From positions 5,952,501 through 6,016,500 of the forward strand of contig JARFIW010000170.1 of the NCBI GenBank assembly GCA_036346225.1: a stretch of 64,000 nt of DNA, given 5' to 3'. Below the pieces are notes generated by a model that saw only the letters and a list, made by a program, of their open reading frames with translations, was not told the DNA's origin and searched no databases. The stretch is from Platerodrilus igneus (lineage: Eukaryota; Arthropoda; Insecta; Coleoptera; Lycidae). Shown here one piece after another: positions 1 through 64,000 of this stretch. Made by a program: the position numbers and the translations under genes. Numbering within the stretch: the stretch's first letter is position 1; every line of letters begins with the position of its first letter.

Positions 1-305
1 ATTACTTTATATATAAATATGTTCTGATGTAAGCAAAATAGCTATGAAATTAAACATTTGCAATTTTCCAGAAAAAGCAAAAATTGAAATCTTGCATTAA
101 CAAAGCACGTTCATTAGCAGAAAAATTAATACTGAATTTTAATTTTCAAAACAACAATCTCACATCATTTGTTTTCATTCATCTGCGTTAAGGAAAAATT
201 TGCTTTGCTCGCTTCAATAAAAATTCCTAAAGATTTGAGTATCCCAGAAAAATCTGCATCAAACTCATGCGTTTTGTTTGTTTAACTAAAATTTAGGTAA
301 AAAAT
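1..305 (+). repeat. AT-rich repeat arm A (inverted copy at 1,891-2,193)
   Basis: This stretch is present again as a near-exact reverse complement at 1,891-2,193, so the two form a ~300-bp inverted repeat separated by about 1.6 kb. On the reverse arm an 88-codon frame happens to be open; on this arm the same frame is broken by a stop and frameshifts, so I treat it as repeat sequence and not as a gene. It is probably part of a non-autonomous DNA transposon family, but no terminal motif or target duplication is evident. Confidence 0.7.
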
Positions 306-650
306 CGTCAATATTACTGTATTAGTCGATTAAGGTATGTGTTAATTTTTACTACGTTTCTTTTTATTCGCTTAGGGCAATGCAGAGAAGAAGTTTGAAT
401 TGGAAACATTTTTATAATAAAATAAACCTTGATACAAAATCACATTTCAGTTTTTACTGAAAAGTAGGTTTTCGTTGCAGAACATCAATACCTGTCAATA
501 TTACTGTATTATTCAATTAAGGCAGGAGTTAATTTTTTACTACGTTTCTTTTTTATTCGTTTAGGGCAACGCAGAAAAAGTTTAAATTGGCAACATTTTT
601 TATAATAAATAAACCTTGATACAAAATTACATTCAGTTTTACTGAAAAGT
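305..650 (+). repeat. Two direct copies of a ~170-bp module
   Basis: The module (a TACTGTATTA motif, then TTTATTCGCTTAGGGCAA, then TAAACCTTGATACAAAATCAC, then a TTTCAGT/ACTGAAA hairpin) occurs at 305-475 and again at 485-650. It recurs in inverted orientation at 2,350-2,545 and 3,555-3,715, with the end module alone at 1,440-1,502. The internal hairpin marks each copy. Confidence 0.7.
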
Positions 651-1439
651 AAATATTTCACATTGATATTTTTGTATAAACAGTCAATAAAGTTGTCAAT
701 TGCAAAAAACCACAAAAATTAAATTTACCTAGAAATCATTCGAAATATTTACTTTTTTCTGCACAACTAATGTTTTGTACTTTTTCTAAATAAGATCAGC
801 TATTATAAGCACTAACGATTCATAAAAAATTATTTTAAAGCTACATGCTATAATTAATCTTTAACCTGATGTATAAATGAATTGCTTTAACGTTTTTTTA
901 TGGAAAATGTCATGCGTTGCATATTACATTTACAAGATTACATGAAACAAGAAAGGTTCAGTTTAAACTTTCATATATTACTTTATTTTATATTGCAGGA
1001 TTTACGTTATTTTAAAAAAAATTTGATTCAGAACTTATAAAAAAATCCAAGATGCTCTAATTTTTCTTGTAATTGAAATTAGAAATGCATTCATTTATCT
1101 AATTACATAACGTTGGCTGTACATAGCTATGGAAAGCAAATAAATGCATAAATCAAAACATTCCTCGACAAAGAAAAACGCTTGTCGTATGTAATAGAAA
1201 AAGAATGTCTTGCAACTATCAAGGAATGTATAACATAGGATGTTTAATATACTATACCTTCCTTGAAACAATAAACCGCTTGTATGTGTGAATGACTTTT
1301 GGTATTCAAGTACTTTAATTTATGCAATAGATAAAAAAATTCTGCGTTAACTGCAAGTAATGCAAATTATATGGTTGTTTATAAAATTGATTTAATCCCA
1401 TTTGCTTTAAGAGGTATCAAAGAAATCTAAAAAATGAGT

Positions 1440-1655
1440 GATTTAGTTTTTATAATAAAATAAACCTTGATACAAAATCACATTTCAGTTTTACTGAAAA
1501 GTAGATCGGATGAGATTTCTAACTAAACGGTGTTATAATATTTTTATATATCTGTGTGAATAAACTCACAAAGCGCCAAAAGAGCGGTTTGTCTCACTGA
1601 TTTTTTTTCACTTAAAGCGATTGACATTCATTTCAAACAAGTATTTATTAAGGTC
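1440..1655 (+). repeat. Inverted-repeat arm B
   Basis: This 215-bp segment is found as its reverse complement at 2,202-2,405. Together with arm A' (1,891-2,193) between them, it makes a compound foldback structure. The arm contains the shared hairpin TTTCAGTTTTACTGAAA near 1,485-1,501. Confidence 0.7.
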
Positions 1656-1890
1656 ATACAAAAGACCAAAAGTTTTATCATATAAATAACGTTGTATAAT
1701 TTAAATTTCATTACGTAGCATTCGTTGAATTTTAAAAAATTATTTTTATACCTCCATCATGAGTTAGTTTTACTACGTGATATAATTATGCTAAATAATG
1801 ATGAAAATGAATTGCTTTAACAGTTTTATGGAAAAAAATGTCATGCGTTGCACATTGCATATTCTATTTGCAGGACGTTAAAGTTATTTT

Positions 1891-2405
1891 TTCCCTAAAT
1901 TTTTAGTTAAACAAACAAAACGCATGAGTTTGATGCAGATTTTTTCTGGGATACTCAAATCTTTAGGAATTTTTAATTGAAGCGAGCAAAGCAAATTTTT
2001 ACTTAACGCAGCTGAATGAAAACAAATGATGTGAGATTGTTGTTTTTGGAAATTAAAATTCAGTATTAAGTTTTCTGCTGATGAACGTGCTTTGTTAATG
2101 CAAGATTTCGAATTTGCTTTTTCTGAAAAATTGCAAATGTTTAATTTCATAGCTATTTTGTATACATCAGAACATATTTATATATAAAGTAATTTAGCTA
2201 ACCTTAATAAATACTTGTTTGAAATGAATGTCAATCGCTTTAAGTGAAAAAATCAGTGAGACAAACCGCTCTTTTGGCGCTTTGTGAGTTTATTCACACA
2301 GATATATAAAATATTACAACACCGTTTAGTTAGAAATCTTATCCGATCTACTTTTCAGTAAAACTGAAATGTGATTTTGTATCAAGGTTTATTTTATTAT
2401 AAAAA
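1891..2405 (-). repeat. Inverted copies A' and B' in tandem
   Basis: 1,891-2,193 is the reverse complement of 1-305 and 2,202-2,405 is the reverse complement of 1,440-1,655. The open frame at 1,884-2,150 (minus) lies wholly inside arm A' and has no recognisable domain, so I do not call it a gene. Confidence 0.65.
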
Positions 2406-3920
2406 TGTTGCCAATTCAAACTTCTTCTCTCTGCATTGCAATTCAAACTTCTTCTCTCTGCATTGCCCTAAGCGAATAAAAAGAAACGTAGTAAAATTAA
2501 CTCATGCCTTAATCGACTAATACAGTAATATTGACGATTTTTTCAGGGTATTGATGTTACTTTCTGCAACGAAAACAATTTTAACACAGTACTCGTTGTC
2601 GTATGTATTTGTTGTAATCAATACTATAAAATAGGTAATAGATAGTATCAGTGGTTGAGGTACTAAGAATTCTTTTATCATCACTTGGATTAAGAACAAT
2701 TTTGTTTTGTTTAATAGTAAACACATCATGTTTGTCTTATATAATTAAACATTGCCGTTTCTGTACAGTCTGATACCGATTAAAAATGTTTGCATCGTTT
2801 TTCTGAAAAATTCAGCTCTGTAATCTATTCTAATGAACAAAACAGTATGTAAGCGAATATAATTATACCTCACCAGAAAATAATGAATTAGTTTCATTGT
2901 ATGAAAAAGAAATTGCAATGAATGCACATAATAAAAACCCTAAATTAGATTTATTTCGTTTAGATTACCGCTAATTCTACGTAGTATGTTTGGAATTTAA
3001 GTCTCCATAGTAAAAAATTAACTCATGCCTTTATCGACTAATACAGTAATATTGACGATTTTTCCCTAAATTTTTAGTTAAACAAACAAAACGCATGAGT
3101 TTGATGAGCAAATTGCTTTGGATGCAAATTGTTTAAAAAAAAATCTCTCATATTTACGTTTTTATTCAAGGCGATTTTCAAGCTTGAATCGTGCATGCTA
3201 TCTAAAATTGCAGAGTTGCTTTCAGTACATATCTATGACAAACAATTCGCTAATGCCGCATTTCCAATATTTACATATAAAAACCACTACAAAAGGAATT
3301 TAGCATACAACATCATTTTTTTTCATTCAGTTGCGTTTTATACGACCTTTGATATATGATGTGTACAGAATATAGATTATAATTACAGCGCTATTTTTTA
3401 TTATGATTACATATGAAATATTTTAAATAAAAACAAAGCAAATTTTGAAAAAAAAATGTCTCAGATTAAACCGTCTTTGTTTAATAATTTTTACACACTC
3501 ATGGATTTAAAGAATTTCACACAAATTACCTATATATGCATGTAAATTGTAACTTTTTCAGTAAAACTGAATGTGATTTTTGTATCAAGGTTTATTTTAT
3601 TATAAAATGTGTTCAATTCTAACTTCTTTCTCTGCATTGCCCTAAGCGAATAAAAGAAACGTTGTAAAAATTAACTCATGCCTTAATCGACTAATACAGT
3701 AATATTGACGGAATTGATGTTACTTTTTGCAACGAAAACAATTTTTAACGCAGTACTCGCTGGTCGTATGTATCAGTGGTTGAGGTGCTAAGAATTCTTT
3801 TATCATCACTTGTATTAAGAACAATTTTGTTTTGTTTAATAGTAAACACATCATGTTTTTGACTGATATAATTAAACATTACTGTTTCTGTACAGTCTGA
3901 TATCGATTAAAAATGTATAA
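2350..3920 (+). repeat. Long direct repeat pair (2,350-2,790 and 3,550-3,920)
   Basis: About 400 bp is repeated in the same orientation, including TTGATGTTACTTT, GTATCAGTGGTTGAGGT and AATAGTAAACACATCATG. A short chimaera of two modules sits at 3,005-3,110 between them. No gene is supported here. Confidence 0.65.
2411..2464 (+). repeat. 27-bp tandem duplication
   Basis: A 27-bp unit that starts CAATTCAAACTTCTTC is present twice in direct, uninterrupted succession. Other copies of the surrounding module carry it once. Confidence 0.7.
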
Positions 3921-4349
3921 ACTCAAGTTCTTTCAGTTGTACTGAAAAAGTACGCAATTTTTTCAGAAAACGATGCAAATTTTAATTTTTCTAACAGGTC
4001 AGTTTATTATTTAATATAAATACTTCACGTAGATTTTTATCAACAGTATAGAAAAAGTCTATGATATCGATTAAAAAATGTATAAAAGTCAAGTTCTTTC
4101 AGTAAATATTTTAAAATGATTTCTAGATAAAATTTAATTTTTTTGATTTGCAATTGACAACTTTAATTTTAAAATATGGTATATACGCGTGCACAGTTTC
4201 GAAGCCAGGCCGGTCTTCCATTAATGCTGACTAATTTATTTATTATTCTGTTGATGTTAGCTTTAAAAAATTTATACATGACTGGCTTTATTAAATTTTC
4301 TATAGATTTCATATTTTCTATAATTGCTATCTAGACAATGCCTTAGCAT

Positions 4350-4920
4350 TAAATTCTTGCTTACATGAGTTGAATTTTCTGCTGTTCTTGTTGTTTAATA
4401 TCCTTATATACTCAAGATATGTGTGTGTGATAATCGTTCAATCTTTATTATCAAGTTGTAGTTGTGTGTTCTATAAAACATATCAAAATGAAAACCTTTT
4501 TTAAAAAAATTGTCCTTGTCAGGAAAGAATAATGATAGTGATTGGACTAAAATTATTGAGTAGTTTATAGTCAATCCAAATTAAGTACTGGTGAAAAATC
4601 GTTGACGCCGTGAGCAGATCCACCAATTGCAACGTACGATCTAATGACTCCAATACAGAGTATGTATTTCGTTAGCTTAATATATAGATTTAATTTTCTT
4701 AATGCATTTACTTGATATATAATATTCATTTGAATCTTTTTAGTTAACACGAAGAAGAACAACCAGAAAACGACCGCGCGTCAAAGATGAAGAAGACAGC
4801 CCTCATAGAATTGATAATGCAATATTTTTTAACCGTTCAGAGTTGGAGTGAGTTAGAACTGTTCTTTTATATTTGGGAAACTTAAGTGAATTATAGTATG
4901 TTTAATCTAGAGTACATAAC

Positions 4921-4971
<51 letters not shown>

Positions 4972-5480
4972 TTATAGATTACAATAAAGAAACATACATT
5001 GTGTGTTTCATTTCACATTACTCCCGATTTAATAACTACGTAATCTCAGTTTACAGAACGGTGTAAAGCAATTTTTTGACTTCTGACTCTGAGTGCATAT
5101 TTCGAATAGATGCTCTCATTTTTTTGCGATTAAAGTTAGAAATGCATTTCAAATAGATGCTTTCATATTTTTTTTTGTAATTGAAATTAGAAATGCATGT
5201 GATCTAAAATTGCAGAGTTGCCTTCAGTACGTAAATATGGAAATGCAAATGCTGAAAAAGCATTAGACTAGACTATCGTTGACAAGAAAAAAGCTGTCTG
5301 ACATGAGTTGAATTTTCTGCTGTTCTTATTGTTTAATATCTTTATATATACTCAAGATATGTGTGTGATAATCGCTCAATCTTTATTGTCAAGTTGTAGT
5401 TGTGTTCTATAGAACAAATAAAAAAAATAAAAACTTTTGTTAAAATTGACAGGAAAGAATAATGATAGTGGATTTTTTTT
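4350..5480 (+). repeat. Direct repeat pair (4,350-4,525 and 5,298-5,480)
   Basis: About 175 bp is repeated (ACATGAGTTGAATTTTCTGC, CTCAAGATATGTGTGTG, AGGAAAGAATAATGATAGTG). The copies flank an AT microsatellite and unassigned AT-rich DNA in which I see no gene. Confidence 0.65.
4923..4967. repeat. (AT)n microsatellite
   Basis: A pure dinucleotide AT run of about 45 bp. Confidence 0.95.
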
Positions 5481-5724
5481 AAGTTGGAGCATTTCATAAA
5501 TTTCCACGTTTATATAGTTCTTGTAGATAAACTGAGTTCGCGATTTAAATAACTACGGCTTGTTATTCTTTAAAAGCAAGAATGAGAAAATTGGTGCAGT
5601 CAGTCTGCCTATCTGTTTGTCTGTCTTTGGCAAATTTTTGATATATCTGTACAATTTGTTAAATGTTGTAAAACCAGTAAAGAGCTATTGCGTTGATCAA
5701 TTATAATTGCTTTCAGGGTTGAGA

Positions 5725-6255
5725 GTCCCATTCGTGCTGTCTGAGTTTAATTGTTTTTCTGCAGACATCAGCATTAAAGATTTCTTACTGACTACAATAA
5801 TAATACATACACAATCTTTTCTATTTGTTTTATTATTATCAAACCATTCTTTTAATAACAAAGTATTTTGTTTTGCAATAGATAGGTTTCCATTCATTTC
5901 TTCTTTTCTATACCCTTCACACATACTTCTTCACCGAGTCGGATAATTTGCTTCGGCTAACATTGTAAAATTATATTAAAATAAATAATACAGACACAAT
6001 CTTTTATTGTTTTTATTATTATCAAGCCATTCTTTTAATAACAAGGTATTTTGTTTTGCACATTGCAGATTATTATTGCTGTGTCTACAACAATGTATGT
6101 TATATTTTAAACGGTTGTTGATTTTAACTCCGATATCTTAGGACAACCTAGTGCAAGCATATCAGTTACAACGTTTTGCATTAGATAGGTTTCAATCAAT
6201 TTCTTCTTTTCTAGACCCTTCACAAATACTTCTTCACCGGGTAGGATAATTTGCT
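5725..6255 (-). repeat. Duplicated 3' part of a broken coding sequence
   Basis: 5,760-5,950 and 5,990-6,255 share long matches (CAATCTTTT, TTCTTTTAATAACAA, GATAGGTTTC, ACTTCTTCACCG, GGATAATTTGCTTC). Read on the minus strand, the second copy is the C-terminal part of the protein-like frame at 6,107-6,385, so the first copy is a truncated duplicate of it. Confidence 0.6.
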
Positions 6256-6611
6256 TCAAATAAAGCGCTATATATGATAAACCCATTCCAGCCGTTGAAG
6301 ATTCATCCCAAGAAAGACCATGAATATTCTTTGTCACCCAGTCGTTATGTTTTATATGATCTTGGCTCAAACAACTGGACTGCATTGGCAGTTTAAAATT
6401 TGATGCCAGACAAAACCTTTCAACAAGTCCAAAACCGCAATTTCTTTACACACAAACTCGTTTTTCTTGTATTTAAATCCTGAATATCAATTATATACAT
6501 TTTGTATGTAAATATATGCAGTAAACTTTGACTAATTAAATTAATATCAGGAGCAATCTCCTTATATAGCAGATTACCACCATCTGCGTACTTTGCCAAC
6601 CCACTTTTCAA
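6107..6611 (-). pseudogene. Broken gene of an uncharacterised repeat-borne protein family
   Basis: Two minus-strand frames, 6,420-6,611 then 6,107-6,385, read as consecutive parts of one protein with a frame change between them. Visible motifs are IIDIQDL, then WVTKNIHGLSWDES, then EEVFVKGLEKKKL, and near the end CPKISEL. From memory, these match in order a family common in arthropod genomes with an IDIQ-type start, a W(V/L)xxNxHGLxW motif and a (V/F)YVKGxEK motif. I do not know its function; a nuclease-like fold is only a guess. It is very likely mobile-element derived, because its 3' part is duplicated next door and the gene is frameshifted. Confidence 0.5.
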
Positions 6612-6689
6612 CCTATCACAAGAGTGAACACATTTTGAATTGAAACCGGCCCATGTGTGTATTTGCAGCCTCTAAACATAAATCAGAAT

Positions 6690-7460
6690 CCACTTTAATT
6701 AAACACAATTGACTTGAATGCAATATTTTGCATCTGTCATACTTTATAACTTCTAGCTAGAAAACCAAATTCAAAACATCTACACACATTTTCTCTGCAT
6801 TTACATTTTTCAATATACGTGTGTTTTGAAGTATGTATGTTCCATTGAAAGTAATATAAAGCCGACGTGCCTACAAGTATTTTACATTTGAAAAGAATTC
6901 AGGTTTTCACATTTTTACATTAAAAGTATATAACGCCGATCCTAATTCAAAACGGTGCACGTGTTAAACACAATTGACTTGAATGCGATATTTTTTGCAT
7001 CTGTCATACTTTATAACTTCTAACTAGAAAACCAAATTCAAAACAGCTACACACATTTTCTCTGCACTTACATTTTTCAACATACGTGTGTTACATTGAA
7101 AATAATATAAAGCCGATCCTAATTCAAAACGTGCCCACAAGTATTTTACATTTGAAAAGAATTCAGGTTTTCACATTTTACATTAAAAGTATATAACGCC
7201 GATCCTAATTCAAAACGGTGCACGTCTAACTTCTCGATAGAAAACCGAATTCAAAACAGCTACACACATTCTTCTCTGCACTTTTCAACATACGTGTGTG
7301 TTTCATTGAAAGTAATATAAAGCCGATCCTAATTCAAAACGTGCCCACAAGCATTTTACATTGAAAGTATAGAAGAATTCATGTTTTCACAACTATTTTA
7401 CATTGAAATGTTTTCACGACTATTTTACATTGAAATCATATAGGGCCGATCCTAATTCAA
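6690..7460 (+). repeat. Degenerate ~200-270-bp tandem repeat, about three copies
   Basis: Successive units carry, in order, TTTATAACTTCTA, AGAAAACCAAATTCAAAAC, CTACACACATT, ACGTGTGT, ATTGAAAGTAATATAAAGCC and GCCGATCCTAATTCAAAACG. The last motif recurs near 6,932, 7,111, 7,199, 7,322 and 7,444. Later units are shortened. No coding potential is seen. Confidence 0.7.
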
Positions 7461-7865
7461 AACGATTCAGCCGTATTCTACACATGGAAAATACGTCCGT
7501 CGCGTTTTGAAGTAGGACCGGCCCTACCTCACTACTTCGGTCAATTAAAAATTTAAAAGAACTAGAACAAAGACAGTCAAATTATAGATCAAAGTTCAAC
7601 TCCAAAAGTTTCAGTTTCTCAAAGTAAAAAAACACTCTAAAAATCCGTCTGTAACAATTTCATAAACATTGAAAATTGCTAAACATTTTGTACTTTTGTT
7701 ACAAATTTCTAGGATTTTTCAAAGAATCATAAATTAAATGATATACTACGGTATGTTCCACAAGTATCTTCATTGTAACTCAATATCATTATACTCTTAA
7801 ATCAAACAAAAGAGTGATAGTTTCTTGTTGAACACAACTGAAAAAAATATCTTTTCATTCACTGA

Positions 7866-8014
7866 ATGAAAGTCGGGCCGGCCCGGCCCGCCGGACCGGG
7901 CCGCCAGTTTTCATTTCGGGCCGGGCCTCGGGCCGGGCCGGTCACTTTTCTGCGTCGGGCCGGGCCGGGTTTATTAAAAGCCCGGCCCGGCCCGGCCCGA
8001 GTCCATCCCTAGAT
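7866..8014 (-). mobile_element. GC-rich terminus of a hAT-like DNA transposon
   Basis: The block is built of GGGCCGG/CCCGGCC palindromic words in an AT-rich setting and ends at CCATCCCTAG. On the minus strand it reads CTAGGGATGGACTCGGGCC, which from memory resembles the terminal inverted repeats of a widespread hAT-like family. I cannot find the opposite terminus, so this is a single end or a remnant. Alternatives are a SINE-like or other MITE terminus. Confidence 0.45.
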
Positions 8015-8084
8015 ATAGCTAACATTAAAAATAAGCCAAAGTTTTACTTGCTTAATAGCAGCCAAAGCCAGCTTTTGCTCGTCT

Positions 8085-8135
8085 TTAGGGGGATCCAGAT
8101 GGTGTGGGAATCACTTTCCCAGGTTTAACCAAATT
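8085..8135 (-). CDS. Tentative terminal exon of the CAP gene
   Basis: Behind an AG at 8,136-8,137, one frame reads NLVKPGKVIPTPSGSP and a stop, which fits the usual ending after a CAP CNYGPxGN motif. However, exon 5 ends in phase 2, so a direct join reads a different frame that stops after eight codons. A one-base assembly error or another acceptor would resolve this. Confidence 0.35.
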   Translation of the reverse strand, partial: NLVKPGKVIPTPSGSP

Positions 8136-11100
8136 CTGGCGACGAAGTACATGAACCTACACCTTTCAAAACACTAGATATTTATTAGGTAATTAAAGGG
8201 AAGGTAAAGGATGTAAACAATACACTTTGCCCGGAAATAACACGTACTCGCGTTTTTTACCTCGATCTTGTGTTTAGCATGAATACATGCGGTAAATTAG
8301 GGGGTTATTAAACTCTGGTTTGTGAGAAGTTATAATCATAAAACTTACGCATAACTTGATTAAATTTGAGCTGGGATAAAAGCTTTCTCTTTTTAGATTC
8401 AACAATCCTCTAATCCCAATATAAAAACGAAATCTTTGTGGTTCACTTACTTGTATGTCGAATACACATTGAAGCTATGTCTGATTTAAACAATCTTTAA
8501 ATTTCTTAAACTATTTATGGGAAAATAGAACAAAACATATCAATATTACACTGTTCTAAATAACATGCTAACTACAAACCAAAGGATTAGTCTTTTTCAA
8601 AAGTTTAACATAAGTTTTCACAACCACTGCTTCCAGTTTTGTAAGGTGCTTGTCCATTTATGTTTCCCCTGAAGGAAAAAATGAAATTTTATGCAATAGG
8701 CAGATATACCTTACCCAGGTCCATAGTTACAAACATAGAATTTTCGACACTTGAATTTTCCACTGGCCTGAAAAAATGTATAACCACACCCTACTTTGAT
8801 GGAATTAGCCCATGCAACCTAAAGGACTACCGTAAAAATACCATATATTTTTATATATTTACCTGTGTGTAGTGACCAGTGTTTGAACCAGCATTAGATG
8901 GATAAACATAATTTTTGTTTTCATTAAACCAGCTCTGGATTGCTCCATTCCAATTTGTGCCGTTGACACAAGAGGTTGACATGGAAAGGAATAAGTTTTG
9001 GCCAACCCAATTGTAGCGATCTAGAGCAAGCACATGTACATATTTCATATTTTATAGTGTCAGCTGCTAATATAAGTAAGCTTAGAAAGGCTACTAACGA
9101 ATGCAACATTAGCGCAATAATTATGTATTTATCGGTATGCAGAAAAATATTTTTCAATTTTAGTTAGTTTAGGAACATAGTAAAAAACTATAGAAACAAT
9201 TTTATAAAAATTGAGGTAGTTTACAGTTTATAATGGTACCATTGCATGGTGTTATTTAAAAAAAAATACGTAATACACTTTCCTCAACCAGCAAATAAAA
9301 ATCAAGGATATTATTGTCTTCAATAATATTGTTTCGATTCACATGAAGATCAGAAATCTTAATAATCACAAATTCATAGAGTGCATAAAATTAATGATCG
9401 TTCTCACAGAAACTGAAGACATTGATCTTACAGTAAAATAGCGTCAGACGTGTATTGTGTGAGAACGAAGTGCGGAATTTTAACTGATACTTCAAGACTA
9501 AAAAGTTCGAATGAAGTTAGTACAGAGACATAGACACGTACAACATGATGCGTGAATAACAACGGAGGCTTACGTAGGCTATTGCCTTTGGCGAGGTGGC
9601 CCTTTGATGGGGATAAGAACAAAATTATGATTTAAAGGTAATGTACGGGTGTATGTAGAAATGAAAACGCCCAAGCCGGTCGCGAATTGTATTGAATTTC
9701 GGTATAAGAATAGACTAGGAAGTTTTTATATACGCGAGTTGTGTGATTTTAAAATTGCGATTCGGTAGTGAATCAAAATGGGCGGCTGCAACGTCGTTTT
9801 CTGTGGTTGCAAATTAATTCTATTAAACATGTAGTTCTAATCATCCTGCAACTTTAATAATGTTAGAACCGAACAAATTAATTTATCAAACATATTTTAG
9901 CTAATAATAAAGTAGCAGTATAATTTAGATAATAAATAATAATAGGTATCTCTTGTTATGTATTGTCGTCTTAGTTAAAGTTCATTGATAAGCGTTAACA
10001 TTGAACTGGAGAACACGTTTGTTATTCTTGATAATTCTTAACAGTTAATTTAATATATACAATTTCCTTTCTTTTGGTATTGAAGCGGGCTACTGCTACC
10101 GCGTTTCTCTAACTTAAAACAAGTAATAATAAAGGTCTTTATTACTCACTGTTCACAAGTCTAATTAACAGTATATCCCTTGTTTATAGATGTTTTCAGT
10201 CCACTTAACAATGAAGCACTATTACGCTAATGAATTTACAAGCTCTAATATCTTCTTAAACTAACTTCTTTACCATACGTCCATTAACAACACTAACACA
10301 ACTATTTGTTTTTACACTTCTATTTATTTATGTATACTACAAGCTGCATGTACATTAGACACAGCATATATCATTTATGTATAAATTCTTGAACTCCTAA
10401 AAGCTCAACTACGTTTACTGTACACGATATAATTTATATTAGACATTCAAGTATAGACTAACTCTTACATTCATAAGCGGCCTTATATATACCCTGAATT
10501 AAAAATATGACTCATTGTCTAGTATTTTCTAGAAGAATTCTGGAACAGTAGAGAATAAACAGTGCTTGCGGCGTTTTGTGTGTGTTTGATGGGTTTGTTT
10601 AGTAATAGCTCGCAACAGTATCAACTATTGGCAAGGTAAAGTCGTTGCTGCTTTTTGTTACGCGTTTGCGGATTTAGCACGTCGACTATTATCTTAAATT
10701 ACTATTGGGGTAGTGTGGTATGTTGGTGAGATTTGTTGATTCCCATTAGTAAAGATTTCGCGCTGTGTGGATTTATAACCTTGCCAATACTACAGGTAAG
10801 TCATTTTTGTTTGCACTTTGCCCGTCCATAATTTCTATATTATTTTAGTGCTCAATTTTGATTGTCTACTTGTTGCGATTGGTAGATTAATTTCTCTGTA
10901 TGTCAACCCGTAGGAATCGTATTTCGCTACCTGCCGTACGTTTTATGGTCTAGTTTTTCCACTCAATTAATATGTAATTTATTACAGGGTTTTTGTTTTC
11001 TTATCTTCTTGTTTATGTTTACGAGTGGCAATGATGCTACTGGTATGCTAAGCTGAATCCTGTTTTACTCTACCATTTCAAAAAACGTTTTCTAAGTTTA

Positions 11101-14100
11101 TCTAGTCTGGAATCCGATTCAAAATGAATATTAAGAGTTTTATCTATGTATTTTGTTTGGGTTTATAACTAATTGTAATTAATTAAGTAGTCATTGGTTA
11201 TATTTTAGAGTACATTAATACTGCTTAAATTGTTATCGCCGTATTTAACTTAAATAATATTATTAGTATTATTAACCTCCTATTTATAACAGGCTTGTTA
11301 ACGTCCGCCGATTGCGTCATTGAGTTTCGATTTATTATCACTCGATAAAAATTGCCTATGCGCCGAGGTGGATCCACGTCGCGTGTTAGGTACCAAATTA
11401 TTCCTTTCATCGAATTGTTTTGCGTATCTCGCCTTGGTGGGTTTTAAAATTAATTATTTGACGCCTTCGCGCGTGCGTATCCTTATTAAATTTTAATCCA
11501 TAATTATTTGTACGAGGTCTTGGTGTGTTTGTCTTTAAACTTGATTTTGTTTTGTGTTATTCATTGTGTAGTTTCACACCAAGCTCTCGCTACAAACTGT
11601 TACGTTTATCGAGGCAGCCACGTTGGGCGCCAAATTTATGCTACGTTGGCTCGTAGCCGTGCGTAACACCAAGAAAATCAAAGAAATGACCGGGCTCAAT
11701 CGGAGATTTGGGGGGGTTGTAGAAAGCAGACCAACATATAATGTACGCGGTTGTACTACTTCAATCGGAATTAGCACTACACTTACTACAGTTAATATAC
11801 AACTTTTATTTCACAAGAAAAACAACTAAAATCGTGCCGTGCTTGTTCATGAACAATTCGAAAAATTGATACCGCTTTAATTCTCACTATTTTCAAAGCA
11901 AAAAGGAAAACAGTATTTTTACCGTAATTAATATATAGGAACAAAGAACAAACTACAACTGCTCATCTGTTTATATCAACTCGTTGCTATTACAACCTCT
12001 TATCGTCGATTATCTAGACTTGTATATCCACATAAGGAACAAAATTTATATGCACGGCAAGACAAGAACGATGCAATCCACTCATTATAATACAAACGCA
12101 TTCGCTCAAGGAGTTAATAAATATAAAATATAGAAATAGTCGTTACAGAAATGTATTTACGAATTGGGTAGTGTAAGATGTTAAGCCATTAAAAATGCAC
12201 GTTACAAAACCTAAACATTTATATTCATTCTTATTGTATTGCTCGTTTTTTTTATTATTCGGGCTAAACTACAATAAATACCATGTTATAATTCTTGTTC
12301 TATTAGAAGTGACAGCTCTTGCATTTTGCGCTGGGAAAACTATAGGAGTCCGTTAGGTCCCCGGGACTTATCAGTGTCTTTATTTTATTGTTCTCCTGGA
12401 CCTTGGCACCCTTTTTGTGTTCTGGGTTTTCTTTCTCCTTTGCAGAGCCTTTGTTCTTCCCAACGTTGTACGAATCCCGACCCTATATTATCCAAGCCGT
12501 GGCTTAATGATTTGCCATCAGTTTTCCCTAAAGGAGACTATTAGTTTGGTTTCGATTAGATTTCTAATTTGAACTGTGACACGGCTCCGTGGCGTAGTTA
12601 ATATGCGTATGACTACTACGCCCAAGGTTCCGGGTTCAAATGCCGACACTGTCCGCTTGGAAAATGTTAGGCGAGCATTTTTCACAAAAATGTGCCCTCG
12701 TTCGGATGAGAAGTAAAATGGAGGTTTCGTGTGTGAGTGTTGTCACGCACGTTAAAGATCCCTACCTTGCTTGCAACAGCAAGGGTTCGGCAAAATTTAA
12801 AATTTCCAGGTAAAAAAACTCGCGTCCTGCCAATGTAGTACGTTCGGGTGGAGCATTGGAAAATCAAATGTAGGGTGAATCAAAATGGCGAAAATTTAAA
12901 TTTTACTCATCAACGTATATTGGGCAAATCACAGAAATGAGATGTCCTAATGGACCAAGGAAATAATTAGTCCATCGGTAAAATTTGGAAACCCTTAAAA
13001 CACAAATTGTGAGTACTGTTCTGAGTTTTATTTTATTTTGTTTGACGGTTAAAAATGATGTCAATACGAACTTGTAAATATAATCATTTCAGGAGGTAGG
13101 TTTCCTCTTTATCTTGCTTTATTGTTCCTTATCTGGTTTTTCCTTCGTCCTACCTACGATCAAAGAAAAGGGAAGACGCTAAATCTGGTTTCAACGAGTG
13201 CATGACGTAACCCACCCCCAAACAACGCCCAAACGAGATACATGGAAATCAACATGGCCCCTGCGTAAGGATGACCGCAAAATTGTGAATAGTTCCACAT
13301 TTTTGGGTGAGTGTTTTTTTTCTTTTTTAGGGTGCATCTTGTATCACTGTAAACATCTTTGGCATGTAACGCAATTTGACACGAAATTATGTCGTAATAT
13401 CTTCGTTGTGCAATAATGTGAACGTGGATAGTATCCGTGTTGCCAATTGTGGAAGTGTCTCTAAACACGCGCGCACGGGGATATAGCAGTTGCGCCGGGA
13501 GTATAACATATTGTGCTATGTGTGTTTAAGCCAGTTACTCGTCATTTCCAAACAGTTGGAATTTACATAGTCTCCTAAAGCAATTTTGGAATCTAGTTCA
13601 ATGGAATGATAGCATTACTTTCCATTTAAGGTTTCTTTAGGAGTTCTGTTAATAATACCTGGTCAGAGGAGGTTAGTGAGGTTTTGTTCCTTTTGAAGTT
13701 AATGGGCATGTAATGAGATTTTAAAGTTTACTATTAATATAGTCTACATTTGGATACAATTTTATTAGCCGTTAGTTATAAGATTGGTAAGATGATCATT
13801 GTGAGAGGATATTCAGTTACCCTCAATTTGAAGTTATACTCGGGAGAAGCCGAAAATTGCTGTGATTGGGTAGAAAGTCAGAAAGTGTTTTTAAGTAGGT
13901 TAGAAAAGGAGATAGCTGTAGGGACGAGTTTAAAATCAGAAGCAAAGGCGAGATCCAGAATAATCATCCTCCAGGTAGCAAATACATCGACCGAATTGCT
14001 AGAATATGGCGGTTTGATGCCCTTTAACCTTGACAGTTAGTAAAACCTTTCAAGATAAGAAATATTTTTAAAGAAGTTCTATATTCAGACCATTCTATAT

Positions 14101-17100
14101 TTTAGATTGTTATTATTTTTATCATTTTGACATAAGAACCCATTTCCGGAGAACATTTAATTTTGTTACAGGGTATTCTATAACTGTTAGTCCAATACGT
14201 GAGCGGTCCTGGGTATGTGTAATTACCTACATGTTTTATGCTACAGCGGATTGTTGTCCTATATGATAAACAAGGATGCAGTATCCAACGTTTTATACTG
14301 AAACTTTGTTAAATCATAACGTAAAAGCTCTCTTATGCGAATTCCTGTTCTAGCCGTAACTCCTCAATAGCCAATACCCCCCAAGGCAATCGCCCGAACC
14401 ACTCGATTTTATGGATCCAGCCCGAACAATGCACCCAAGTCAGAACACAGTTCCCCCTTTGTCCGCTTACCAGTTCTGGAACTACCACGTTTTAATTGTG
14501 TATCTCAAACCTCATAGATAGAATTTCGAGATACTTTCCAAAGTCTAATTAATTCTAATACAAACCTCAGTGACATATAAAAGTATCACTATTTAAAATC
14601 CTCACTAACTGAAAAAGCTGCCGATGTTCTCAGAACACAATCTTTCAGCGCCGATCATTACGGGACGGCCTGGAAAATGATATGCAGAAGATACACTGAC
14701 AAACGAGGTCTTATCAGAAATCACGTCAACGCTCTATTCTCTTTTGAAAACGCTCAAAAAGAATCCTTCATACATATAAGGAAAATTATTGACAACACTC
14801 TAGAACATTCAAAATTCTTAAGCTCCTTAGTACCTCCCGAAAGACTTAGTGAAGTCATCATAACACAAAATCTAGTATCGTTTTTAGACCCAATAACAAA
14901 ACGCGATTGGGAAACTCATAAAAATAATAACGAATTACCGGCCTTATCCGAATTTATGTTATTTCTAGAACAAAAAGCAAGCGTATTGGAAGCACTAGAA
15001 AGTGAAAATAAATCCGGATAAGGCCAGATTGAATGTTCTGTCAATAATTTTCCTTGAGTTTCCCATGGATCGATTCGTTTTGAGCCTTTTCTAAAGAGAT
15101 ACTAGAGCTGTTGACGTGTTCTGATAAGACCTCGTTTATCATTGTATCTTTTGAATATCATTTTCCAGGCCGTCCTGTAATGATCGGCGCTGAAAGATTG
15201 TGTTCTTAGAACATCAGCAGCTTTTTCAGTTAATGATGATTTTAAATAGTGATACTTTTGTATGTCACTAAGGTTTGTATTGTTCTATCGGAAATACTTT
15301 ACTGACTTTCGAAGAATTTTATACTTTATTGGCTCAAATTGAATCAATCCTAAATTCAAGACCGCTTCATCCTTTGTCCTCTGACCCTCATGACCTGACC
15401 ACCCTCACACCTACACATTTTATAATTGGACGGCACATGGATACAATTCCACATCCTGATGTCACTGATACTGCTGCGTCTCGCTTAAAAAACTTTGCTC
15501 TTATTCAGAAATCGCAGCAACTATTTTGGAAAAGGTGGAAGTTTCAGTACATCCGTGAATCGCAACATCGCGTCAAGTGGCAAGCAAATTGTGGTATGCT
15601 TAAACCTGAACAATTGATTATGATTATCTTTAAAGACGACAACGCGCCTGTTTCTTCGTGGAAGCTTGGTCGTATAATAGAAACTCATGGTGGTGGAGAT
15701 GGAGTAAGTCGTGTTGCAACAATACGGACCAACAGCGGGCTTGTTAAGCGCTCCTTTGCGAGGTATTCCCTTTACCTGAATGTGTGTAGTGAATGTGTTT
15801 AGTTCGAGTTTGTTTTATGTTGCATTTGTCTACGTGTAGTGTTTATAGATTGGAATTATTACTCACAAAATGTTTGATTTAGTGTAAGGAATTAGTTTGT
15901 TACAGGCAGCGGCGGTCCTAAACATGCAGCCGCCTGCGTGTTTATAAAAATTTTCCGCCCTAGTTAAGTAATTTTTTTTATCAGAGCGGAGAGAAAAGGC
16001 AAAGGGAATCGATTAGTGTGAAACGTCACTACCAAAGTTTGTTTTTATTAATAATTTATTGTCATGAAAAACACACAAAAACAAAAATTATGGGAAATAA
16101 GGATTTAGAAAATGAATCATAAAATAAATGTGTATATGTGACATAAAAATGGAACACAAATCACCAACATAGTACCTAAAACACCTGTACTTAACTAGAT
16201 AATATATAACAAAGCCACAAGTATAAAATAAACAAATACAAACTATTATCGTCTATGCAGTCGAAGTTCTGCATTTTCTCTCTGCCAGTTTCAAGATAAA
16301 GGGATCCAACTCTAGAGATTCACCTATTTTGTTTTCTATTGCTATTGTTGCAATACCGGACAACCTTTCCTGGTTCATCGTCAATCTCATATAGTTTTTT
16401 ATTATTTTTAGTTTTGACAAAGAGCGCTCTGCTGAAGCAACTGTCACTGGCATGGTTAAAATAATTCTTAAAACAATGGTGGTGTTAGGATAAATAGAAG
16501 AGAGACCATTCTTATAAATATACTCTAAAAGTTCGAAAGGTAAAACTTTCTTTTTATAAATATCTTTCAAGGAAATTAATTCCTCCCTAAGTTTTATGCC
16601 ATCTATATCAGAAGAATTCTGAGCCGGATCTGTTAATTTCAAATATAAATCATCACAATGTTTTTTTATTGTTTCATCATCGAAATTAGTGAATTCATAA
16701 ATCACCAAAAATATGTCTTTATGGTGATTTATTAATTCAAACTTTTCGTCTAAGGAAGCTATAGTTTGGTCTAAAAGAACGTAAAAGAAATTTGTTCTGA
16801 AATTTACGGTTGCATCAGTAATAGGCTCATCTGGTGTGTCGTAATCAAATTGCAGTTTTATACGCCGAGTTTTCGCCTGAACGTTTGTGAATGTGCATTC
16901 ATCCGAACTTAAATCTATCTCTTTGGCGAGCTCGTTAGCTAATTTTATGTAATTGTAGAATGATTCCTCAGTTCTTTTAGATTTAATAAATTTTAAAAGT
17001 CTCTCTAATGAATCAGTACAAGTTTTTAAATTCATGTCTTTTGATTGTAACATCTTGCTTACCTTGTTAATTTCTATCAGAATGTCATACCATATTATGA

Positions 17101-20100
17101 CCGAGGAAACAAATTTAAATGTTTTAATTTTTGTAGCCAAAGAGTTCGCTAAAGTTTTTGTATTTATATCATTTTCACTATCAATTATATATAAAAGACT
17201 ATCATAAATTTTGCCTAATTGATATCTCAGTGGTCTCACTGCGTTTACCCTACTTTCCTATCTGGTCGTACTAACAGATTATAAGTTAGATTGGAGATAT
17301 GATCTTTTAGAATTGTCCAACGGTACGTGGAAGCTGAAAAAAAACCATATAATTCTTGCACTAAATTGAAAAACTCTGCCACTTCTAGAGTCATCTTTGC
17401 ATCGTTATTAACAACAAGATTTAACGTATGCGCTGAACATGGTTTATTTGCAAAATTCTACGTTGTAACCTAATGTGTTTTCCACGCATGTTAGATCCGT
17501 TGTCGTACCCCGTGTTCAATATATTAACACCAATATCATGTAAAGTTTTTACAACAAAATCAAATAGCCCCTCTCCAGTAGCATCCACTATCGGATGAAA
17601 TCCCAAAAAATGTTCTTTCACCCGTACCACATTATCGATTATAGATCTAAAACGTATAATAACGGATATTATTTGTTCAACATGACTGCAGTCAGTCGTA
17701 CAATCTAAAATACTTTGCCTCATTTAACATTTTGAGAATACGATTTTTTATTTCATCGGCTAACAACTGAATAACTTGATTCTTAAATTTATTCCCCAGA
17801 TATTGGGACATTCTTTTATTGATAGTTTTATAAGTTTGGATTTTTTTTAAATGTTTCGCTATAACTGGATCTGTTTTTGCCAACATTTCAACCCCCTTTA
17901 AAAAATTTCCGTTGTCGCGTTCATATAATTTGTGAGACTTATCTCTTAGTGCTAAACACTGTTGGGCCAAGTATTGAATAAGATGTACAATTCGTTTGAT
18001 CACGTTGAACCAATACATTTTGCGCATATTTAAAAGTCTCTGTTCATCCTTATAGATGGTTTTAAAAGCATTAAGTCTTTTTTCGAGATCAACTTACTTT
18101 CCCAAATTTTCTATATGTAAAATACTTGTTTCATGTTTTTTTAGATTCTGTGCTAAGTGATTCCAATCACAAAAACCTTTTTTGATAAGCTTGAAAGAAG
18201 CATTGGAAAATATTTTATAACAAAAACAAAGCACAAAATTTTTTGATTTTGAGTAAATAAGCCATTCGCGTTTAATAGATTCCCCATTTGCTAGTTTTCT
18301 AAAATAATAACTTTTGGAAATCTACCATAGTCGTTTTCAGGAAAATGCATATCTTCTATCTGATGTGGTCCATTTTTTATCAATATTTCTATTATTTTAT
18401 TCGATAAAAGCTCCGGCTAAAAACTTGCGTCACTAAAATTAATATCTTCAGTTTCCTTTTCTGTAATCACAGCTGCTTCGTCTAATTCCTGTACATTTTC
18501 TTCATCTGCCGTTTCAGGAAGGAGTATTTCTGTTTGCGCCTCTATTGCCAACTTTACTTGGGAAAATGAACTAGCTACCGAATAAACTTCTTGCAATTCA
18601 CCCTCATTCTTTTTTAAATATTTTTCTATACAGCCAGCTAACTTCTTTTTGTCTTCATCTTTTCGGCTTTACATTTTCGATACTGAGCCCCAGATAGTCT
18701 TTTTGTTTTTCTATCTCTATCTTTTTCTGACATGTCTGCAGCAATAAATAAAATATTTTAAACTTTATTGTTTCAACACAATTAATTTTTATACGGGCAC
18801 GGGGCAAATTATTAGTAATTGTATTGTATAGAAACAACAACGAGAGAGAACTTACCGCGTAATGTTCTACAATAATTTATATCAACAAAAAAGTTACACT
18901 AAATCTTACGAACTATGTGGACTAAAGTCTAAAACTATGTTTCACTATAATACAAAACAATACTTCACTCACTAACTAGGTAAGTTATGTTTATGTAGGC
19001 ACTAGAACGAATTTATATTAACTATAAGTATTTACGTAATATTAACGTAAGTTATGTAATCCCCCATTTGATATATAAAAAATAAACTAATACTTAAGAA
19101 GTTATTAGAAATATTAGGAAATGTGCAACAATGTCATGAAGGACAATTTATTACAATTTAATTCAGTTTATAAACGTTTATGGGAACGGAAGCGCTACAA
19201 AGTAGCACAAGGATAAGTGACACTGCAGATGTCAGGTCACAGACGGTCGTAGACAGTCACGTACCGAGATTACGCAGAAGTAAGCTCGCAACAAAGTATT
19301 TATGAATAGATTTAAGATAGCAACTATGTATCATGAATAGAGTCAAGTGTAAGCAGACATTAGGTCTGCAAGTTCCCACAGAACTGTGAGGGGGTAGAAA
19401 GATTATAAAAGGCCCGGGAGCTCCACTCGCAGTCAGTTCATCAAACGTTCAGCTTTCACATTGCAGTTCGTAGATAGCTCACTTGTACAATTAGTAAATA
19501 ATTTTCGACTTGGACTAATTATTCAAGATTGTAAAAATTCCATTGCTCAAATCTGTTTTAAAAATTAAATAAATGTGTTAAAGTTCAAGAAGTCTTTTTA
19601 AAAAGGACCGCTCGAAGCCACGAACCTTAACTCGCATTAACATCAAATGAATACTGAATACTGTCTACCTCTACTGTCCGTGCATTGGCTGCACGCGACG
19701 CTCTCAACGTCGCTATAGTGCCTTGTAACTCCACGAGTCTTTTGGCATGTTGAAATTCTTCTGGTGAGTTGTGGTGTGGTTTATAGTTGATATTCTTAGA
19801 TATATATGTAGGTCTGGATTCCAAGAGACCTGTTCCTGCAATCCTCTTCTTTTGATGACGTGAGCAGTTTCCCGGATCTTCCCCTTAGTTGTCCCCCAAC
19901 TACACGGTATCCGGATCGTGGGTCCACTGGCCTGTGGTTTTCGACCGACAGGATGGCTACTCGCCACAGGCCGCTCCATCGTCAGGTAGCTTGTCTAAAC
20001 AGGACTGACGGATGTGCATCTCCGACGACTTCACTTGTGTACCTATTCCTCGGCACCCCGCATAGCTGGAGAATTCCCTTAGGATGTCACCGTTCCGCTG

Positions 20101-23100
20101 CTCACCTTTGATCGCCCGGAGGCGGTGGTAGATATACGTTCATTGCTGCCTCGTTGGCGTCTGGGCAACAACTCCCCACTCTAGTGTCTACTGTAGTTTG
20201 TTTATATGCACCGCCAATGGCGCCAATCTGATTTCCAGACGTTGCTAAAATAATTGGGTGGGAAGGTACTGGAAGATGATGATTCATAATCCTTATCTTG
20301 CACGTGCAATGTTCTTATTTAGGGTATGACTCACACTCAAACCGGAAGTGTTGTCCTGGTTATAAATTAAATCTCTTGTAAAATTATTTTGCAAACGGTT
20401 TTCTGTTTTTAACGCAGTATAAATGTATTTTATCCACGAGTAACCTATAACATCTTCATTATACACGTGTTTACTCACTAATAAGACTCTCCATTATTCA
20501 CTAGTGAATAATAATTTTATTATTTACTGATTTACAAAATTAATCTTTGCAGTACATTTTAAATATAAAAACAGCTGGCTATGAAACGTCAAGTTCAGAG
20601 CGCTTCCACTGTTAATTTTAATTTGAAACGTCAAAAAGTTCGATTCATTTAAACATTAGAATTTTAAAGTACTTCATTAGAAAATGGATACAAATAGAAA
20701 AAATGAGTTGTCTTATACACCCCCAGATATACGAGAAGCCGCAAAAATTGCAGGTTTGAACTTATTACCGGAAAAATCAAAAGAACTTTCACATTTGCAT
20801 ATTACGTGTTTAGTATCTTTGTAACAATTTTATTTTCGATAATAATTCTTTGCATATAATTTCAAGAATAATGTAACAATTTTATTAATAACAATAATAA
20901 TTTGCATTCAACTTCAAAAGTAATACGCTAAGCCTGCATCGCTCTTTAATACTCTAGTTATATTCAGATAGCTGTGTCGTATACAGCTATTTACAAGCAC
21001 ATCTCTGTTTGATTGTTCCCCTCCTGACGGCGCGACCGCCCGAGCTGGTTATAAGATAGTCGGCCACAGGTGATAGAGATATCAACATGTTCCCTTGGTT
21101 GGAGGCCGGCAATCTGCGAATCCATTTCAAATAGTTAGGATATCTTCGAATAACGCGTGACAAGTAGGATGCAACTTTTAAAAACACACAAGGACACAGT
21201 AAAACACATGTAAGATGCTACCTTTAGAAGGTGACGTAATTCAACTTTGAGAGTACGATTGCTGCTGAATGTAAGGCGACAGGATATGATTCGACACGTA
21301 GAATGCAGGAATTATAGAAGTTGGTTTGGATGAATTGGTTTCAAATTGCAAACGCTGTTATCGTTCCTTGAAGAACGGTTATCCCGTCTTCCTTTGTCAC
21401 AATGCGACAATTGCAGTTTTGGTTCGTAGATAGCTATAAGTTCATTTTATGTGTTTCAAAATTTGGAACACGTTAACTTGCTTTGATGCGTAATACATGT
21501 ACACTGAAAAAGTTCCAACTAATTGTTGAGCTGGATTTACCAGTAGTAAAACGAAAGTTCATTGATTTAACGTTCTAAAACCAACATGCTTTGTTCCATA
21601 TGAATCGTCAGTAATGTCAAGAGGTGTTACTGACGTCATATTTTTCTACTTTGTATAGCTGCCAGATGTTATTTTAAAAGCAAATGCTTTGAACAGCTTT
21701 AGTACAATATATGTAAACATGTATATTTTTGTGATCAGCTTTATCTACATTAAAATTAGTATACATAATTTTGAAAGCTCAAATGCTAATATTGTTAGGA
21801 GCTATTAATTTGTTATTTACCTGAAAAGATCTGCCCAGGTCAGAACCCTATTTGTACAACAAGTTCATGTTTTAAAGTAAAGTGTTTGATTGATAATGAT
21901 AAAGACAAACATGAAAGTTAAAAGTTTAAGATTGATGCAGTTAATGCTTAAATTTTTTGTTACAAGTGATATTATTTTAAAAGAGATCTTTTAGTAAACA
22001 ATTGGTTCAAGATTAAAGGTTTTTTATTTTGATCAAGTGTGATCAAATCTTATTACATAAAGCTAAAACTTATCTGAGTAATAAATTGATTCCAATGTTA
22101 TATTGGAAATACTTTTTTTATTATTTCTTTATGTATTTTTGCAGGACACAAATGGTGTCCCACTTTTTTATTTATTTAACTATCACAATTTCTTACAGGA
22201 GCTGCGTCTTATTTTATTAAGACAGGCTTTTGTCAGCGAAGGCGATCTTTTTTTCTTTGGGTCTCCACGTCCGCCCTTAGAACTATGCTATGCAATTATC
22301 GTGATTACATCAGGACTTGGTGGCGCCTATTTGATTTAGCTTAAGTTTGATCTGCAAACAAAATTCGACTTACCCCCCCACTTCCCATTGCTCTACCCAG
22401 GAATAGACCCCTAGTTGTGTCGGAAGATTTTTGGAACAATAAATACGTTTCACTGACGCCCATGCATGGGGCCAGATATAATAATAAAAAAAAAATTCGT
22501 TTCATCTTATAAAACTAAAATATTTGTGATAATTTTAGCTAAACTTGTTTGATTGTCGTGGATAAAGTAGTATTCTACTCGCATATAAAGATATAATGCA
22601 CTCGTTGAATAATATACTATTATAAAGATAGAACTTTTAAGAAAAAGATATAAGGATTGCAAATTCGCCGCCCCCCAAAATTGTCCGCCTGCGTGTTGAA
22701 CACGCAATACACCCCCGTTAGGAACGCCTCTGCTTACAGGCATGTTCATTTTGTAAGTTTTATTGTTTGAATAATATGCCTTCTTTTCGGGGCCCACTTT
22801 ATGTTAAGTACTTTATATTTAACTTGTAATGGAATATTTTTGTATTGTGCAAATTTGCTATGATTAGGCTGTACCGTCTACAACCCTACTTCGAATGGTA
22901 ACGCAACAACCCTCGCGTTCAGAAAGACGGTATTGCATTAGCACTGAAAAGTGATGGTTGTGCGTTAGGAAGCATGACACGCTTTACAATTTGTACTCGT
23001 ATGTTTTATCATCATCATTAGGTCTTCAGTCCTAGAACTGGTTAGACGCGTACCATCATTGTTCCCTATTCTGAACTAACCTACAGATTTCCCTGAAATA

Positions 23101-26100
23101 TGCACAGTTTGCATCTATAACTGTCTGATCTAGGTCTACATCTACCTCTTTTTTAGTATCTTTGCTTGTAATATATCACATACTATTCCCCAAAAATGCC
23201 TTAGAACGTATTCCGCCCTACTATTTCTCTTTTTCCCCAGATATCCTTGTTCCCCTACTATTTCTGTAACTTATTTGCTATTATCTTTGTCTGTCCATGC
23301 TATCGTCCTCATACATCTGAAGCACAGCATTTCAAAAGGCTGCTAGCGTTTTTCTGTCTGCGTTTCAGATTGCCCGTATTTCATAGGCATACTGTGCTGT
23401 GCTCCACACATATGCTTTCAACAATTTTCTTCTTATTCTATGTTTGTTGTCTTTCCTCATAGGGGCTGTTCTTTCTTGTTAGATGCAGTTCGATCACTTT
23501 CTATTGTTTTACAGTTATATGCCCTATTTCTCCGACCGTCAATGGTTGTGAAGGGAGGTACGCAGCCTGTGGCTTCCAAGTTACCCCAACACTTAACCAT
23601 TTGGCGATTTAATATATTTTCCAATTTATCTTTTCGCACAGTCAACATTAGTTGCAGGTATTTCGCAACCAACAACTAGTTGTTTATACTAATCATTAGA
23701 TTTATCTGCGCTTATTTTTTCGTCATTAGGTTTTCCGTCTCAAAACTGGTTGGACACGTACCTGCACTTATTTATGTTCTGAGCTAGACTACATAGTTCC
23801 CTGAAATTCTCACACAGCATGTGTATTCAGCTCGTTCCCTTTCTATTGTTTTCTAATTTTATACCCTATTTTACCGAGATTCAGTGAAGGAGGTTAAGCA
23901 ACCTGTGGCTACCAAGATCCCCCAACACTTAGACATTTGCCGAAATAATGATTTTCCAGTAAGTCCTTTCACACACTTAACCTTATTCGAGAATATTGCC
24001 CAACCAATTCTTGTAGTTACTTATAATAATCATCATATTTAAGCACAGTTATCTTTTCGTCATTAGTTTATCCATCTTGGGATTGGTTGGATGCGTACCT
24101 CCATTGATTTCTATTCTGGGCTAGCCTACACATCTCCCTGAAACCTCTACAGCCTACATCTTTTACTATCTGTGTGCAGTAGTCTAATCTAGGTCTGCCT
24201 CTGCTTCTCTTTTTTCCTATCTCTGCTTCTAATATATTCCGCACTATTCCCTCATGCCGTAGTATGTGGCCTATCATTCTATCTCTCCTCTTTTTTACCA
24301 TTTTCCACATATTTCTTTCTTCCCCTACCATTTTTAGTACCTATTCGTTCTTAACTTTGTCTGTCCATGATATCTTCATTATACGTCTGTAGCACCACAT
24401 TTCAAAGGCTTCTACTTTTTTCTTGTCCGCTTCTCCTACTGTCCAGGCTTCACAACCGTACAGTGCTGTGCTCCACACATATGTTTTAAGCAATCCTTTC
24501 CTTGTTTCTATGTTTATGCTCTTTGAGCACAGTAGTTGCTTTTTCTTGTTAAATGTAGCACGACCTTGTGCTAATCTTTGTTATATATCTTTTGTCCTTT
24601 TCCCATCTTGCGTTATTTGGCTTCCTAGGTAGCAGAAATCCTTAACCTCTTGTAAGTTCGGGTTAAATACTTGTATTCTTGTTTTTGATTTATTTTCCCC
24701 ACCTTTGCAAACTAGAACTTTAGTTTTAGTTTTGTTAATTTTCATACCGTATTTCTCTGTTAGAACCGTTTCCATTTCATTAAGAGCAGCTTCTAACTCT
24801 TCCTGGCTAGACGCTAATACCGCTATATCATCTGCAAATCTAAGCATATCAATTTTTTGTCCCTGCATAGTAATTCCAAATGTCTTCCTGCATTTGACAG
24901 TATTCATTGCCTCTTCTATGTACAAGTTAAAAATCAATGGGGATAGGGCACATCTCTGTCTCACCCCTTTCCTAATGTTTACTTCTCTACGTTCCTGCTC
25001 TAATTCTATTACTGCTGTTTGCTCTTTGTATAAGCTATGTACTATTCGTCTATCCCTATAACTCATTCCAATCTTTTTGAGTATTTCAAACATTTTTTTC
25101 CAATTTACATTTTCGAATGCTTTTTCCAGATCTATAAACCCTATGTACATGCTTTCCCCCTTTTCTATTGTTTTCTCCATTATTACTCTCAGAGCTAAAA
25201 TAGCCTTCCGTGTTCCCCTGTTTCGCCTAAACCCAAATTGGTCTTCTCCTAGTATTTTTTCAGCTCGTTTTTCCATTCGTCTTTGCACAATTCTAGTTAA
25301 TATTTTTAACACGTGTGCTGTCAAACTTATTGTTCGAAAATTTTCACATCTATCCGCGCCTTTCTTTTTTGGTATAGTTACTATGATGCTACGTTTGAAA
25401 TCTTTGGGTATCTCGCCTATCTCATACATATAGCTTACAAGTTGAAAGAGACGTTCTGTTACTGCTTGTCCAGCGGCTTTTAGAGTTTCTTCTTGCACCT
25501 TATCTGTACCCGGCGTCTTACCATTTTTCAGACTTTAATGCTAATTCAAACTCGTCTCGAAGTATAGAATATCTTAAGTCATCATTTTCAATGTCTGATT
25601 CCTGTTCTAATGCAGTTAGTTCCTCTCCTGCATATAAATTCCCTATATATTCTTGCCATCTACTCACTTTCTCTACGTTTTCTATAATTACGTTTCCCTG
25701 TGCGTCCCTTATATTTTTGCTATACGGTTTTATATCCCTAAAATTCATTCTAATTAATTTGTATGCTTCGTCTGTCTTTCCTATTTCCATCTTAGTTTGT
25801 ACCTCTTTGCACTTTTCATCAATCCATTGTTCTTTAGCTTTCCTGCATTTTCGAATAATTTCCCATTTTATGGCTTTGTATCTCTGTTTTCCTGTTTCGT
25901 CTGATTTATTTTTGTATTTTCGTCTTTCTTCTATTAAATTCAGGATATCCTTTGTTATCCATGGTTTCTTATTTTCTTTTTGTGTATACCCCAGAATATC
26001 TATGGCGGCCATGTCTAGGCTGGATTTAATGTTATTCCATTCTGTTTCTACTTCCTTAGTTTCAGATATTTTCCCGATATCATTCAGCAATTCATTTGAC

Positions 26101-29100
26101 TTTTTTTCGAATCTTACTTGAATATCTTTATCTTTTAGTTTCTCTAAGTCCAAGTGCCTTTTTCCGTTCCTTTTTTTCAGATTTTTAAATTTAAGTGCAG
26201 CCTTCATAATTACGATGTTGTGGTCAGTATCTATATCTGCTTCTGGGTAGCTTCTACAGTCTTTGATTCCTAAACCGATGTCTAACAAGAATGTAATCTA
26301 TTTGATATCTTCCTATATCTCCTGGCATCTTCCACGTATATCGTCTTCTAGCATGATGTTGAAATACTGTGTTTGTGATGATTAAATTGTTCTTGTCACA
26401 AAAATCTGCCAACCTATTTCCCCTGTCGTTTCTCGTGCCTAAACCAAATAAACCTACTACCGCTCCTTCCCTACCCTCACATACGACGGCATTAAAATCC
26501 CCCGTAATTATTAAATTTTCATGTCCTTTTACGTATCTTAATATGTCTTCGATATCTTTGTAGATGGCTTCTACCTCTTCGTCACTGTAGCTAGAGGTGG
26601 GCATGTATACTTGTATTATTACTGTGTTTACCGGTTTAGATTCTAATCTAACCATGAGTACTCTTTCGTTCTTTTGTAAGGAATTTTCTACACAGTATCC
26701 TATATTTTTCCGCATAACTATCCCCACACCCAAATTTCCTTCCTTTGCTCCTGTATGAATTACCCTGAAGTCTCCACTCCAAAAATCCCCCGCCTCTGGC
26801 CACCGAACTTCGCTGATCCCTACTATGTCTAGTGATAACCTATTCATTTCGATTTTTAGGTTCTCTAGCTTACCTACTTGCTTCATACTTCTAACATTCC
26901 ACGTTCCGACTCGCAGAATGTTCCCGACTCTTATTTTTAACTTTCCGATCGCATCCTCCGAAGTAGTCCCCTCCCGGAGATCCGAATGGGGGACTATTTT
27001 AACTCCGGAATCTTTTACCCCAGAGAATACCATCATGTTTGTAACAATTTAAGTACGCTGTGTACTTGGGAGATAATGTGGTGGGTTCCCGTTGCCTTCC
27101 ACATCGCGGTAGTGTGTCTTAGACTGCCATACCGACCCCTATCTCTGCCAATCTAAGTACCGAAAGAGCCGCTGCCCTCTTTCGGGGACCTGTCTTAGTC
27201 TGGTTCCTCACTAACGACCCTACTACTTTGGTTGGACCTGTAGTTTGGCTCTTTAGCTCATTAGAACACGCAAGCCATTTCACCTGTTCTAGTAATTTAG
27301 AACTTCAGCAAGGTGCAGGTCCATTCGAAATGGGTATGTTTTATACTAAAAAATAAATACAAAAAGTTTTATATACAGTCTGCTATGTACAAGTGTTTTA
27401 ATTAACATCTATCATTATCAAAGGCAACATTTTAAAGAGTAACTATACAAAAAGATGATTGGATCGTTTAATTTGGATTTGCTTGTTAATATTACAATCA
27501 TTATTAATATATACTTACTGTCATTTACTGTAACATGCTGGAAGGTACAAGTATTTGATATATTTTGTGCTGCTTGGGCCAGTTGTTCATCATAAGACTA
27601 AAAATATTAAAAAAATTATAATTAATTAATGGCTCAAATACATTAAACAAAAGAATAAACTTGTTGCATAACATCCATTTGCAGTTATCAAATATTTTAT
27701 TATGCTGGACAATGTTTAAAAGAATATCAATAAATACTGTATAATTTTTTTATACTACAGGTATAGTAGTTATTATTATCTCATGGCGGGTGACCTTGAA
27801 AAAATAAAAAAGTGAGACTAGAAAACATCGACTGCTTGCACGTCCAGTGTTGCCTGAGCAAAAATTGTCGAGCAACCAAGGAATGTGTTTTAAATAGTTT
27901 TATGTTGATTTTTGCTCTTCTATAAAAATGATCTGAGCTTATTGTTAGATGTGATACCCCAGATTATTGATTGATTGGATCAGTGTACACAAGATATTTT
28001 ATCACTTATAGTCACTAGTAGAACAAAAACAATTTGGTAGTACTACATATTCGTTTTTTTCAAATCAATAGACGTTTTTGTTTTAAACACAAACTATAAA
28101 CTATAAACACTATAAAAACATTAAATGCCCACCTCGAAAATATTACCAAGATTTATTACAAAAACGTTTTAAGAATATGTTTACACAAAGACACTCATGG
28201 TGTTATAACTAACAAAAACAAAACAAAAACAATTTTTAATTAATACCAAAAGGTTTTTATATCATTTGTTATATTAATATTATTATAAATTGCATATATC
28301 TCGTGCTTTATTTTAATGGATCATAGAATCAACAATTCAGTGCTGTAGAATTGAAGGAAGAGGAACAGTTATAGTATGAAAAGAAAGGTAATTAAGGTTT
28401 GCATCTTGTCAGGTTATATATTTTTTACATAACCTCATTTATAGTTTAGAAATATTTGCTAAATTAATATATTTTTTACTCACTTCATCGATAATCTAGC
28501 TATAAAATAATTCCTTGAATAATTAATAATCTTAACCTTTCTGACTAAACAAAAGCAATATTGCTTATACGACTGAAGTTAGATATACTACACCGGCCTG
28601 ATCAAGTGCTGTTGATATTATAATCATAGATTATTTAAATCGTCAAGCCTGCATAATGTCGTCGAATGCGGAATTCAGATCCGATCGAGTAGTACAATCC
28701 ACTTGTTTTAATGGATTGACTGGAGACGCTGCATCGGATCGAAAACTGGTTTATGTCGCCAAACTGAAGCGGATTAACACGATCGGATAAAAGAACCGAG
28801 ATAAATACAGTCAATAAGAATCCCTTTTGGAGACAAAGAATGGACATACTTAACAGAATTGATTATGATTGGATTAAAATGTAAAATAATTCAATCACTT
28901 TGAAAGCCAATCATTGATTGTTTCAGCTTTAAAAGTGATCGATTGTCACAGCACTACCGAACATAATTTGATATAAAGACTTCCCTCTTTAAGCAAGTTT
29001 TATTTCAACACCTCAGTAATAAACAATAATGTACAAACAAATGTATTTATGACACATATTTTCTACAACGCTAAATAAAAATCTTCATTCAACTATTTTA

Positions 29101-32100
29101 CATAAATTATATTTTAAATGGGTTTACATCCTAAACTTTCATCCCCTTCATCAGACTCATCGCCTGAGGTTTTCCTTGGTGAACTGAACTTGCTGCAGGG
29201 TGGTTTGTTTGTACCTTCTTTTACAATTCTTTGCACCGTCCGCAATGACACACCTGTTGCTTCAGCCACGCACTCTTGCAAATTGTTCAGGTTGGAGGCG
29301 CCCGAATCTTTTATGCGCTTCAAATATTGAAACACATTAAAAACAATCTGTCGTCCTTGACTATGAATCACCTCCTTCTTATTCATAATATTACTATAAA
29401 AAATTTCATAATTAATCATTGAACGAACATTCTTTTTAAATACTTACATTGCTGAAGAAATTAACTATCAGTTAGTTTTGAAAAAAACTGTTTTGATGAC
29501 TATTACTTGATACAAATATTAAAACGTAAAACTGGAAACAATAAGACCTTGATAAGAGCGAGAATGACAATGACAGTTACGGTTCACATTCGGTATATAC
29601 AGTATTGCGATCCGCTGAGTATGTGCACTGTTGCCACAACAAATATTTACGGATAAAGAAACTACGAACCTAGAATTGTTTATAAGTAAAAACAAGTAAA
29701 AGCTCCGATATTATATGGAAGTCTGGATTTATTTCATATATTTATGAATTTCTAGATACCGCCAGCATGAACGTGGTCCTTACAAACAATATTTTACTTA
29801 ACGTAATAAATGGGATATTCGTGACGACGTATTAAAGCCACATTGCTAGCAAGATGATTGTGGATTGTACTGTAGCGTTGTGAATCTTGAGGTTTAAGTT
29901 TAAATTGAACCTATTGCGCATGGGACGTCACCCGCCATGAGATAATAATACTACTCTATTAACAGTTTTATGCTCGTGTGACATCACAACGATACCGACT
30001 GCTACCCTTGCATAAGTTACGATCCGGTTTCAACTCGTCTCCTGATCCTGACGTTCAGGCACAAGAATAAATTTCAAAGGAACCTAGACTGACTCTTGAA
30101 CTTATTGATGACCTGAGGGAGTTTTCGTTGATCTGAGGGTATTTGTAAACGCGAGGGTGTTTTTTGACCTGAATGCATTTTTTGATGTGGGAGTTTCTTC
30201 ATGTGTGGGTGATTGCGCTGAAACGAATATAAATTAAGGCAATTAATTTTTCACTACTAATTCTCACCATTGACGACTCCCATCTTGCTTGGCTTGAACA
30301 TTACGTGGAAGTGAGTGGACTAAGAAAACAACTTATAAAGACAATCGATCTGAGGAATTCTTATCAGAATAAATGCTTGGAAACCACGTGCCGTGTATAC
30401 GAAGCAAGTTGAAAACCTTGAGATATATTATAAACAACAAATTTTGACAGGCTAGAATGCTATTTAAAACTTTCAAAGCAAGCTTTCAAAACACGTGAAT
30501 TATTTTCCATATTATTAGTGGTACCAAACTTGCAGTTTAGCCTTGCAATTTAATCAAATAGGAAATAAGACACTGTTTGTTGTTTTCCATATAGAATTTA
30601 TTAAGAACTCGAAAACTTATATTGGTTTGTGTAGTGATCCGCAGTATTTCCTAAGTCGATTCTCATTGGTTGATAATTTTTGCGAATATTATAGTATACA
30701 TTTCGATATTTGAAGGTAATTTTGAACAACTCCGTAATCACTTTCAGGTTTCCGAACGCACTTTGTGACGTCAGAATTTACCGTTATAGGGGAACGGTAG
30801 ACAGGGGCGAGCTACCCGTTGTAAGGTTTAACCTACGTTTTGGGACTTTGCTTCAGCATTTTAAAATGAAAGGTCGAAAAGCTTCACTTGGCGGTTTTAT
30901 TAAAGGTAATATTTTTAATTACATTCTATTTTTAATTTAACTGATTACATCAAAGTTTCAGTAATTATTTGTTGTTATTTGATTGTGTTTTAAGATAGTA
31001 ATTGAGCTAATGATAAAGTTGTCACGTGTATTTTGTTTGGAATTTTTAATCCACGTTATCTGTTTAATTTTTAAATACATGTTAATTTACCCGATGAAAT
31101 CATACTGAATAATTCTTAACGTTTGCTTACTAGATTGAGTATATCGTGTTAATATGCATTAATGAAGGTTTAGAGCTCGAATCTGGGTTTTTGTTGTTGT
31201 TGAATTTGGTATGTATTTGTTACCAACATATTTTATAATTTTTTTTCAATGTTTTAATAACTTGTTATAAGTATGTAATTGTTTATTTCAATTTTAGTTG
31301 TGCGTTTAAAACTGCATAGTCCATGTCTCTATTTTAAAACCTAACCGTAAGTTTGTTTGATGTGATATCTGATGTATTATAACCTACAATTTTATCGGTA
31401 ATTAATATTGAGATTTATTTATTCTTGTTATGATGTACTTATAGCGAGCCTCTGTCATGACCCCATTAATTAACGCGCTTGCATTATGACTATGTAGGAG
31501 ATGGTTTATTCAATTGGTGCCCTTGATTTGGTATTATTATAGCATACGTTCATATTTATTTATAAATATTTGCTTTGTCAATGTACTTGTGGTGGTGTTT
31601 GTGCAAACGATAGAATGTAGGTTAAGCCATTGTGGACCATCTTGCAAAACGGGCTGGAAACTGTTAATGGTTTGTATGGTAAGCGCGTATGTTTGAGTCT
31701 TTGTTGAATTTACTAACATTTTATGTCCGTGAGAGGTTGAACATTGGTAGTCAAAGTCCTTATATTACCGGTGTTCTTCTTTTTCAACTTTAGTCAGGTA
31801 ATAATGGCTCAGCCGTCCCTGGTACCCTCCAGAAAAGATTAGCTGGATTACACTAACCTCTCTTTAGTTGTCACATGTATGTCTGAGTAACAGTTGACAT
31901 TCCGTAACATTAAAAGTGCTTAGGGTGTTTGTTCGCCATCCCATTCTTGGAGATATGTATTTATTCAGTTAGAAGCGCAGGGTTGTTGAGGTTTTATCTT
32001 CCGATACTCTTTTCTCGCCGCTAACCGTGGGAGTTCGGCACTGCTTGCCATTATTCTTATATAATTTTCGGTATCCTAATTTAGAGGTTTTTACGTTTAA

Positions 32101-35100
32101 TTTTATACCTAAATTAAATACCCTTTTTCCCCTGGTTAAGTCATTACCCGCTCGAATAAATTCCATTTCTATTATTAAACTCTCCAATAATACCCTATGT
32201 GGTGTACCTGTTCAGTATAAGACCGCTTAACATAATTTTAACTCAAATCTTTTTTTCTTTTAAAACGAAAAGTATTCGATAAATTAAATAGTCTATACCT
32301 TGTTTTAGGCATCCGGTAATTTGTTAAACCTTCCGATAACGTATAATTGCTTTCTCTGGTGTTTTCTATTTAAAGACTTGCCGAAATGATAGATCTTACT
32401 ATTATTTGATAACGTGTTTTCCAGTTTTGCTAATCGTGCTTCGATAACGTGAGGATTGCAGTTAGAACTCGTGTTATTTGAACCCATTTTGAATTTGATT
32501 CCGTAGCTTGTGCATTGAAATATTTTCTACATCATTCCTCACAGTACTTTGAAACGTTTTTTGTTTGTTAATTGTTTTGGCGCAAGTAATACTTATTGTT
32601 CCAAAAATCTTCCGACACAACTAGGGGTCTATTCCTGGATAGAGCAATGAGAAATGGGGGGGGGGGGAAGTCGAATTCTGTTTGCAGATCAAACTTAAGC
32701 TAAATCTAATAGGCGCCACCAAGTCCTGATGTAATTACGATAATTGCATAGCATAGTTCTAAGGGCGGACGTGGAGACCCAAAGAAAAAAAATGATCGCC
32801 TTCGCTGACAAAAACCTGTCTTAATAAAATAAGACGCAGCTCCTGTAAGAAATTGTGATAGTTAAATAAATAAAAAAGTGGAACACCATTTGTGTCCTGC
32901 AAAAATACATAAAGAAATAATAAAAAAGTATTTCCAATATAAAATTGGCATCAATTTATTACTAAGAAGGGTTTTAGCTTTATGTAATTAGGTTTGATCA
33001 CACTTGATCAAAATAAAAAATCTTTAATCTTGAACCAATTGTTTACTAAAAGATCTCTTTTAAAATAATATAACTTGTAACAAAAAATTTTTATCATTAA
33101 CTGCATCAATCTTAAACTTTTAACTTTTCTGTTTGTCTTTATTATTATTCATCAAGCACTTGACTTTAAAACATGAACTTGTTGTACAAATAGGATTCTA
33201 ACCTGGGCAGATCTTTTCAGGTAGATAACAAATTAATAGCTCCTAACAATATTAGCATTTGAGCTTTCAAAATTACGTATACTAATTTTAGTGTAGATAA
33301 AGCTGATAACAAAAATAGACATGTTTACATATATTGCACTGCAGCTGTTCAAAGCATTTGCTTTTAAAATAACATCTGTCAGCTGTACAAAGTAGAAAAA
33401 TACGACGTCAGTAACACCTGTTGACATTACCGACGATTCATATGGAGCAAAGCATGTTTTTTTAGAACACTAAATCAATGAACTTTCATTTTACTACTGG
33501 TAAATCCAGCTCAACAATTAGTTGAAACTTTTACAATGTACATGTATTACGCATCAAAGCAAGTTAACGTGTTCCAAGTTTTGAAACACATAAAAAAACT
33601 TATAGCTATCTACGAACCAAAACTGCAATTGTCGCATTGTGACAAAGGAAAACGGGATCCCCGTTCTTTAAGCAACGATAACAGCGTTTGCAATTTGAAA
33701 CAAATTCATCCAAATCAACTTCTATAATTCCTTCGTTCCACGTGTCGAATCATATCCTGTCGCCTTACATTCTGCAGCAGTCGTACTCTCAAAGTTGAAT
33801 TACGTCACCTTCTAAAGGTTGCATCTTACATGTGTTTTTCTGTGTCCTTGTGTGTTTTTAAAAGTTGCATCCTACTTGTCGCGCTAAATAAATTATCTCA
33901 AATTACACAAGTTCGCACAATATATACATTACCGACCGTTATTCGAAGATATCCTCACTATTTGAAATGGATTCGTAGATTGCCGGCCTCCAACCAAGGG
34001 TACATGTTGATATTTCTATCACCTGTGGCCGACTATCTTATCACCAGCTCGAGCGGTCGCGCCGTCAAGAGGGGAACGAAACAATCAAACAGAGATGGGC
34101 TTGTAAATAGCTTTATAGGTCACAGATATCTGAATATAACTAGATTACTAAAGGACGATGCAGGCTTAGCGTATTACTTTTGAAGTTGAATGCAAATTAT
34201 TATTATTATTAATAAAATTGTTACACTATTCTTGAAATTATATGCAAAGAATTATTATCGAAAATAAAATTGTTACAACTTCATAAGCAATGCACGTTTT
34301 TTGTTTGACAAGTAGGAGGTATCTTGCTTGTATTGGTGAGTTTTCCCGCGCTAACCCATTCGAATCCGATTCTCTTTTCAGCTCTTAGCTGGAGGCCAAA
34401 TTGGTTCTTTCTTTATGTAGACCAACTGCTTTTGTCCGTAGACCGCTGCTGCAGTTACGGTGGCAGGGTGAATGAATCCTGACTACCATGGCGTTGCTGT
34501 GCTGACTCACCCCCGATGGTTTGCAAGCTAAGTATCCAGACACATGCAGATATACAACTTGTTTTCTTTGGTATATATCAATGGCATATTCCGTATCAGC
34601 GTTTGGTGTAGTTACATGATAAGAAACATTAACACTGTAGAACTATTGTTTGTTGCTGCGAATTGATATTATCGCTCTACAGGTGTGATGTACCATTGTT
34701 ACAAAAGCTCTCATGTTTATTTTCTACTGATTAGTTTTATTTTGTGTAAAATACGAGATACGCACTTCGTATCTAAAGTACTAAATTGTTCGTATCACAT
34801 AATTGTTTGCTTTGAAATAGTAACGCTTAATTTATTTCTTTTGCTTGTGTATACAGATCCTCTATTTATTTTTGTTGTTAATAGATAATTGTGAGCGATG
34901 TGTTTTTTGTTTGTTTTTTTGGTATGTAGGCAAATCCTCCCACGCTCCGAGTTTGGTAGTTAGCCTGGTATTTACTTTTCTTCCGGCTACTTCTAGGTAC
35001 GTAGCTTAAATTCTGACGCCCTGACTTGGGGCTGCGAGGTTGTTTTAGTTATCTCTTTGTGCTCCGATTTTGTTTCGTGTAACTTTGGCCCCGTTTTAGT

Positions 35101-38100
35101 TAACGGTTACTTCGATTTGGTTTTGATTAATTTTTGCTCCGATTTTTTTTGTTGTTAGTGCCCAAGTTCCTACATTACCCGCATTTCTCGGCCTGATGCT
35201 ACTTGTTTTTCCTTACTTTACGTTCGAACTGTTATTTCATTTTTTCTTTCGGTTCTTTGCTGTCCCCCACATACGGTTCGATCTTCTTAAAATTAAGTTT
35301 TGTTTTCTTTTTTAATCGCTCAATATTATCGGTTGGTTATTTTCAGATTATTGGACTTGTGTTTTTGCCAATAATCCTAGTCCATTGAAAACGCTGGCGC
35401 TCAAAAAATTTTTTTTTCCTTCCCTCTGTACATTTTGTTCTCCTCGTCAAGTCTAGAATTGGTTTCTTTCTCCGATTTGTCTTTTATTCTACAGCCCTAT
35501 TCTAATTTCCATTTGTTGTTTCGCTTCCATTGGTGTTCCTGAAGTTTGTCCGTCGGATATGTTTTAAATTGTCATGTATTCGCAATAATTCTTTTTCTTG
35601 AGCTTTTATCGAGTTACGGTCAGCCTTTATTTCGTTACTTTTCCTAATTTCTTTTTTTATTCTTACTAAAAATGACTGATCATAGGTTGGTCGTGTTTAG
35701 TATGTTCTGTAAGAGACGGCAGATGCTATCCGAAAGCATTATTAACTATTTCGCGTGTGTGACAGGTCTGTTTGGGAACTATGATTCTATTAGTGAAGAT
35801 GTTCAATTGTCCGTTTTGCTTCGTAATCTTGATCCATTTTATGGAACCCATTTGCCTACCGTCCATTCCTTACAAGAGTTAAAGCAAGAATGTCTTAAGT
35901 TAGAACCGGTAAAGATTCTGGCCGATAATTCCATATCATCTAGTTACGACCAAACTGCTGAACCGGAATCAGCCCCTGCTATAGTGCCTAAGTCAGTTGC
36001 TACTCTTTTTTCGGCTTCCCACCAAGATCTTTCTGTGTGGGAGTGGAATTTCAAATTTTCTGGTAACCCAAACACTCTTACCGTACATGATTTTGGGACG
36101 GGCCGAAGAACTCCGACGAACTCACCATGTGTCAGAATTGCAGTTATTTGAGTCTGCAGTGGATTTGTTTGAGTAGAAAGCGTTACTTTGGTATCGTGGT
36201 AATCGGCATAGGTTTTCTGACTGGAAGTCATTGTCCAATTTACTGATTCAACATTTGGCACCCCCGGATTTTGCTTATACGTTTGCTACTACTAAGGAAA
36301 ATATTTTTGCTTTATATGACCGAGTTGTTAAGATTTATTCTACGCCTACGGGTAAATCCGATACTTCTTCCGTACTTTCTATTGTTCTTCTTCCTAGTTC
36401 TGCTTCTACTCGTCAGGTCATATGCTTCAATTGCGACAAACCTGGTCATGTTTCGATACGTTGTACTCGTCCTCAAGTACTCCACTGTTATGGTTGCGGA
36501 TATAAGGGAGTTACTAGCAACAACTGTCCACACTGCCATCCTACTCCTAATAGGTTTTCGAATAATCCTTCAAATTCTGCCCTCACCTCTAGCTGCTTAA
36601 TTTCTTCTACTTCTCATTCTACGTTCTGTTCTGTCCCTCATCCAGGTCATCCTGCTACTACTATCAAAACCTACCTTTCTTCGGCAAATATAACTTCGAA
36701 CAAAATTTCTTCCGTCTTTAGTTCTACATTCTATTCTACTCCTTCTTCTGCTCGCCCTACTTATTCACTCTTACCCCAAACTGTGCCTCCACCACCCTTA
36801 CAACCCAGGCTTCGAATTAGTGACTTGCAGCTAGCTTCTCAAAAGTTTGTTCCCACGTTCTCAAATGATTCTACACAAGAAATTCCTGTCGCGTCTGTAA
36901 GCACACATATCGCTGAAGTGACGATAATTTCTAATTTAGTCAGCGAAGGTCTTGTTGAAGTTCATGAACCTTTAATGTCTGTTGCTGTTGCTGTCAAAAT
37001 TTTACGTGTTCCTGCTTTCTTAAATTGTTCTACTCAAGAAATTTCTGTCATGTCTGCAATAAAAGCTGTAACTGAAGTAACGATAACTTCTAATACGAGT
37101 AGAGAAGGTCCTGTGGAAGTTAGTGAACCCGTAGCTGTGATGTCTGTTGCTGCTGTCGTCAAAGTTTTACTTGATCCTGTTTCGTTATGTATTATTGTTA
37201 AGGAATCAGTTCTTATTGTGGCTGAAGTTTTGTCTGTTCCTACTCTGTTGTCTAACAGTAATGAAGTCTTACTTGATTGTAGTCCTTTATCGGGCGTTGA
37301 TGAAACGTTTCCTACTTTTAATCATTTTTCTCATGCTGACAAAATGCTACTTGCTTCTGTTCTTTTAACTAAGGTTGGTGAAATCCTAGCTGATGTCCTG
37401 CTATCTAATGTTGTCGAAGGTCAACCTGATTCAGCCTCCTTATCTATCGTGGATGAAGTTCTCCCGGATGCTGTTTGTTCTTGTAAGGTTGATGAAATTA
37501 TGTTTGGTGCTGCTCATTTCTTTCACGTTGATAAACTTCATTCTACTCCTTTATCTAACATAGGCGAAGTTCTACTTGATACTGTTTGTTCTTGTAACGT
37601 TGATGAACTTCAACCCGATTCTGTTCCTTTATGTAATATGGTTGAAGTGTTATCGGATTCTGCTTCTTTTCCTAGGGTCGATATTCCTACAGCCAATGCT
37701 GTTTACTTTCCTAACTGTGATACTTTTAGTCCTCTATCTAACGTCGTTGAAATCTTATCTACTTCAGTCCCTCTAGTTAACGTAACTGAAGTGTGCTCTG
37801 CTTATGTTTCTTTTCGTAAGGTTGATTCTCGTACAGCCAATACTTTTTTTCTTTCTACCGTTGATATTCTGACAACCCATGATGTTTCTTTTTCTGCCGT
37901 TGACTTTCTTACCTCCAATCCTAACAACAAACAACTTTCTTCCTTAACTCGTTTTGAGTTTTCTAAACCACCCTTGCTACCTCCTATACCGCGTGCTACA
38001 ACTACTACATCCCTGCTGTTTCTGTTTAACGGAAAACTGCCTCTAAGAGGCAGAAATTTGTCTATGCTCCTTCCGAACCGGAAGATGTATGTCGGCGAAG

Positions 38101-38412
38101 CTCTAATGTCTTTGATCTCGTTTCATTTTCCTTCTGGCGGCGCAAACGCCTTAAGCCCAATATCTAGTCTTCGTGCCCCAGATTCTTATGCCGACTTTGC
38201 TCTCTTTAGGTTTTGACTTCTGGACTTTAAGTTTTCTTTTTATTTACTTCCCTGTTTTTCTAGGTTTTCTTTCGTATTCGTGCTTCTTCTAACCCGTGTG
38301 GGTCCGGGAATAGAATAGTCCACGGTACGACTTGCCTGTCGTAAGAGGCGACTACAGCGGTCCAACACATATACAACACTTTATACACGTCCGACCTATA
38401 CCCACACACACA

Positions 38413-38443
<31 letters not shown>

Positions 38444-38675
38444 GCACGCACGCACGCGCGCGCACGCAAGCACGCACGCACGCAAGCACGCACGCACGCA
38501 CGCCCCCACCACGCACGCAAGCACGCACGCAAGCACGCGCGCGCGCAAGCACGCGCGCACGCGCGCACGTACGCACACACACATACTTTATACACGTCCG
38601 ACGTATACCCACACACACGCACGCACGCACGCACGCGCACGCACGCACGCACGCACGCAAGCACGCACACACGTA

Positions 38676-38764
<89 letters not shown>

Positions 38765-41700
38765 CATAAACACATAGTTCTAGTTGGCTCCCTTTTCTTC
38801 CGTTCTCTTCTTGGTTCTTCTTTCTTCCGTTCTCTCCTTGTACTCCTTGAATCTGTGTGGGTTAAAAAATAGAATTGCCCCATGATACGACCTGCCTGTC
38901 GTAAGAAGCGACTACAGCGGTCCATCACAACACATACACACGCACACTTTATACACGCACAACACCTACACACACACTTCTTACACATACACACACACAC
39001 GCACGCACGCATACGCACACATCTACTCGTACATAACTACACTGGGATTCTTTTGTACAATTCTTAGTTTTTTTTTGTTTTGTACTTGGTGCTTGGTGTT
39101 ATTCTTTTTGGTTTTTTTTCTTTTTTGTTCTCGTTCCTTTTGTTCTACATTCCTCTTCTTTTTCCTGTTACTGTCGGTCCCTAGTCCGATTGTGTTTCGT
39201 CCATCCACTTCTGTGGTAGGTAGTTTCTAGTCCGTTTTTCTTTATTTGGCAACCACGACTTAGTCAACTTTAGGTTTAGTTAGCATTTCTTTTCTTTGGT
39301 TCTTCGGTTTTGGTTACCACAGTTAGTAGTACATTGTTTTTTTTACCAGCGCTCTCCCTCTCCTCCTCTCGTTCTCCTTTATTGTCCCTTTGTTTACTTG
39401 AGGCTTGACCTCTGGGTCCTGTTTTGGCTTGTACTGTTGGTTTCCTTCCTCGTTACTTTTCTTACTTTAGTTTTTTCGCGAGAAACCAATTTCTTCTCCT
39501 GAGGTTGAAGACTTTACTGTTTATTCACTAGAAATATCCGTCCTCCGACGACTTTTCAGCAGTGTCGATGTCGTTCCATCATAGTCCTAGTTGCTTGCTT
39601 ATTATCCGTCTTTTCTTTCTTCCTTCCTTTTTTTCCTCTTTCTATTATTTGACTTTCAAGCCAGATGAGAGTTCTTTTTTTTATTTTGGTGTGTTTCTTA
39701 TTTTTTGTTTTTTTGTTTTTTCGTAAACGAAGTTTCTTTTAATATTATTTCTCAAACGAATTTTTTTTGTTTGATTTTTTTGGTACTGCTTTCCTACCCC
39801 GACCTGTTAATTTTGCTGGGGGGATTTGTTACGTTTATTTTTCTACATAAACTAAATACCCTTTTTTCCCCTAGTAAAGTCATTATCCGCTCGAATAAAT
39901 TCCATTTCTATTATTAAACTCTCCAACAATACCTGTTCAGAATAAGCCCGCTTAACATAATTTTAACTCAAATCCCTATTTCTTTAAAAACGAAAATTAG
40001 TCGATAAATTAAATAGTCTATCTTGTTTTAGGCATCCAGTAATTTATTAAACCTTCTGATAATGTATAATTGTTTTCTCTGGTGTTTCCCATTTAAAGAC
40101 TTGTCGAAATGATAGATCCTACTGTTATTTGATAACGTGTTTTCCAGTTTTGCTAATCGTGCTTCGATAATGTGAGGATTGGAGTTAGAACTCGTGTTAT
40201 TTGAACCCATTTTGAATTTGATTCTGTAGCTGGATGGCAAATTGGTTCGTTCTTTATGTAGAACAACTGATTTTGTCCGTAGACCGCTGCTGAAGTTACG
40301 GTGGCAGGTAGAATGGATGCTGACTACCATGGCGTTGCTGTGCTGACTCACCCCCGACGGAAGGCAAGCTAAGTATCCAGACATTTACAGGAATACAACT
40401 TGTTTTCTTTGGTGTATATCAATGGCATATTCCGTATCAGCGTTTGGTGTAGTTACGTGATAAGAAACATTGACACTGTAGAACTATTGTTTGTTGATGC
40501 GAATCGATATTATCGCTCTACAGGTGTGATGTGCCATTGTTAAAAATGTTTGACCAACACGCGCTTGTTCTTTTTTACTGATTAGTTTATTTTACAAACA
40601 ATTTAAAAAGAATGTTTGCCAAAAGCTCTCACATTAATTCTTTCCCACTGATTAGTTTATTTTCCAGAAAGTATTAGGTGCAATTTTAAAAACGCTCTCA
40701 CATGTTTATTTACTACTGATTAATTTTATTTTGTGTAAAATACGAGATGCGCACTTCGTATCTAAAGTACTAAATTGTTCATATCACCTAATTGTTTGCT
40801 TTGAAATTGTAACGCTTAATTTCTTTCTTTTGCTTGTGTGTACAGAAACTTTTATTTATTTTTATTGTTAATAGATAATCGAGGGCGATGTGTTTTTTTG
40901 TTTTTTTTTTTGGTATGTAGGCGAATCTCCCCACTCTTTGCGTTTGGTGGTTAGCCTGGTATTTACATTTTTTCAGGCTACGTCTAGGTACGTAGCACGT
41001 TATAATATAATAATTAAAGTAGGGATGGTAACTATTGTAGTTTTATTTCACACCTTCCCGCCTTAACGCCATCCCAGTGTGTATACATATTTGGGTTATG
41101 CTTCGGTCACACAACGTGGGCGTTAATATCCACAGCCACTAGACGACTAGATCACGAGACTAGGTATAGACAAGAGAGGGCGTTTGTTGGTCCGCAGGTA
41201 CGTTAAAGTACAGATTTGTTGCCGTGACCAGGATGGTTACAGTACATTTGCAAAAAAATAATTTTTAGCTAATTCTTTCATTTCTTTAACTTTTTCTAAT
41301 ACATCTTTGTTACATTGTTAAGAAAATTGGTTACACCCAAAAAAAGATTGTTACAACAGAAACTCGTTCTACAACTTAACAAACTTAAGTACTTTCGGTT
41401 CTAGTGTTAAAGACATTTGCAATTTAATTACGCACACAAATATATTTGTAAATAGTTCCTTTATGCGTGTCATGCATTTAACGTTACTGTATAATATGTT
41501 CGTATTTTAACTTGTAAATAAATGTTCTGTTACTACGTAGCATCAACAAGGTGATCCCAGACAATCAAAACACCATACCGTGCAACCAGGATGTTTTTTG
41601 ATGTATCGGCATTGTCATACTCTGTCAATTTGTAAAGTCGCCTAAACACCCACCCCACCCTCACACATACACACACGCATATTTCGAAAACTATGATTTA

Positions 41701-41965
41701 AAAAATTATTATACGTACCATACGTTTCATGTCTATGGCTTTTGGTTGGCCAACAACGCTTCCTTGAGCAAGCTGAAGACGCAGGGCATTATGTTTATTG
41801 ATGATTGTAGTTTGGTCAACAGCACCAACCCCATACTCTAAAATATCAACAGTTTAAACAATTTTCAATAGAGCGTATGTTACCATAGACCCCTAATGTA
41901 CAGGCTGCATCTAACGACCATATCGATGACAAAAATAATACACAAAAAATAACCCCTTTCTCCAT
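8085..41965 (-). CDS. Secreted CAP-superfamily protein (antigen-5/CRISP-like), multi-exon host gene
   Basis: Six exons on the minus strand assemble a small secreted CAP protein of about 180-195 residues. Exon 1 gives a signal peptide with a hydrophobic core (VIFCVLFLSSIW). Exon 2 gives the first helix (KHNALR) and a GQP motif. Exon 3 gives DEQLAQAAQ and a cysteine. Exon 4 gives YNWVGQNL and ends at GHYTQ. Exon 5 starts VAWANS, completing CRISP signature 1, and ends at FYVCNYGPG, signature 2. The joins are phase 1, 0, 1, 0, 2 and all use GT/AG. CAP proteins are extracellular and serve as venom or salivary allergens or in immunity and sterol binding; which applies here cannot be told. The last exon is tentative because its frame is one base off. 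Introns 2 and 3 are transposon-filled. Confidence 0.85.
8715..8818 (-). CDS. CAP gene exon 5 (CRISP signature 2)
   Basis: The exon lies between an acceptor CTTTAG at 8,819 and a donor GTAAGG at 8,714. It reads VAWANSIKVGCGYTFF, then KFYVCNYGPG. The first residues complete the GHYTQ-V-x-W signature begun in exon 4. It is 104 bp, enters in phase 0 and leaves in phase 2. Confidence 0.88.
8863..9020 (-). CDS. CAP gene exon 4 (core of the CAP domain)
   Basis: The exon is flanked by acceptor CTCTAG and donor GTAAAT. It reads RYNWVGQNLFLSMSTSC, then NGAIQSWFNE and NTGHYTQ. The 158 bp enter in phase 1, forming an Asn codon with exon 3, and leave in phase 0. The 44-bp intron after GHYTQ separates it from exon 5. 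Confidence 0.9.
9021..11616. other. Intronic AT-rich DNA without supported genes
   Basis: I see no coding region, tRNA or full repeat here. The scattered short frames have no recognisable motifs. A cluster resembling heat-shock elements lies at 10,527-10,546, and a pyrimidine-rich LTR-like leader leads into the primer-binding site at 11,617. Confidence 0.5.
11617..11833 (-). mobile_element. LTR remnant and primer-binding site of a retrotransposon (minus strand)
   Basis: On the minus strand, 11,633-11,617 reads TTGGCGCCCAACGTGGC, the classical tRNA primer-binding type of gypsy/retroviral elements. The sequence just upstream on that strand (11,634 to about 11,830) would be the 3' part of the LTR. 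No gag or pol follows at lower coordinates, so the element is a truncated remnant. Its outer LTR boundary is not clear. Confidence 0.5.
12583..12870 (+). repeat. tRNA-derived SINE
   Basis: The head (12,586-12,660) has an A-box-like GTGGCGTAGTTAATATG and a B-box-like GGTTCCGGGTTCAAATGCC, spaced as in a polymerase III tRNA promoter. The body contains GTCACGCACGTTAAAGATCC and a repeated GCAACAGCAAGGGTTCG, resembling conserved central domains of invertebrate SINEs. It is not a functional tRNA: the cloverleaf is imperfect and a long body follows. Confidence 0.7.
13000..14560. other. Intronic stretch; one weak gag-like frame
   Basis: Nothing is recognised except an open frame at 13,750-14,040 (plus) that reads LKLYSGEAENCCDW near its start, faintly like a retrotransposon gag (KFSG...W). 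It has no second diagnostic motif, so I do not call it a gene. Confidence 0.3.
14566..15021 (+). pseudogene. BEL/Pao gag (DUF1759-type) fragment
   Basis: The frame reads YHYLKSSLTEKAADVL, then DHYGTAWKMICRRYTDKRG and a long helical tail with LDPITKRDWE. This is the order seen in DUF1759 gag regions of BEL/Pao retrotransposons (YLK..L.GEA, AW..L..RY, LD..T...WE). A TAA at about 14,581 replaces the Gln codon that is intact in the inverted sister copy (15,090-15,275), so the gag is broken. No protease or reverse transcriptase follows. Confidence 0.7.
15090..15275 (-). pseudogene. Inverted copy of the BEL/Pao gag fragment
   Basis: The reverse complement of this stretch matches 14,566-14,740 closely. 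Here the motif SDIQKYHYLKSSLTEKA is uninterrupted, and the frame breaks soon after KRGLIR. It lies head-to-head with the plus-strand copy, making a local inverted repeat with a ~350-bp spacer. Confidence 0.7.
15275..15802 (+). pseudogene. BEL/Pao integrase C-terminus with DUF5641
   Basis: The frame starts inside an integrase catalytic core (FEEFYTLLAQIESILNSRPL, the end of an rve domain) and continues with LTPTHFIIGR, LFWKRWKFQYI and a C-terminal VATIRTNSGLVKRSF. These are hallmarks of the DUF5641 domain that follows integrase in BEL/Pao polyproteins. It ends at a natural stop. The N-terminal part of pol is missing and the adjacent upstream sequence is the inverted gag copy, so this is a rearranged remnant. 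Confidence 0.8.
16253..18733 (-). pseudogene. hAT transposase (zinc finger MYM-type 1-like), degraded
   Basis: Reading from 18,733, the N-terminus has KTKRLSGAQYRKCKAEK. A TTF-type zinc-finger region follows around 18,370-18,100 (REWLIYSKS, FCYKIF). A DUF4371-like part spans 18,027-17,420 (FLGFHPI, GEGLFDF, YDNGSNMRGKH). The RNase H-like core continues to the C-terminal hAT dimerisation domain near 16,350-16,480 (TMPVTVASAERSLSKLK, NYMRLTMNQERLSG). Several stops and frameshifts, for example near 18,420, 18,105 and 17,230, make it non-functional. The longest intact frame, 16,253-17,239, covers the C-terminal third. Confidence 0.88.
19122..19610 (+). mobile_element. Putative LTR with promoter and polyadenylation signal
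   Basis: A TATAAAA box (19,404-19,410) is followed 29 bp later by an initiator-like TCAGTT (19,433) and by AATAAA (19,568-19,573), the arrangement of an LTR U3-R-U5. It lies inside the hAT element. No internal retroelement genes flank it, so it may be a solo LTR; its boundaries are uncertain. Confidence 0.4.
19620..20680. other. Unassigned insertion inside the hAT element
   Basis: Higher GC than its surroundings at 19,840-20,240. Minus-strand frames (19,627-19,824, 19,713-19,979, 20,102-20,287) are short and change frame repeatedly, reading like a degraded coding sequence (for example ESRPTY, HAKRLVELQ). I recognise no family. Confidence 0.3.
20684..20824 (+). pseudogene. N-terminal fragment of a Crypton-like tyrosine-recombinase protein
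   Basis: A 46-codon frame from ATG at 20,684 reads PPDIREAAKIAGLNLLPEKS and KEL, then turns into unrelated sequence and stops exactly where the 1.6-kb repeat begins (20,819). From memory, LPEKS(K/R)E(L/R)Y near the N-terminus is typical of arthropod tyrosine-recombinase (Crypton-type) proteins. The rest is missing, apparently displaced by the insertion. Confidence 0.4.
20819..22443 (+). mobile_element. 1.6-kb interspersed repeat, copy 1
   Basis: The whole 1.6-kb unit recurs in inverted orientation at 32,593-34,278 with about 10-15% visible differences. It starts TTGTAACAATTTTATTTTCG, with a second TGTAACAATTTTATTAAT about 55 bp in, and ends GGAAGATTTTTGGAACAATAA. A small frame at one end (RRYPNYLKWIRRLPASNQ on the minus strand) is kept in both copies, but its function is unknown. 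I see no transposase, so it is probably non-autonomous. Confidence 0.7.
22741..23008 (+). mobile_element. Possible BEL/Pao polypurine tract and 3' LTR
   Basis: After the hAT element the pre-insertion sequence resumes. A purine run (TTTTCGGGG at about 22,784-22,791) precedes TGTTAAGTACTTTATATT, which would begin an LTR at 22,803. A matching 5' LTR was not found, so the assignment rests on position after DUF5641. Confidence 0.3.
23009..23540 (-). mobile_element. 5'-truncated RTE tail, copy 1
   Basis: This stretch aligns with the 3' part of the RTE element at 24,059-24,590 (ACTGGTTAGACGCGTACC, TGCTGTGCTCCACACATATG, CTTTGTCTGTCCATGCTAT). It is shorter, more diverged and without open frames. Confidence 0.7.
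23722..23970 (-). mobile_element. 5'-truncated RTE tail, copy 2
   Basis: It starts with the same CGTCATTAGGTTTTCCGT 3' end as the neighbouring RTE copies and continues with CTGGTTGGACACGTACCTGC before similarity is lost. It lies between copy 1 and the long RTE element in the same orientation. Confidence 0.65.
24068..24331 (-). CDS. RTE LINE ORF, C-terminal tail
   Basis: The tail reads RRDRMIGHILRHEGIV, then GKKRSRGRPRLDY and QNRNQWR, the conserved end of many RTE polyproteins. It is separated from the RT frame by about 250 bp of out-of-frame sequence, so the element cannot make a full protein as assembled. Confidence 0.8.
   Translation of the reverse strand: MVGEERNMWKMVKKRRDRMIGHILRHEGIVRNILEAEIGKKRSRGRPRLDYCTQIVKDVGCRGFREMCRLAQNRNQWRYASNQSQDG
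24581..25498 (-). CDS. RTE LINE ORF, reverse transcriptase part
   Basis: The reverse transcriptase domain shows IPKKKGADRCENFRTISL, then FIDLEKAFENVNW, then RQRCALSPLIFNLYIE, and the catalytic box RFADDIAVLA. The usual Gly of the GCALSPLL box reads Cys after Arg. The frame is open for 305 codons and breaks near 24,581 before the C-terminal tail. Confidence 0.9.
   Translation of the reverse strand: MQEETLKAAGQAVTERLFQLVSYMYEIGEIPKDFKRSIIVTIPKKKGADRCENFRTISLTAHVLKILTRIVQRRMEKRAEKILGEDQFGFRRNRGTRKAILALRVIMEKTIEKGESMYIGFIDLEKAFENVNWKKMFEILKKIGMSYRDRRIVHSLYKEQTAVIELEQERREVNIRKGVRQRCALSPLIFNLYIEEAMNTVKCRKTFGITMQGQKIDMLRFADDIAVLASSQEELEAALNEMETVLTEKYGMKINKTKTKVLVCKGGENKSKTRIQVFNPNLQEVKDFCYLGSQITQDGKRTKDI
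25518..26288 (-). CDS. RTE LINE ORF, linker between endonuclease and reverse transcriptase
   Basis: A lysine/glutamate-rich helical linker (KNLKKRNGKRHLDLEKL, then KKPWITKDILNLIEERRKY) typical of RTE proteins between endonuclease and RT. It overlaps the endonuclease frame by 35 bp in another frame and is separated from the RT frame by a break at about 25,500-25,518. It is not a separate gene. Confidence 0.75.
   Translation of the reverse strand: MLDIGLGIKDCRSYPEADIDTDHNIVIMKAALKFKNLKKRNGKRHLDLEKLKDKDIQVRFEKKSNELLNDIGKISETKEVETEWNNIKSSLDMAAIDILGYTQKENKKPWITKDILNLIEERRKYKNKSDETGKQRYKAIKWEIIRKCRKAKEQWIDEKCKEVQTKMEIGKTDEAYKLIRMNFRDIKPYSKNIRDAQGNVIIENVEKVSRWQEYIGNLYAGEELTALEQESDIENDDLRYSILRDEFELALKSEKW
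26254..27036 (-). CDS. RTE LINE ORF, apurinic-like endonuclease part
   Basis: This is the N-terminal endonuclease-exonuclease-phosphatase domain of an RTE element (the bovine CFDP2-related type). Visible catalytic motifs are VGTWNVRSM, ISEVRW, ITGDFNA and YQIDYILV near the C-terminus. It nicks target DNA for target-primed reverse transcription. The frame starts at ATG 27,036 and runs into the linker only through a frame change at about 26,270, so the ORF is broken. Confidence 0.88.
   Translation of the reverse strand: MMVFSGVKDSGVKIVPHSDLREGTTSEDAIGKLKIRVGNILRVGTWNVRSMKQVGKLENLKIEMNRLSLDIVGISEVRWPEAGDFWSGDFRVIHTGAKEGNLGVGIVMRKNIGYCVENSLQKNERVLMVRLESKPVNTVIIQVYMPTSSYSDEEVEAIYKDIEDILRYVKGHENLIITGDFNAVVCEGREGAVVGLFGLGTRNDRGNRLADFCDKNNLIITNTVFQHHARRRYTWKMPGDIGRYQIDYILVRHRFRNQRL
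27519..27597 (-). CDS. CAP gene exon 3
   Basis: Acceptor TTTTTAG and donor GTAAGT bound a 79-bp exon that reads SYDEQLAQAAQNISNTCTF, the helix and first cysteine of the CAP domain (compare WDxELAxxAQxWAxxC in the family). Phase 0 in and phase 1 out match exons 2 and 4 exactly. Confidence 0.9.
27764..29957 (-). mobile_element. IS630/Tc1-mariner-like element with ~30-bp terminal inverted repeats
   Basis: The left end contains ATTATTATCTCATGGCGGGT and GAC follows; the right end carries its reverse complement, ending at about 29,957. The flanks are compatible with a TA duplication. The element encloses a helix-turn-helix frame (29,114-29,419), but no catalytic DDE core is intact, so it looks internally deleted. 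Confidence 0.65.
29114..29419 (-). pseudogene. N-terminal helix-turn-helix part of an IS630-type transposase
   Basis: A 101-codon frame reads HSQGRQIVFNVFQYLKRIKD, then VAEATGVSLRTVQRIVKEG, a helix-turn-helix whose recognition helix ends RTVQRIVKEG, followed by KFSSPRK. From memory, this is the N-terminal layout of IS630/mariner-like proteins common in arthropods (SQxRxxxxxVxxF, then ATGxSxRTVxRIxxE, then P.K). The frame ends after an acidic tail, and the catalytic part is absent. Confidence 0.65.
29960..32088. other. Intronic stretch without supported genes
   Basis: No domain-bearing frame is seen. A small plus-strand frame at 30,868-30,905 with a possible GT donor (KGRKASLGGFIK) has no further support. 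Some of 31,950-32,088 may be retroelement-derived, since it precedes an LTR. Confidence 0.35.
32089..35006 (+). repeat. 5' LTR (interrupted)
   Basis: 32,089-32,510 matches 39,827-40,225 and 34,390-35,006 matches 40,227-40,997. The first two bases differ from the TG of the 3' LTR. Sequence between 32,513 and about 34,391 is foreign and is flanked by TAGCT words. Confidence 0.75.
32513..34391 (-). mobile_element. Insertion in the 5' LTR containing the 1.6-kb repeat, copy 2 (inverted)
   Basis: The core 32,593-34,278 is the reverse complement of 20,819-22,443. About 80 bp on the left and 110 bp on the right are not shared with copy 1. The flanking words GTGCATTG (left) and CAATGCAC (right) are perfect inverted repeats. 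A TAGCT duplication brackets the whole. The plus frame 33,830-34,183 includes the end also seen in copy 1 (RRYPHYLKWIRRLPASNQ). Confidence 0.65.
35672..36151 (+). pseudogene. Gag, first frame (permuted order)
   Basis: The frame reads SISEDVQLSVLLRNLDPFYG and QELKQECLKLE, the C-terminal part of the capsid region in arthropod LTR-element gags. It then restarts with the N-terminal capsid motif WNFKFSGNP before running out of frame at 36,100. The order is therefore C-terminal half, then N-terminal half, unlike the family. It could be translated from ATG 35,672, but the beginning has no known motif. Confidence 0.6.
36231..38216 (+). CDS. Gag, zinc-knuckle frame with a long repetitive tail
   Basis: A 661-codon frame. 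Its first part, and the out-of-frame sequence just upstream at 36,100-36,230 (AEELRRTHHVSELQLFESA, KALLWYRGN, interrupted by a stop), form the capsid N-terminal half. A CCHC knuckle CFNCDKPGHVSIRC follows, then CYGCGYKGVTSNNCPHC, then a Ser/Thr-rich spacer. From about codon 240 the protein consists of degenerate repeats around (V/L)(D/E)E(V/I)L.D....(S/C).V. A ~150-bp tandem duplication is plain at 36,880-37,160. No protease or polymerase follows. The tail has no known function. Confidence 0.65.
   Translation: MSNLLIQHLAPPDFAYTFATTKENIFALYDRVVKIYSTPTGKSDTSSVLSIVLLPSSASTRQVICFNCDKPGHVSIRCTRPQVLHCYGCGYKGVTSNNCPHCHPTPNRFSNNPSNSALTSSCLISSTSHSTFCSVPHPGHPATTIKTYLSSANITSNKISSVFSSTFYSTPSSARPTYSLLPQTVPPPPLQPRLRISDLQLASQKFVPTFSNDSTQEIPVASVSTHIAEVTIISNLVSEGLVEVHEPLMSVAVAVKILRVPAFLNCSTQEISVMSAIKAVTEVTITSNTSREGPVEVSEPVAVMSVAAVVKVLLDPVSLCIIVKESVLIVAEVLSVPTLLSNSNEVLLDCSPLSGVDETFPTFNHFSHADKMLLASVLLTKVGEILADVLLSNVVEGQPDSASLSIVDEVLPDAVCSCKVDEIMFGAAHFFHVDKLHSTPLSNIGEVLLDTVCSCNVDELQPDSVPLCNMVEVLSDSASFPRVDIPTANAVYFPNCDTFSPLSNVVEILSTSVPLVNVTEVCSAYVSFRKVDSRTANTFFLSTVDILTTHDVSFSAVDFLTSNPNNKQLSSLTRFEFSKPPLLPPIPRATTTTSLLFLFNGKLPLRGRNLSMLLPNRKMYVGEALMSLISFHFPSGGANALSPISSLRAPDSYADFALFRF
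38270..38400 (+). repeat. GTCGTAAGAGGCGAC module, copy 1
   Basis: A ~110-bp module (CGTGTGGGT, GAATAGAAT, ACGACTTGCCTGTCGTAAGA, GGCGACTACAGCGGT) runs straight into a CA/CG-rich microsatellite. Copies 2 and 3 are at 38,840-38,950 and 45,195-45,310, each again followed by CA-rich DNA. Confidence 0.75.
38399..38765. repeat. (CACG)n/(CA)n microsatellite
   Basis: About 365 bp of ACGC and AC repeats with a short ACACTTTATACACGTCCGAC interruption near 38,583-38,610 that repeats the junction at 38,377-38,396. Long frames here on both strands are artefacts of the repeat. Confidence 0.95.
38840..39020 (+). repeat. GTCGTAAGAGGCGAC module, copy 2, with CA-rich tail
   Basis: It matches copy 1 through CTGTGTGGGTT, ATAGAATTG, CCTGCCTGTCGTAAGAAGCG and ACTACAGCGGTCC, followed by ACACACAC-rich sequence to 39,020. 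Confidence 0.75.
39040..39826. other. Pyrimidine-rich internal DNA before the 3' LTR
   Basis: T- and TC-rich, without domain-bearing frames. It ends in a GGGGGG purine run adjoining the LTR. Confidence 0.4.
39827..40997 (+). repeat. 3' LTR of the gag-only element
   Basis: Begins TGTTACGTTTATTTTTC and ends GGTACGTAGCA. It is continuous, unlike the 5' LTR. The minus frame 40,028-40,384 (SGYLACLPSGVSQHSNAMVV) also exists in pieces in the other LTR and is not treated as a gene. Confidence 0.75.
41719..41837 (-). CDS. CAP gene exon 2
   Basis: Acceptor ATTTTAG and donor GTACGT bound a 119-bp exon that reads YGVGAVDQTTIINKHNALR and later LAQGSVVGQPKAIDMKRM. The KHNALR and GQPxAxxM motifs start CAP domains. 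Its phase-1 start completes a Glu codon begun in exon 1. Confidence 0.92.
41884..41965 (-). CDS. CAP gene exon 1, signal peptide
   Basis: ATG at 41,965 opens MEKGVIFCVLFLSSIW, a short positive start and hydrophobic core, then SLDA-AC, a plausible signal-peptidase site followed by a cysteine. The donor GTAACA leaves phase 1, which fits exon 2 across a 46-bp intron. This ATG is the first in the frame. Confidence 0.88.
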
Positions 41966-41974
41966 AATGTCATT

Positions 41975-42020
41975 CAAATACTAATGAAGTAAGTAGTAAA
42001 ACTTTATTATATACTTTCAA
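41975..42020 (-). promoter_or_regulatory. Candidate CAP gene core promoter
   Basis: On the minus strand AAGTATATAATAAAG (about 42,018-42,004) is a TATA-like element some 40-50 bp before the ATG, leaving room for a very short 5' leader. This is inference from position only. Confidence 0.3.
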
Positions 42021-42029
42021 CAAGTGCAA

Positions 42030-43010
42030 ATATGAGTCACAATAGAATTGCAAATTTACGCACGTTGAATGATAAGAATTGTTATAATAATTGCCATACT
42101 TGTTTAACCAATGTGACTATTATTCAAGGAAAGCCAATTTGTTAGGAAATTATCAACATTGTATATATTTATTTGTATGGAAATTTTGCGATAAGCTTGT
42201 CTTTTATGGGATTTTTATTTTTTTATTACTAACCCGTTATTTAACAATTATTGCGAAAAGAATCACGCTTTAACCACAATGCTTATACTAATGCAAATAA
42301 TGCTATCAGTACAATATATTGCAAACGCGACGGTTTTATTCAGGTATTACTTGACATAAATAAATCATAAATAATAATTACGAAAGGAATTCGCGACGAA
42401 ATGCTGTATGCTACGAATTACCGGCCAATGATTCTGGTTATGATTATTATACACAACACCGTTAAAAATGTATGGCGAAGAAGAATACAGGTATCCTGTA
42501 ATAGCGCCACATGCTTCCCTATCTAGCCTAGGTTAGTCTACAAAACGACCCTCTAAACTAAATTTAGCGCCACCGCCATCGCCATCTGAACATGTTAACT
42601 GCTTGTACACGGCTACCTGAATGTTTGCGCAACTCCTTACAACGTCACCTCAATGTTTGCAACACATCTTACCGTCAGGTGCGTGAATTTAGTCGCGATC
42701 TTGTAAGCACAAATGTTCTTATAGACGCCTAAAGTTAGTGCTTCGTTAGTGCTCTTTAGTACTTTATAAAAAAAGATCGCGTAATAATCGTCTCGCCGAA
42801 AATGATAATTTATAATTTTCCTCCAGAACTCCACACTTATCTGGGGTTTTCTTCTATTAAAAAACTTTTTCCAGCCGAAAGTTGTGCTTCATTAGTTCAT
42901 ATCTCAAAATCTTACGACTACAATTTCTTTATTTTTTATTTGTTCTATTGTTTCAGTAGTCTGCTACCTGAAATTTAAGTAGACCTGGCTTACTCCCAGA
43001 AAGTAACCGT
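42030..43010. other. Upstream intergenic DNA without supported genes
   Basis: No coding motifs; the small frame at 42,637-42,834 (minus) has no recognisable domain. Confidence 0.4.
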
Positions 43011-43014
43011 GAGT

Positions 43015-43410
43015 AAGGTGTGTGTGTGTGTCTGTGTGTGTGCGCACTTGAGGGCATGTGTTATGTGTGTAGATGAGGTTGTGTGTGGATTTATGTGTGT
43101 TGTGTGTGTAGTGTTGATATTCATGTTATGTTCCCCTTCTAGGACCAGGACCATCGGCAACCGGAAATCTCAGTCGTCAAGAAAGAATGCTCAACGGATA
43201 TTGCCTTATCAGTTCGGAATATCGGCAGCCGGAAATCCAGATGTTGAAATGGCAATATAAGTGTGTGAACAGGTGTTTATATTTGTACAGTGTTTGAGAG
43301 GTGTTTTGTGTGTGTATGTGTGTGTTATTTGCATCCGGCTTCTCTCTCCGCCCCGTACTAGAACCATCGGCAACCGGAAATCCGGTCTTCAGAGGAAAAT
43401 GCTTAGCAGA
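43015..43410 (+). repeat. GT-rich repeat with CCATCGGCAACCGGAAAT units
   Basis: GT microsatellite stretches alternate with a unit that contains ACCATCGGCAACCGGAAATC. The unit occurs near 43,150 and 43,363 and, diverged (TATCGGCAGCCGGAAATCC), near 43,213. This looks like a short interspersed repeat with microsatellite tails. Confidence 0.6.
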
Positions 43411-43449
43411 TGTACTTGAAGTGTGTTTGAAATGTTAAATTTGTTACAT

Positions 43450-45110
43450 TCAAAACCCTGCAAACATTTTTTTCTGCATTTATTTTTAAAATGCCCTAAA
43501 ATTCCCCAACAAGCTCAATTTCCCGCCATTTGAATTAGTGTTATTTTATAAAATTTCTCAAGTAATTACTCTATACAAAAGCTTGCCTTATAAAATCAAA
43601 CAGCTGCTTAGGAAACATTGAGTTACAAAGTAGTTGCAATATTTCCTAACACCTGCAGTGATTACATTTTAATTAAAAGCTGCATGTAAATGCACAGCTT
43701 TCTTCTAAAAGATAAGACCACTTACCATCTGCCTACATCTGCTTACAATGGGTTTGTTATCTATAAGTATACTGTTATTCTGCAACTGTTAAGATGTTAC
43801 AAAGTAATAAGATTGTTTTCCTTTGTCTAAAAATCCTTTGATAATTGCGTTATCTGCTTGTTGGCAAGATGTTACAGTTTGTATTTTGGTAGCTGTTGTC
43901 TGGAAATTTAGCACACATGATTCTTCGGCGATATCTTTGAAAGCTAAATACCCTACTCCCATACTTGATTCTGTCCTTATAAAATAGAGACCGTACTTTG
44001 AAGGACAGGATTAAAGACAACATCCTCTTACCGAAGATACATGTTGTAAAGTGGCGCTACTAAAATGCTTCTGTGTTAGCATGAGTTGTGTTAGTGGTTC
44101 CGGCAACCAGCCTATAGAGAAATGCAGCCGCATTTTCCCAGCCTTAAGATGAAACCAGCACGAAGTCGACTGCTCAAGGTACAGTTTCCTGTTTTTGTAA
44201 TTTTGTTTTGATGCTGCTGTGGAGGATAGACATTTTATTTGCTGTTACTAATGAATATCCAATTAATTACCAACACCACGTTACCAAACACATTCACAAT
44301 GCACGAGCGACGATGTAATAATCATCCTTCAAATTAAAAATTAATTATTCAAAGTTTTGTTAGAGTCCGTTTTACTGTTTCTTTTGCCTTTTTGTATAAA
44401 CATTAACGAAAAGAACTTATGCATCAATTTAAAAGTAGTTAATATTTGATTAATTTAAGTTAGGGTGTCTAATTTTAAGGTTATATTATTTCTTGAGGAG
44501 GTGCACTTCACAAAACAGCATGTATATATAGCTTATGTATATTTCTTTTCCTGAAGTAGTATATAGTTTATGTCTTATTTTTTTTATATATTTAAGGTGA
44601 ACCATTAAGTAAGTATTTAGATTATAAGATGTTATATTTATTTTGCTTACCAATTTTATATGCTTATGTTATGACGCGTTGTTTAGCAGCACTTAACAAA
44701 CGATTACGCAACTTATTGGATTTTATTGTTTTGTAAATAGTCTTTCGAGATTGGATGTTAACAATATAGTTTTACAGAGGTTTTCAATGTGTTCTTTCTA
44801 CTTCACCCACGCCCCTCTACGACGTTTTTGAGCTAGCCCAAATTCTACCATTCTGTGCCCATTCTGTTGCGGTATTCGGCATAAACGATTTCTTTACTTA
44901 CTTTTACTGTTTTATTCCGTGTTTGCGTGGAATACCGTAACAATTTGTATTTATGTTTGCCCAGGTTATCAAAAGATTGGATTGAATTGGTATAATTTTG
45001 TAAATGTTCGAACTTATACTATCACATTAAAAACTAGGTTCTTTCAGAGGAAAGGATTTGTTTGTTGTATTGTTTGCTTCAGGTATGTGTAAGCTTGGTT
45101 CTTAAATTTA
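43450..45110. other. Intergenic DNA; one possible first exon only
   Basis: No domain-bearing frame is seen. A plus-strand ATG at about 44,124 reads MQPHFPSLKMKPARSRLLK and meets a GTACAG donor-like site; there is no supporting second exon. Confidence 0.3.
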
Positions 45111-45114
45111 GTGT

Positions 45115-45360
45115 TAGTAGAACACATACACCCACACACTTCATAAACACACAGTTCTACTTGGTTCTCATTTCTTTCGTTTTCTCCTTGTACACCTTGC
45201 ACCCCGTGTGGGTTTGGGAATAGAATAGGCCCATGGTATGACTTGCCTGTCGTAAGAGGCGACTACAGCGGTTCAACACAACACATACACACACGCATAC
45301 TTTATACACGCACATACACACACATACGTCCAAAACATACATCCACACACACACATAAAT
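45115..45360 (+). repeat. GTCGTAAGAGGCGAC module, copy 3, with flanking CA repeats
   Basis: CA-rich DNA, ACTTCATAAACACACAGTTC, TTTCTCCTTGTACACCTTGC, then the core module (GACTTGCCTGTCGTAAGAGG and CGACTACAGCGG) and again CA repeats to about 45,360. The pre-module stretch matches 38,761-38,850, so the full unit is ~190 bp. Confidence 0.75.
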
Positions 45361-45365
45361 ACACA

Positions 45366-45957
45366 TGTACTGGTCCGCCCTTGAAATATGAATACTTTTG
45401 TATATTAGGGTCTTTTAGGTATAAGTCAGTCGAATTAAGGATGCGATGCCGTGCGGTTGTGTGTCTAGGCACGTGTCCTTCGGTCGTGTATTAAAGATTG
45501 TTGATTTGTAAACTTAGTGAGCTATGAAATATTTAGTAGTTTCAATCGATGTGGTAGTGACAGCATCTTTGAAATTCGTTCATTGTTGGATTACTATAAC
45601 AGATAAGTTTGAGTAGTTAGAATTTTGTTCATTTGCGAATAGCAACGCTGTATGTGTATATCTATAAGGAGTGTCGTTTAACCTCGTTGCGATTGTATTT
45701 TACGACACGGCGAATATTGTGCATTTGTCTCTACTTTGTTACATTATTTTATAACATTATTTCATTAAACCTATATAAAATAGACTGCGAGTTGGTTCAT
45801 TCTTTCTAAACAGGTAATAGCGAGAAAACAAAACTCTACCAGAATCTGCGTGTATGCAGGAGGTTTGTTGCTAGCCAGGGCTGACACCTCAAGGGCAGCC
45901 GCTTCTGTGACAAGTCATAAAGCAAAGACAAACGTTATAATTGACGCCAACGGGGAC
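45366..45957 (+). mobile_element. Gypsy-type LTR end and primer-binding site
   Basis: TATATAAAA (45,772-45,780) and a downstream TTCATTC initiator-like site resemble an LTR promoter. TTGACGCCAACGGGGAC at 45,941-45,957 resembles the primer-binding site of gypsy elements. The gag frame follows 0.5 kb later. The outer LTR boundary is uncertain. Confidence 0.45.
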
Positions 45958-46447
45958 GTTTATTGTCACGCTATACCCGAATAGCAGTGGGTGAATCATA
46001 CTGTTTTACACAAAGTTAAAAGGGTTTGTGGAAATCCCACCGAAAGATATTTTCGCTATGATTAAACAAAAGTGAAGAACTTGTATTTGATTGTTGGAAT
46101 ATTTACCTGTATTTGAACAAGTGGTTATTTCTTATCGTTGAGCAGGGGCGTTTTAACAGTTCATCACAGACTAACCGTTATTGCCAAGATTACGTTGCGG
46201 AATTTGGGCAATTTAAATTCTTTCTAGATTTTGATTCTAATTAGATTAAATACTTTAGGTCCGTACCAAGTTGGTGTGTACGAATAATAAAATTAAAATA
46301 GACACGAGTGGCGGTGTAAGCTTAAGCTATAACAGGCTTTATGATAAAACACTTTTTTCGATGTTCTTTGAAATTTAATGCCGCATACGTATAATACGCG
46401 ATCGCGAAATAAAGAACAAACTAATTTCCAAAAAACTGATAAAATGG

Positions 46448-47399
46448 CAGATTCTGAGACTGCGGAGGCATTAAAGCAGTTAATAATATAAATTGCAACA
46501 ATGCAGTTCTAAAGGAGTCGATTGAACAGATGAATTTAAATATTTCAGTTAATATGAATAAATTGAGTAATGATGTAAACCGGGTGTCGGAATCGGTGAA
46601 AGAGGTAGGAGCTAGTGATGTTGAAAATTTTAGGGATGAACGTGTTGTGAAGCAGCGGGAAACCAGCAGCATCGCTCCCATGGTAGCCGGGACCCAAAAT
46701 TATATGAGTTTATACAAAGATTTGGGAGGTGCAAACTTGTGCTTTTCGCCAAAAGGATCTGTACATCCGGTAATTTTTATTAAAAAACAAGAAACGATAA
46801 TGCTAGAAGCGGGAGTCCTTGATACTAGAAAAGTTCCCCTGATTGTTGGTAATTTGCGAGGTTCGGCCCAACATTGGGGTGTTTTGAAAGAAGAACGCGT
46901 AAAGAGTTTTAAAGAATTTAAGGAATTATTTTTAAGCCGGTATTGGGGGATTGAAGAAGAGAGGAAGCTGTTTCAAAAAATCAAATTTGGTTGTTACGAT
47001 AGGGGGTCAAGGGCCGATTATTTTTTAAAGCTAGTAAGGGAAGCGAATTTCTTGACGGTCCCTTTTGAGGAAAAAGAACTTATTGCTTTATTAAAAAACC
47101 ACTTTCCGAGCGAGACTCAGCGAGGTATTGTACATTGCATGCCTAGGACGTTAGATAAGGTGGAAATTTATTTAAGGGAGGTAGGTGAAGCTTACCAAAT
47201 TTCCCATGAAAATAGTAACAATTCTAACGCGAATTGGCGTGGGAGAGGTACGAATAAGGAACAAAACTGGGGTGCTCGTTACAGTACCAGGTCGAATATG
47301 TCAAATTCTGTAATAATGTCCGTTCCGAAAACAGACCAAATAATAATCACAATTATAGTAATGGTAATAGGGATGAGGGGCGCCGTGAACATCAGGTGA
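46448..47399 (+). pseudogene. Ty3/gypsy-type gag
   Basis: An ATG at 46,444 begins MADSETAEALKQL but meets a stop; after a frameshift at about 46,480 the frame stays open to 47,399. It reads IAPMVAGTQNYMSLYKDL, then LIVGNLRGSAQHW, then FKELFLSRYWGIEEERKLFQ and YFLKLVREANFL, a capsid-like order found in arthropod gypsy elements. The C-terminal part is Asn-rich (NSNNSNANWRGRGTNKEQNW) and then frameshifts into the protease frame. Confidence 0.7.
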
Positions 47400-47830
47400 C
47401 TAGTAGGTCGGGTGGAAGTCAACCACCGGCTGTGGTCACTTTATTTAATAAAAACGGGGATGAGCTTCTGTTGGAAGCACAAAATAATATTAAGCCGGTT
47501 GCTTTTGCACCGTCTATGGAGGCTACTGTTGAGGCTATGTTGGTAAAAATATTGGCTGATTTGGGCAGCCAAGTTACGTGCATTTCGAAGGATTCCCTAT
47601 CTAAATTATTACAAGTTAACGGCGATATTTTACGTTTATCGTTTACGTCGACCATTCTGGTTAGTGACACAGGTAAAAACTGCGTTGTTAAAGATCAATT
47701 TTTTGTAAATTTTAAATTTCAAGATTTCAAAGTGCCTTAGCCGTGCATGGTAGTCCTAGGTTTGAATCGAGACGTAATTTTTGGATGTGATTTTTTTTCT
47801 GATTATCAGATTAAAATAGATTTTTCAAGA
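47396..47830 (+). pseudogene. Retropepsin-type aspartic protease of the gypsy element
   Basis: The frame reads EAMLVKILADLGSQVTCISK, where the usual active-site triad D(T/S)G is DLG, so the catalytic site is damaged. It continues to a TAG at 47,740 and, read past it, has VVLGLNRDVIFGCDF and FFSDYQIKIDF, the conserved protease C-terminal region. Stop and altered triad indicate decay. Confidence 0.7.
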
Positions 47831-47875
47831 AATTGTTTAGTCGGTAATTTTTGAGGGAAAGGCAAGGAGCATAGA

Positions 47876-48043
47876 ATGGAACGAAAACCGGATGTTCGGT
47901 TAACAGTTTGTCAAGTATCAGAGGAAAAGTGTGATGAAAATAGTTCAAAAAAAAAGATAATGCCGTGTGAGGTGTCTGAAATTGAGGAGGTGGTAAATCG
48001 TGCGGAGAACTTCTCGCGGGAAGAAAGGAGCCGAGGCGTTTGA
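47876..48043 (+). pseudogene. Gypsy protease-RT linker fragment
   Basis: A 55-codon frame, MERKPDVRLTVCQVSEEK and so on, ends EEVVNRAENFSREERSRGV. Similar acidic linkers precede the reverse transcriptase in gypsy elements. No reverse transcriptase follows, so the element is 3' truncated near 48,050. Confidence 0.45.
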
Positions 48044-48049
48044 GTGAAG

Positions 48050-48980
48050 TATAGGGATTGCTGTTGGATCAGAAATAATCAACAACCTTGTGGAGTAGGT
48101 GAGTGAACCCTTGTATTGAAATCTTGAACTTTAAGAATTGATATTTGCATTTTATTTTATATGTATTGTAGTGTTGTTTTTTAAAAGAAAATATTAGTGT
48201 CAGGAAAATATAACAACAACGCACCTTGCCGGGTAACTGCTGGGGTTCGTTGGAAAGCACTATAGGCGTGGGTTTATGTATGAATAAAATTAGGGCCACT
48301 TAGGGGCAGAAAATTTAATGAGAATATAAATCTCAAACGAATAACTTGACTAAATCGGAAATGTTTTGGGCACCACCTGTTTCGGTAATAGACGCAGTGA
48401 CACATTCAACTGGAAACAGGAAAATTGAGTGTCAATCAAGCGTATGTAAAAGATATCAATTATTATAAATAAAGTAGTCGAGAGGTTAATTTTTAGCGTA
48501 TCGCATATAATGACATTTCAAATAATATTGAATACAAGCTCTCATGCTCAAGTAATTCAAATAAATAAATATGTAAATCATAAAAAGTGATTATTATGAA
48601 CTTCAAGAGTGTGCGACTATCAACGCAGTTAGCATGGTTACCTCGTTGTTACAAACAAAACATAAACGTTTACGTATATGTGGATTTCAGTTGTTAAAAA
48701 TTATGGTAACAATAATTTAAGCAATAGAGTAGATTAATACATTTCCAGCTGATAATAATATTAGGTAGGCTATTTTAATCTTGTAAATATTTAAATATAA
48801 CATCAAAGAACTTCAATAAGATTACTAGCAACGTAATTGGGAAATAGATCTCTCAAGTACTAGTGAGTACCAGGATAAAATAATTTTTCAATATATCGTT
48901 TATACACACAAATACATGTTATAGGAATCTACCAACACCTGATTCTTCTGACAGGCTGATAGTAGCATCAAAATAAATTA
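48050..48980. other. AT-rich intergenic DNA
   Basis: No coding motifs or clear repeats seen. Confidence 0.4.
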
Positions 48981-48984
48981 AATA

Positions 48985-49430
48985 AGATAAGGAAAGAGAT
49001 ATACGACCTTGTTATCCGTTAGCTTCGTATGCTGAACACGACCCTCGACGGTGTATAACAGATGTGCCTCCGGGCGTGTTATGTTACAATACAGATGATC
49101 AGGGTTTCCAATATCGACGGTAAGTGTTTGAAAATAGATTCAGAACTTGTTTTACCAGGTGACGATACGGGAATATTACTTCCGCAATATTTGTTGTGCT
49201 GTATCAAATCTCCTGTCCCGATTTTTCTGGGCTTCCAAACTTCCAAGTTGCAAACTTCAAAAATTTCAAACTCCCAAAATTTCCTAAGATAACCAATACA
49301 AAGGAAATTACAATAGAGCAAGATAAACGTATAATAAGATATTATTACTAAATACTTACCCCTGTAATAGGGGAACACGATAAATAAGTACCCGCAGGTA
49401 CTTGATGAGATAAATGTGGTTTATTAGCCA
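48985..49430. other. Coding-like stretch, strand ambiguous (possible exons)
   Basis: On the minus strand, a T-rich acceptor at about 49,290 leads into FEIFEVCNLEVWKP and GDLIQHNKYCGSNIPV, which recalls the end of a CUB domain (LEV...YCG..IP); a further frame reads VDIGNPDHLYCNITRPEAHL at 49,100-49,000. On the plus strand, 48,985-49,121 reads RRCITDVPPGVLCYNTDD and ends at a GTAAGT donor. The two readings exclude each other in part. I cannot decide, and no complete gene can be built. Confidence 0.3.
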
Positions 49431-49658
49431 TGAGTGCTCACGGCACCATCAAATCCAAAAATGAATATTCATTCACCTTATGTGAACTAGTTTGAAAGAT
49501 AACGCGTCCGCTCTTATCAAACCTTCACGTGTTTAACAACTATACAAATGTTAATCAATATTCAAAATTAAATTTATACTGGGCGATGCGAAATTGAAGG
49601 CCGATATAATAAGATATTAAAGAATTAAATAAAAGGAGCATTTGTAAATGCTACAGTA

Positions 49659-49821
49659 TTAGGTAACTCGTTCCTTGTTTCTTTGAGTGTAACTTAAGAC
49701 AGAGAAAGAAGGCGAAGTGTTACAATTTGCTAAATTTTTGTTCAATAAAAAGCCTTCGGAATATGAATCTGTCGAATCGGTAGGAATAGGTATTTCAGGT
49801 TGGCTTTTATGTGTTTTGTGA
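49659..49821 (-). pseudogene. Possible C-terminal tail beside the zinc-finger fragment
   Basis: The minus frame reads QCHKTHKSQPEIPIPTDSTD, then SYSEGFLLNKNL, and a stop at 49,659. It lies directly downstream of the foldback element and may continue the zinc-finger sequence at 51,107-51,325, but the two frames differ by one base. Confidence 0.35.
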
Positions 49822-49830
49822 CACTGTCTC

Positions 49831-51095
49831 GGCAAGATCACCTTGGCCCCCCCCAACAGCAAATTATTTTATTTTCTGTATAGCATCTGATTGCACCAAC
49901 ATTGCACCACATAGCACCAAAAGACTTATAGCTAGCACCCAAAAACTATGTGAGTTATTACAGTTCAAAGTTTGGGGGGGCTAATGTGATGCCAGCCCCC
50001 CCCCCTACACTTTTTTTCAAATTTTTCTTTTGCACCTGATGGCACTAACATAGCACCACATAGCACCACCATTCTCACAGCTAGCACCCAAAAATTGGCG
50101 TAGATATAGCAATTTAAAGTTTAGGGCTCTAAGCTACGTCAGCCCCCACTACATTTTTTCAAATTTTTCCTCTTGCACCTGTTAGTACTAACATAGCACC
50201 ACCAGTCCCATAGCTAGCACTCAAAAAATGACGTAGATATAGCAGTTTATAGTTTATGGCCCTTAGGCGAGATTAGCCCCCCACTCCACTTTTTTTAATT
50301 TTTTTTCTTGCACTTGCTAGTACTAACATCGCACCGCATAGCACCACCAATCGTATAGCTAGCACCCAAAAGATAGCGGAGATATAACAGTTTACAGTTT
50401 AATCTTTTCTCTTGTACCTGCTAGTGCGTCAACGACCTCACACACTTTTCCTGAAATTTTCCTCTTGCACCTGTTAGAACTAACGCAGCACATACCACCA
50501 CCAGTCCCATAGCTAGCACTCAAAAGTGTGTGTGGGGTCGCTGACGCACTAGCAGGTGCAAGAGAAAAGATTAAACTTTAAACTGTTATATCTCCGCCAT
50601 CTCGATTGGTGCGATGTTAGTACTAGCAAGTGCAAGAAAAAATTTAAAAAAGTGGAGTGGGACTAATCTCGCCTAAGGGCATAAACTATAAACTGCTATA
50701 TCTACGTCATTTTTGGAGTGCTAGCTATGGGACTGGTGGTGCTATGGTGCTATGTTAGTTCCAACAGGTGCAAGAGGAAAATTTGAATAAAATGTGGGGG
50801 GCTGACAGCCTAGGGGCCCTAAACTTTAAATTGCTATATCTACGCCAATTTTGGGTGCTAGCTGTGAGAATGGTGGTGCTATGTGGTGCTATGTTAGTGC
50901 CATCAGGTACAAGAAAAATTTGAAAAAGTGTAGTGCTGGCAATCACCTTCCCCCAAACTTTGAACTGTAATAACTCACATAGTTTTTGGGTGCTAGCTAT
51001 TAGTGTTGTGGTGCTATGTGGTGCAATGTTGGTGCAATGAGATGCTATACAGAAAATAAAATAATTTGGTGTGGGGGGGGCAAGGTGATCTTGCC
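49831..51095. mobile_element. Mutator-like foldback element with 9-bp target duplication
   Basis: The ends are GGCAAGATCACCTTGG and its reverse complement; the two halves (49,831-50,450 and 50,480-51,095) are inverted copies of each other over nearly the whole length. Both sides are flanked by CACTGTCTC (49,822-49,830 and 51,096-51,104), a perfect 9-bp duplication as made by Mutator-type transposases. Inside, units with GCACC, CATAGCTAGCAC and GATATAGCAGTTTA recur three to four times per arm, so each arm is itself tandemly repetitive. No transposase is encoded. Confidence 0.85.
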
Positions 51096-51106
51096 CACTG
51101 TCTCAG

Positions 51107-51325
51107 CTGTGCATTTTTATGGTGTGAATATTTATTCTACTTTGGTTTAAAAAAAATTTTTGGCAAATCTTGCAATCAACTTCAGTTACCGTATTTTTTC
51201 TTTCGCTGTCTTCATTAGTAATGGTAGATAAAGTTTCTTCTGGATTTATATGGACTTTTCCAATGTGTATTTTCAAAGCAATAGGGGTTTTAAAGGATCT
51301 TTGGCATATATCGCATTCAAATTAT
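51107..51325 (-). pseudogene. C2H2 zinc-finger fragment
   Basis: Two C2H2 fingers are evident: CDICQRSFKTPIALKIHIGK (then VH) and CKICQKFFLNQSRINIHTIK (then MH), with an acidic linker. Spacing fits CxxC-x12-Hx3-4H. The frame stops eight bases before the foldback element's target duplication and has a stop just upstream of the first finger with no clear acceptor, so this is a fragment of a nucleic-acid-binding gene, host or element derived. Confidence 0.6.
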
Positions 51326-51444
51326 GAGATTGATGACATTTGCATTAATATCGACATTTACTTGTCATTAATTCAATAAAGGATTTATAAAGTATTTATA
51401 TTGCATTGCCGCTCGTCCGAAACCGCGAAAATCCATACGCACGA

Positions 51445-54400
51445 ACGTCGTCCAGAGATGCACTCAAAAACCACTTTAAACCATTGAAATACAACTTGTT
51501 GTCTCAGGATACTTACAACAATTAATTTTAACCACTTACGTCATATTTAGATGTGGTTTGAATATTTTCATGAATCACCAGCGATGGCGTTAATGCAGTA
51601 TCATCACCACACTCTGATTTTGACCGCGGTTAATTATAGATTAAACATAATTTGTCACGTTCGAGCTTCGTAAACCACATATTTTATAGCAACACGTGTC
51701 ATATATACATGAATACTGCCACAGTTACCGCTATCTGTAGCAGAAAACACCTTTTTACAGTTAGACCACGCAGCACCATATTTTATATTTCATACACATC
51801 GCGCGCATTTTGTTGATATTGCGCAGGCTTTCACACTCGATACCCGGTCAACGCATCGTACGATTTTCAGAACCGGCACCGATATCGTCCAACAGAATAG
51901 ATGCTCGATGTCCGTCGCATTCATTCCCGTCAAGAAAAAGCCGGTCAATCACATCCACCGTTGTCTCTATAATTTCCAACATTTTTCAAACGACGGCAAC
52001 CTTTAAACCTGAGGATCTTGTCACACCCTGGCAACCAACCAGCAGCGCCACACATCATCCCTCGTTATGTATTCAATGTTTCACGCCCTTACAGTTTATC
52101 CAGTTCCACACCAACATTTTCCCGATCTTCCCATCATTTGTTAAACAAAAACACCGGCATCGAGTCGTTACACAGATTTTGTGGATGTGTACGAATATTG
52201 TCATTACATTTCCGTTACGTTTATTTGTCCACGAAAACAGATTTTTTAAACCACAATAATCAACGCTTTTATGAACACACCATTACCCACGACTCGATGT
52301 ACGACGGAGCAACATTAGAGAACACACCCCACGCAGTCAGCAGCATGTCCACATCTTTTGAAATATGCGTTACAGGTTGTAGCACCCATTTTATATGCTC
52401 GTGAGACCTCATCTTAATCGATTTTCTCGCACCACAGTTGTAGCCGCTCATACCAACAGACAACTACGCCACACCACATTACCCATCAACGTGTACCATT
52501 TCTCCCAATTTTTTATAACAAGCATATCACCGCAGTACCTTTAAGATAACATATTTGTTTGGTATCATCATTGACCCCCTGTAAACATAGCCACCCCATT
52601 ACGTTATGCCTTTAAAGACCAATTTTCATCTTATTTAACCCATCTTTAAACCCGTTACCAGCATGCACCGTTTCCTCAGAAACCGAGACACGGATAGCCT
52701 GTCAACAGGCCGGAAGCGATTTGAGGAGAAGAACCAGCCGGAATCCAAATTTAAACCTATTAAATACAAATATAAACAACTTCAACATCACGTAGATTGC
52801 ATTATTAGAATGATGTACCTTGTCCCTCGATAAACCACCGCACTGCGTCGTGACCGCATCAGCACCACAGACTGATGACTGCCGCCGTACGCCCGCACCG
52901 CTGAGCACCCTGCGCATGCACGCCCGATGCGCCGTACGCACCGCCGCGGCGTCAGACCCCAGTGTCGCCACAGCCATAACAATGTTACATACTATTATAA
53001 AACGTTTATTCGACAACAAATTATATTTAACCGCACGGAGTCATTTAAACCATTTAACACAGAGACAGTCCTTTATGTTCGCCATCTGCAATTTTACCAT
53101 CTCGCAGCTGTCAACGACTGTCTTCATCTCCTTTCAGTCAGCCTGACATATCGTCCAGCTCGAACGCGCTGCCCCATTTGTCACCCGACAACAGGTCCAC
53201 CAGCATTGCACACCGCAGCCTCACCATATCTGCACAGCTGATCGACTCTGGTATTGAGATCCCTTCACACGCCAGAATGCACCACCACTTTGAACAGGTT
53301 AGAAGACCTCGAGCGCGACCACAGGTAACACAGCATTGCGTGCGCACGAACCGCATTTCAGTTCGTTCATATTCGTCATTTGATACGTTTGAACCTTTAG
53401 AATGGATTTAGACATCCTTTCAGAAGAACGCCACACACCAGTTCATCCGCGTCGCACACAGGTGAACCCGGATGTCTGTCAACCATCGACGTCAATCATT
53501 CTTTCTCAATCATGTTCTGTTCACACATTGCGACAGTCGCAGCCATGTCCATGCCCGCACATCCTTTCCAGTTGTCTTTCCTTCAGCGCGGCATGCAATG
53601 CCAACGGATCACCATTGGTAAAATCGAACGTTAGGCGACATCTCACTGAATGACTCTGAATTGGAATCAGAGATCGTAAATATCATACCGATCAAGACCT
53701 GTAAGATTTTATTATCTGCTTCTTCCTCCATTATCTCCAACACACGGTCAGCCGCCATCACGCCCCCGCGGACCTGAAGCCCGTCAATTTCACCTTACAT
53801 CTCACACAGCAGCAGCACACCAAACAGCATTTCAGCCAGCTTCGTCCGATACCATTTTTTGGCACGAACCGAGGTTTTTACATTAACTTACATCTCGTCA
53901 ACGCCAAACGTCCTGACATATGTCACACCGCAGACGTTCCTCAACGACTGCAACAGCGCATCACGCACAACACAGGATGCCCTGACACCCAGCACAGCAT
54001 TGCCGCACATCTACAACGTTCAGTTGTTTGTCAACCGAAAACGTATTCAGCCCGCATTGCCACGTTCATCCACCACTCAGTTTTTCGTCGTCACCATAGA
54101 TATCATCTTCAATTTCTGCTCGTCCATCGCAACATCAAGTTAACATCTCCATGCATGAACAGCATTACACACCAGATAGCGATACGAGCGCACACTGAGT
54201 TCCTCCAGCAACAACATCCTGCCAGCGCGGAACACATTGATGAATTTTTTTAAACATTGAGGTCTTCTTTCCGATAACACACCCGGCACATACCTCAGCC
54301 AGAACACGAACGCTCGTTTCATGCCAGCTACACTGTCACGAGACTTCAGATGCTGTTCACACAAATTCTGAAACACATTTGCAGAGCCGCCAGAGCAATG

Positions 54401-54560
54401 CGATTTTAACCAGCCGACATTATATCCGACATATGGATTTGACAGGGTTTTCCAGCTTAGCATCTGTTCATGTTCGACATGACAAATGATTACCAACAGC
54501 CTCATTAAACCCATTAGCACCAATATTGAATAGACGAAAAATTATTAGGTTAGCCGCCGC
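51445..54560 (-). repeat. Left arm of the ~8.5-kb imperfect palindrome
   Basis: Read on the minus strand, this stretch matches 54,925-59,720 in order over its whole length: promoter-like TTTTTCGT-TATTCAAT, GTCGAA-GA-CAGATGCT, TGCATGCGCAGGGTGCTCA, GGTACATCATTC, TTTTTGTTTAACAAAT, GACATCGAGCATCTA, GCTCGAACGTG and TTGTTGTAAGTATC. It is about two-thirds the length of the right arm and more GC-rich. Small deletions are spread throughout. Confidence 0.8.
54140..54523 (-). pseudogene. Left-arm counterpart of the first palindrome gene
   Basis: A 127-codon frame reads VIICHVEHEQMLSW near its start, matching GNICYVEGEQMLTG of the right-arm gene. Later parts (VFQNLCEQHLKSR, LLLEELSVRSYRYL) have no recognised domain. 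Further down the arm only short frames remain, with one more local match (KLAEMLFGVLLL against the right-arm KVELADVV region). Function unknown. Confidence 0.45.
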
Positions 54561-54924
54561 GGCGCCGACCCAACCTATTAATTTTTCCTTTATCTAACCT
54601 AGGTCCACACTGTTAAAAAACTAACAAAACACAGGTTAAAATGAAACCAACCCAACCCATCAATTTCATATGGGTCAATGGCTTTTTAATAAAACATTTA
54701 AAAAAACCCATTAGCAACTCATGGTCATGTGGTCATATGGTCATGTGGTCATGGCAATTTCACCCTATGGGGTAATTTCACCCTATGGGGTAATTTCACC
54801 CAACTTAACATCCTACATATATCCGGATATATGTCGATGCGCATCCCGTCGGCTTAGGTCGGATAACAACATATTCGACTATCTTCGGCAATATACGCCC
54901 CACTCTGTAGAATACATAAGAGAA
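54561..54924. other. Centre of the palindrome with short tandem repeats
   Basis: The unmatched centre holds a GCCGCCGCGGCGCCGAC block, ATGGTCATGTGGTC repeated at 54,721-54,754, and AATTTCACCCTATGGGGT repeated at 54,759-54,810. Genes on either side point outward, so this is a candidate bidirectional promoter or replication region. Confidence 0.55.
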
Positions 54925-54974
54925 CAATTTTTTCGTATTCAATTTAGTATTCGATAGTAGCTAGAACGGTAAAC

Positions 54975-56705
54975 ATGAGCGTCTCCAAGGTGATTAACGT
55001 TTCTCAACTTCTTGGGAATAAAGTGAAACCGACAAATGAGCGATTTGGATTATGGCTGTTGACAGAAAATATGTGCAACAATAATCTGGTAACAGATATT
55101 GGTAATATTTGTTATGTCGAAGGCGAGCAGATGCTGACTGGTGGACTACACACACCAATTACAGAACCATTTTGTGACAATATAATGTTGGTTAAAATTT
55201 GCGACTTTCTGACGCCGAACAAAGCATCTGCAAGCAAAAGGATGTTTATCCTAAAAAGAAATTTGTGGTGCATTTAACAGCTATCTACGAAGAAAGTTTG
55301 ACCGATTTGTTTCGCTAGGCATGGTGTTAAAGCTAAGCTTCCGTTTTCTGGAAAGCACTAACAAGATGGGCCAGAGAGTAAAAGAAATTATCGGAAAAGA
55401 AGACCTCGAATGCATTAATAAAATATCCAAAATCCTATATGTGTTCCATACAAAGTGGAACTAGCAGATGTTGTTGGAAACTTTATTGGAGGAACTACCA
55501 GATATATTAGACGAACTCGAAAAAGATTATTTCTATCTTTTGACATGGATGTAACCCAAGATTTTGCGGGTATATTTAGCAAGATGGAGATGTGTAATTA
55601 TTTAACTACAAACCATAACTTTGCTATAAGGGCGAATACGAAGAAAAGTGTAATATTATAGTTGACAACGATAAAACTGTAGGAATTGATTGTTTAACAT
55701 GGCTAACAACCAATGCAAGAATTAAGATATACAACAAATTTGTGTGTCAGATAACAAGTCCTGGTGTTAATAAACAACTTGGCAATCATATACTAGATTT
55801 TTACGTTGTCCGATGTACGTTTAAGGGAAACATTTGCGTCTACTTTGGCCAAAGAACATGGTATTACGCGATTGGAAGCGACAATATACAACTGTGCAAT
55901 TGGAAGCTATGTCAGTGCGGAACGGGTGTAATCCCTTAAAAGACTGTTTAACGTTATTGGAAGATAGTAAGTTATACTTCCTAAAGGCGCCAATGTACTC
56001 GGTACCACTTGCCAAAATGTGGAGTAAGCTATCGGACAAGTTACAAAATAGTTGCTGTTTAGTGTATAATAACCTACTACAGTACGTGTATTGGGGAATG
56101 GTACAAAGAAATTGACGGCTTGCAAATTGTTGTCCGAAAACCAAAAGAAAGGGAAACATTGATAAAGTATGTGCTTTCGGCTTTAGTTTTAACTATTTAC
56201 CCGTAAATTATTTGGAGATAGTAGAGGAAGAAGACCAAGATAAAATAAAAATCTTACACAAGTGCTACATTAAAGCAGGTAGTACATATTTTACACACAA
56301 CACATATTCTACAATTCCAAAAGAAATAGTCATTTCGGAATTGGGATTGATAAATACACCCAACATTCGCCCAGAGGTTGTACGACAACGCGCAAATATT
56401 GGTAGTAAACTCTATCCGTTTACGCTAAAGGAAATTGCCATTATGTATGCCATACGCTGTAAGTGGAAGGAAAAGACAACTGAAATTAGAGGAAATGGAT
56501 GCAAAAGGCGAAAATTGACTACATGGAAAACACTGCGACAATACGCGAACAATACAAAGATGTGTTAGACAAAGAACATCTTATTAGAGAAAATGAGGAA
56601 GAATTAAAAGATTATTTTATGTGTCGATGGACTGACTTAGATACATCCGGGTTGTACAAGATGTATGCATTTGCGGTTAGTAAGAAAGACTCTTTAGTTA
56701 TGTAG
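54975..56705 (+). pseudogene. Palindrome gene A, unknown, replication-initiator-like at best
   Basis: From ATG 54,975 the frame reads NVSQLLGNKVKPTNERFGLW and GNICYVEGEQMLTG, then continues in changing frames: a Lys/Glu-rich part near 55,325-55,460, IDCLTWLTTNARIKIYNKF near 55,690, RLRETFASTLAKEHGITRLE near 55,820, and STIPKEIVISELGLINTPNI and PFTLKEIA at 56,310-56,450. The run K-YNK ... SPGVNKQLGNH ... R-E is reminiscent of plasmid or viral replication initiators, but no catalytic motif is certain. At least five frameshifts or stops are needed to read through, so it is non-functional as assembled. I do not recognise the family. Confidence 0.45.
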
Positions 56706-56777
56706 GTGTTCTTGCAGAAAAGGATGGTACTAAATCCGTATACTTTTAAAAGGTTATTCTAAAACGTATTTATCAAA

Positions 56778-57321
56778 ATGGCAGATAACAAAGACGAACT
56801 AAGGAATGCGGGTTTCGTAACCTTGGCGTACACCACACGCAAAGGGGTTCCGCTAAACATTGTATATTTACCTAGTAAAGAACCTTTCGGATCATTTAAA
56901 ACCGAGGGTCTTACAACCTATAACAACCATATATTCCCAAAAGTGGTGGATATGCAACTACGCAACGGTGTGTGGGAGAAAAGGATTTCTCCAATACCGA
57001 CAAGAAGAAGTCGATCAAGCTAACAAGATACGTATGCAGGATATAGTGGGAAAGCTGCAATTAAAAGATTGTCACAAGCTGCAGGAATTAGACGAGGGAA
57101 TGGATCTGGTTGTCGGCGGAATCAAAGTTTTTAAATATAGAGGCAAACTTCGGTACATTTTACAATTCGAAAACCTAGACGGTCTTTATGTATCAAACTA
57201 TTCGTTAGAAAAGGAGATAGAAGACTTGGGTGTCGATTTAAATTTTAAGCTGCGAATAAAATTAGATAAAATTAAAACCACTGCAAACAAACATAAAGAA
57301 AGGACTGTCTTCTGTGTATAA
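56778..57321 (+). pseudogene. Palindrome gene B, unknown
   Basis: ATG 56,778 opens MADNKDELRNAGFVTLAYTT, then VPLNIVYLPSKEPFGSFKTE and MQLRNGVWEK. A frameshift near 56,985 leads into KLQLKDCHKLQELDEGMD, FENLDGLYVSNYS and a basic end that stops at 57,321. A degraded second copy of its middle (AGGGTCTTACAACCTATAAC to GTGTGTGGGAGAA) is at 58,345-58,440. It sits 70 bp behind gene A. Function unknown. Confidence 0.45.
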
Positions 57322-57469
57322 CTTTGTATTAAAATTAAGTTTAAATGAGTCCATGCTTGGCATTAAATATTTTTAAATTTTGTTATGTATAATGTCGGAA
57401 TAAACATTTTATAATAGTATATAACATTGTTCTTATTTATAAAAGGCTGTAACGTTACCCCGAAATAGC

Positions 57470-57600
57470 AGTCGCACAGAGAGGGTGATGCGGCAGCGAG
57501 CATGGGCAGGTGCGTACGCGCATGGGCGCGCATGGGCAGGGGTGTGCATGCGCAGGGTGCTCATGAGCTGGGATGTCTGGGCGTACACGAGGGAGGCGGA
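57470..57600 (+). other. GC-rich block within both palindrome arms
   Basis: GCATGGGC and GCATGCGC words dominate. The left arm has the matching GC-rich block at about 52,860-52,945, so it was present before the arms diverged. Confidence 0.6.
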
Positions 57601-57785
57601 TGTTAACAGTCACCAAGCATCCACCTTTATTTGGTGTGGAGTACTTGCCTGCGTATGTATCCGGAGTAAAAGAATACGATTTGCATACGCAGCTTATTAA
57701 TAAAATTAGTTTATCGAGGGAAGATGACAAAGGTACATCATTCCTAATAGTACAACAATCTACGCATGGGGACGTAAAGATATAA
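57600..57785 (+). pseudogene. Palindrome gene C fragment, unknown
   Basis: The frame reads LTVTKHPPLFGVEYLPAYVS, then YDLHTQLINKISLSREDDKG and a stop at 57,785. It follows the GC-rich block without a start of its own, so the true N-terminus is unclear. No domain recognised. Confidence 0.35.
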
Positions 57786-58699
57786 GATAGTTGTTTATAT
57801 TTGTATAGATTTTGTAAACCTATTGTATATATTAGTTTTAAATTCCATAATTTTTAAGTTCTTCGCCCACCTTCCAAATCCTTCCGGCTTCTAACCTGGT
57901 TGACAGAGTATACGTGTTATCTCCACGTGGTATTCGGGACACTGCGGTTTTAGATTTCTTGGGATGGTTGGCTAAAGCATATGTCTTGCGTAGCAAAAAG
58001 GGTTTTAAAGATGGAGTTAAATAAAGATGGGCAAAAATTAGTCTTTAAAAGGCATAACTTTGTATGGGTGGTCCTATTTAAAATTTATTTACAGATTTGG
58101 GGTCCCTAGAAAATTTAATGTTAGTTGATGCCAAACAAAATATATTTATCTTAAAAGAGTGACTACCCTGCAAATAATAAATACAATATAACACTTGTCA
58201 ACAAAAAAGTTGTAGGAAAATTAAAGACGTATTTAATGGGGTCCAGTATTAGAATTTGTTGGTAATGTTAAGTCCTACTGTATTGTAGGCGAGAAAGATA
58301 CGATTAAAAAGATTAAAGGGTCTCACGAAGTGTAGTTAAGTAAAACCTAGGGTCTTACAACCTATAACGAGCATATACTCAAAAGGGTAGGCATGCAACT
58401 ACGCAGCAGTGTGTGGGAGAATATTCTCTCCAATAAGAAATTAAAGTTTCCATGTACGTAGCACCAGTCATTGGGAAATGGTCAAAATGTGGAACCTATA
58501 AAGGCGATTATTAATTATGGTTTAGAAAATAGGACTAAATAAAATAGCTTAGACTGGTTAATGTATATGGTTACATACTCGTACACATCCACAAACATCT
58601 GTTTACGTCCACAATATCGATACCGGTAGTTTTTGTTTAACAAATAGTAGGAAAGATACGTCGGTGTTAGTGCGTAAGCCCATAGGATCGTTGGATTAA

Positions 58700-59470
58700 A
58701 AAGAACGATGTGGCGGAATGTATGGTGGTCTCCGTTAGAATAATCGAAAGTGGTTAATTGATCGTATTAGATGTTTAAATAAGCGAAAGTGTAAAGGCCT
58801 ACATAAACAAAAATTTAATTATCCGACAAAAAGTGCGCGATGTGCTACACTTATAAAGAAAGTATGGAATGGTGCTTTTAGCGGCCCTAGCAGTAAAAGG
58901 GCGACTGACTTTTCCAAGCAACTACAAGAATAGCAGTAGCGCAGAGAAGGGGTATGCATGTATTATACAGTTGCTACAAAATATGTTAGTTTACGCGTAG
59001 CTCGGATGTGTAATTGATCACAACTTAAAGATCCTCGAGGTTTAAAAATTCGGCCCATTGTCGTTTGAAAATGTTTGTAAATTATCAGAACAGGAGCGGG
59101 TTGAAGTTTAATGGATGATTGACTGAGTTTTTCTACCTTTTACGAGGGAATTGGAAGTTGATAGACATCGAGCATCTAATTTCTATTTGGACGATATCGA
59201 GTACTTACCGGTTCTAGAAATCAACGTGCGATTGACCGCTATGCGAAAGTGTAAAAGCCTCACAGAAGCAAAATTTAATTATCATACGAAAAAGCGCGCG
59301 ATGTGTTATAGAAAGTATGGAATGGTGCTTGCATCGGTCCTAACTGTAAAAAGGAGAGTGACTTTTCTAGCAATTACAAGAATAGCAGTAGCGCGGCGAA
59401 GGGGTATGCATCTATTATACAGCGCATTGTTGCTATAAAATATGTTAGTTTACGGGAAGCTCGAACGTGC
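58700..59470 (+). repeat. Direct repeat with a small basic frame (58,740-58,985 and 59,215-59,460)
   Basis: Both units contain GCGAAAGTGTAAA-GCCT, AAATTTAATTAT, GCGCGATGTG, GTATGGAATGGTGCTT and AGCAGTAGCGC. The second lies in the 95-codon frame 59,151-59,438, which reads DDIEYLPVLEINVRL and TAMRKCKSLTEAKFNYHTKK. The left arm carries one equivalent copy. Product unknown. Confidence 0.55.
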
Positions 59471-60073
59471 ACAAATTAAATTTTAATCTATAATTAACCA
59501 CGGTCGTAAAAATGGGAAATTAATGGGTAATTTTAATAGTGCTAAGCATATACTTTCGCTTGGTGATTCATTTGGAAAATATTCAAGCCTATCATTTCCT
59601 AAAATATGACGTAGAAGTTATTTAAAATTAAATTGTTGTAAGTATCTTGTAGACAGCAAGTTGGTATTTTCTTAGTAATGGTTTAAAGTGTTTTTGGTTA
59701 TAGTAGCACTGCATCTTCTACAGCACGACTTGCACGCAATTTGTGTGCGTGTGCTATCACCCTTTTGGATTTTTAATATGCACGCGATCCGTATAACATG
59801 GAAGACGTTTCCGATGTTTCTACTAACGGCATTCGCACCATCGACGATGCGAACCAGGTGCATGCATTGGCGCTAAATGTATTGGACGAGCAGCAAGGAT
59901 TATAACGTCATTTAGTTCCCCGCCGAATCCTCAACTTCGTTCGGATGTCTTCGGAAACCTTCGGTTTGCATTCTATAAGGAGCATAAATCAGGTACGCTC
60001 GAGTAAGCTTTTTAGTTAGTTCGCTTACAAGTTTAACTAAAGTGCTATAGTGCGGGTTTTGTTTTGTACTAAA

Positions 60074-60592
60074 ATGGTACCTGCAAACGTTTATAAGTGC
60101 AACCCTTGCGGTGCTTCCTATACCTGGAAAATGTTCTCAAACGGCACCAGAACAAATGTCGTGGTGTAACATCGCCCAGGTTAAGCCGTCCGCAGCAAAG
60201 TACTTAAACTAGGTCTTGCGGTATCGCTTTTACGAGAATGGACAGCTTACAGCGACACAAGGAAAACAGCACGGTATGTCATTAAGCCGTAAACGTTCAA
60301 CGCCGCCAGCTGTTAAAGGGTCTTGTACGAAACAACCACGAATTATGTGTACAGTATGCGATTTCGAAATGGAAAACTACGTACGCCGCACACTTAAGGA
60401 GCAACAAACATAAAATGCATCAGTTACCGCTACTAACGAAGATGGCGTAGAAATGATTAGCACAGCGTTTAACAACTGTATGGCTAGCTATCGCATAAAT
60501 AACGCCAGCGTCGACGATGGAGTGTCCGAGTTTCTTTGGAAGCAGAAGGAACGATTTATTCGATTACTTAATAAAAAAGAATACAACATATA
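60074..60592 (+). pseudogene. Zinc-finger protein of DNA-virus/Maverick-like type, frameshifted
   Basis: ATG 60,074 opens MVPANVYKCNPCGASYTWK, a first C2H2-like half finger. In other frames follow CGIAFTRMDSLQRHKEN (a second finger, 60,217-60,270), IMCTVCDFEMENY (a third) and SNKHKM near 60,400, then GVEMISTAFNNCMASYRI and SEFLWKQKERFIRLL. From memory, this order (two or three fingers, then a G(V/I)xxIxxAFxxxxxSYRI segment) is seen in proteins of arthropod endogenous DNA-virus or Maverick-like elements, often near a protein-primed polymerase. At least three frameshifts are present; no polymerase is seen in the window. Confidence 0.5.
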
Positions 60593-60599
60593 ATCCGGA

Positions 60600-61040
60600 A
60601 AATACGTACGAGGTCTTAAACATCATTCCTAATAGTACAGCAACCTAATTAAGGTAGGTCAGTAAGCAATATTTAATTGCTGTTAATTGACTAGCATTTA
60701 GCGTACTTTCCTATTTAAAACCCATTACATTGAATGTGTTTACACGTGGTGTCGCTGGACGGTAAAACATATTGTTAGGTTAACGATAATATGTCTTATT
60801 AACCGAAAACACGTTTCCTCTTTTTACATTAATCTTTTTATTACAGGTCTATTTAAACAACACATTAATCTTTTTTGTTACAGGTTAACCTGTTGGATTC
60901 GGGTACACACCGGAAATAATGTTATACTTTGTAAAATTGTAATTAGTTTATTAAACTGTAAATTGATAAAATAAATTTTCGCATGCTTAATTTATGTTAA
61001 TACTGCTACGTGCTTGGTTAAAGGATTGTAGATATTAAAA
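60600..61040. other. Unassigned AT-rich DNA with a short direct repeat
   Basis: CATTAATCTTTT-TTACAGGT occurs twice (about 60,829 and 60,865). Near 60,620 CATCATTCCTAATAGTACA repeats a word from 57,739-57,757, so pieces of the palindrome unit extend here. No gene is seen. Confidence 0.4.
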
Positions 61041-61044
61041 GGAG

Positions 61045-61790
61045 AGGTGATTAGAAATTGATCTTGGTACAAAATCTTAAAATTGGGGTAGCTCTTAGGG
61101 ATGATGCAATCTGAAAAATTTAAAGAGATATGGGTAGCTGGAAAAATCTAATATTAATTAATACCAAACAAGGTAGGTTTATCTCGTGGGTGGAAATGTG
61201 GAGAAAGATTTATCTCGCAGAGGGTATGTGTAATTTTGCAGGGCGTGGTCCTATATTAAATCTGTTTATAGATTCGGATTCTACATAAAATTCTAGACTA
61301 ACAAGATGTATTGCATGTATAAAATTTTATAAGAACGCTCAAAAGTCGCTACAGGTAAAAATCTTAAAATTCGGGTAGCTCCCTTGGGGATGGTGCAATC
61401 TGAAAATTTAAAGAGATATGGGTAGCTGAGAAAATTTTAATATTAATTGATACCAAACAATGTACATTTATCTCGTGGGTGGAAGTGTGGAGAAAGATTT
61501 ATCTCGCAGAGGGTATATGTAACTTTGCAGGGCGGGGTCCTATTGCAAATCTGTTTGCAGATTCGGATTTTGCGTAAAATTGTAGACTAATTTAATGTAT
61601 CGCATGTATAAAAAAATGTTTAAGGACGGTCGGAAATCGCAACTGGTAAGAAATCTTGAAATCAGGGTAGCTCTCTGGGGATGATGCAATCTAAAAATTC
61701 TAGAAATTCGGGTAGCTGAGAAAATTCTAATATTAATTGATACCAAACAAGATAGGTTTATCTCGAAAGATGCAATGGCTAGACAAAGAA
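61045..61790 (+). repeat. ~290-bp tandem repeat, about 2.5 units
   Basis: Unit starts near 61,070, 61,356 and 61,648 (AAATCTTAAAATT-GGGTAGCTC); each has ATGATGCAATCT, TTAAAGAGATATGGGTAGCT, TTAATTGATACCAAACAA and TTTATCTCG. The same order of words, degraded, occurs in the palindrome arms at 58,050-58,180 and on the minus strand at about 52,560-52,620. Confidence 0.8.
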
Positions 61791-63240
61791 AACTATTTGG
61801 TTCAGATGAAAGATAAAAAAAAAATGGCTAGTCGAAGAAAACTTTTTGGTCCAGAATGTTAGCGGTAAAAAATCTTAAAAATAGGTTTATCTCGTGTGTG
61901 GAAATGTGGATGCTTGTGGAAATGTGGAGATGAATCTCCTCATTTCCTCCTTATGGGAATTTACATGTAAATTTGGTCCAGATGTGTGTGGAAATGTGGA
62001 TGCTGGTGGAAATGTGGCGGTGATTCGTAACTAAATACACTACTAGTTCCAAAATGTCAAATTTTTCTTGTCTGTATTCAACTTTTTGTGATTGGAGTAA
62101 TTATTGTTGTTAGGCTAAATTTATATGATTTTCCAGGTGGTACAGTTTCCAAATAACTAAAATGCTCTTCTTTTAAAATATTTGTTTTTATTAACTTGTA
62201 AAAATAAAATAATCTGTGTATGTATACATAAAAATGTCAACTTGACAATTTGTTATGAACTGAAAAAATGTTAGTTTATCATTTGCCTGAATTGAAAGTT
62301 GATACATCTAAAATAAACCGTTTCATGCATAATTTCTCCAAAAATTCTAACTTCTGCAAATGATGAAAATGAATATACTATTCAGATAGCTAACAAAGAA
62401 GCCTTATGACAAACAAACCCCTCACGTTGACGAGTCAAATGTTATGTCGTCGTCGTCGTCGTCGCGCGTCCCCCCCTCCCCCATCTAATCGGTAATTCAC
62501 AGAAAACTCAAAGAAAGTACGCCGCTAAAAATCCTGAGCGAAAACCTTAGTGTGCTAACAAAAATTGTAATCAACTAACTCAGTGGGATGGGTGATGTAA
62601 GTGTTTACAGAGGGAAAGAGTCGTAGAAAGAATAACAAGCGGGTGCCATAATCTGAGATCAGGAGAGTGATTCTGGCTTAAGAATATACCTGAAAATTCA
62701 TTAAGGATTACTATTACTTTAAACAAAACAAATATGAACCCTAAAAACACATAGGCGTATTTAAAACTGCTTACTGCCAAGACTGCTTCTAAAAACAAGT
62801 GCTAAATGACCTGAATGCTCAATCACGCTTCTAGGTAACTCCAAAATAATTTGTTACAGCAAAACTGCAAATATGCCGTTACATTAATGGAAAAAACCTC
62901 AAATATAAACATGTCTTTACACTACTATACACTACTTGTATCTAAGTATATAAACACACTTATGTTTTCATTACAAATACATAATACAGTCTTAAGCAAG
63001 TATTAAAAATCAAATATATCATAATATTACTTAAGTAGAATCTTAAACTAAACACACAGACGTACTGTAGGTATATTTCCATCAGTTCATGCATTAAATT
63101 TAGATTGTTTATTTTGTAGGATTGGCCGAAAAATAAAACATAAACCCTGATTTAAATAATTGAATTAATTTACTAGCATAAAATATAAACTTGGCAGGTC
63201 GCCGCATCATAACCGCGATTAATAATAATAATAATATCTG
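61790..63240. other. AT-rich DNA without supported genes
   Basis: Short repeats of GTGGAAATGTGGATG near 61,897-62,020 and a (GTC)n tract at 62,446-62,464. No coding motif seen. Confidence 0.4.
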
Positions 63241-63245
63241 CAGGT

Positions 63246-63438
63246 GTGTAAAATATTGCAAGCCTTCTGCGTGCGTCGATAGGCCTAAGGGTAGTAGAGG
63301 GAGTAGGTAAGGGGTTACTGTAACTTGTTGTTCAGAGATACAGAAGAACGTAAGAAGCTTTCATGATGTGTAGTCGCTTAGCTTGATTTATATTTAAATA
63401 AACCTTTCTTTAAACTTGATGTTGTTTATTGCATTACA
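63246..63438 (+). mobile_element. BEL/Pao LTR, 3' end
   Basis: Sequence ending TTGCATTACA (63,438) lies a few bases before a BEL primer-binding site. A likely start TGTGTAAAATATTGC at 63,246 gives a short ~190-bp LTR, but the true 5' boundary is not certain without the partner LTR, which is outside the window. Confidence 0.5.
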
Positions 63439-63445
63439 TCAACTT

Positions 63446-63463
63446 TGGTGCCGAAACCCGGGA
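63446..63463 (+). other. BEL/Pao primer-binding site
   Basis: TGGTGCCGAAACCCGGGA is the characteristic primer-binding sequence of BEL/Pao elements. It lies between the LTR end and the gag frame. Confidence 0.85.
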
Positions 63464-63630
63464 AGATCTGGTGATAAATATAAACGAGCTTTAACGTAAA
63501 TATTCGGAATAACGGAACGGGAACGCAAATATTTAACAGACGGCTATACTATCGAGGCTTCGTGATAGAACAAGTAAAAGGGACAATCTGTAGAACGCAC
63601 TTAACTAAAACAGTTAATAATATAAATTCT

Positions 63631-64000
63631 ATGCTAGAAAATAGTTTCAGTGTCGAAGACATTTATACAACTATGTCAAAGTTAAAGCTTGCAAGTGACA
63701 ATCTGAAAGAAATTGATAAGCAAATTGAACCTCTGCTTAAGGAAAATCTAGAGGACGAGTTAATGAAAAGGTTTGAATATGAAGAGGTTGCTGTAACTAC
63801 GATGTCTAAGTTGGAATTTAGATTAAAATGCCCAGAAAAGTCGCAGATAGAGGTTGACTCGAATTTAACGAATACGATACCAGTAAGTAACGAAGCAAGT
63901 AGGCCGTCCTTTACGTCGGTGAAGCTTCAACGTGTACAGTTAGCAAAGTATGATGGTACTGCAAACGGCTGGCTTCCTTTCTGGGAACAGTTTAGAAGTA
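63631..64000 (+). CDS. BEL/Pao gag (DUF1759), start of polyprotein, cut by the window edge
   Basis: The frame is open from upstream of ATG 63,631 to the end. It reads SVEDIYTTMSKLKLASDNLK and other heptad-like helical stretches, then VKLQRVQLAKYDGTANGWLP followed by FWEQFRS, the start of a DUF1759 domain (LPKxxLPxFxGxxxxWxxFWxxF). It should continue into protease, reverse transcriptase and integrase beyond 64,000. No stop or frameshift is seen, so this copy may be younger than the other elements. The exact start is uncertain because the frame is open further upstream. Confidence 0.8.
   Translation, partial: MLENSFSVEDIYTTMSKLKLASDNLKEIDKQIEPLLKENLEDELMKRFEYEEVAVTTMSKLEFRLKCPEKSQIEVDSNLTNTIPVSNEASRPSFTSVKLQRVQLAKYDGTANGWLPFWEQFRS

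Follow-up and report, generated by a model that had tools for sequence, protein, structure and literature searches.

Organization of the insert

The window, a stretch of 64,000 nucleotides from contig JARFIW010000170.1 of the lycid beetle Platerodrilus igneus, carries a 10.6-kb insert (~51,403–62,044) placed within a host repeat, the halves of which lie on either side on the plus strand (left, 51,097–51,402; right, 62,045–62,247). In six of the nine loci tested, the equivalent of 51,097–51,402 is joined to that of 62,041–62,247, with 20–21 bp between. The insert is thus larger than the ~8.5 kb (51,400–59,900) assigned to it in the initial annotation and runs past the right-hand end given there.

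The insert comprises two arms around a central palindrome. Arm A (51,403–54,536, minus strand) is a worn, deletion-rich second arm matching the plus arm as far as 59,786, and arm B (54,597–62,044, plus strand) runs from the centre to a Polinton end. The minus strand of 51,400–54,920 was aligned locally with 54,921–59,800, which showed homology between ~51,441–54,504 (minus strand) and ~55,090–59,786 (plus strand); the score of 2104, compared with 698–724 in five mononucleotide shuffles and 753 with the arm reversed, confirms the earlier claim that the arms keep the same order, inverted, throughout. The alignment contains 2745 identical columns and 324 mismatches, with 1792 bases found only in the plus arm and 220 only in the minus arm. 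Stricter BLAST comparison of the arms recovered patches only, again in inverted order: 59,028–59,695 with 52,019–51,467 (71%, E = 3e-43), 58,575–58,653 with 52,198–52,128 (80%), and two further patches of 24–39 bp near 57.4 and 57.5 kb. The plus arm from ~59.8 to 62.04 kb has no counterpart in the minus arm.

Short tandem repeats had originally been placed at the centre. The centre is instead a GC-rich palindrome (~54,537–54,593), imperfect in this copy and predicted to fold into a hairpin (z = −2.1), and the tandem repeats (54,721–54,801) belong to the adjoining single-copy spacer of the dimer (54,597–55,090, plus strand, right limit approximate). The insert therefore has mirror-image arms around a hairpin-forming centre, the arrangement expected of a snapback replicon.

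The main gene of the plus arm, ORF1 (54,975–57,318, plus strand), was recovered as four tblastn pieces of the protein P0038 and has a broken frame of ~780 aa. The insect gene it represents, of ~785 aa, matches none of the families searched: no family match was found in Pfam, NCBIfam, PHROG, or PDB, and no match in IMG/VR or among plasmids. A known virus or plasmid as the source of ORF1 was accordingly dropped. The ORF1 motifs D-x-D-x-T-Q-D-F, K-x-Y-N-K, and R-L-E-A-T may be Rep-like. For four ORF1 relatives, the literature searched gave no paper that names them. Downstream on the same strand are a GC-rich block (57,496–57,576) that is also present in an autonomous Polinton (L068, 6706–6818; 84–88% identity), a remnant of the PolB C-terminus (57,653–57,784; E = 8e-5 with the L058 PolB), a second PolB remnant (58,134–58,320; E = 3e-13 with the L064 PolB), and a direct repeat pair (58,780–59,469; 58,780–59,004 and 59,240–59,463, 82%). 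They are followed by a zinc-finger frame (60,020–60,578), broken in the window, that corresponds to the N-terminal exon of PolB: it is 70% identical to the L046 zinc-finger frame, which in turn is 55% identical to the start of the L064 PolB. A search of phages with this frame, rather than with ORF1, gave no match. The arm closes with a Polinton-type terminal region (60,734–62,044) containing repeats of ~290 bp. The initial description of the frames as unidentified thus holds for ORF1, whereas Polinton/adintovirus sequence makes up the outer end and a number of fragments.

Wear of the minus arm

The window minus arm shows 437 deletion events and 324 substitutions, i.e., 1.35 deletion events per substitution. 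A second worn arm, at locus C325 (1.149–1.153 Mb), gives 1.40 against its own other arm and 0.97 against the window plus arm, compared with 0.16–0.17 for the plus arms of other copies against the window. At C325, two pieces have 61 and 64 private substitutions together with 33 and 35 deletion events, and the first piece has a doubtful 203 substitutions and seven deletion events; these counts exclude, as misaligned, the window minus arm and, in the 56,050–57,300 piece, also L002left and L008left. An old sister family was considered as the source of the worn arm and rejected: matches elsewhere are 70–80% identical over the outer ~575 bp, besides a central motif of 65–92 bp and two further short pieces at C439 (among 40 candidates scored).

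Base-calling error on a real second arm may account for much of the minus arm's imperfect appearance. PMC7229812 describes nanopore reads in which bases are missed on the second arm of inverted duplicates. Between the two worn arms, 191 deletion positions are shared, compared with an expectation of 150 (sd 12.8; a count this high arose in 4 of 1000 shifts), as sequence-dependent error could give. The competing reading, on which we place a minority weight, is that the wear is biological, through a deletion-prone mutational process acting on one arm of the integrated palindrome. Wear occurs both in the window and at C325, where the sequence beyond the worn zone is normal (94%); artefact alone also leaves unexplained the loss of the outermost 2.2 kb from the window's minus arm and a 1.3-kb jump at C325, and the nanopore precedent may not apply to this assembly. 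Against real decay stand the deletion ratios, the coincidence of deletion sites, the published artefact (PMC7229812), and the adjoining host repeat, which aligns with L010 over 51,097–51,396 without net length change.

Relatives and copies in the same genome

Polinton/Maverick elements are defined by terminal inverted repeats and a 6-bp target duplication. The outer end of the insert is common to eight of ten fetched PolB loci, which are canonical Polinton/adintovirus-type elements, and on this basis we derive the unit, with its PolB remnants, from Polintons. One such relative that was read more fully, C970, encodes an integrase (rve), a DJR capsid, an A32-like ATPase, a C2H2 protein, and PolB, and has a 6-bp target site duplication (TSD); its ends are 95% alike. 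The unit and C970 have in common the outer terminal region, AGTAG...CTACT ends, 6-bp TSDs, and PolB sequence, reduced to remnants in the unit and present as full-length frames in relatives. Unlike C970, the unit as read is a mirror-image structure of 15–16 kb without integrase, capsid, or full PolB, and ORF1 is absent from C970 as read. No integrase was noticed among the unit frames, nor any DJR capsid or packaging ATPase among the six run against Pfam. The unit as read shares its termini with an autonomous element of the same genome and lacks the full genes, as a non-autonomous element does.

A search for the unit elsewhere, suggested as a check in the initial annotation, showed the plus arm to be high-copy and located ~760 sites of the family's central palindrome genome-wide (control, 0). 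Among these centres, 44 show symmetry across 94 bp, allowing up to three mismatches (control, 0). We read 15 centres: nine continue into a long second arm, two (L070 and L071) pass straight to the Polinton end, and four lead to a stub or other DNA. The second side of L070 and L071 resembles that of an ordinary short-ended element; since L070 is among the 44 symmetric sites, these may represent a short-ended subfamily. Second arms are clean at L002, L005, L008, L069, and L073. The junction, i.e., the point of re-entry, differs in all eight readable copies with a long second arm, so symmetry was probably lost copy by copy.

Two other mirror-image copies, C811 (564,957–581,306) and C1598 (167,825–183,446), were the only ones read at both outer ends, the reading covering their outer rather than inner parts. 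They span 16.35 and 15.62 kb, and both have terminal inverted repeats and 6-bp target duplications; the outer arms of C811 are 99.2% identical over 3463 columns. Neighbouring pairs of zinc-finger genes within 30 kb point outward in 11 of 12 cases and are tandem in one (among 150 matches listed). The window copy has lost its left end and hence shows no TSD; the outer part of arm A would have gone together with ~20 bp of host repeat.

Origin of the palindrome and its implications

We conclude that the locus probably represents a single insertion: a non-autonomous element, derived from Polintons of the adintovirus type, that takes the form of a head-to-head inverted dimer when integrated. The initial annotation had suggested a head-to-head dimer of a virus-like genome; the TSDs of C811 and C1598 and the outward zinc-finger pairs, among the matches listed, back the dimer, while the reading as a whole is supported in part.

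It is unlikely, at perhaps one chance in a few, that Polinton terminal repeats instead lengthened inward through recombination until they joined, the dimer being inherited rather than remade by snapback. The ends are ordinary Polinton ends and L070 and L071 resemble short-ended single units, as this would predict, but eight differing junctions out of eight are unexpected of one inherited structure unless decay is quick. Nested insertion of two separate elements head to head is improbable: re-entry points vary between copies as nesting would have it, yet every junction has the same central palindrome, which continues symmetrically into the arms, and the TSDs of C811 and C1598 enclose the whole structure. 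Least probable, and already disfavoured, is that the whole palindrome arose as an artefact of fold-back reads or of assembly. As in fold-back reads, the worn arm adjoins and is co-extensive with the plus arm's copy, but the insert lies between two halves of one host repeat, mirror-image copies elsewhere sit in different flanking sequence within 6-bp target duplications, and five second arms are clean.

For the inverted dimer, a mechanism can be proposed. Linear replicating DNA would snap back at the central hairpin, and copying would yield a self-complementary dimer whose two ends are identical. The integrase and PolB of autonomous relatives would act on it in trans; the unit as read has neither an integrase nor a full PolB. 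During insertion or afterwards, each palindrome would lose a stretch of one arm close to the centre, which would give copies their own junctions; the asymmetry may alternatively arise at dimer formation rather than through later deletion. More tentatively, we suggest a Polinton satellite lineage that spreads as self-complementary (snapback) linear DNA, in which the dimer is remade at each replication round via the central hairpin, one end sequence provides both ends for the integrase, every insertion retains a centre junction of its own, and ORF1 serves as the lineage's own replication or packaging protein.

Parts of this scheme have parallels in known systems. AAV snapback genomes (PMC8235507) are likewise self-complementary head-to-head molecules, either symmetric or carrying an asymmetric loop; AAV differs as a parvovirus with its own Rep and ITR, found in particles rather than as germline insertions, and serves as an analogy only. 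Palindromic transgene concatemers also have head-to-head junctions with asymmetric central deletions, which stabilise the palindromes (PMC8701086), but they derive from injected DNA, without mobile-element ends or target duplications. Bidnaviridae are insect viruses that combine a linear genome with a PolB of Polinton type (PMC11071308); in contrast, ORF1 matches no family searched, and the ends here are local Polinton ends. Among the papers listed on palindromic, inverted-dimer, and non-autonomous Polintons and neighbouring topics, none showed such an element.

If correct, the worn arms would also caution that similar wear next to palindromes in long-read assemblies may stem from read error, and ORF1 would point to an unnamed insect protein family of ~785 aa. 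The ~760 centres in one genome would constitute a natural experiment on the survival of long palindromes in animals. Moreover, the element would link Polinton biology to parvovirus snapback genomes, as a parasite that needs one end sequence and borrows the polymerase and integrase of a helper.

Extent of the palindrome and its flanks

Local alignment of the minus strand of 51,400-54,920 with 54,921-59,800 gave a score of 2104; five shuffles scored 698-724 and the reversed arm scored 753. BLAST of the window against itself returned the arm matches as patches, all in one inverted order. The arms are thus homologous in inverted order, as the initial annotation had proposed, but the limits of the palindrome are wider than it gave. 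We place the insert at ~51,403-62,044 (10,642 bp), since the flanking halves of the host repeat that it interrupts (51,097-51,402 and 62,041-62,247) are neighbors elsewhere in the genome, with a gap of 20-21 bp at six of the nine loci tested; at the remaining loci, the right half was not found (L013, L017) or scored low (L012). The host repeat is short by ~20 bp at the insertion site and the left Polinton end is absent at the left edge of the insert; the left end of the window insert has therefore been lost. The plus arm (54,597-62,044) and the minus arm (51,403-54,536) meet at a central palindrome (~54,537-54,593). The tandem repeats previously assigned to the center are present at 54,721-54,801, but adjoin it rather than form it.

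Other features of the window were also recorded. Immediately left of the insert, tandem units of 138-149 bp make up a local inverted repeat at 49,831-51,095 (90% over 516 columns). A further inverted arm pair (20,819-22,445 and 32,593-34,278; 93-94% alike, ~10-11 kb apart) is perhaps a second long-armed element. An open frame at 63,484-64,000 continues past the window edge; it has no Pfam match at 0.01 and presumably resembles a BEL/Pao-type gag.

Polinton membership and genomic copies

The element is a Polinton derivative, and the earlier suggestion of a head-to-head, virus-like dimer was largely right. We fetched 10 of the 115 PF03175 (PolB) matches, and eight of these loci carry long matches to 60,734-61,026 and, downstream of PolB, to 61,066-62,024; in L064 and L056, the matches to these terminal regions are limited to short patches. 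An autonomous Polinton copy on contig C970 (11,494 bp, duplication ATCATC, repetitive flank) has ends that are 95% alike over 637 columns and encodes an rve integrase (PF00665, 3e-10), a double-jelly-roll capsid protein (PF21738, 2e-34), a poxvirus-A32-like ATPase (PF04665, 1e-6), and C2H2 fingers with PolB. Polintons in general have 6-bp duplications and AG ends. They have been described as carrying PolB and a retroviral-like integrase (PMC6431247). In L058, the PolB frame has a match to DNA_pol_B_2 (2e-31); hmmscan did not show this domain in the L064 frame, though the genome PF03175 search listed it, and the two frames are 69% identical over 1032 residues. PolB remnants persist in the window unit at 57.65-57.78, 58.13-58.32, and 60.02-60.58 kb, and the zinc-finger frame (60,020-60,578) matches the beginning of the PolB frame of L064 at 55% identity.

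The claim that the frames match no nameable family fails for these remnants and for the Polinton end, but holds in family searches for ORF1, a broken plus-arm frame of ~780 aa: no family was found, matches up to the limits used being weak and scattered. By tblastn, a 789-aa relative aligns in four pieces spanning 54,975-57,318; ORF1 is likewise in pieces in L003, L005, L006, and L007, with weak pieces in L066 and none in the C970 loci. Nine of 27 ORF1 relatives are 764-789 aa long, and those with insect names come from Laodelphax, Cinara, Cacopsylla, Semiaphis, and Schistocerca. Another (P0040, 785 aa), filed under the leafhopper symbiont Baumannia cicadellinicola, is probably insect DNA inside a symbiont bin.

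Searching the genome (2.71 Gb, 1723 contigs) for the unit, as had been recommended, recovered many copies and showed that the plus arm is present in high copy number. The arm has at least 43 matches including itself, the others being 90-96% identical among the matches listed. The best 150 of 26,682 candidates for the zinc-finger frame are all at ≥91% identity, 11 of them with internal stops. Among these 150, there were 12 neighboring pairs within 30 kb (11 outward, one tandem, none inward), against a random expectation of ~0.25. With ≤2 mismatches, the central palindrome occurs 764 times on the forward strand and 754 times on the reverse strand, largely at the same places; the reversed control has no sites. 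Two mirror-image copies, the only palindromes read at both outer ends and fetched as outer parts alone, are flanked by 6-bp duplications: C811 (16,350 bp, TGCTGT; outer arms 99.2% identical over 3463 columns) and C1598 (15,622 bp, TAAATT). A third, C347, was read at its center and has inverted arms ~96% and ~95% identical to the window plus arm.

Wear of the minus arm

The minus arm of the window carries 437 deletion events against 324 substitutions (ratio 1.35). For the worn arm of a second copy, C325, the counts are 344 and 246 (1.40) when it is compared to the other arm of that copy, and 304 and 312 (0.97) when it is compared to the window plus arm; past the worn zone, C325 returns to 94% identity. 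The ratio is 0.16-0.17 for the L003 and L007 plus arms versus the window, 0.32-0.40 for clean second arms, and 0.76 for the C811 arms, where events are few (25 versus 33). The window plus arm is itself somewhat deletion-prone, since bases are missing from it at 68 places relative to L003 and 55 relative to L007. The two worn arms share 191 deletion sites versus 150 expected (sd 12.8; reached by 4 of 1000 shifts). GC content is 0.454 in the worn arm and 0.369 in its counterpart. Within 51,403-54,536, A is lost most and G least, with 93 G-for-A versus 28 A-for-G changes, a bias not shown by the C325 arm.

At inverted duplicates, nanopore reads are reported to miss bases in the second part, which yields shorter regions (PMC7229812). 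The worn arm, with 3.3 kb for 4.9 kb, fits this artifact in kind, though the sequencing platform here may differ. Real decay of the arm is less likely, yet it keeps some weight because the artifact alone explains neither the missing outer 2.2 kb of the window arm nor a 1.3-kb jump at C325.

Common center, private junctions, and proposed mechanism

A perfect central palindrome of half-length 30-33 was found in L003, L005, and L008, and likewise in L002 with one near-middle mismatch; half-lengths in L069-L074 are 32, 53, 35, 33, 23, and 26, respectively. Symmetry over 94 bp with ≤3 mismatches occurs at 44 genome sites, eight of them without mismatch, compared to none in the control; these sites, L070 among them, may in part represent an L070-like subfamily.

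Fifteen centers were read (L002-L008, L067 on C347, L069-L074, and the window). A long second arm in inverted orientation is present in nine (L002, L004, L005, L008, L067, L069, L072, L073, and the window). The point of re-entry differs in all eight of these that were readable: 54,844 (L073), 54,980 (L002), 55,013 (L008), 55,028 (L072, preceded by ~180 bp of other DNA), ~55,090 (window, from the arm alignment), 55,283 (L005), 55,448 (L069), and 55,607 (C347). The second side of L070 and L071 leads to the Polinton end at ~61.7 kb, which directly adjoins the central palindrome, as though single units with short ends were present too. The second side is a stub or other DNA in L003, L006, L007, and L074; in L006, the palindrome abuts a repeat also present at window 25,715-26,397. 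At L057 (3420-3523), ~100 bp of the element inner end is fused directly to a PolB gene truncated at its start. In transgenic palindromes, most inverted junctions are reported to carry asymmetric deletions believed to be stabilizing (PMC8701086).

These insertions are palindromes with Polinton ends, flanked by 6-bp duplications; they share a common center and have private junctions. We propose that a linear genome would be copied by snapback through the central hairpin. Snapback genomes of AAV are reported to include symmetric forms and looped asymmetric forms (PMC8235507); by analogy, the loops here may have been made at dimer formation rather than by later deletion, and the data fit both. Symmetry would be lost during or after insertion, and autonomous Polintons would help in trans.
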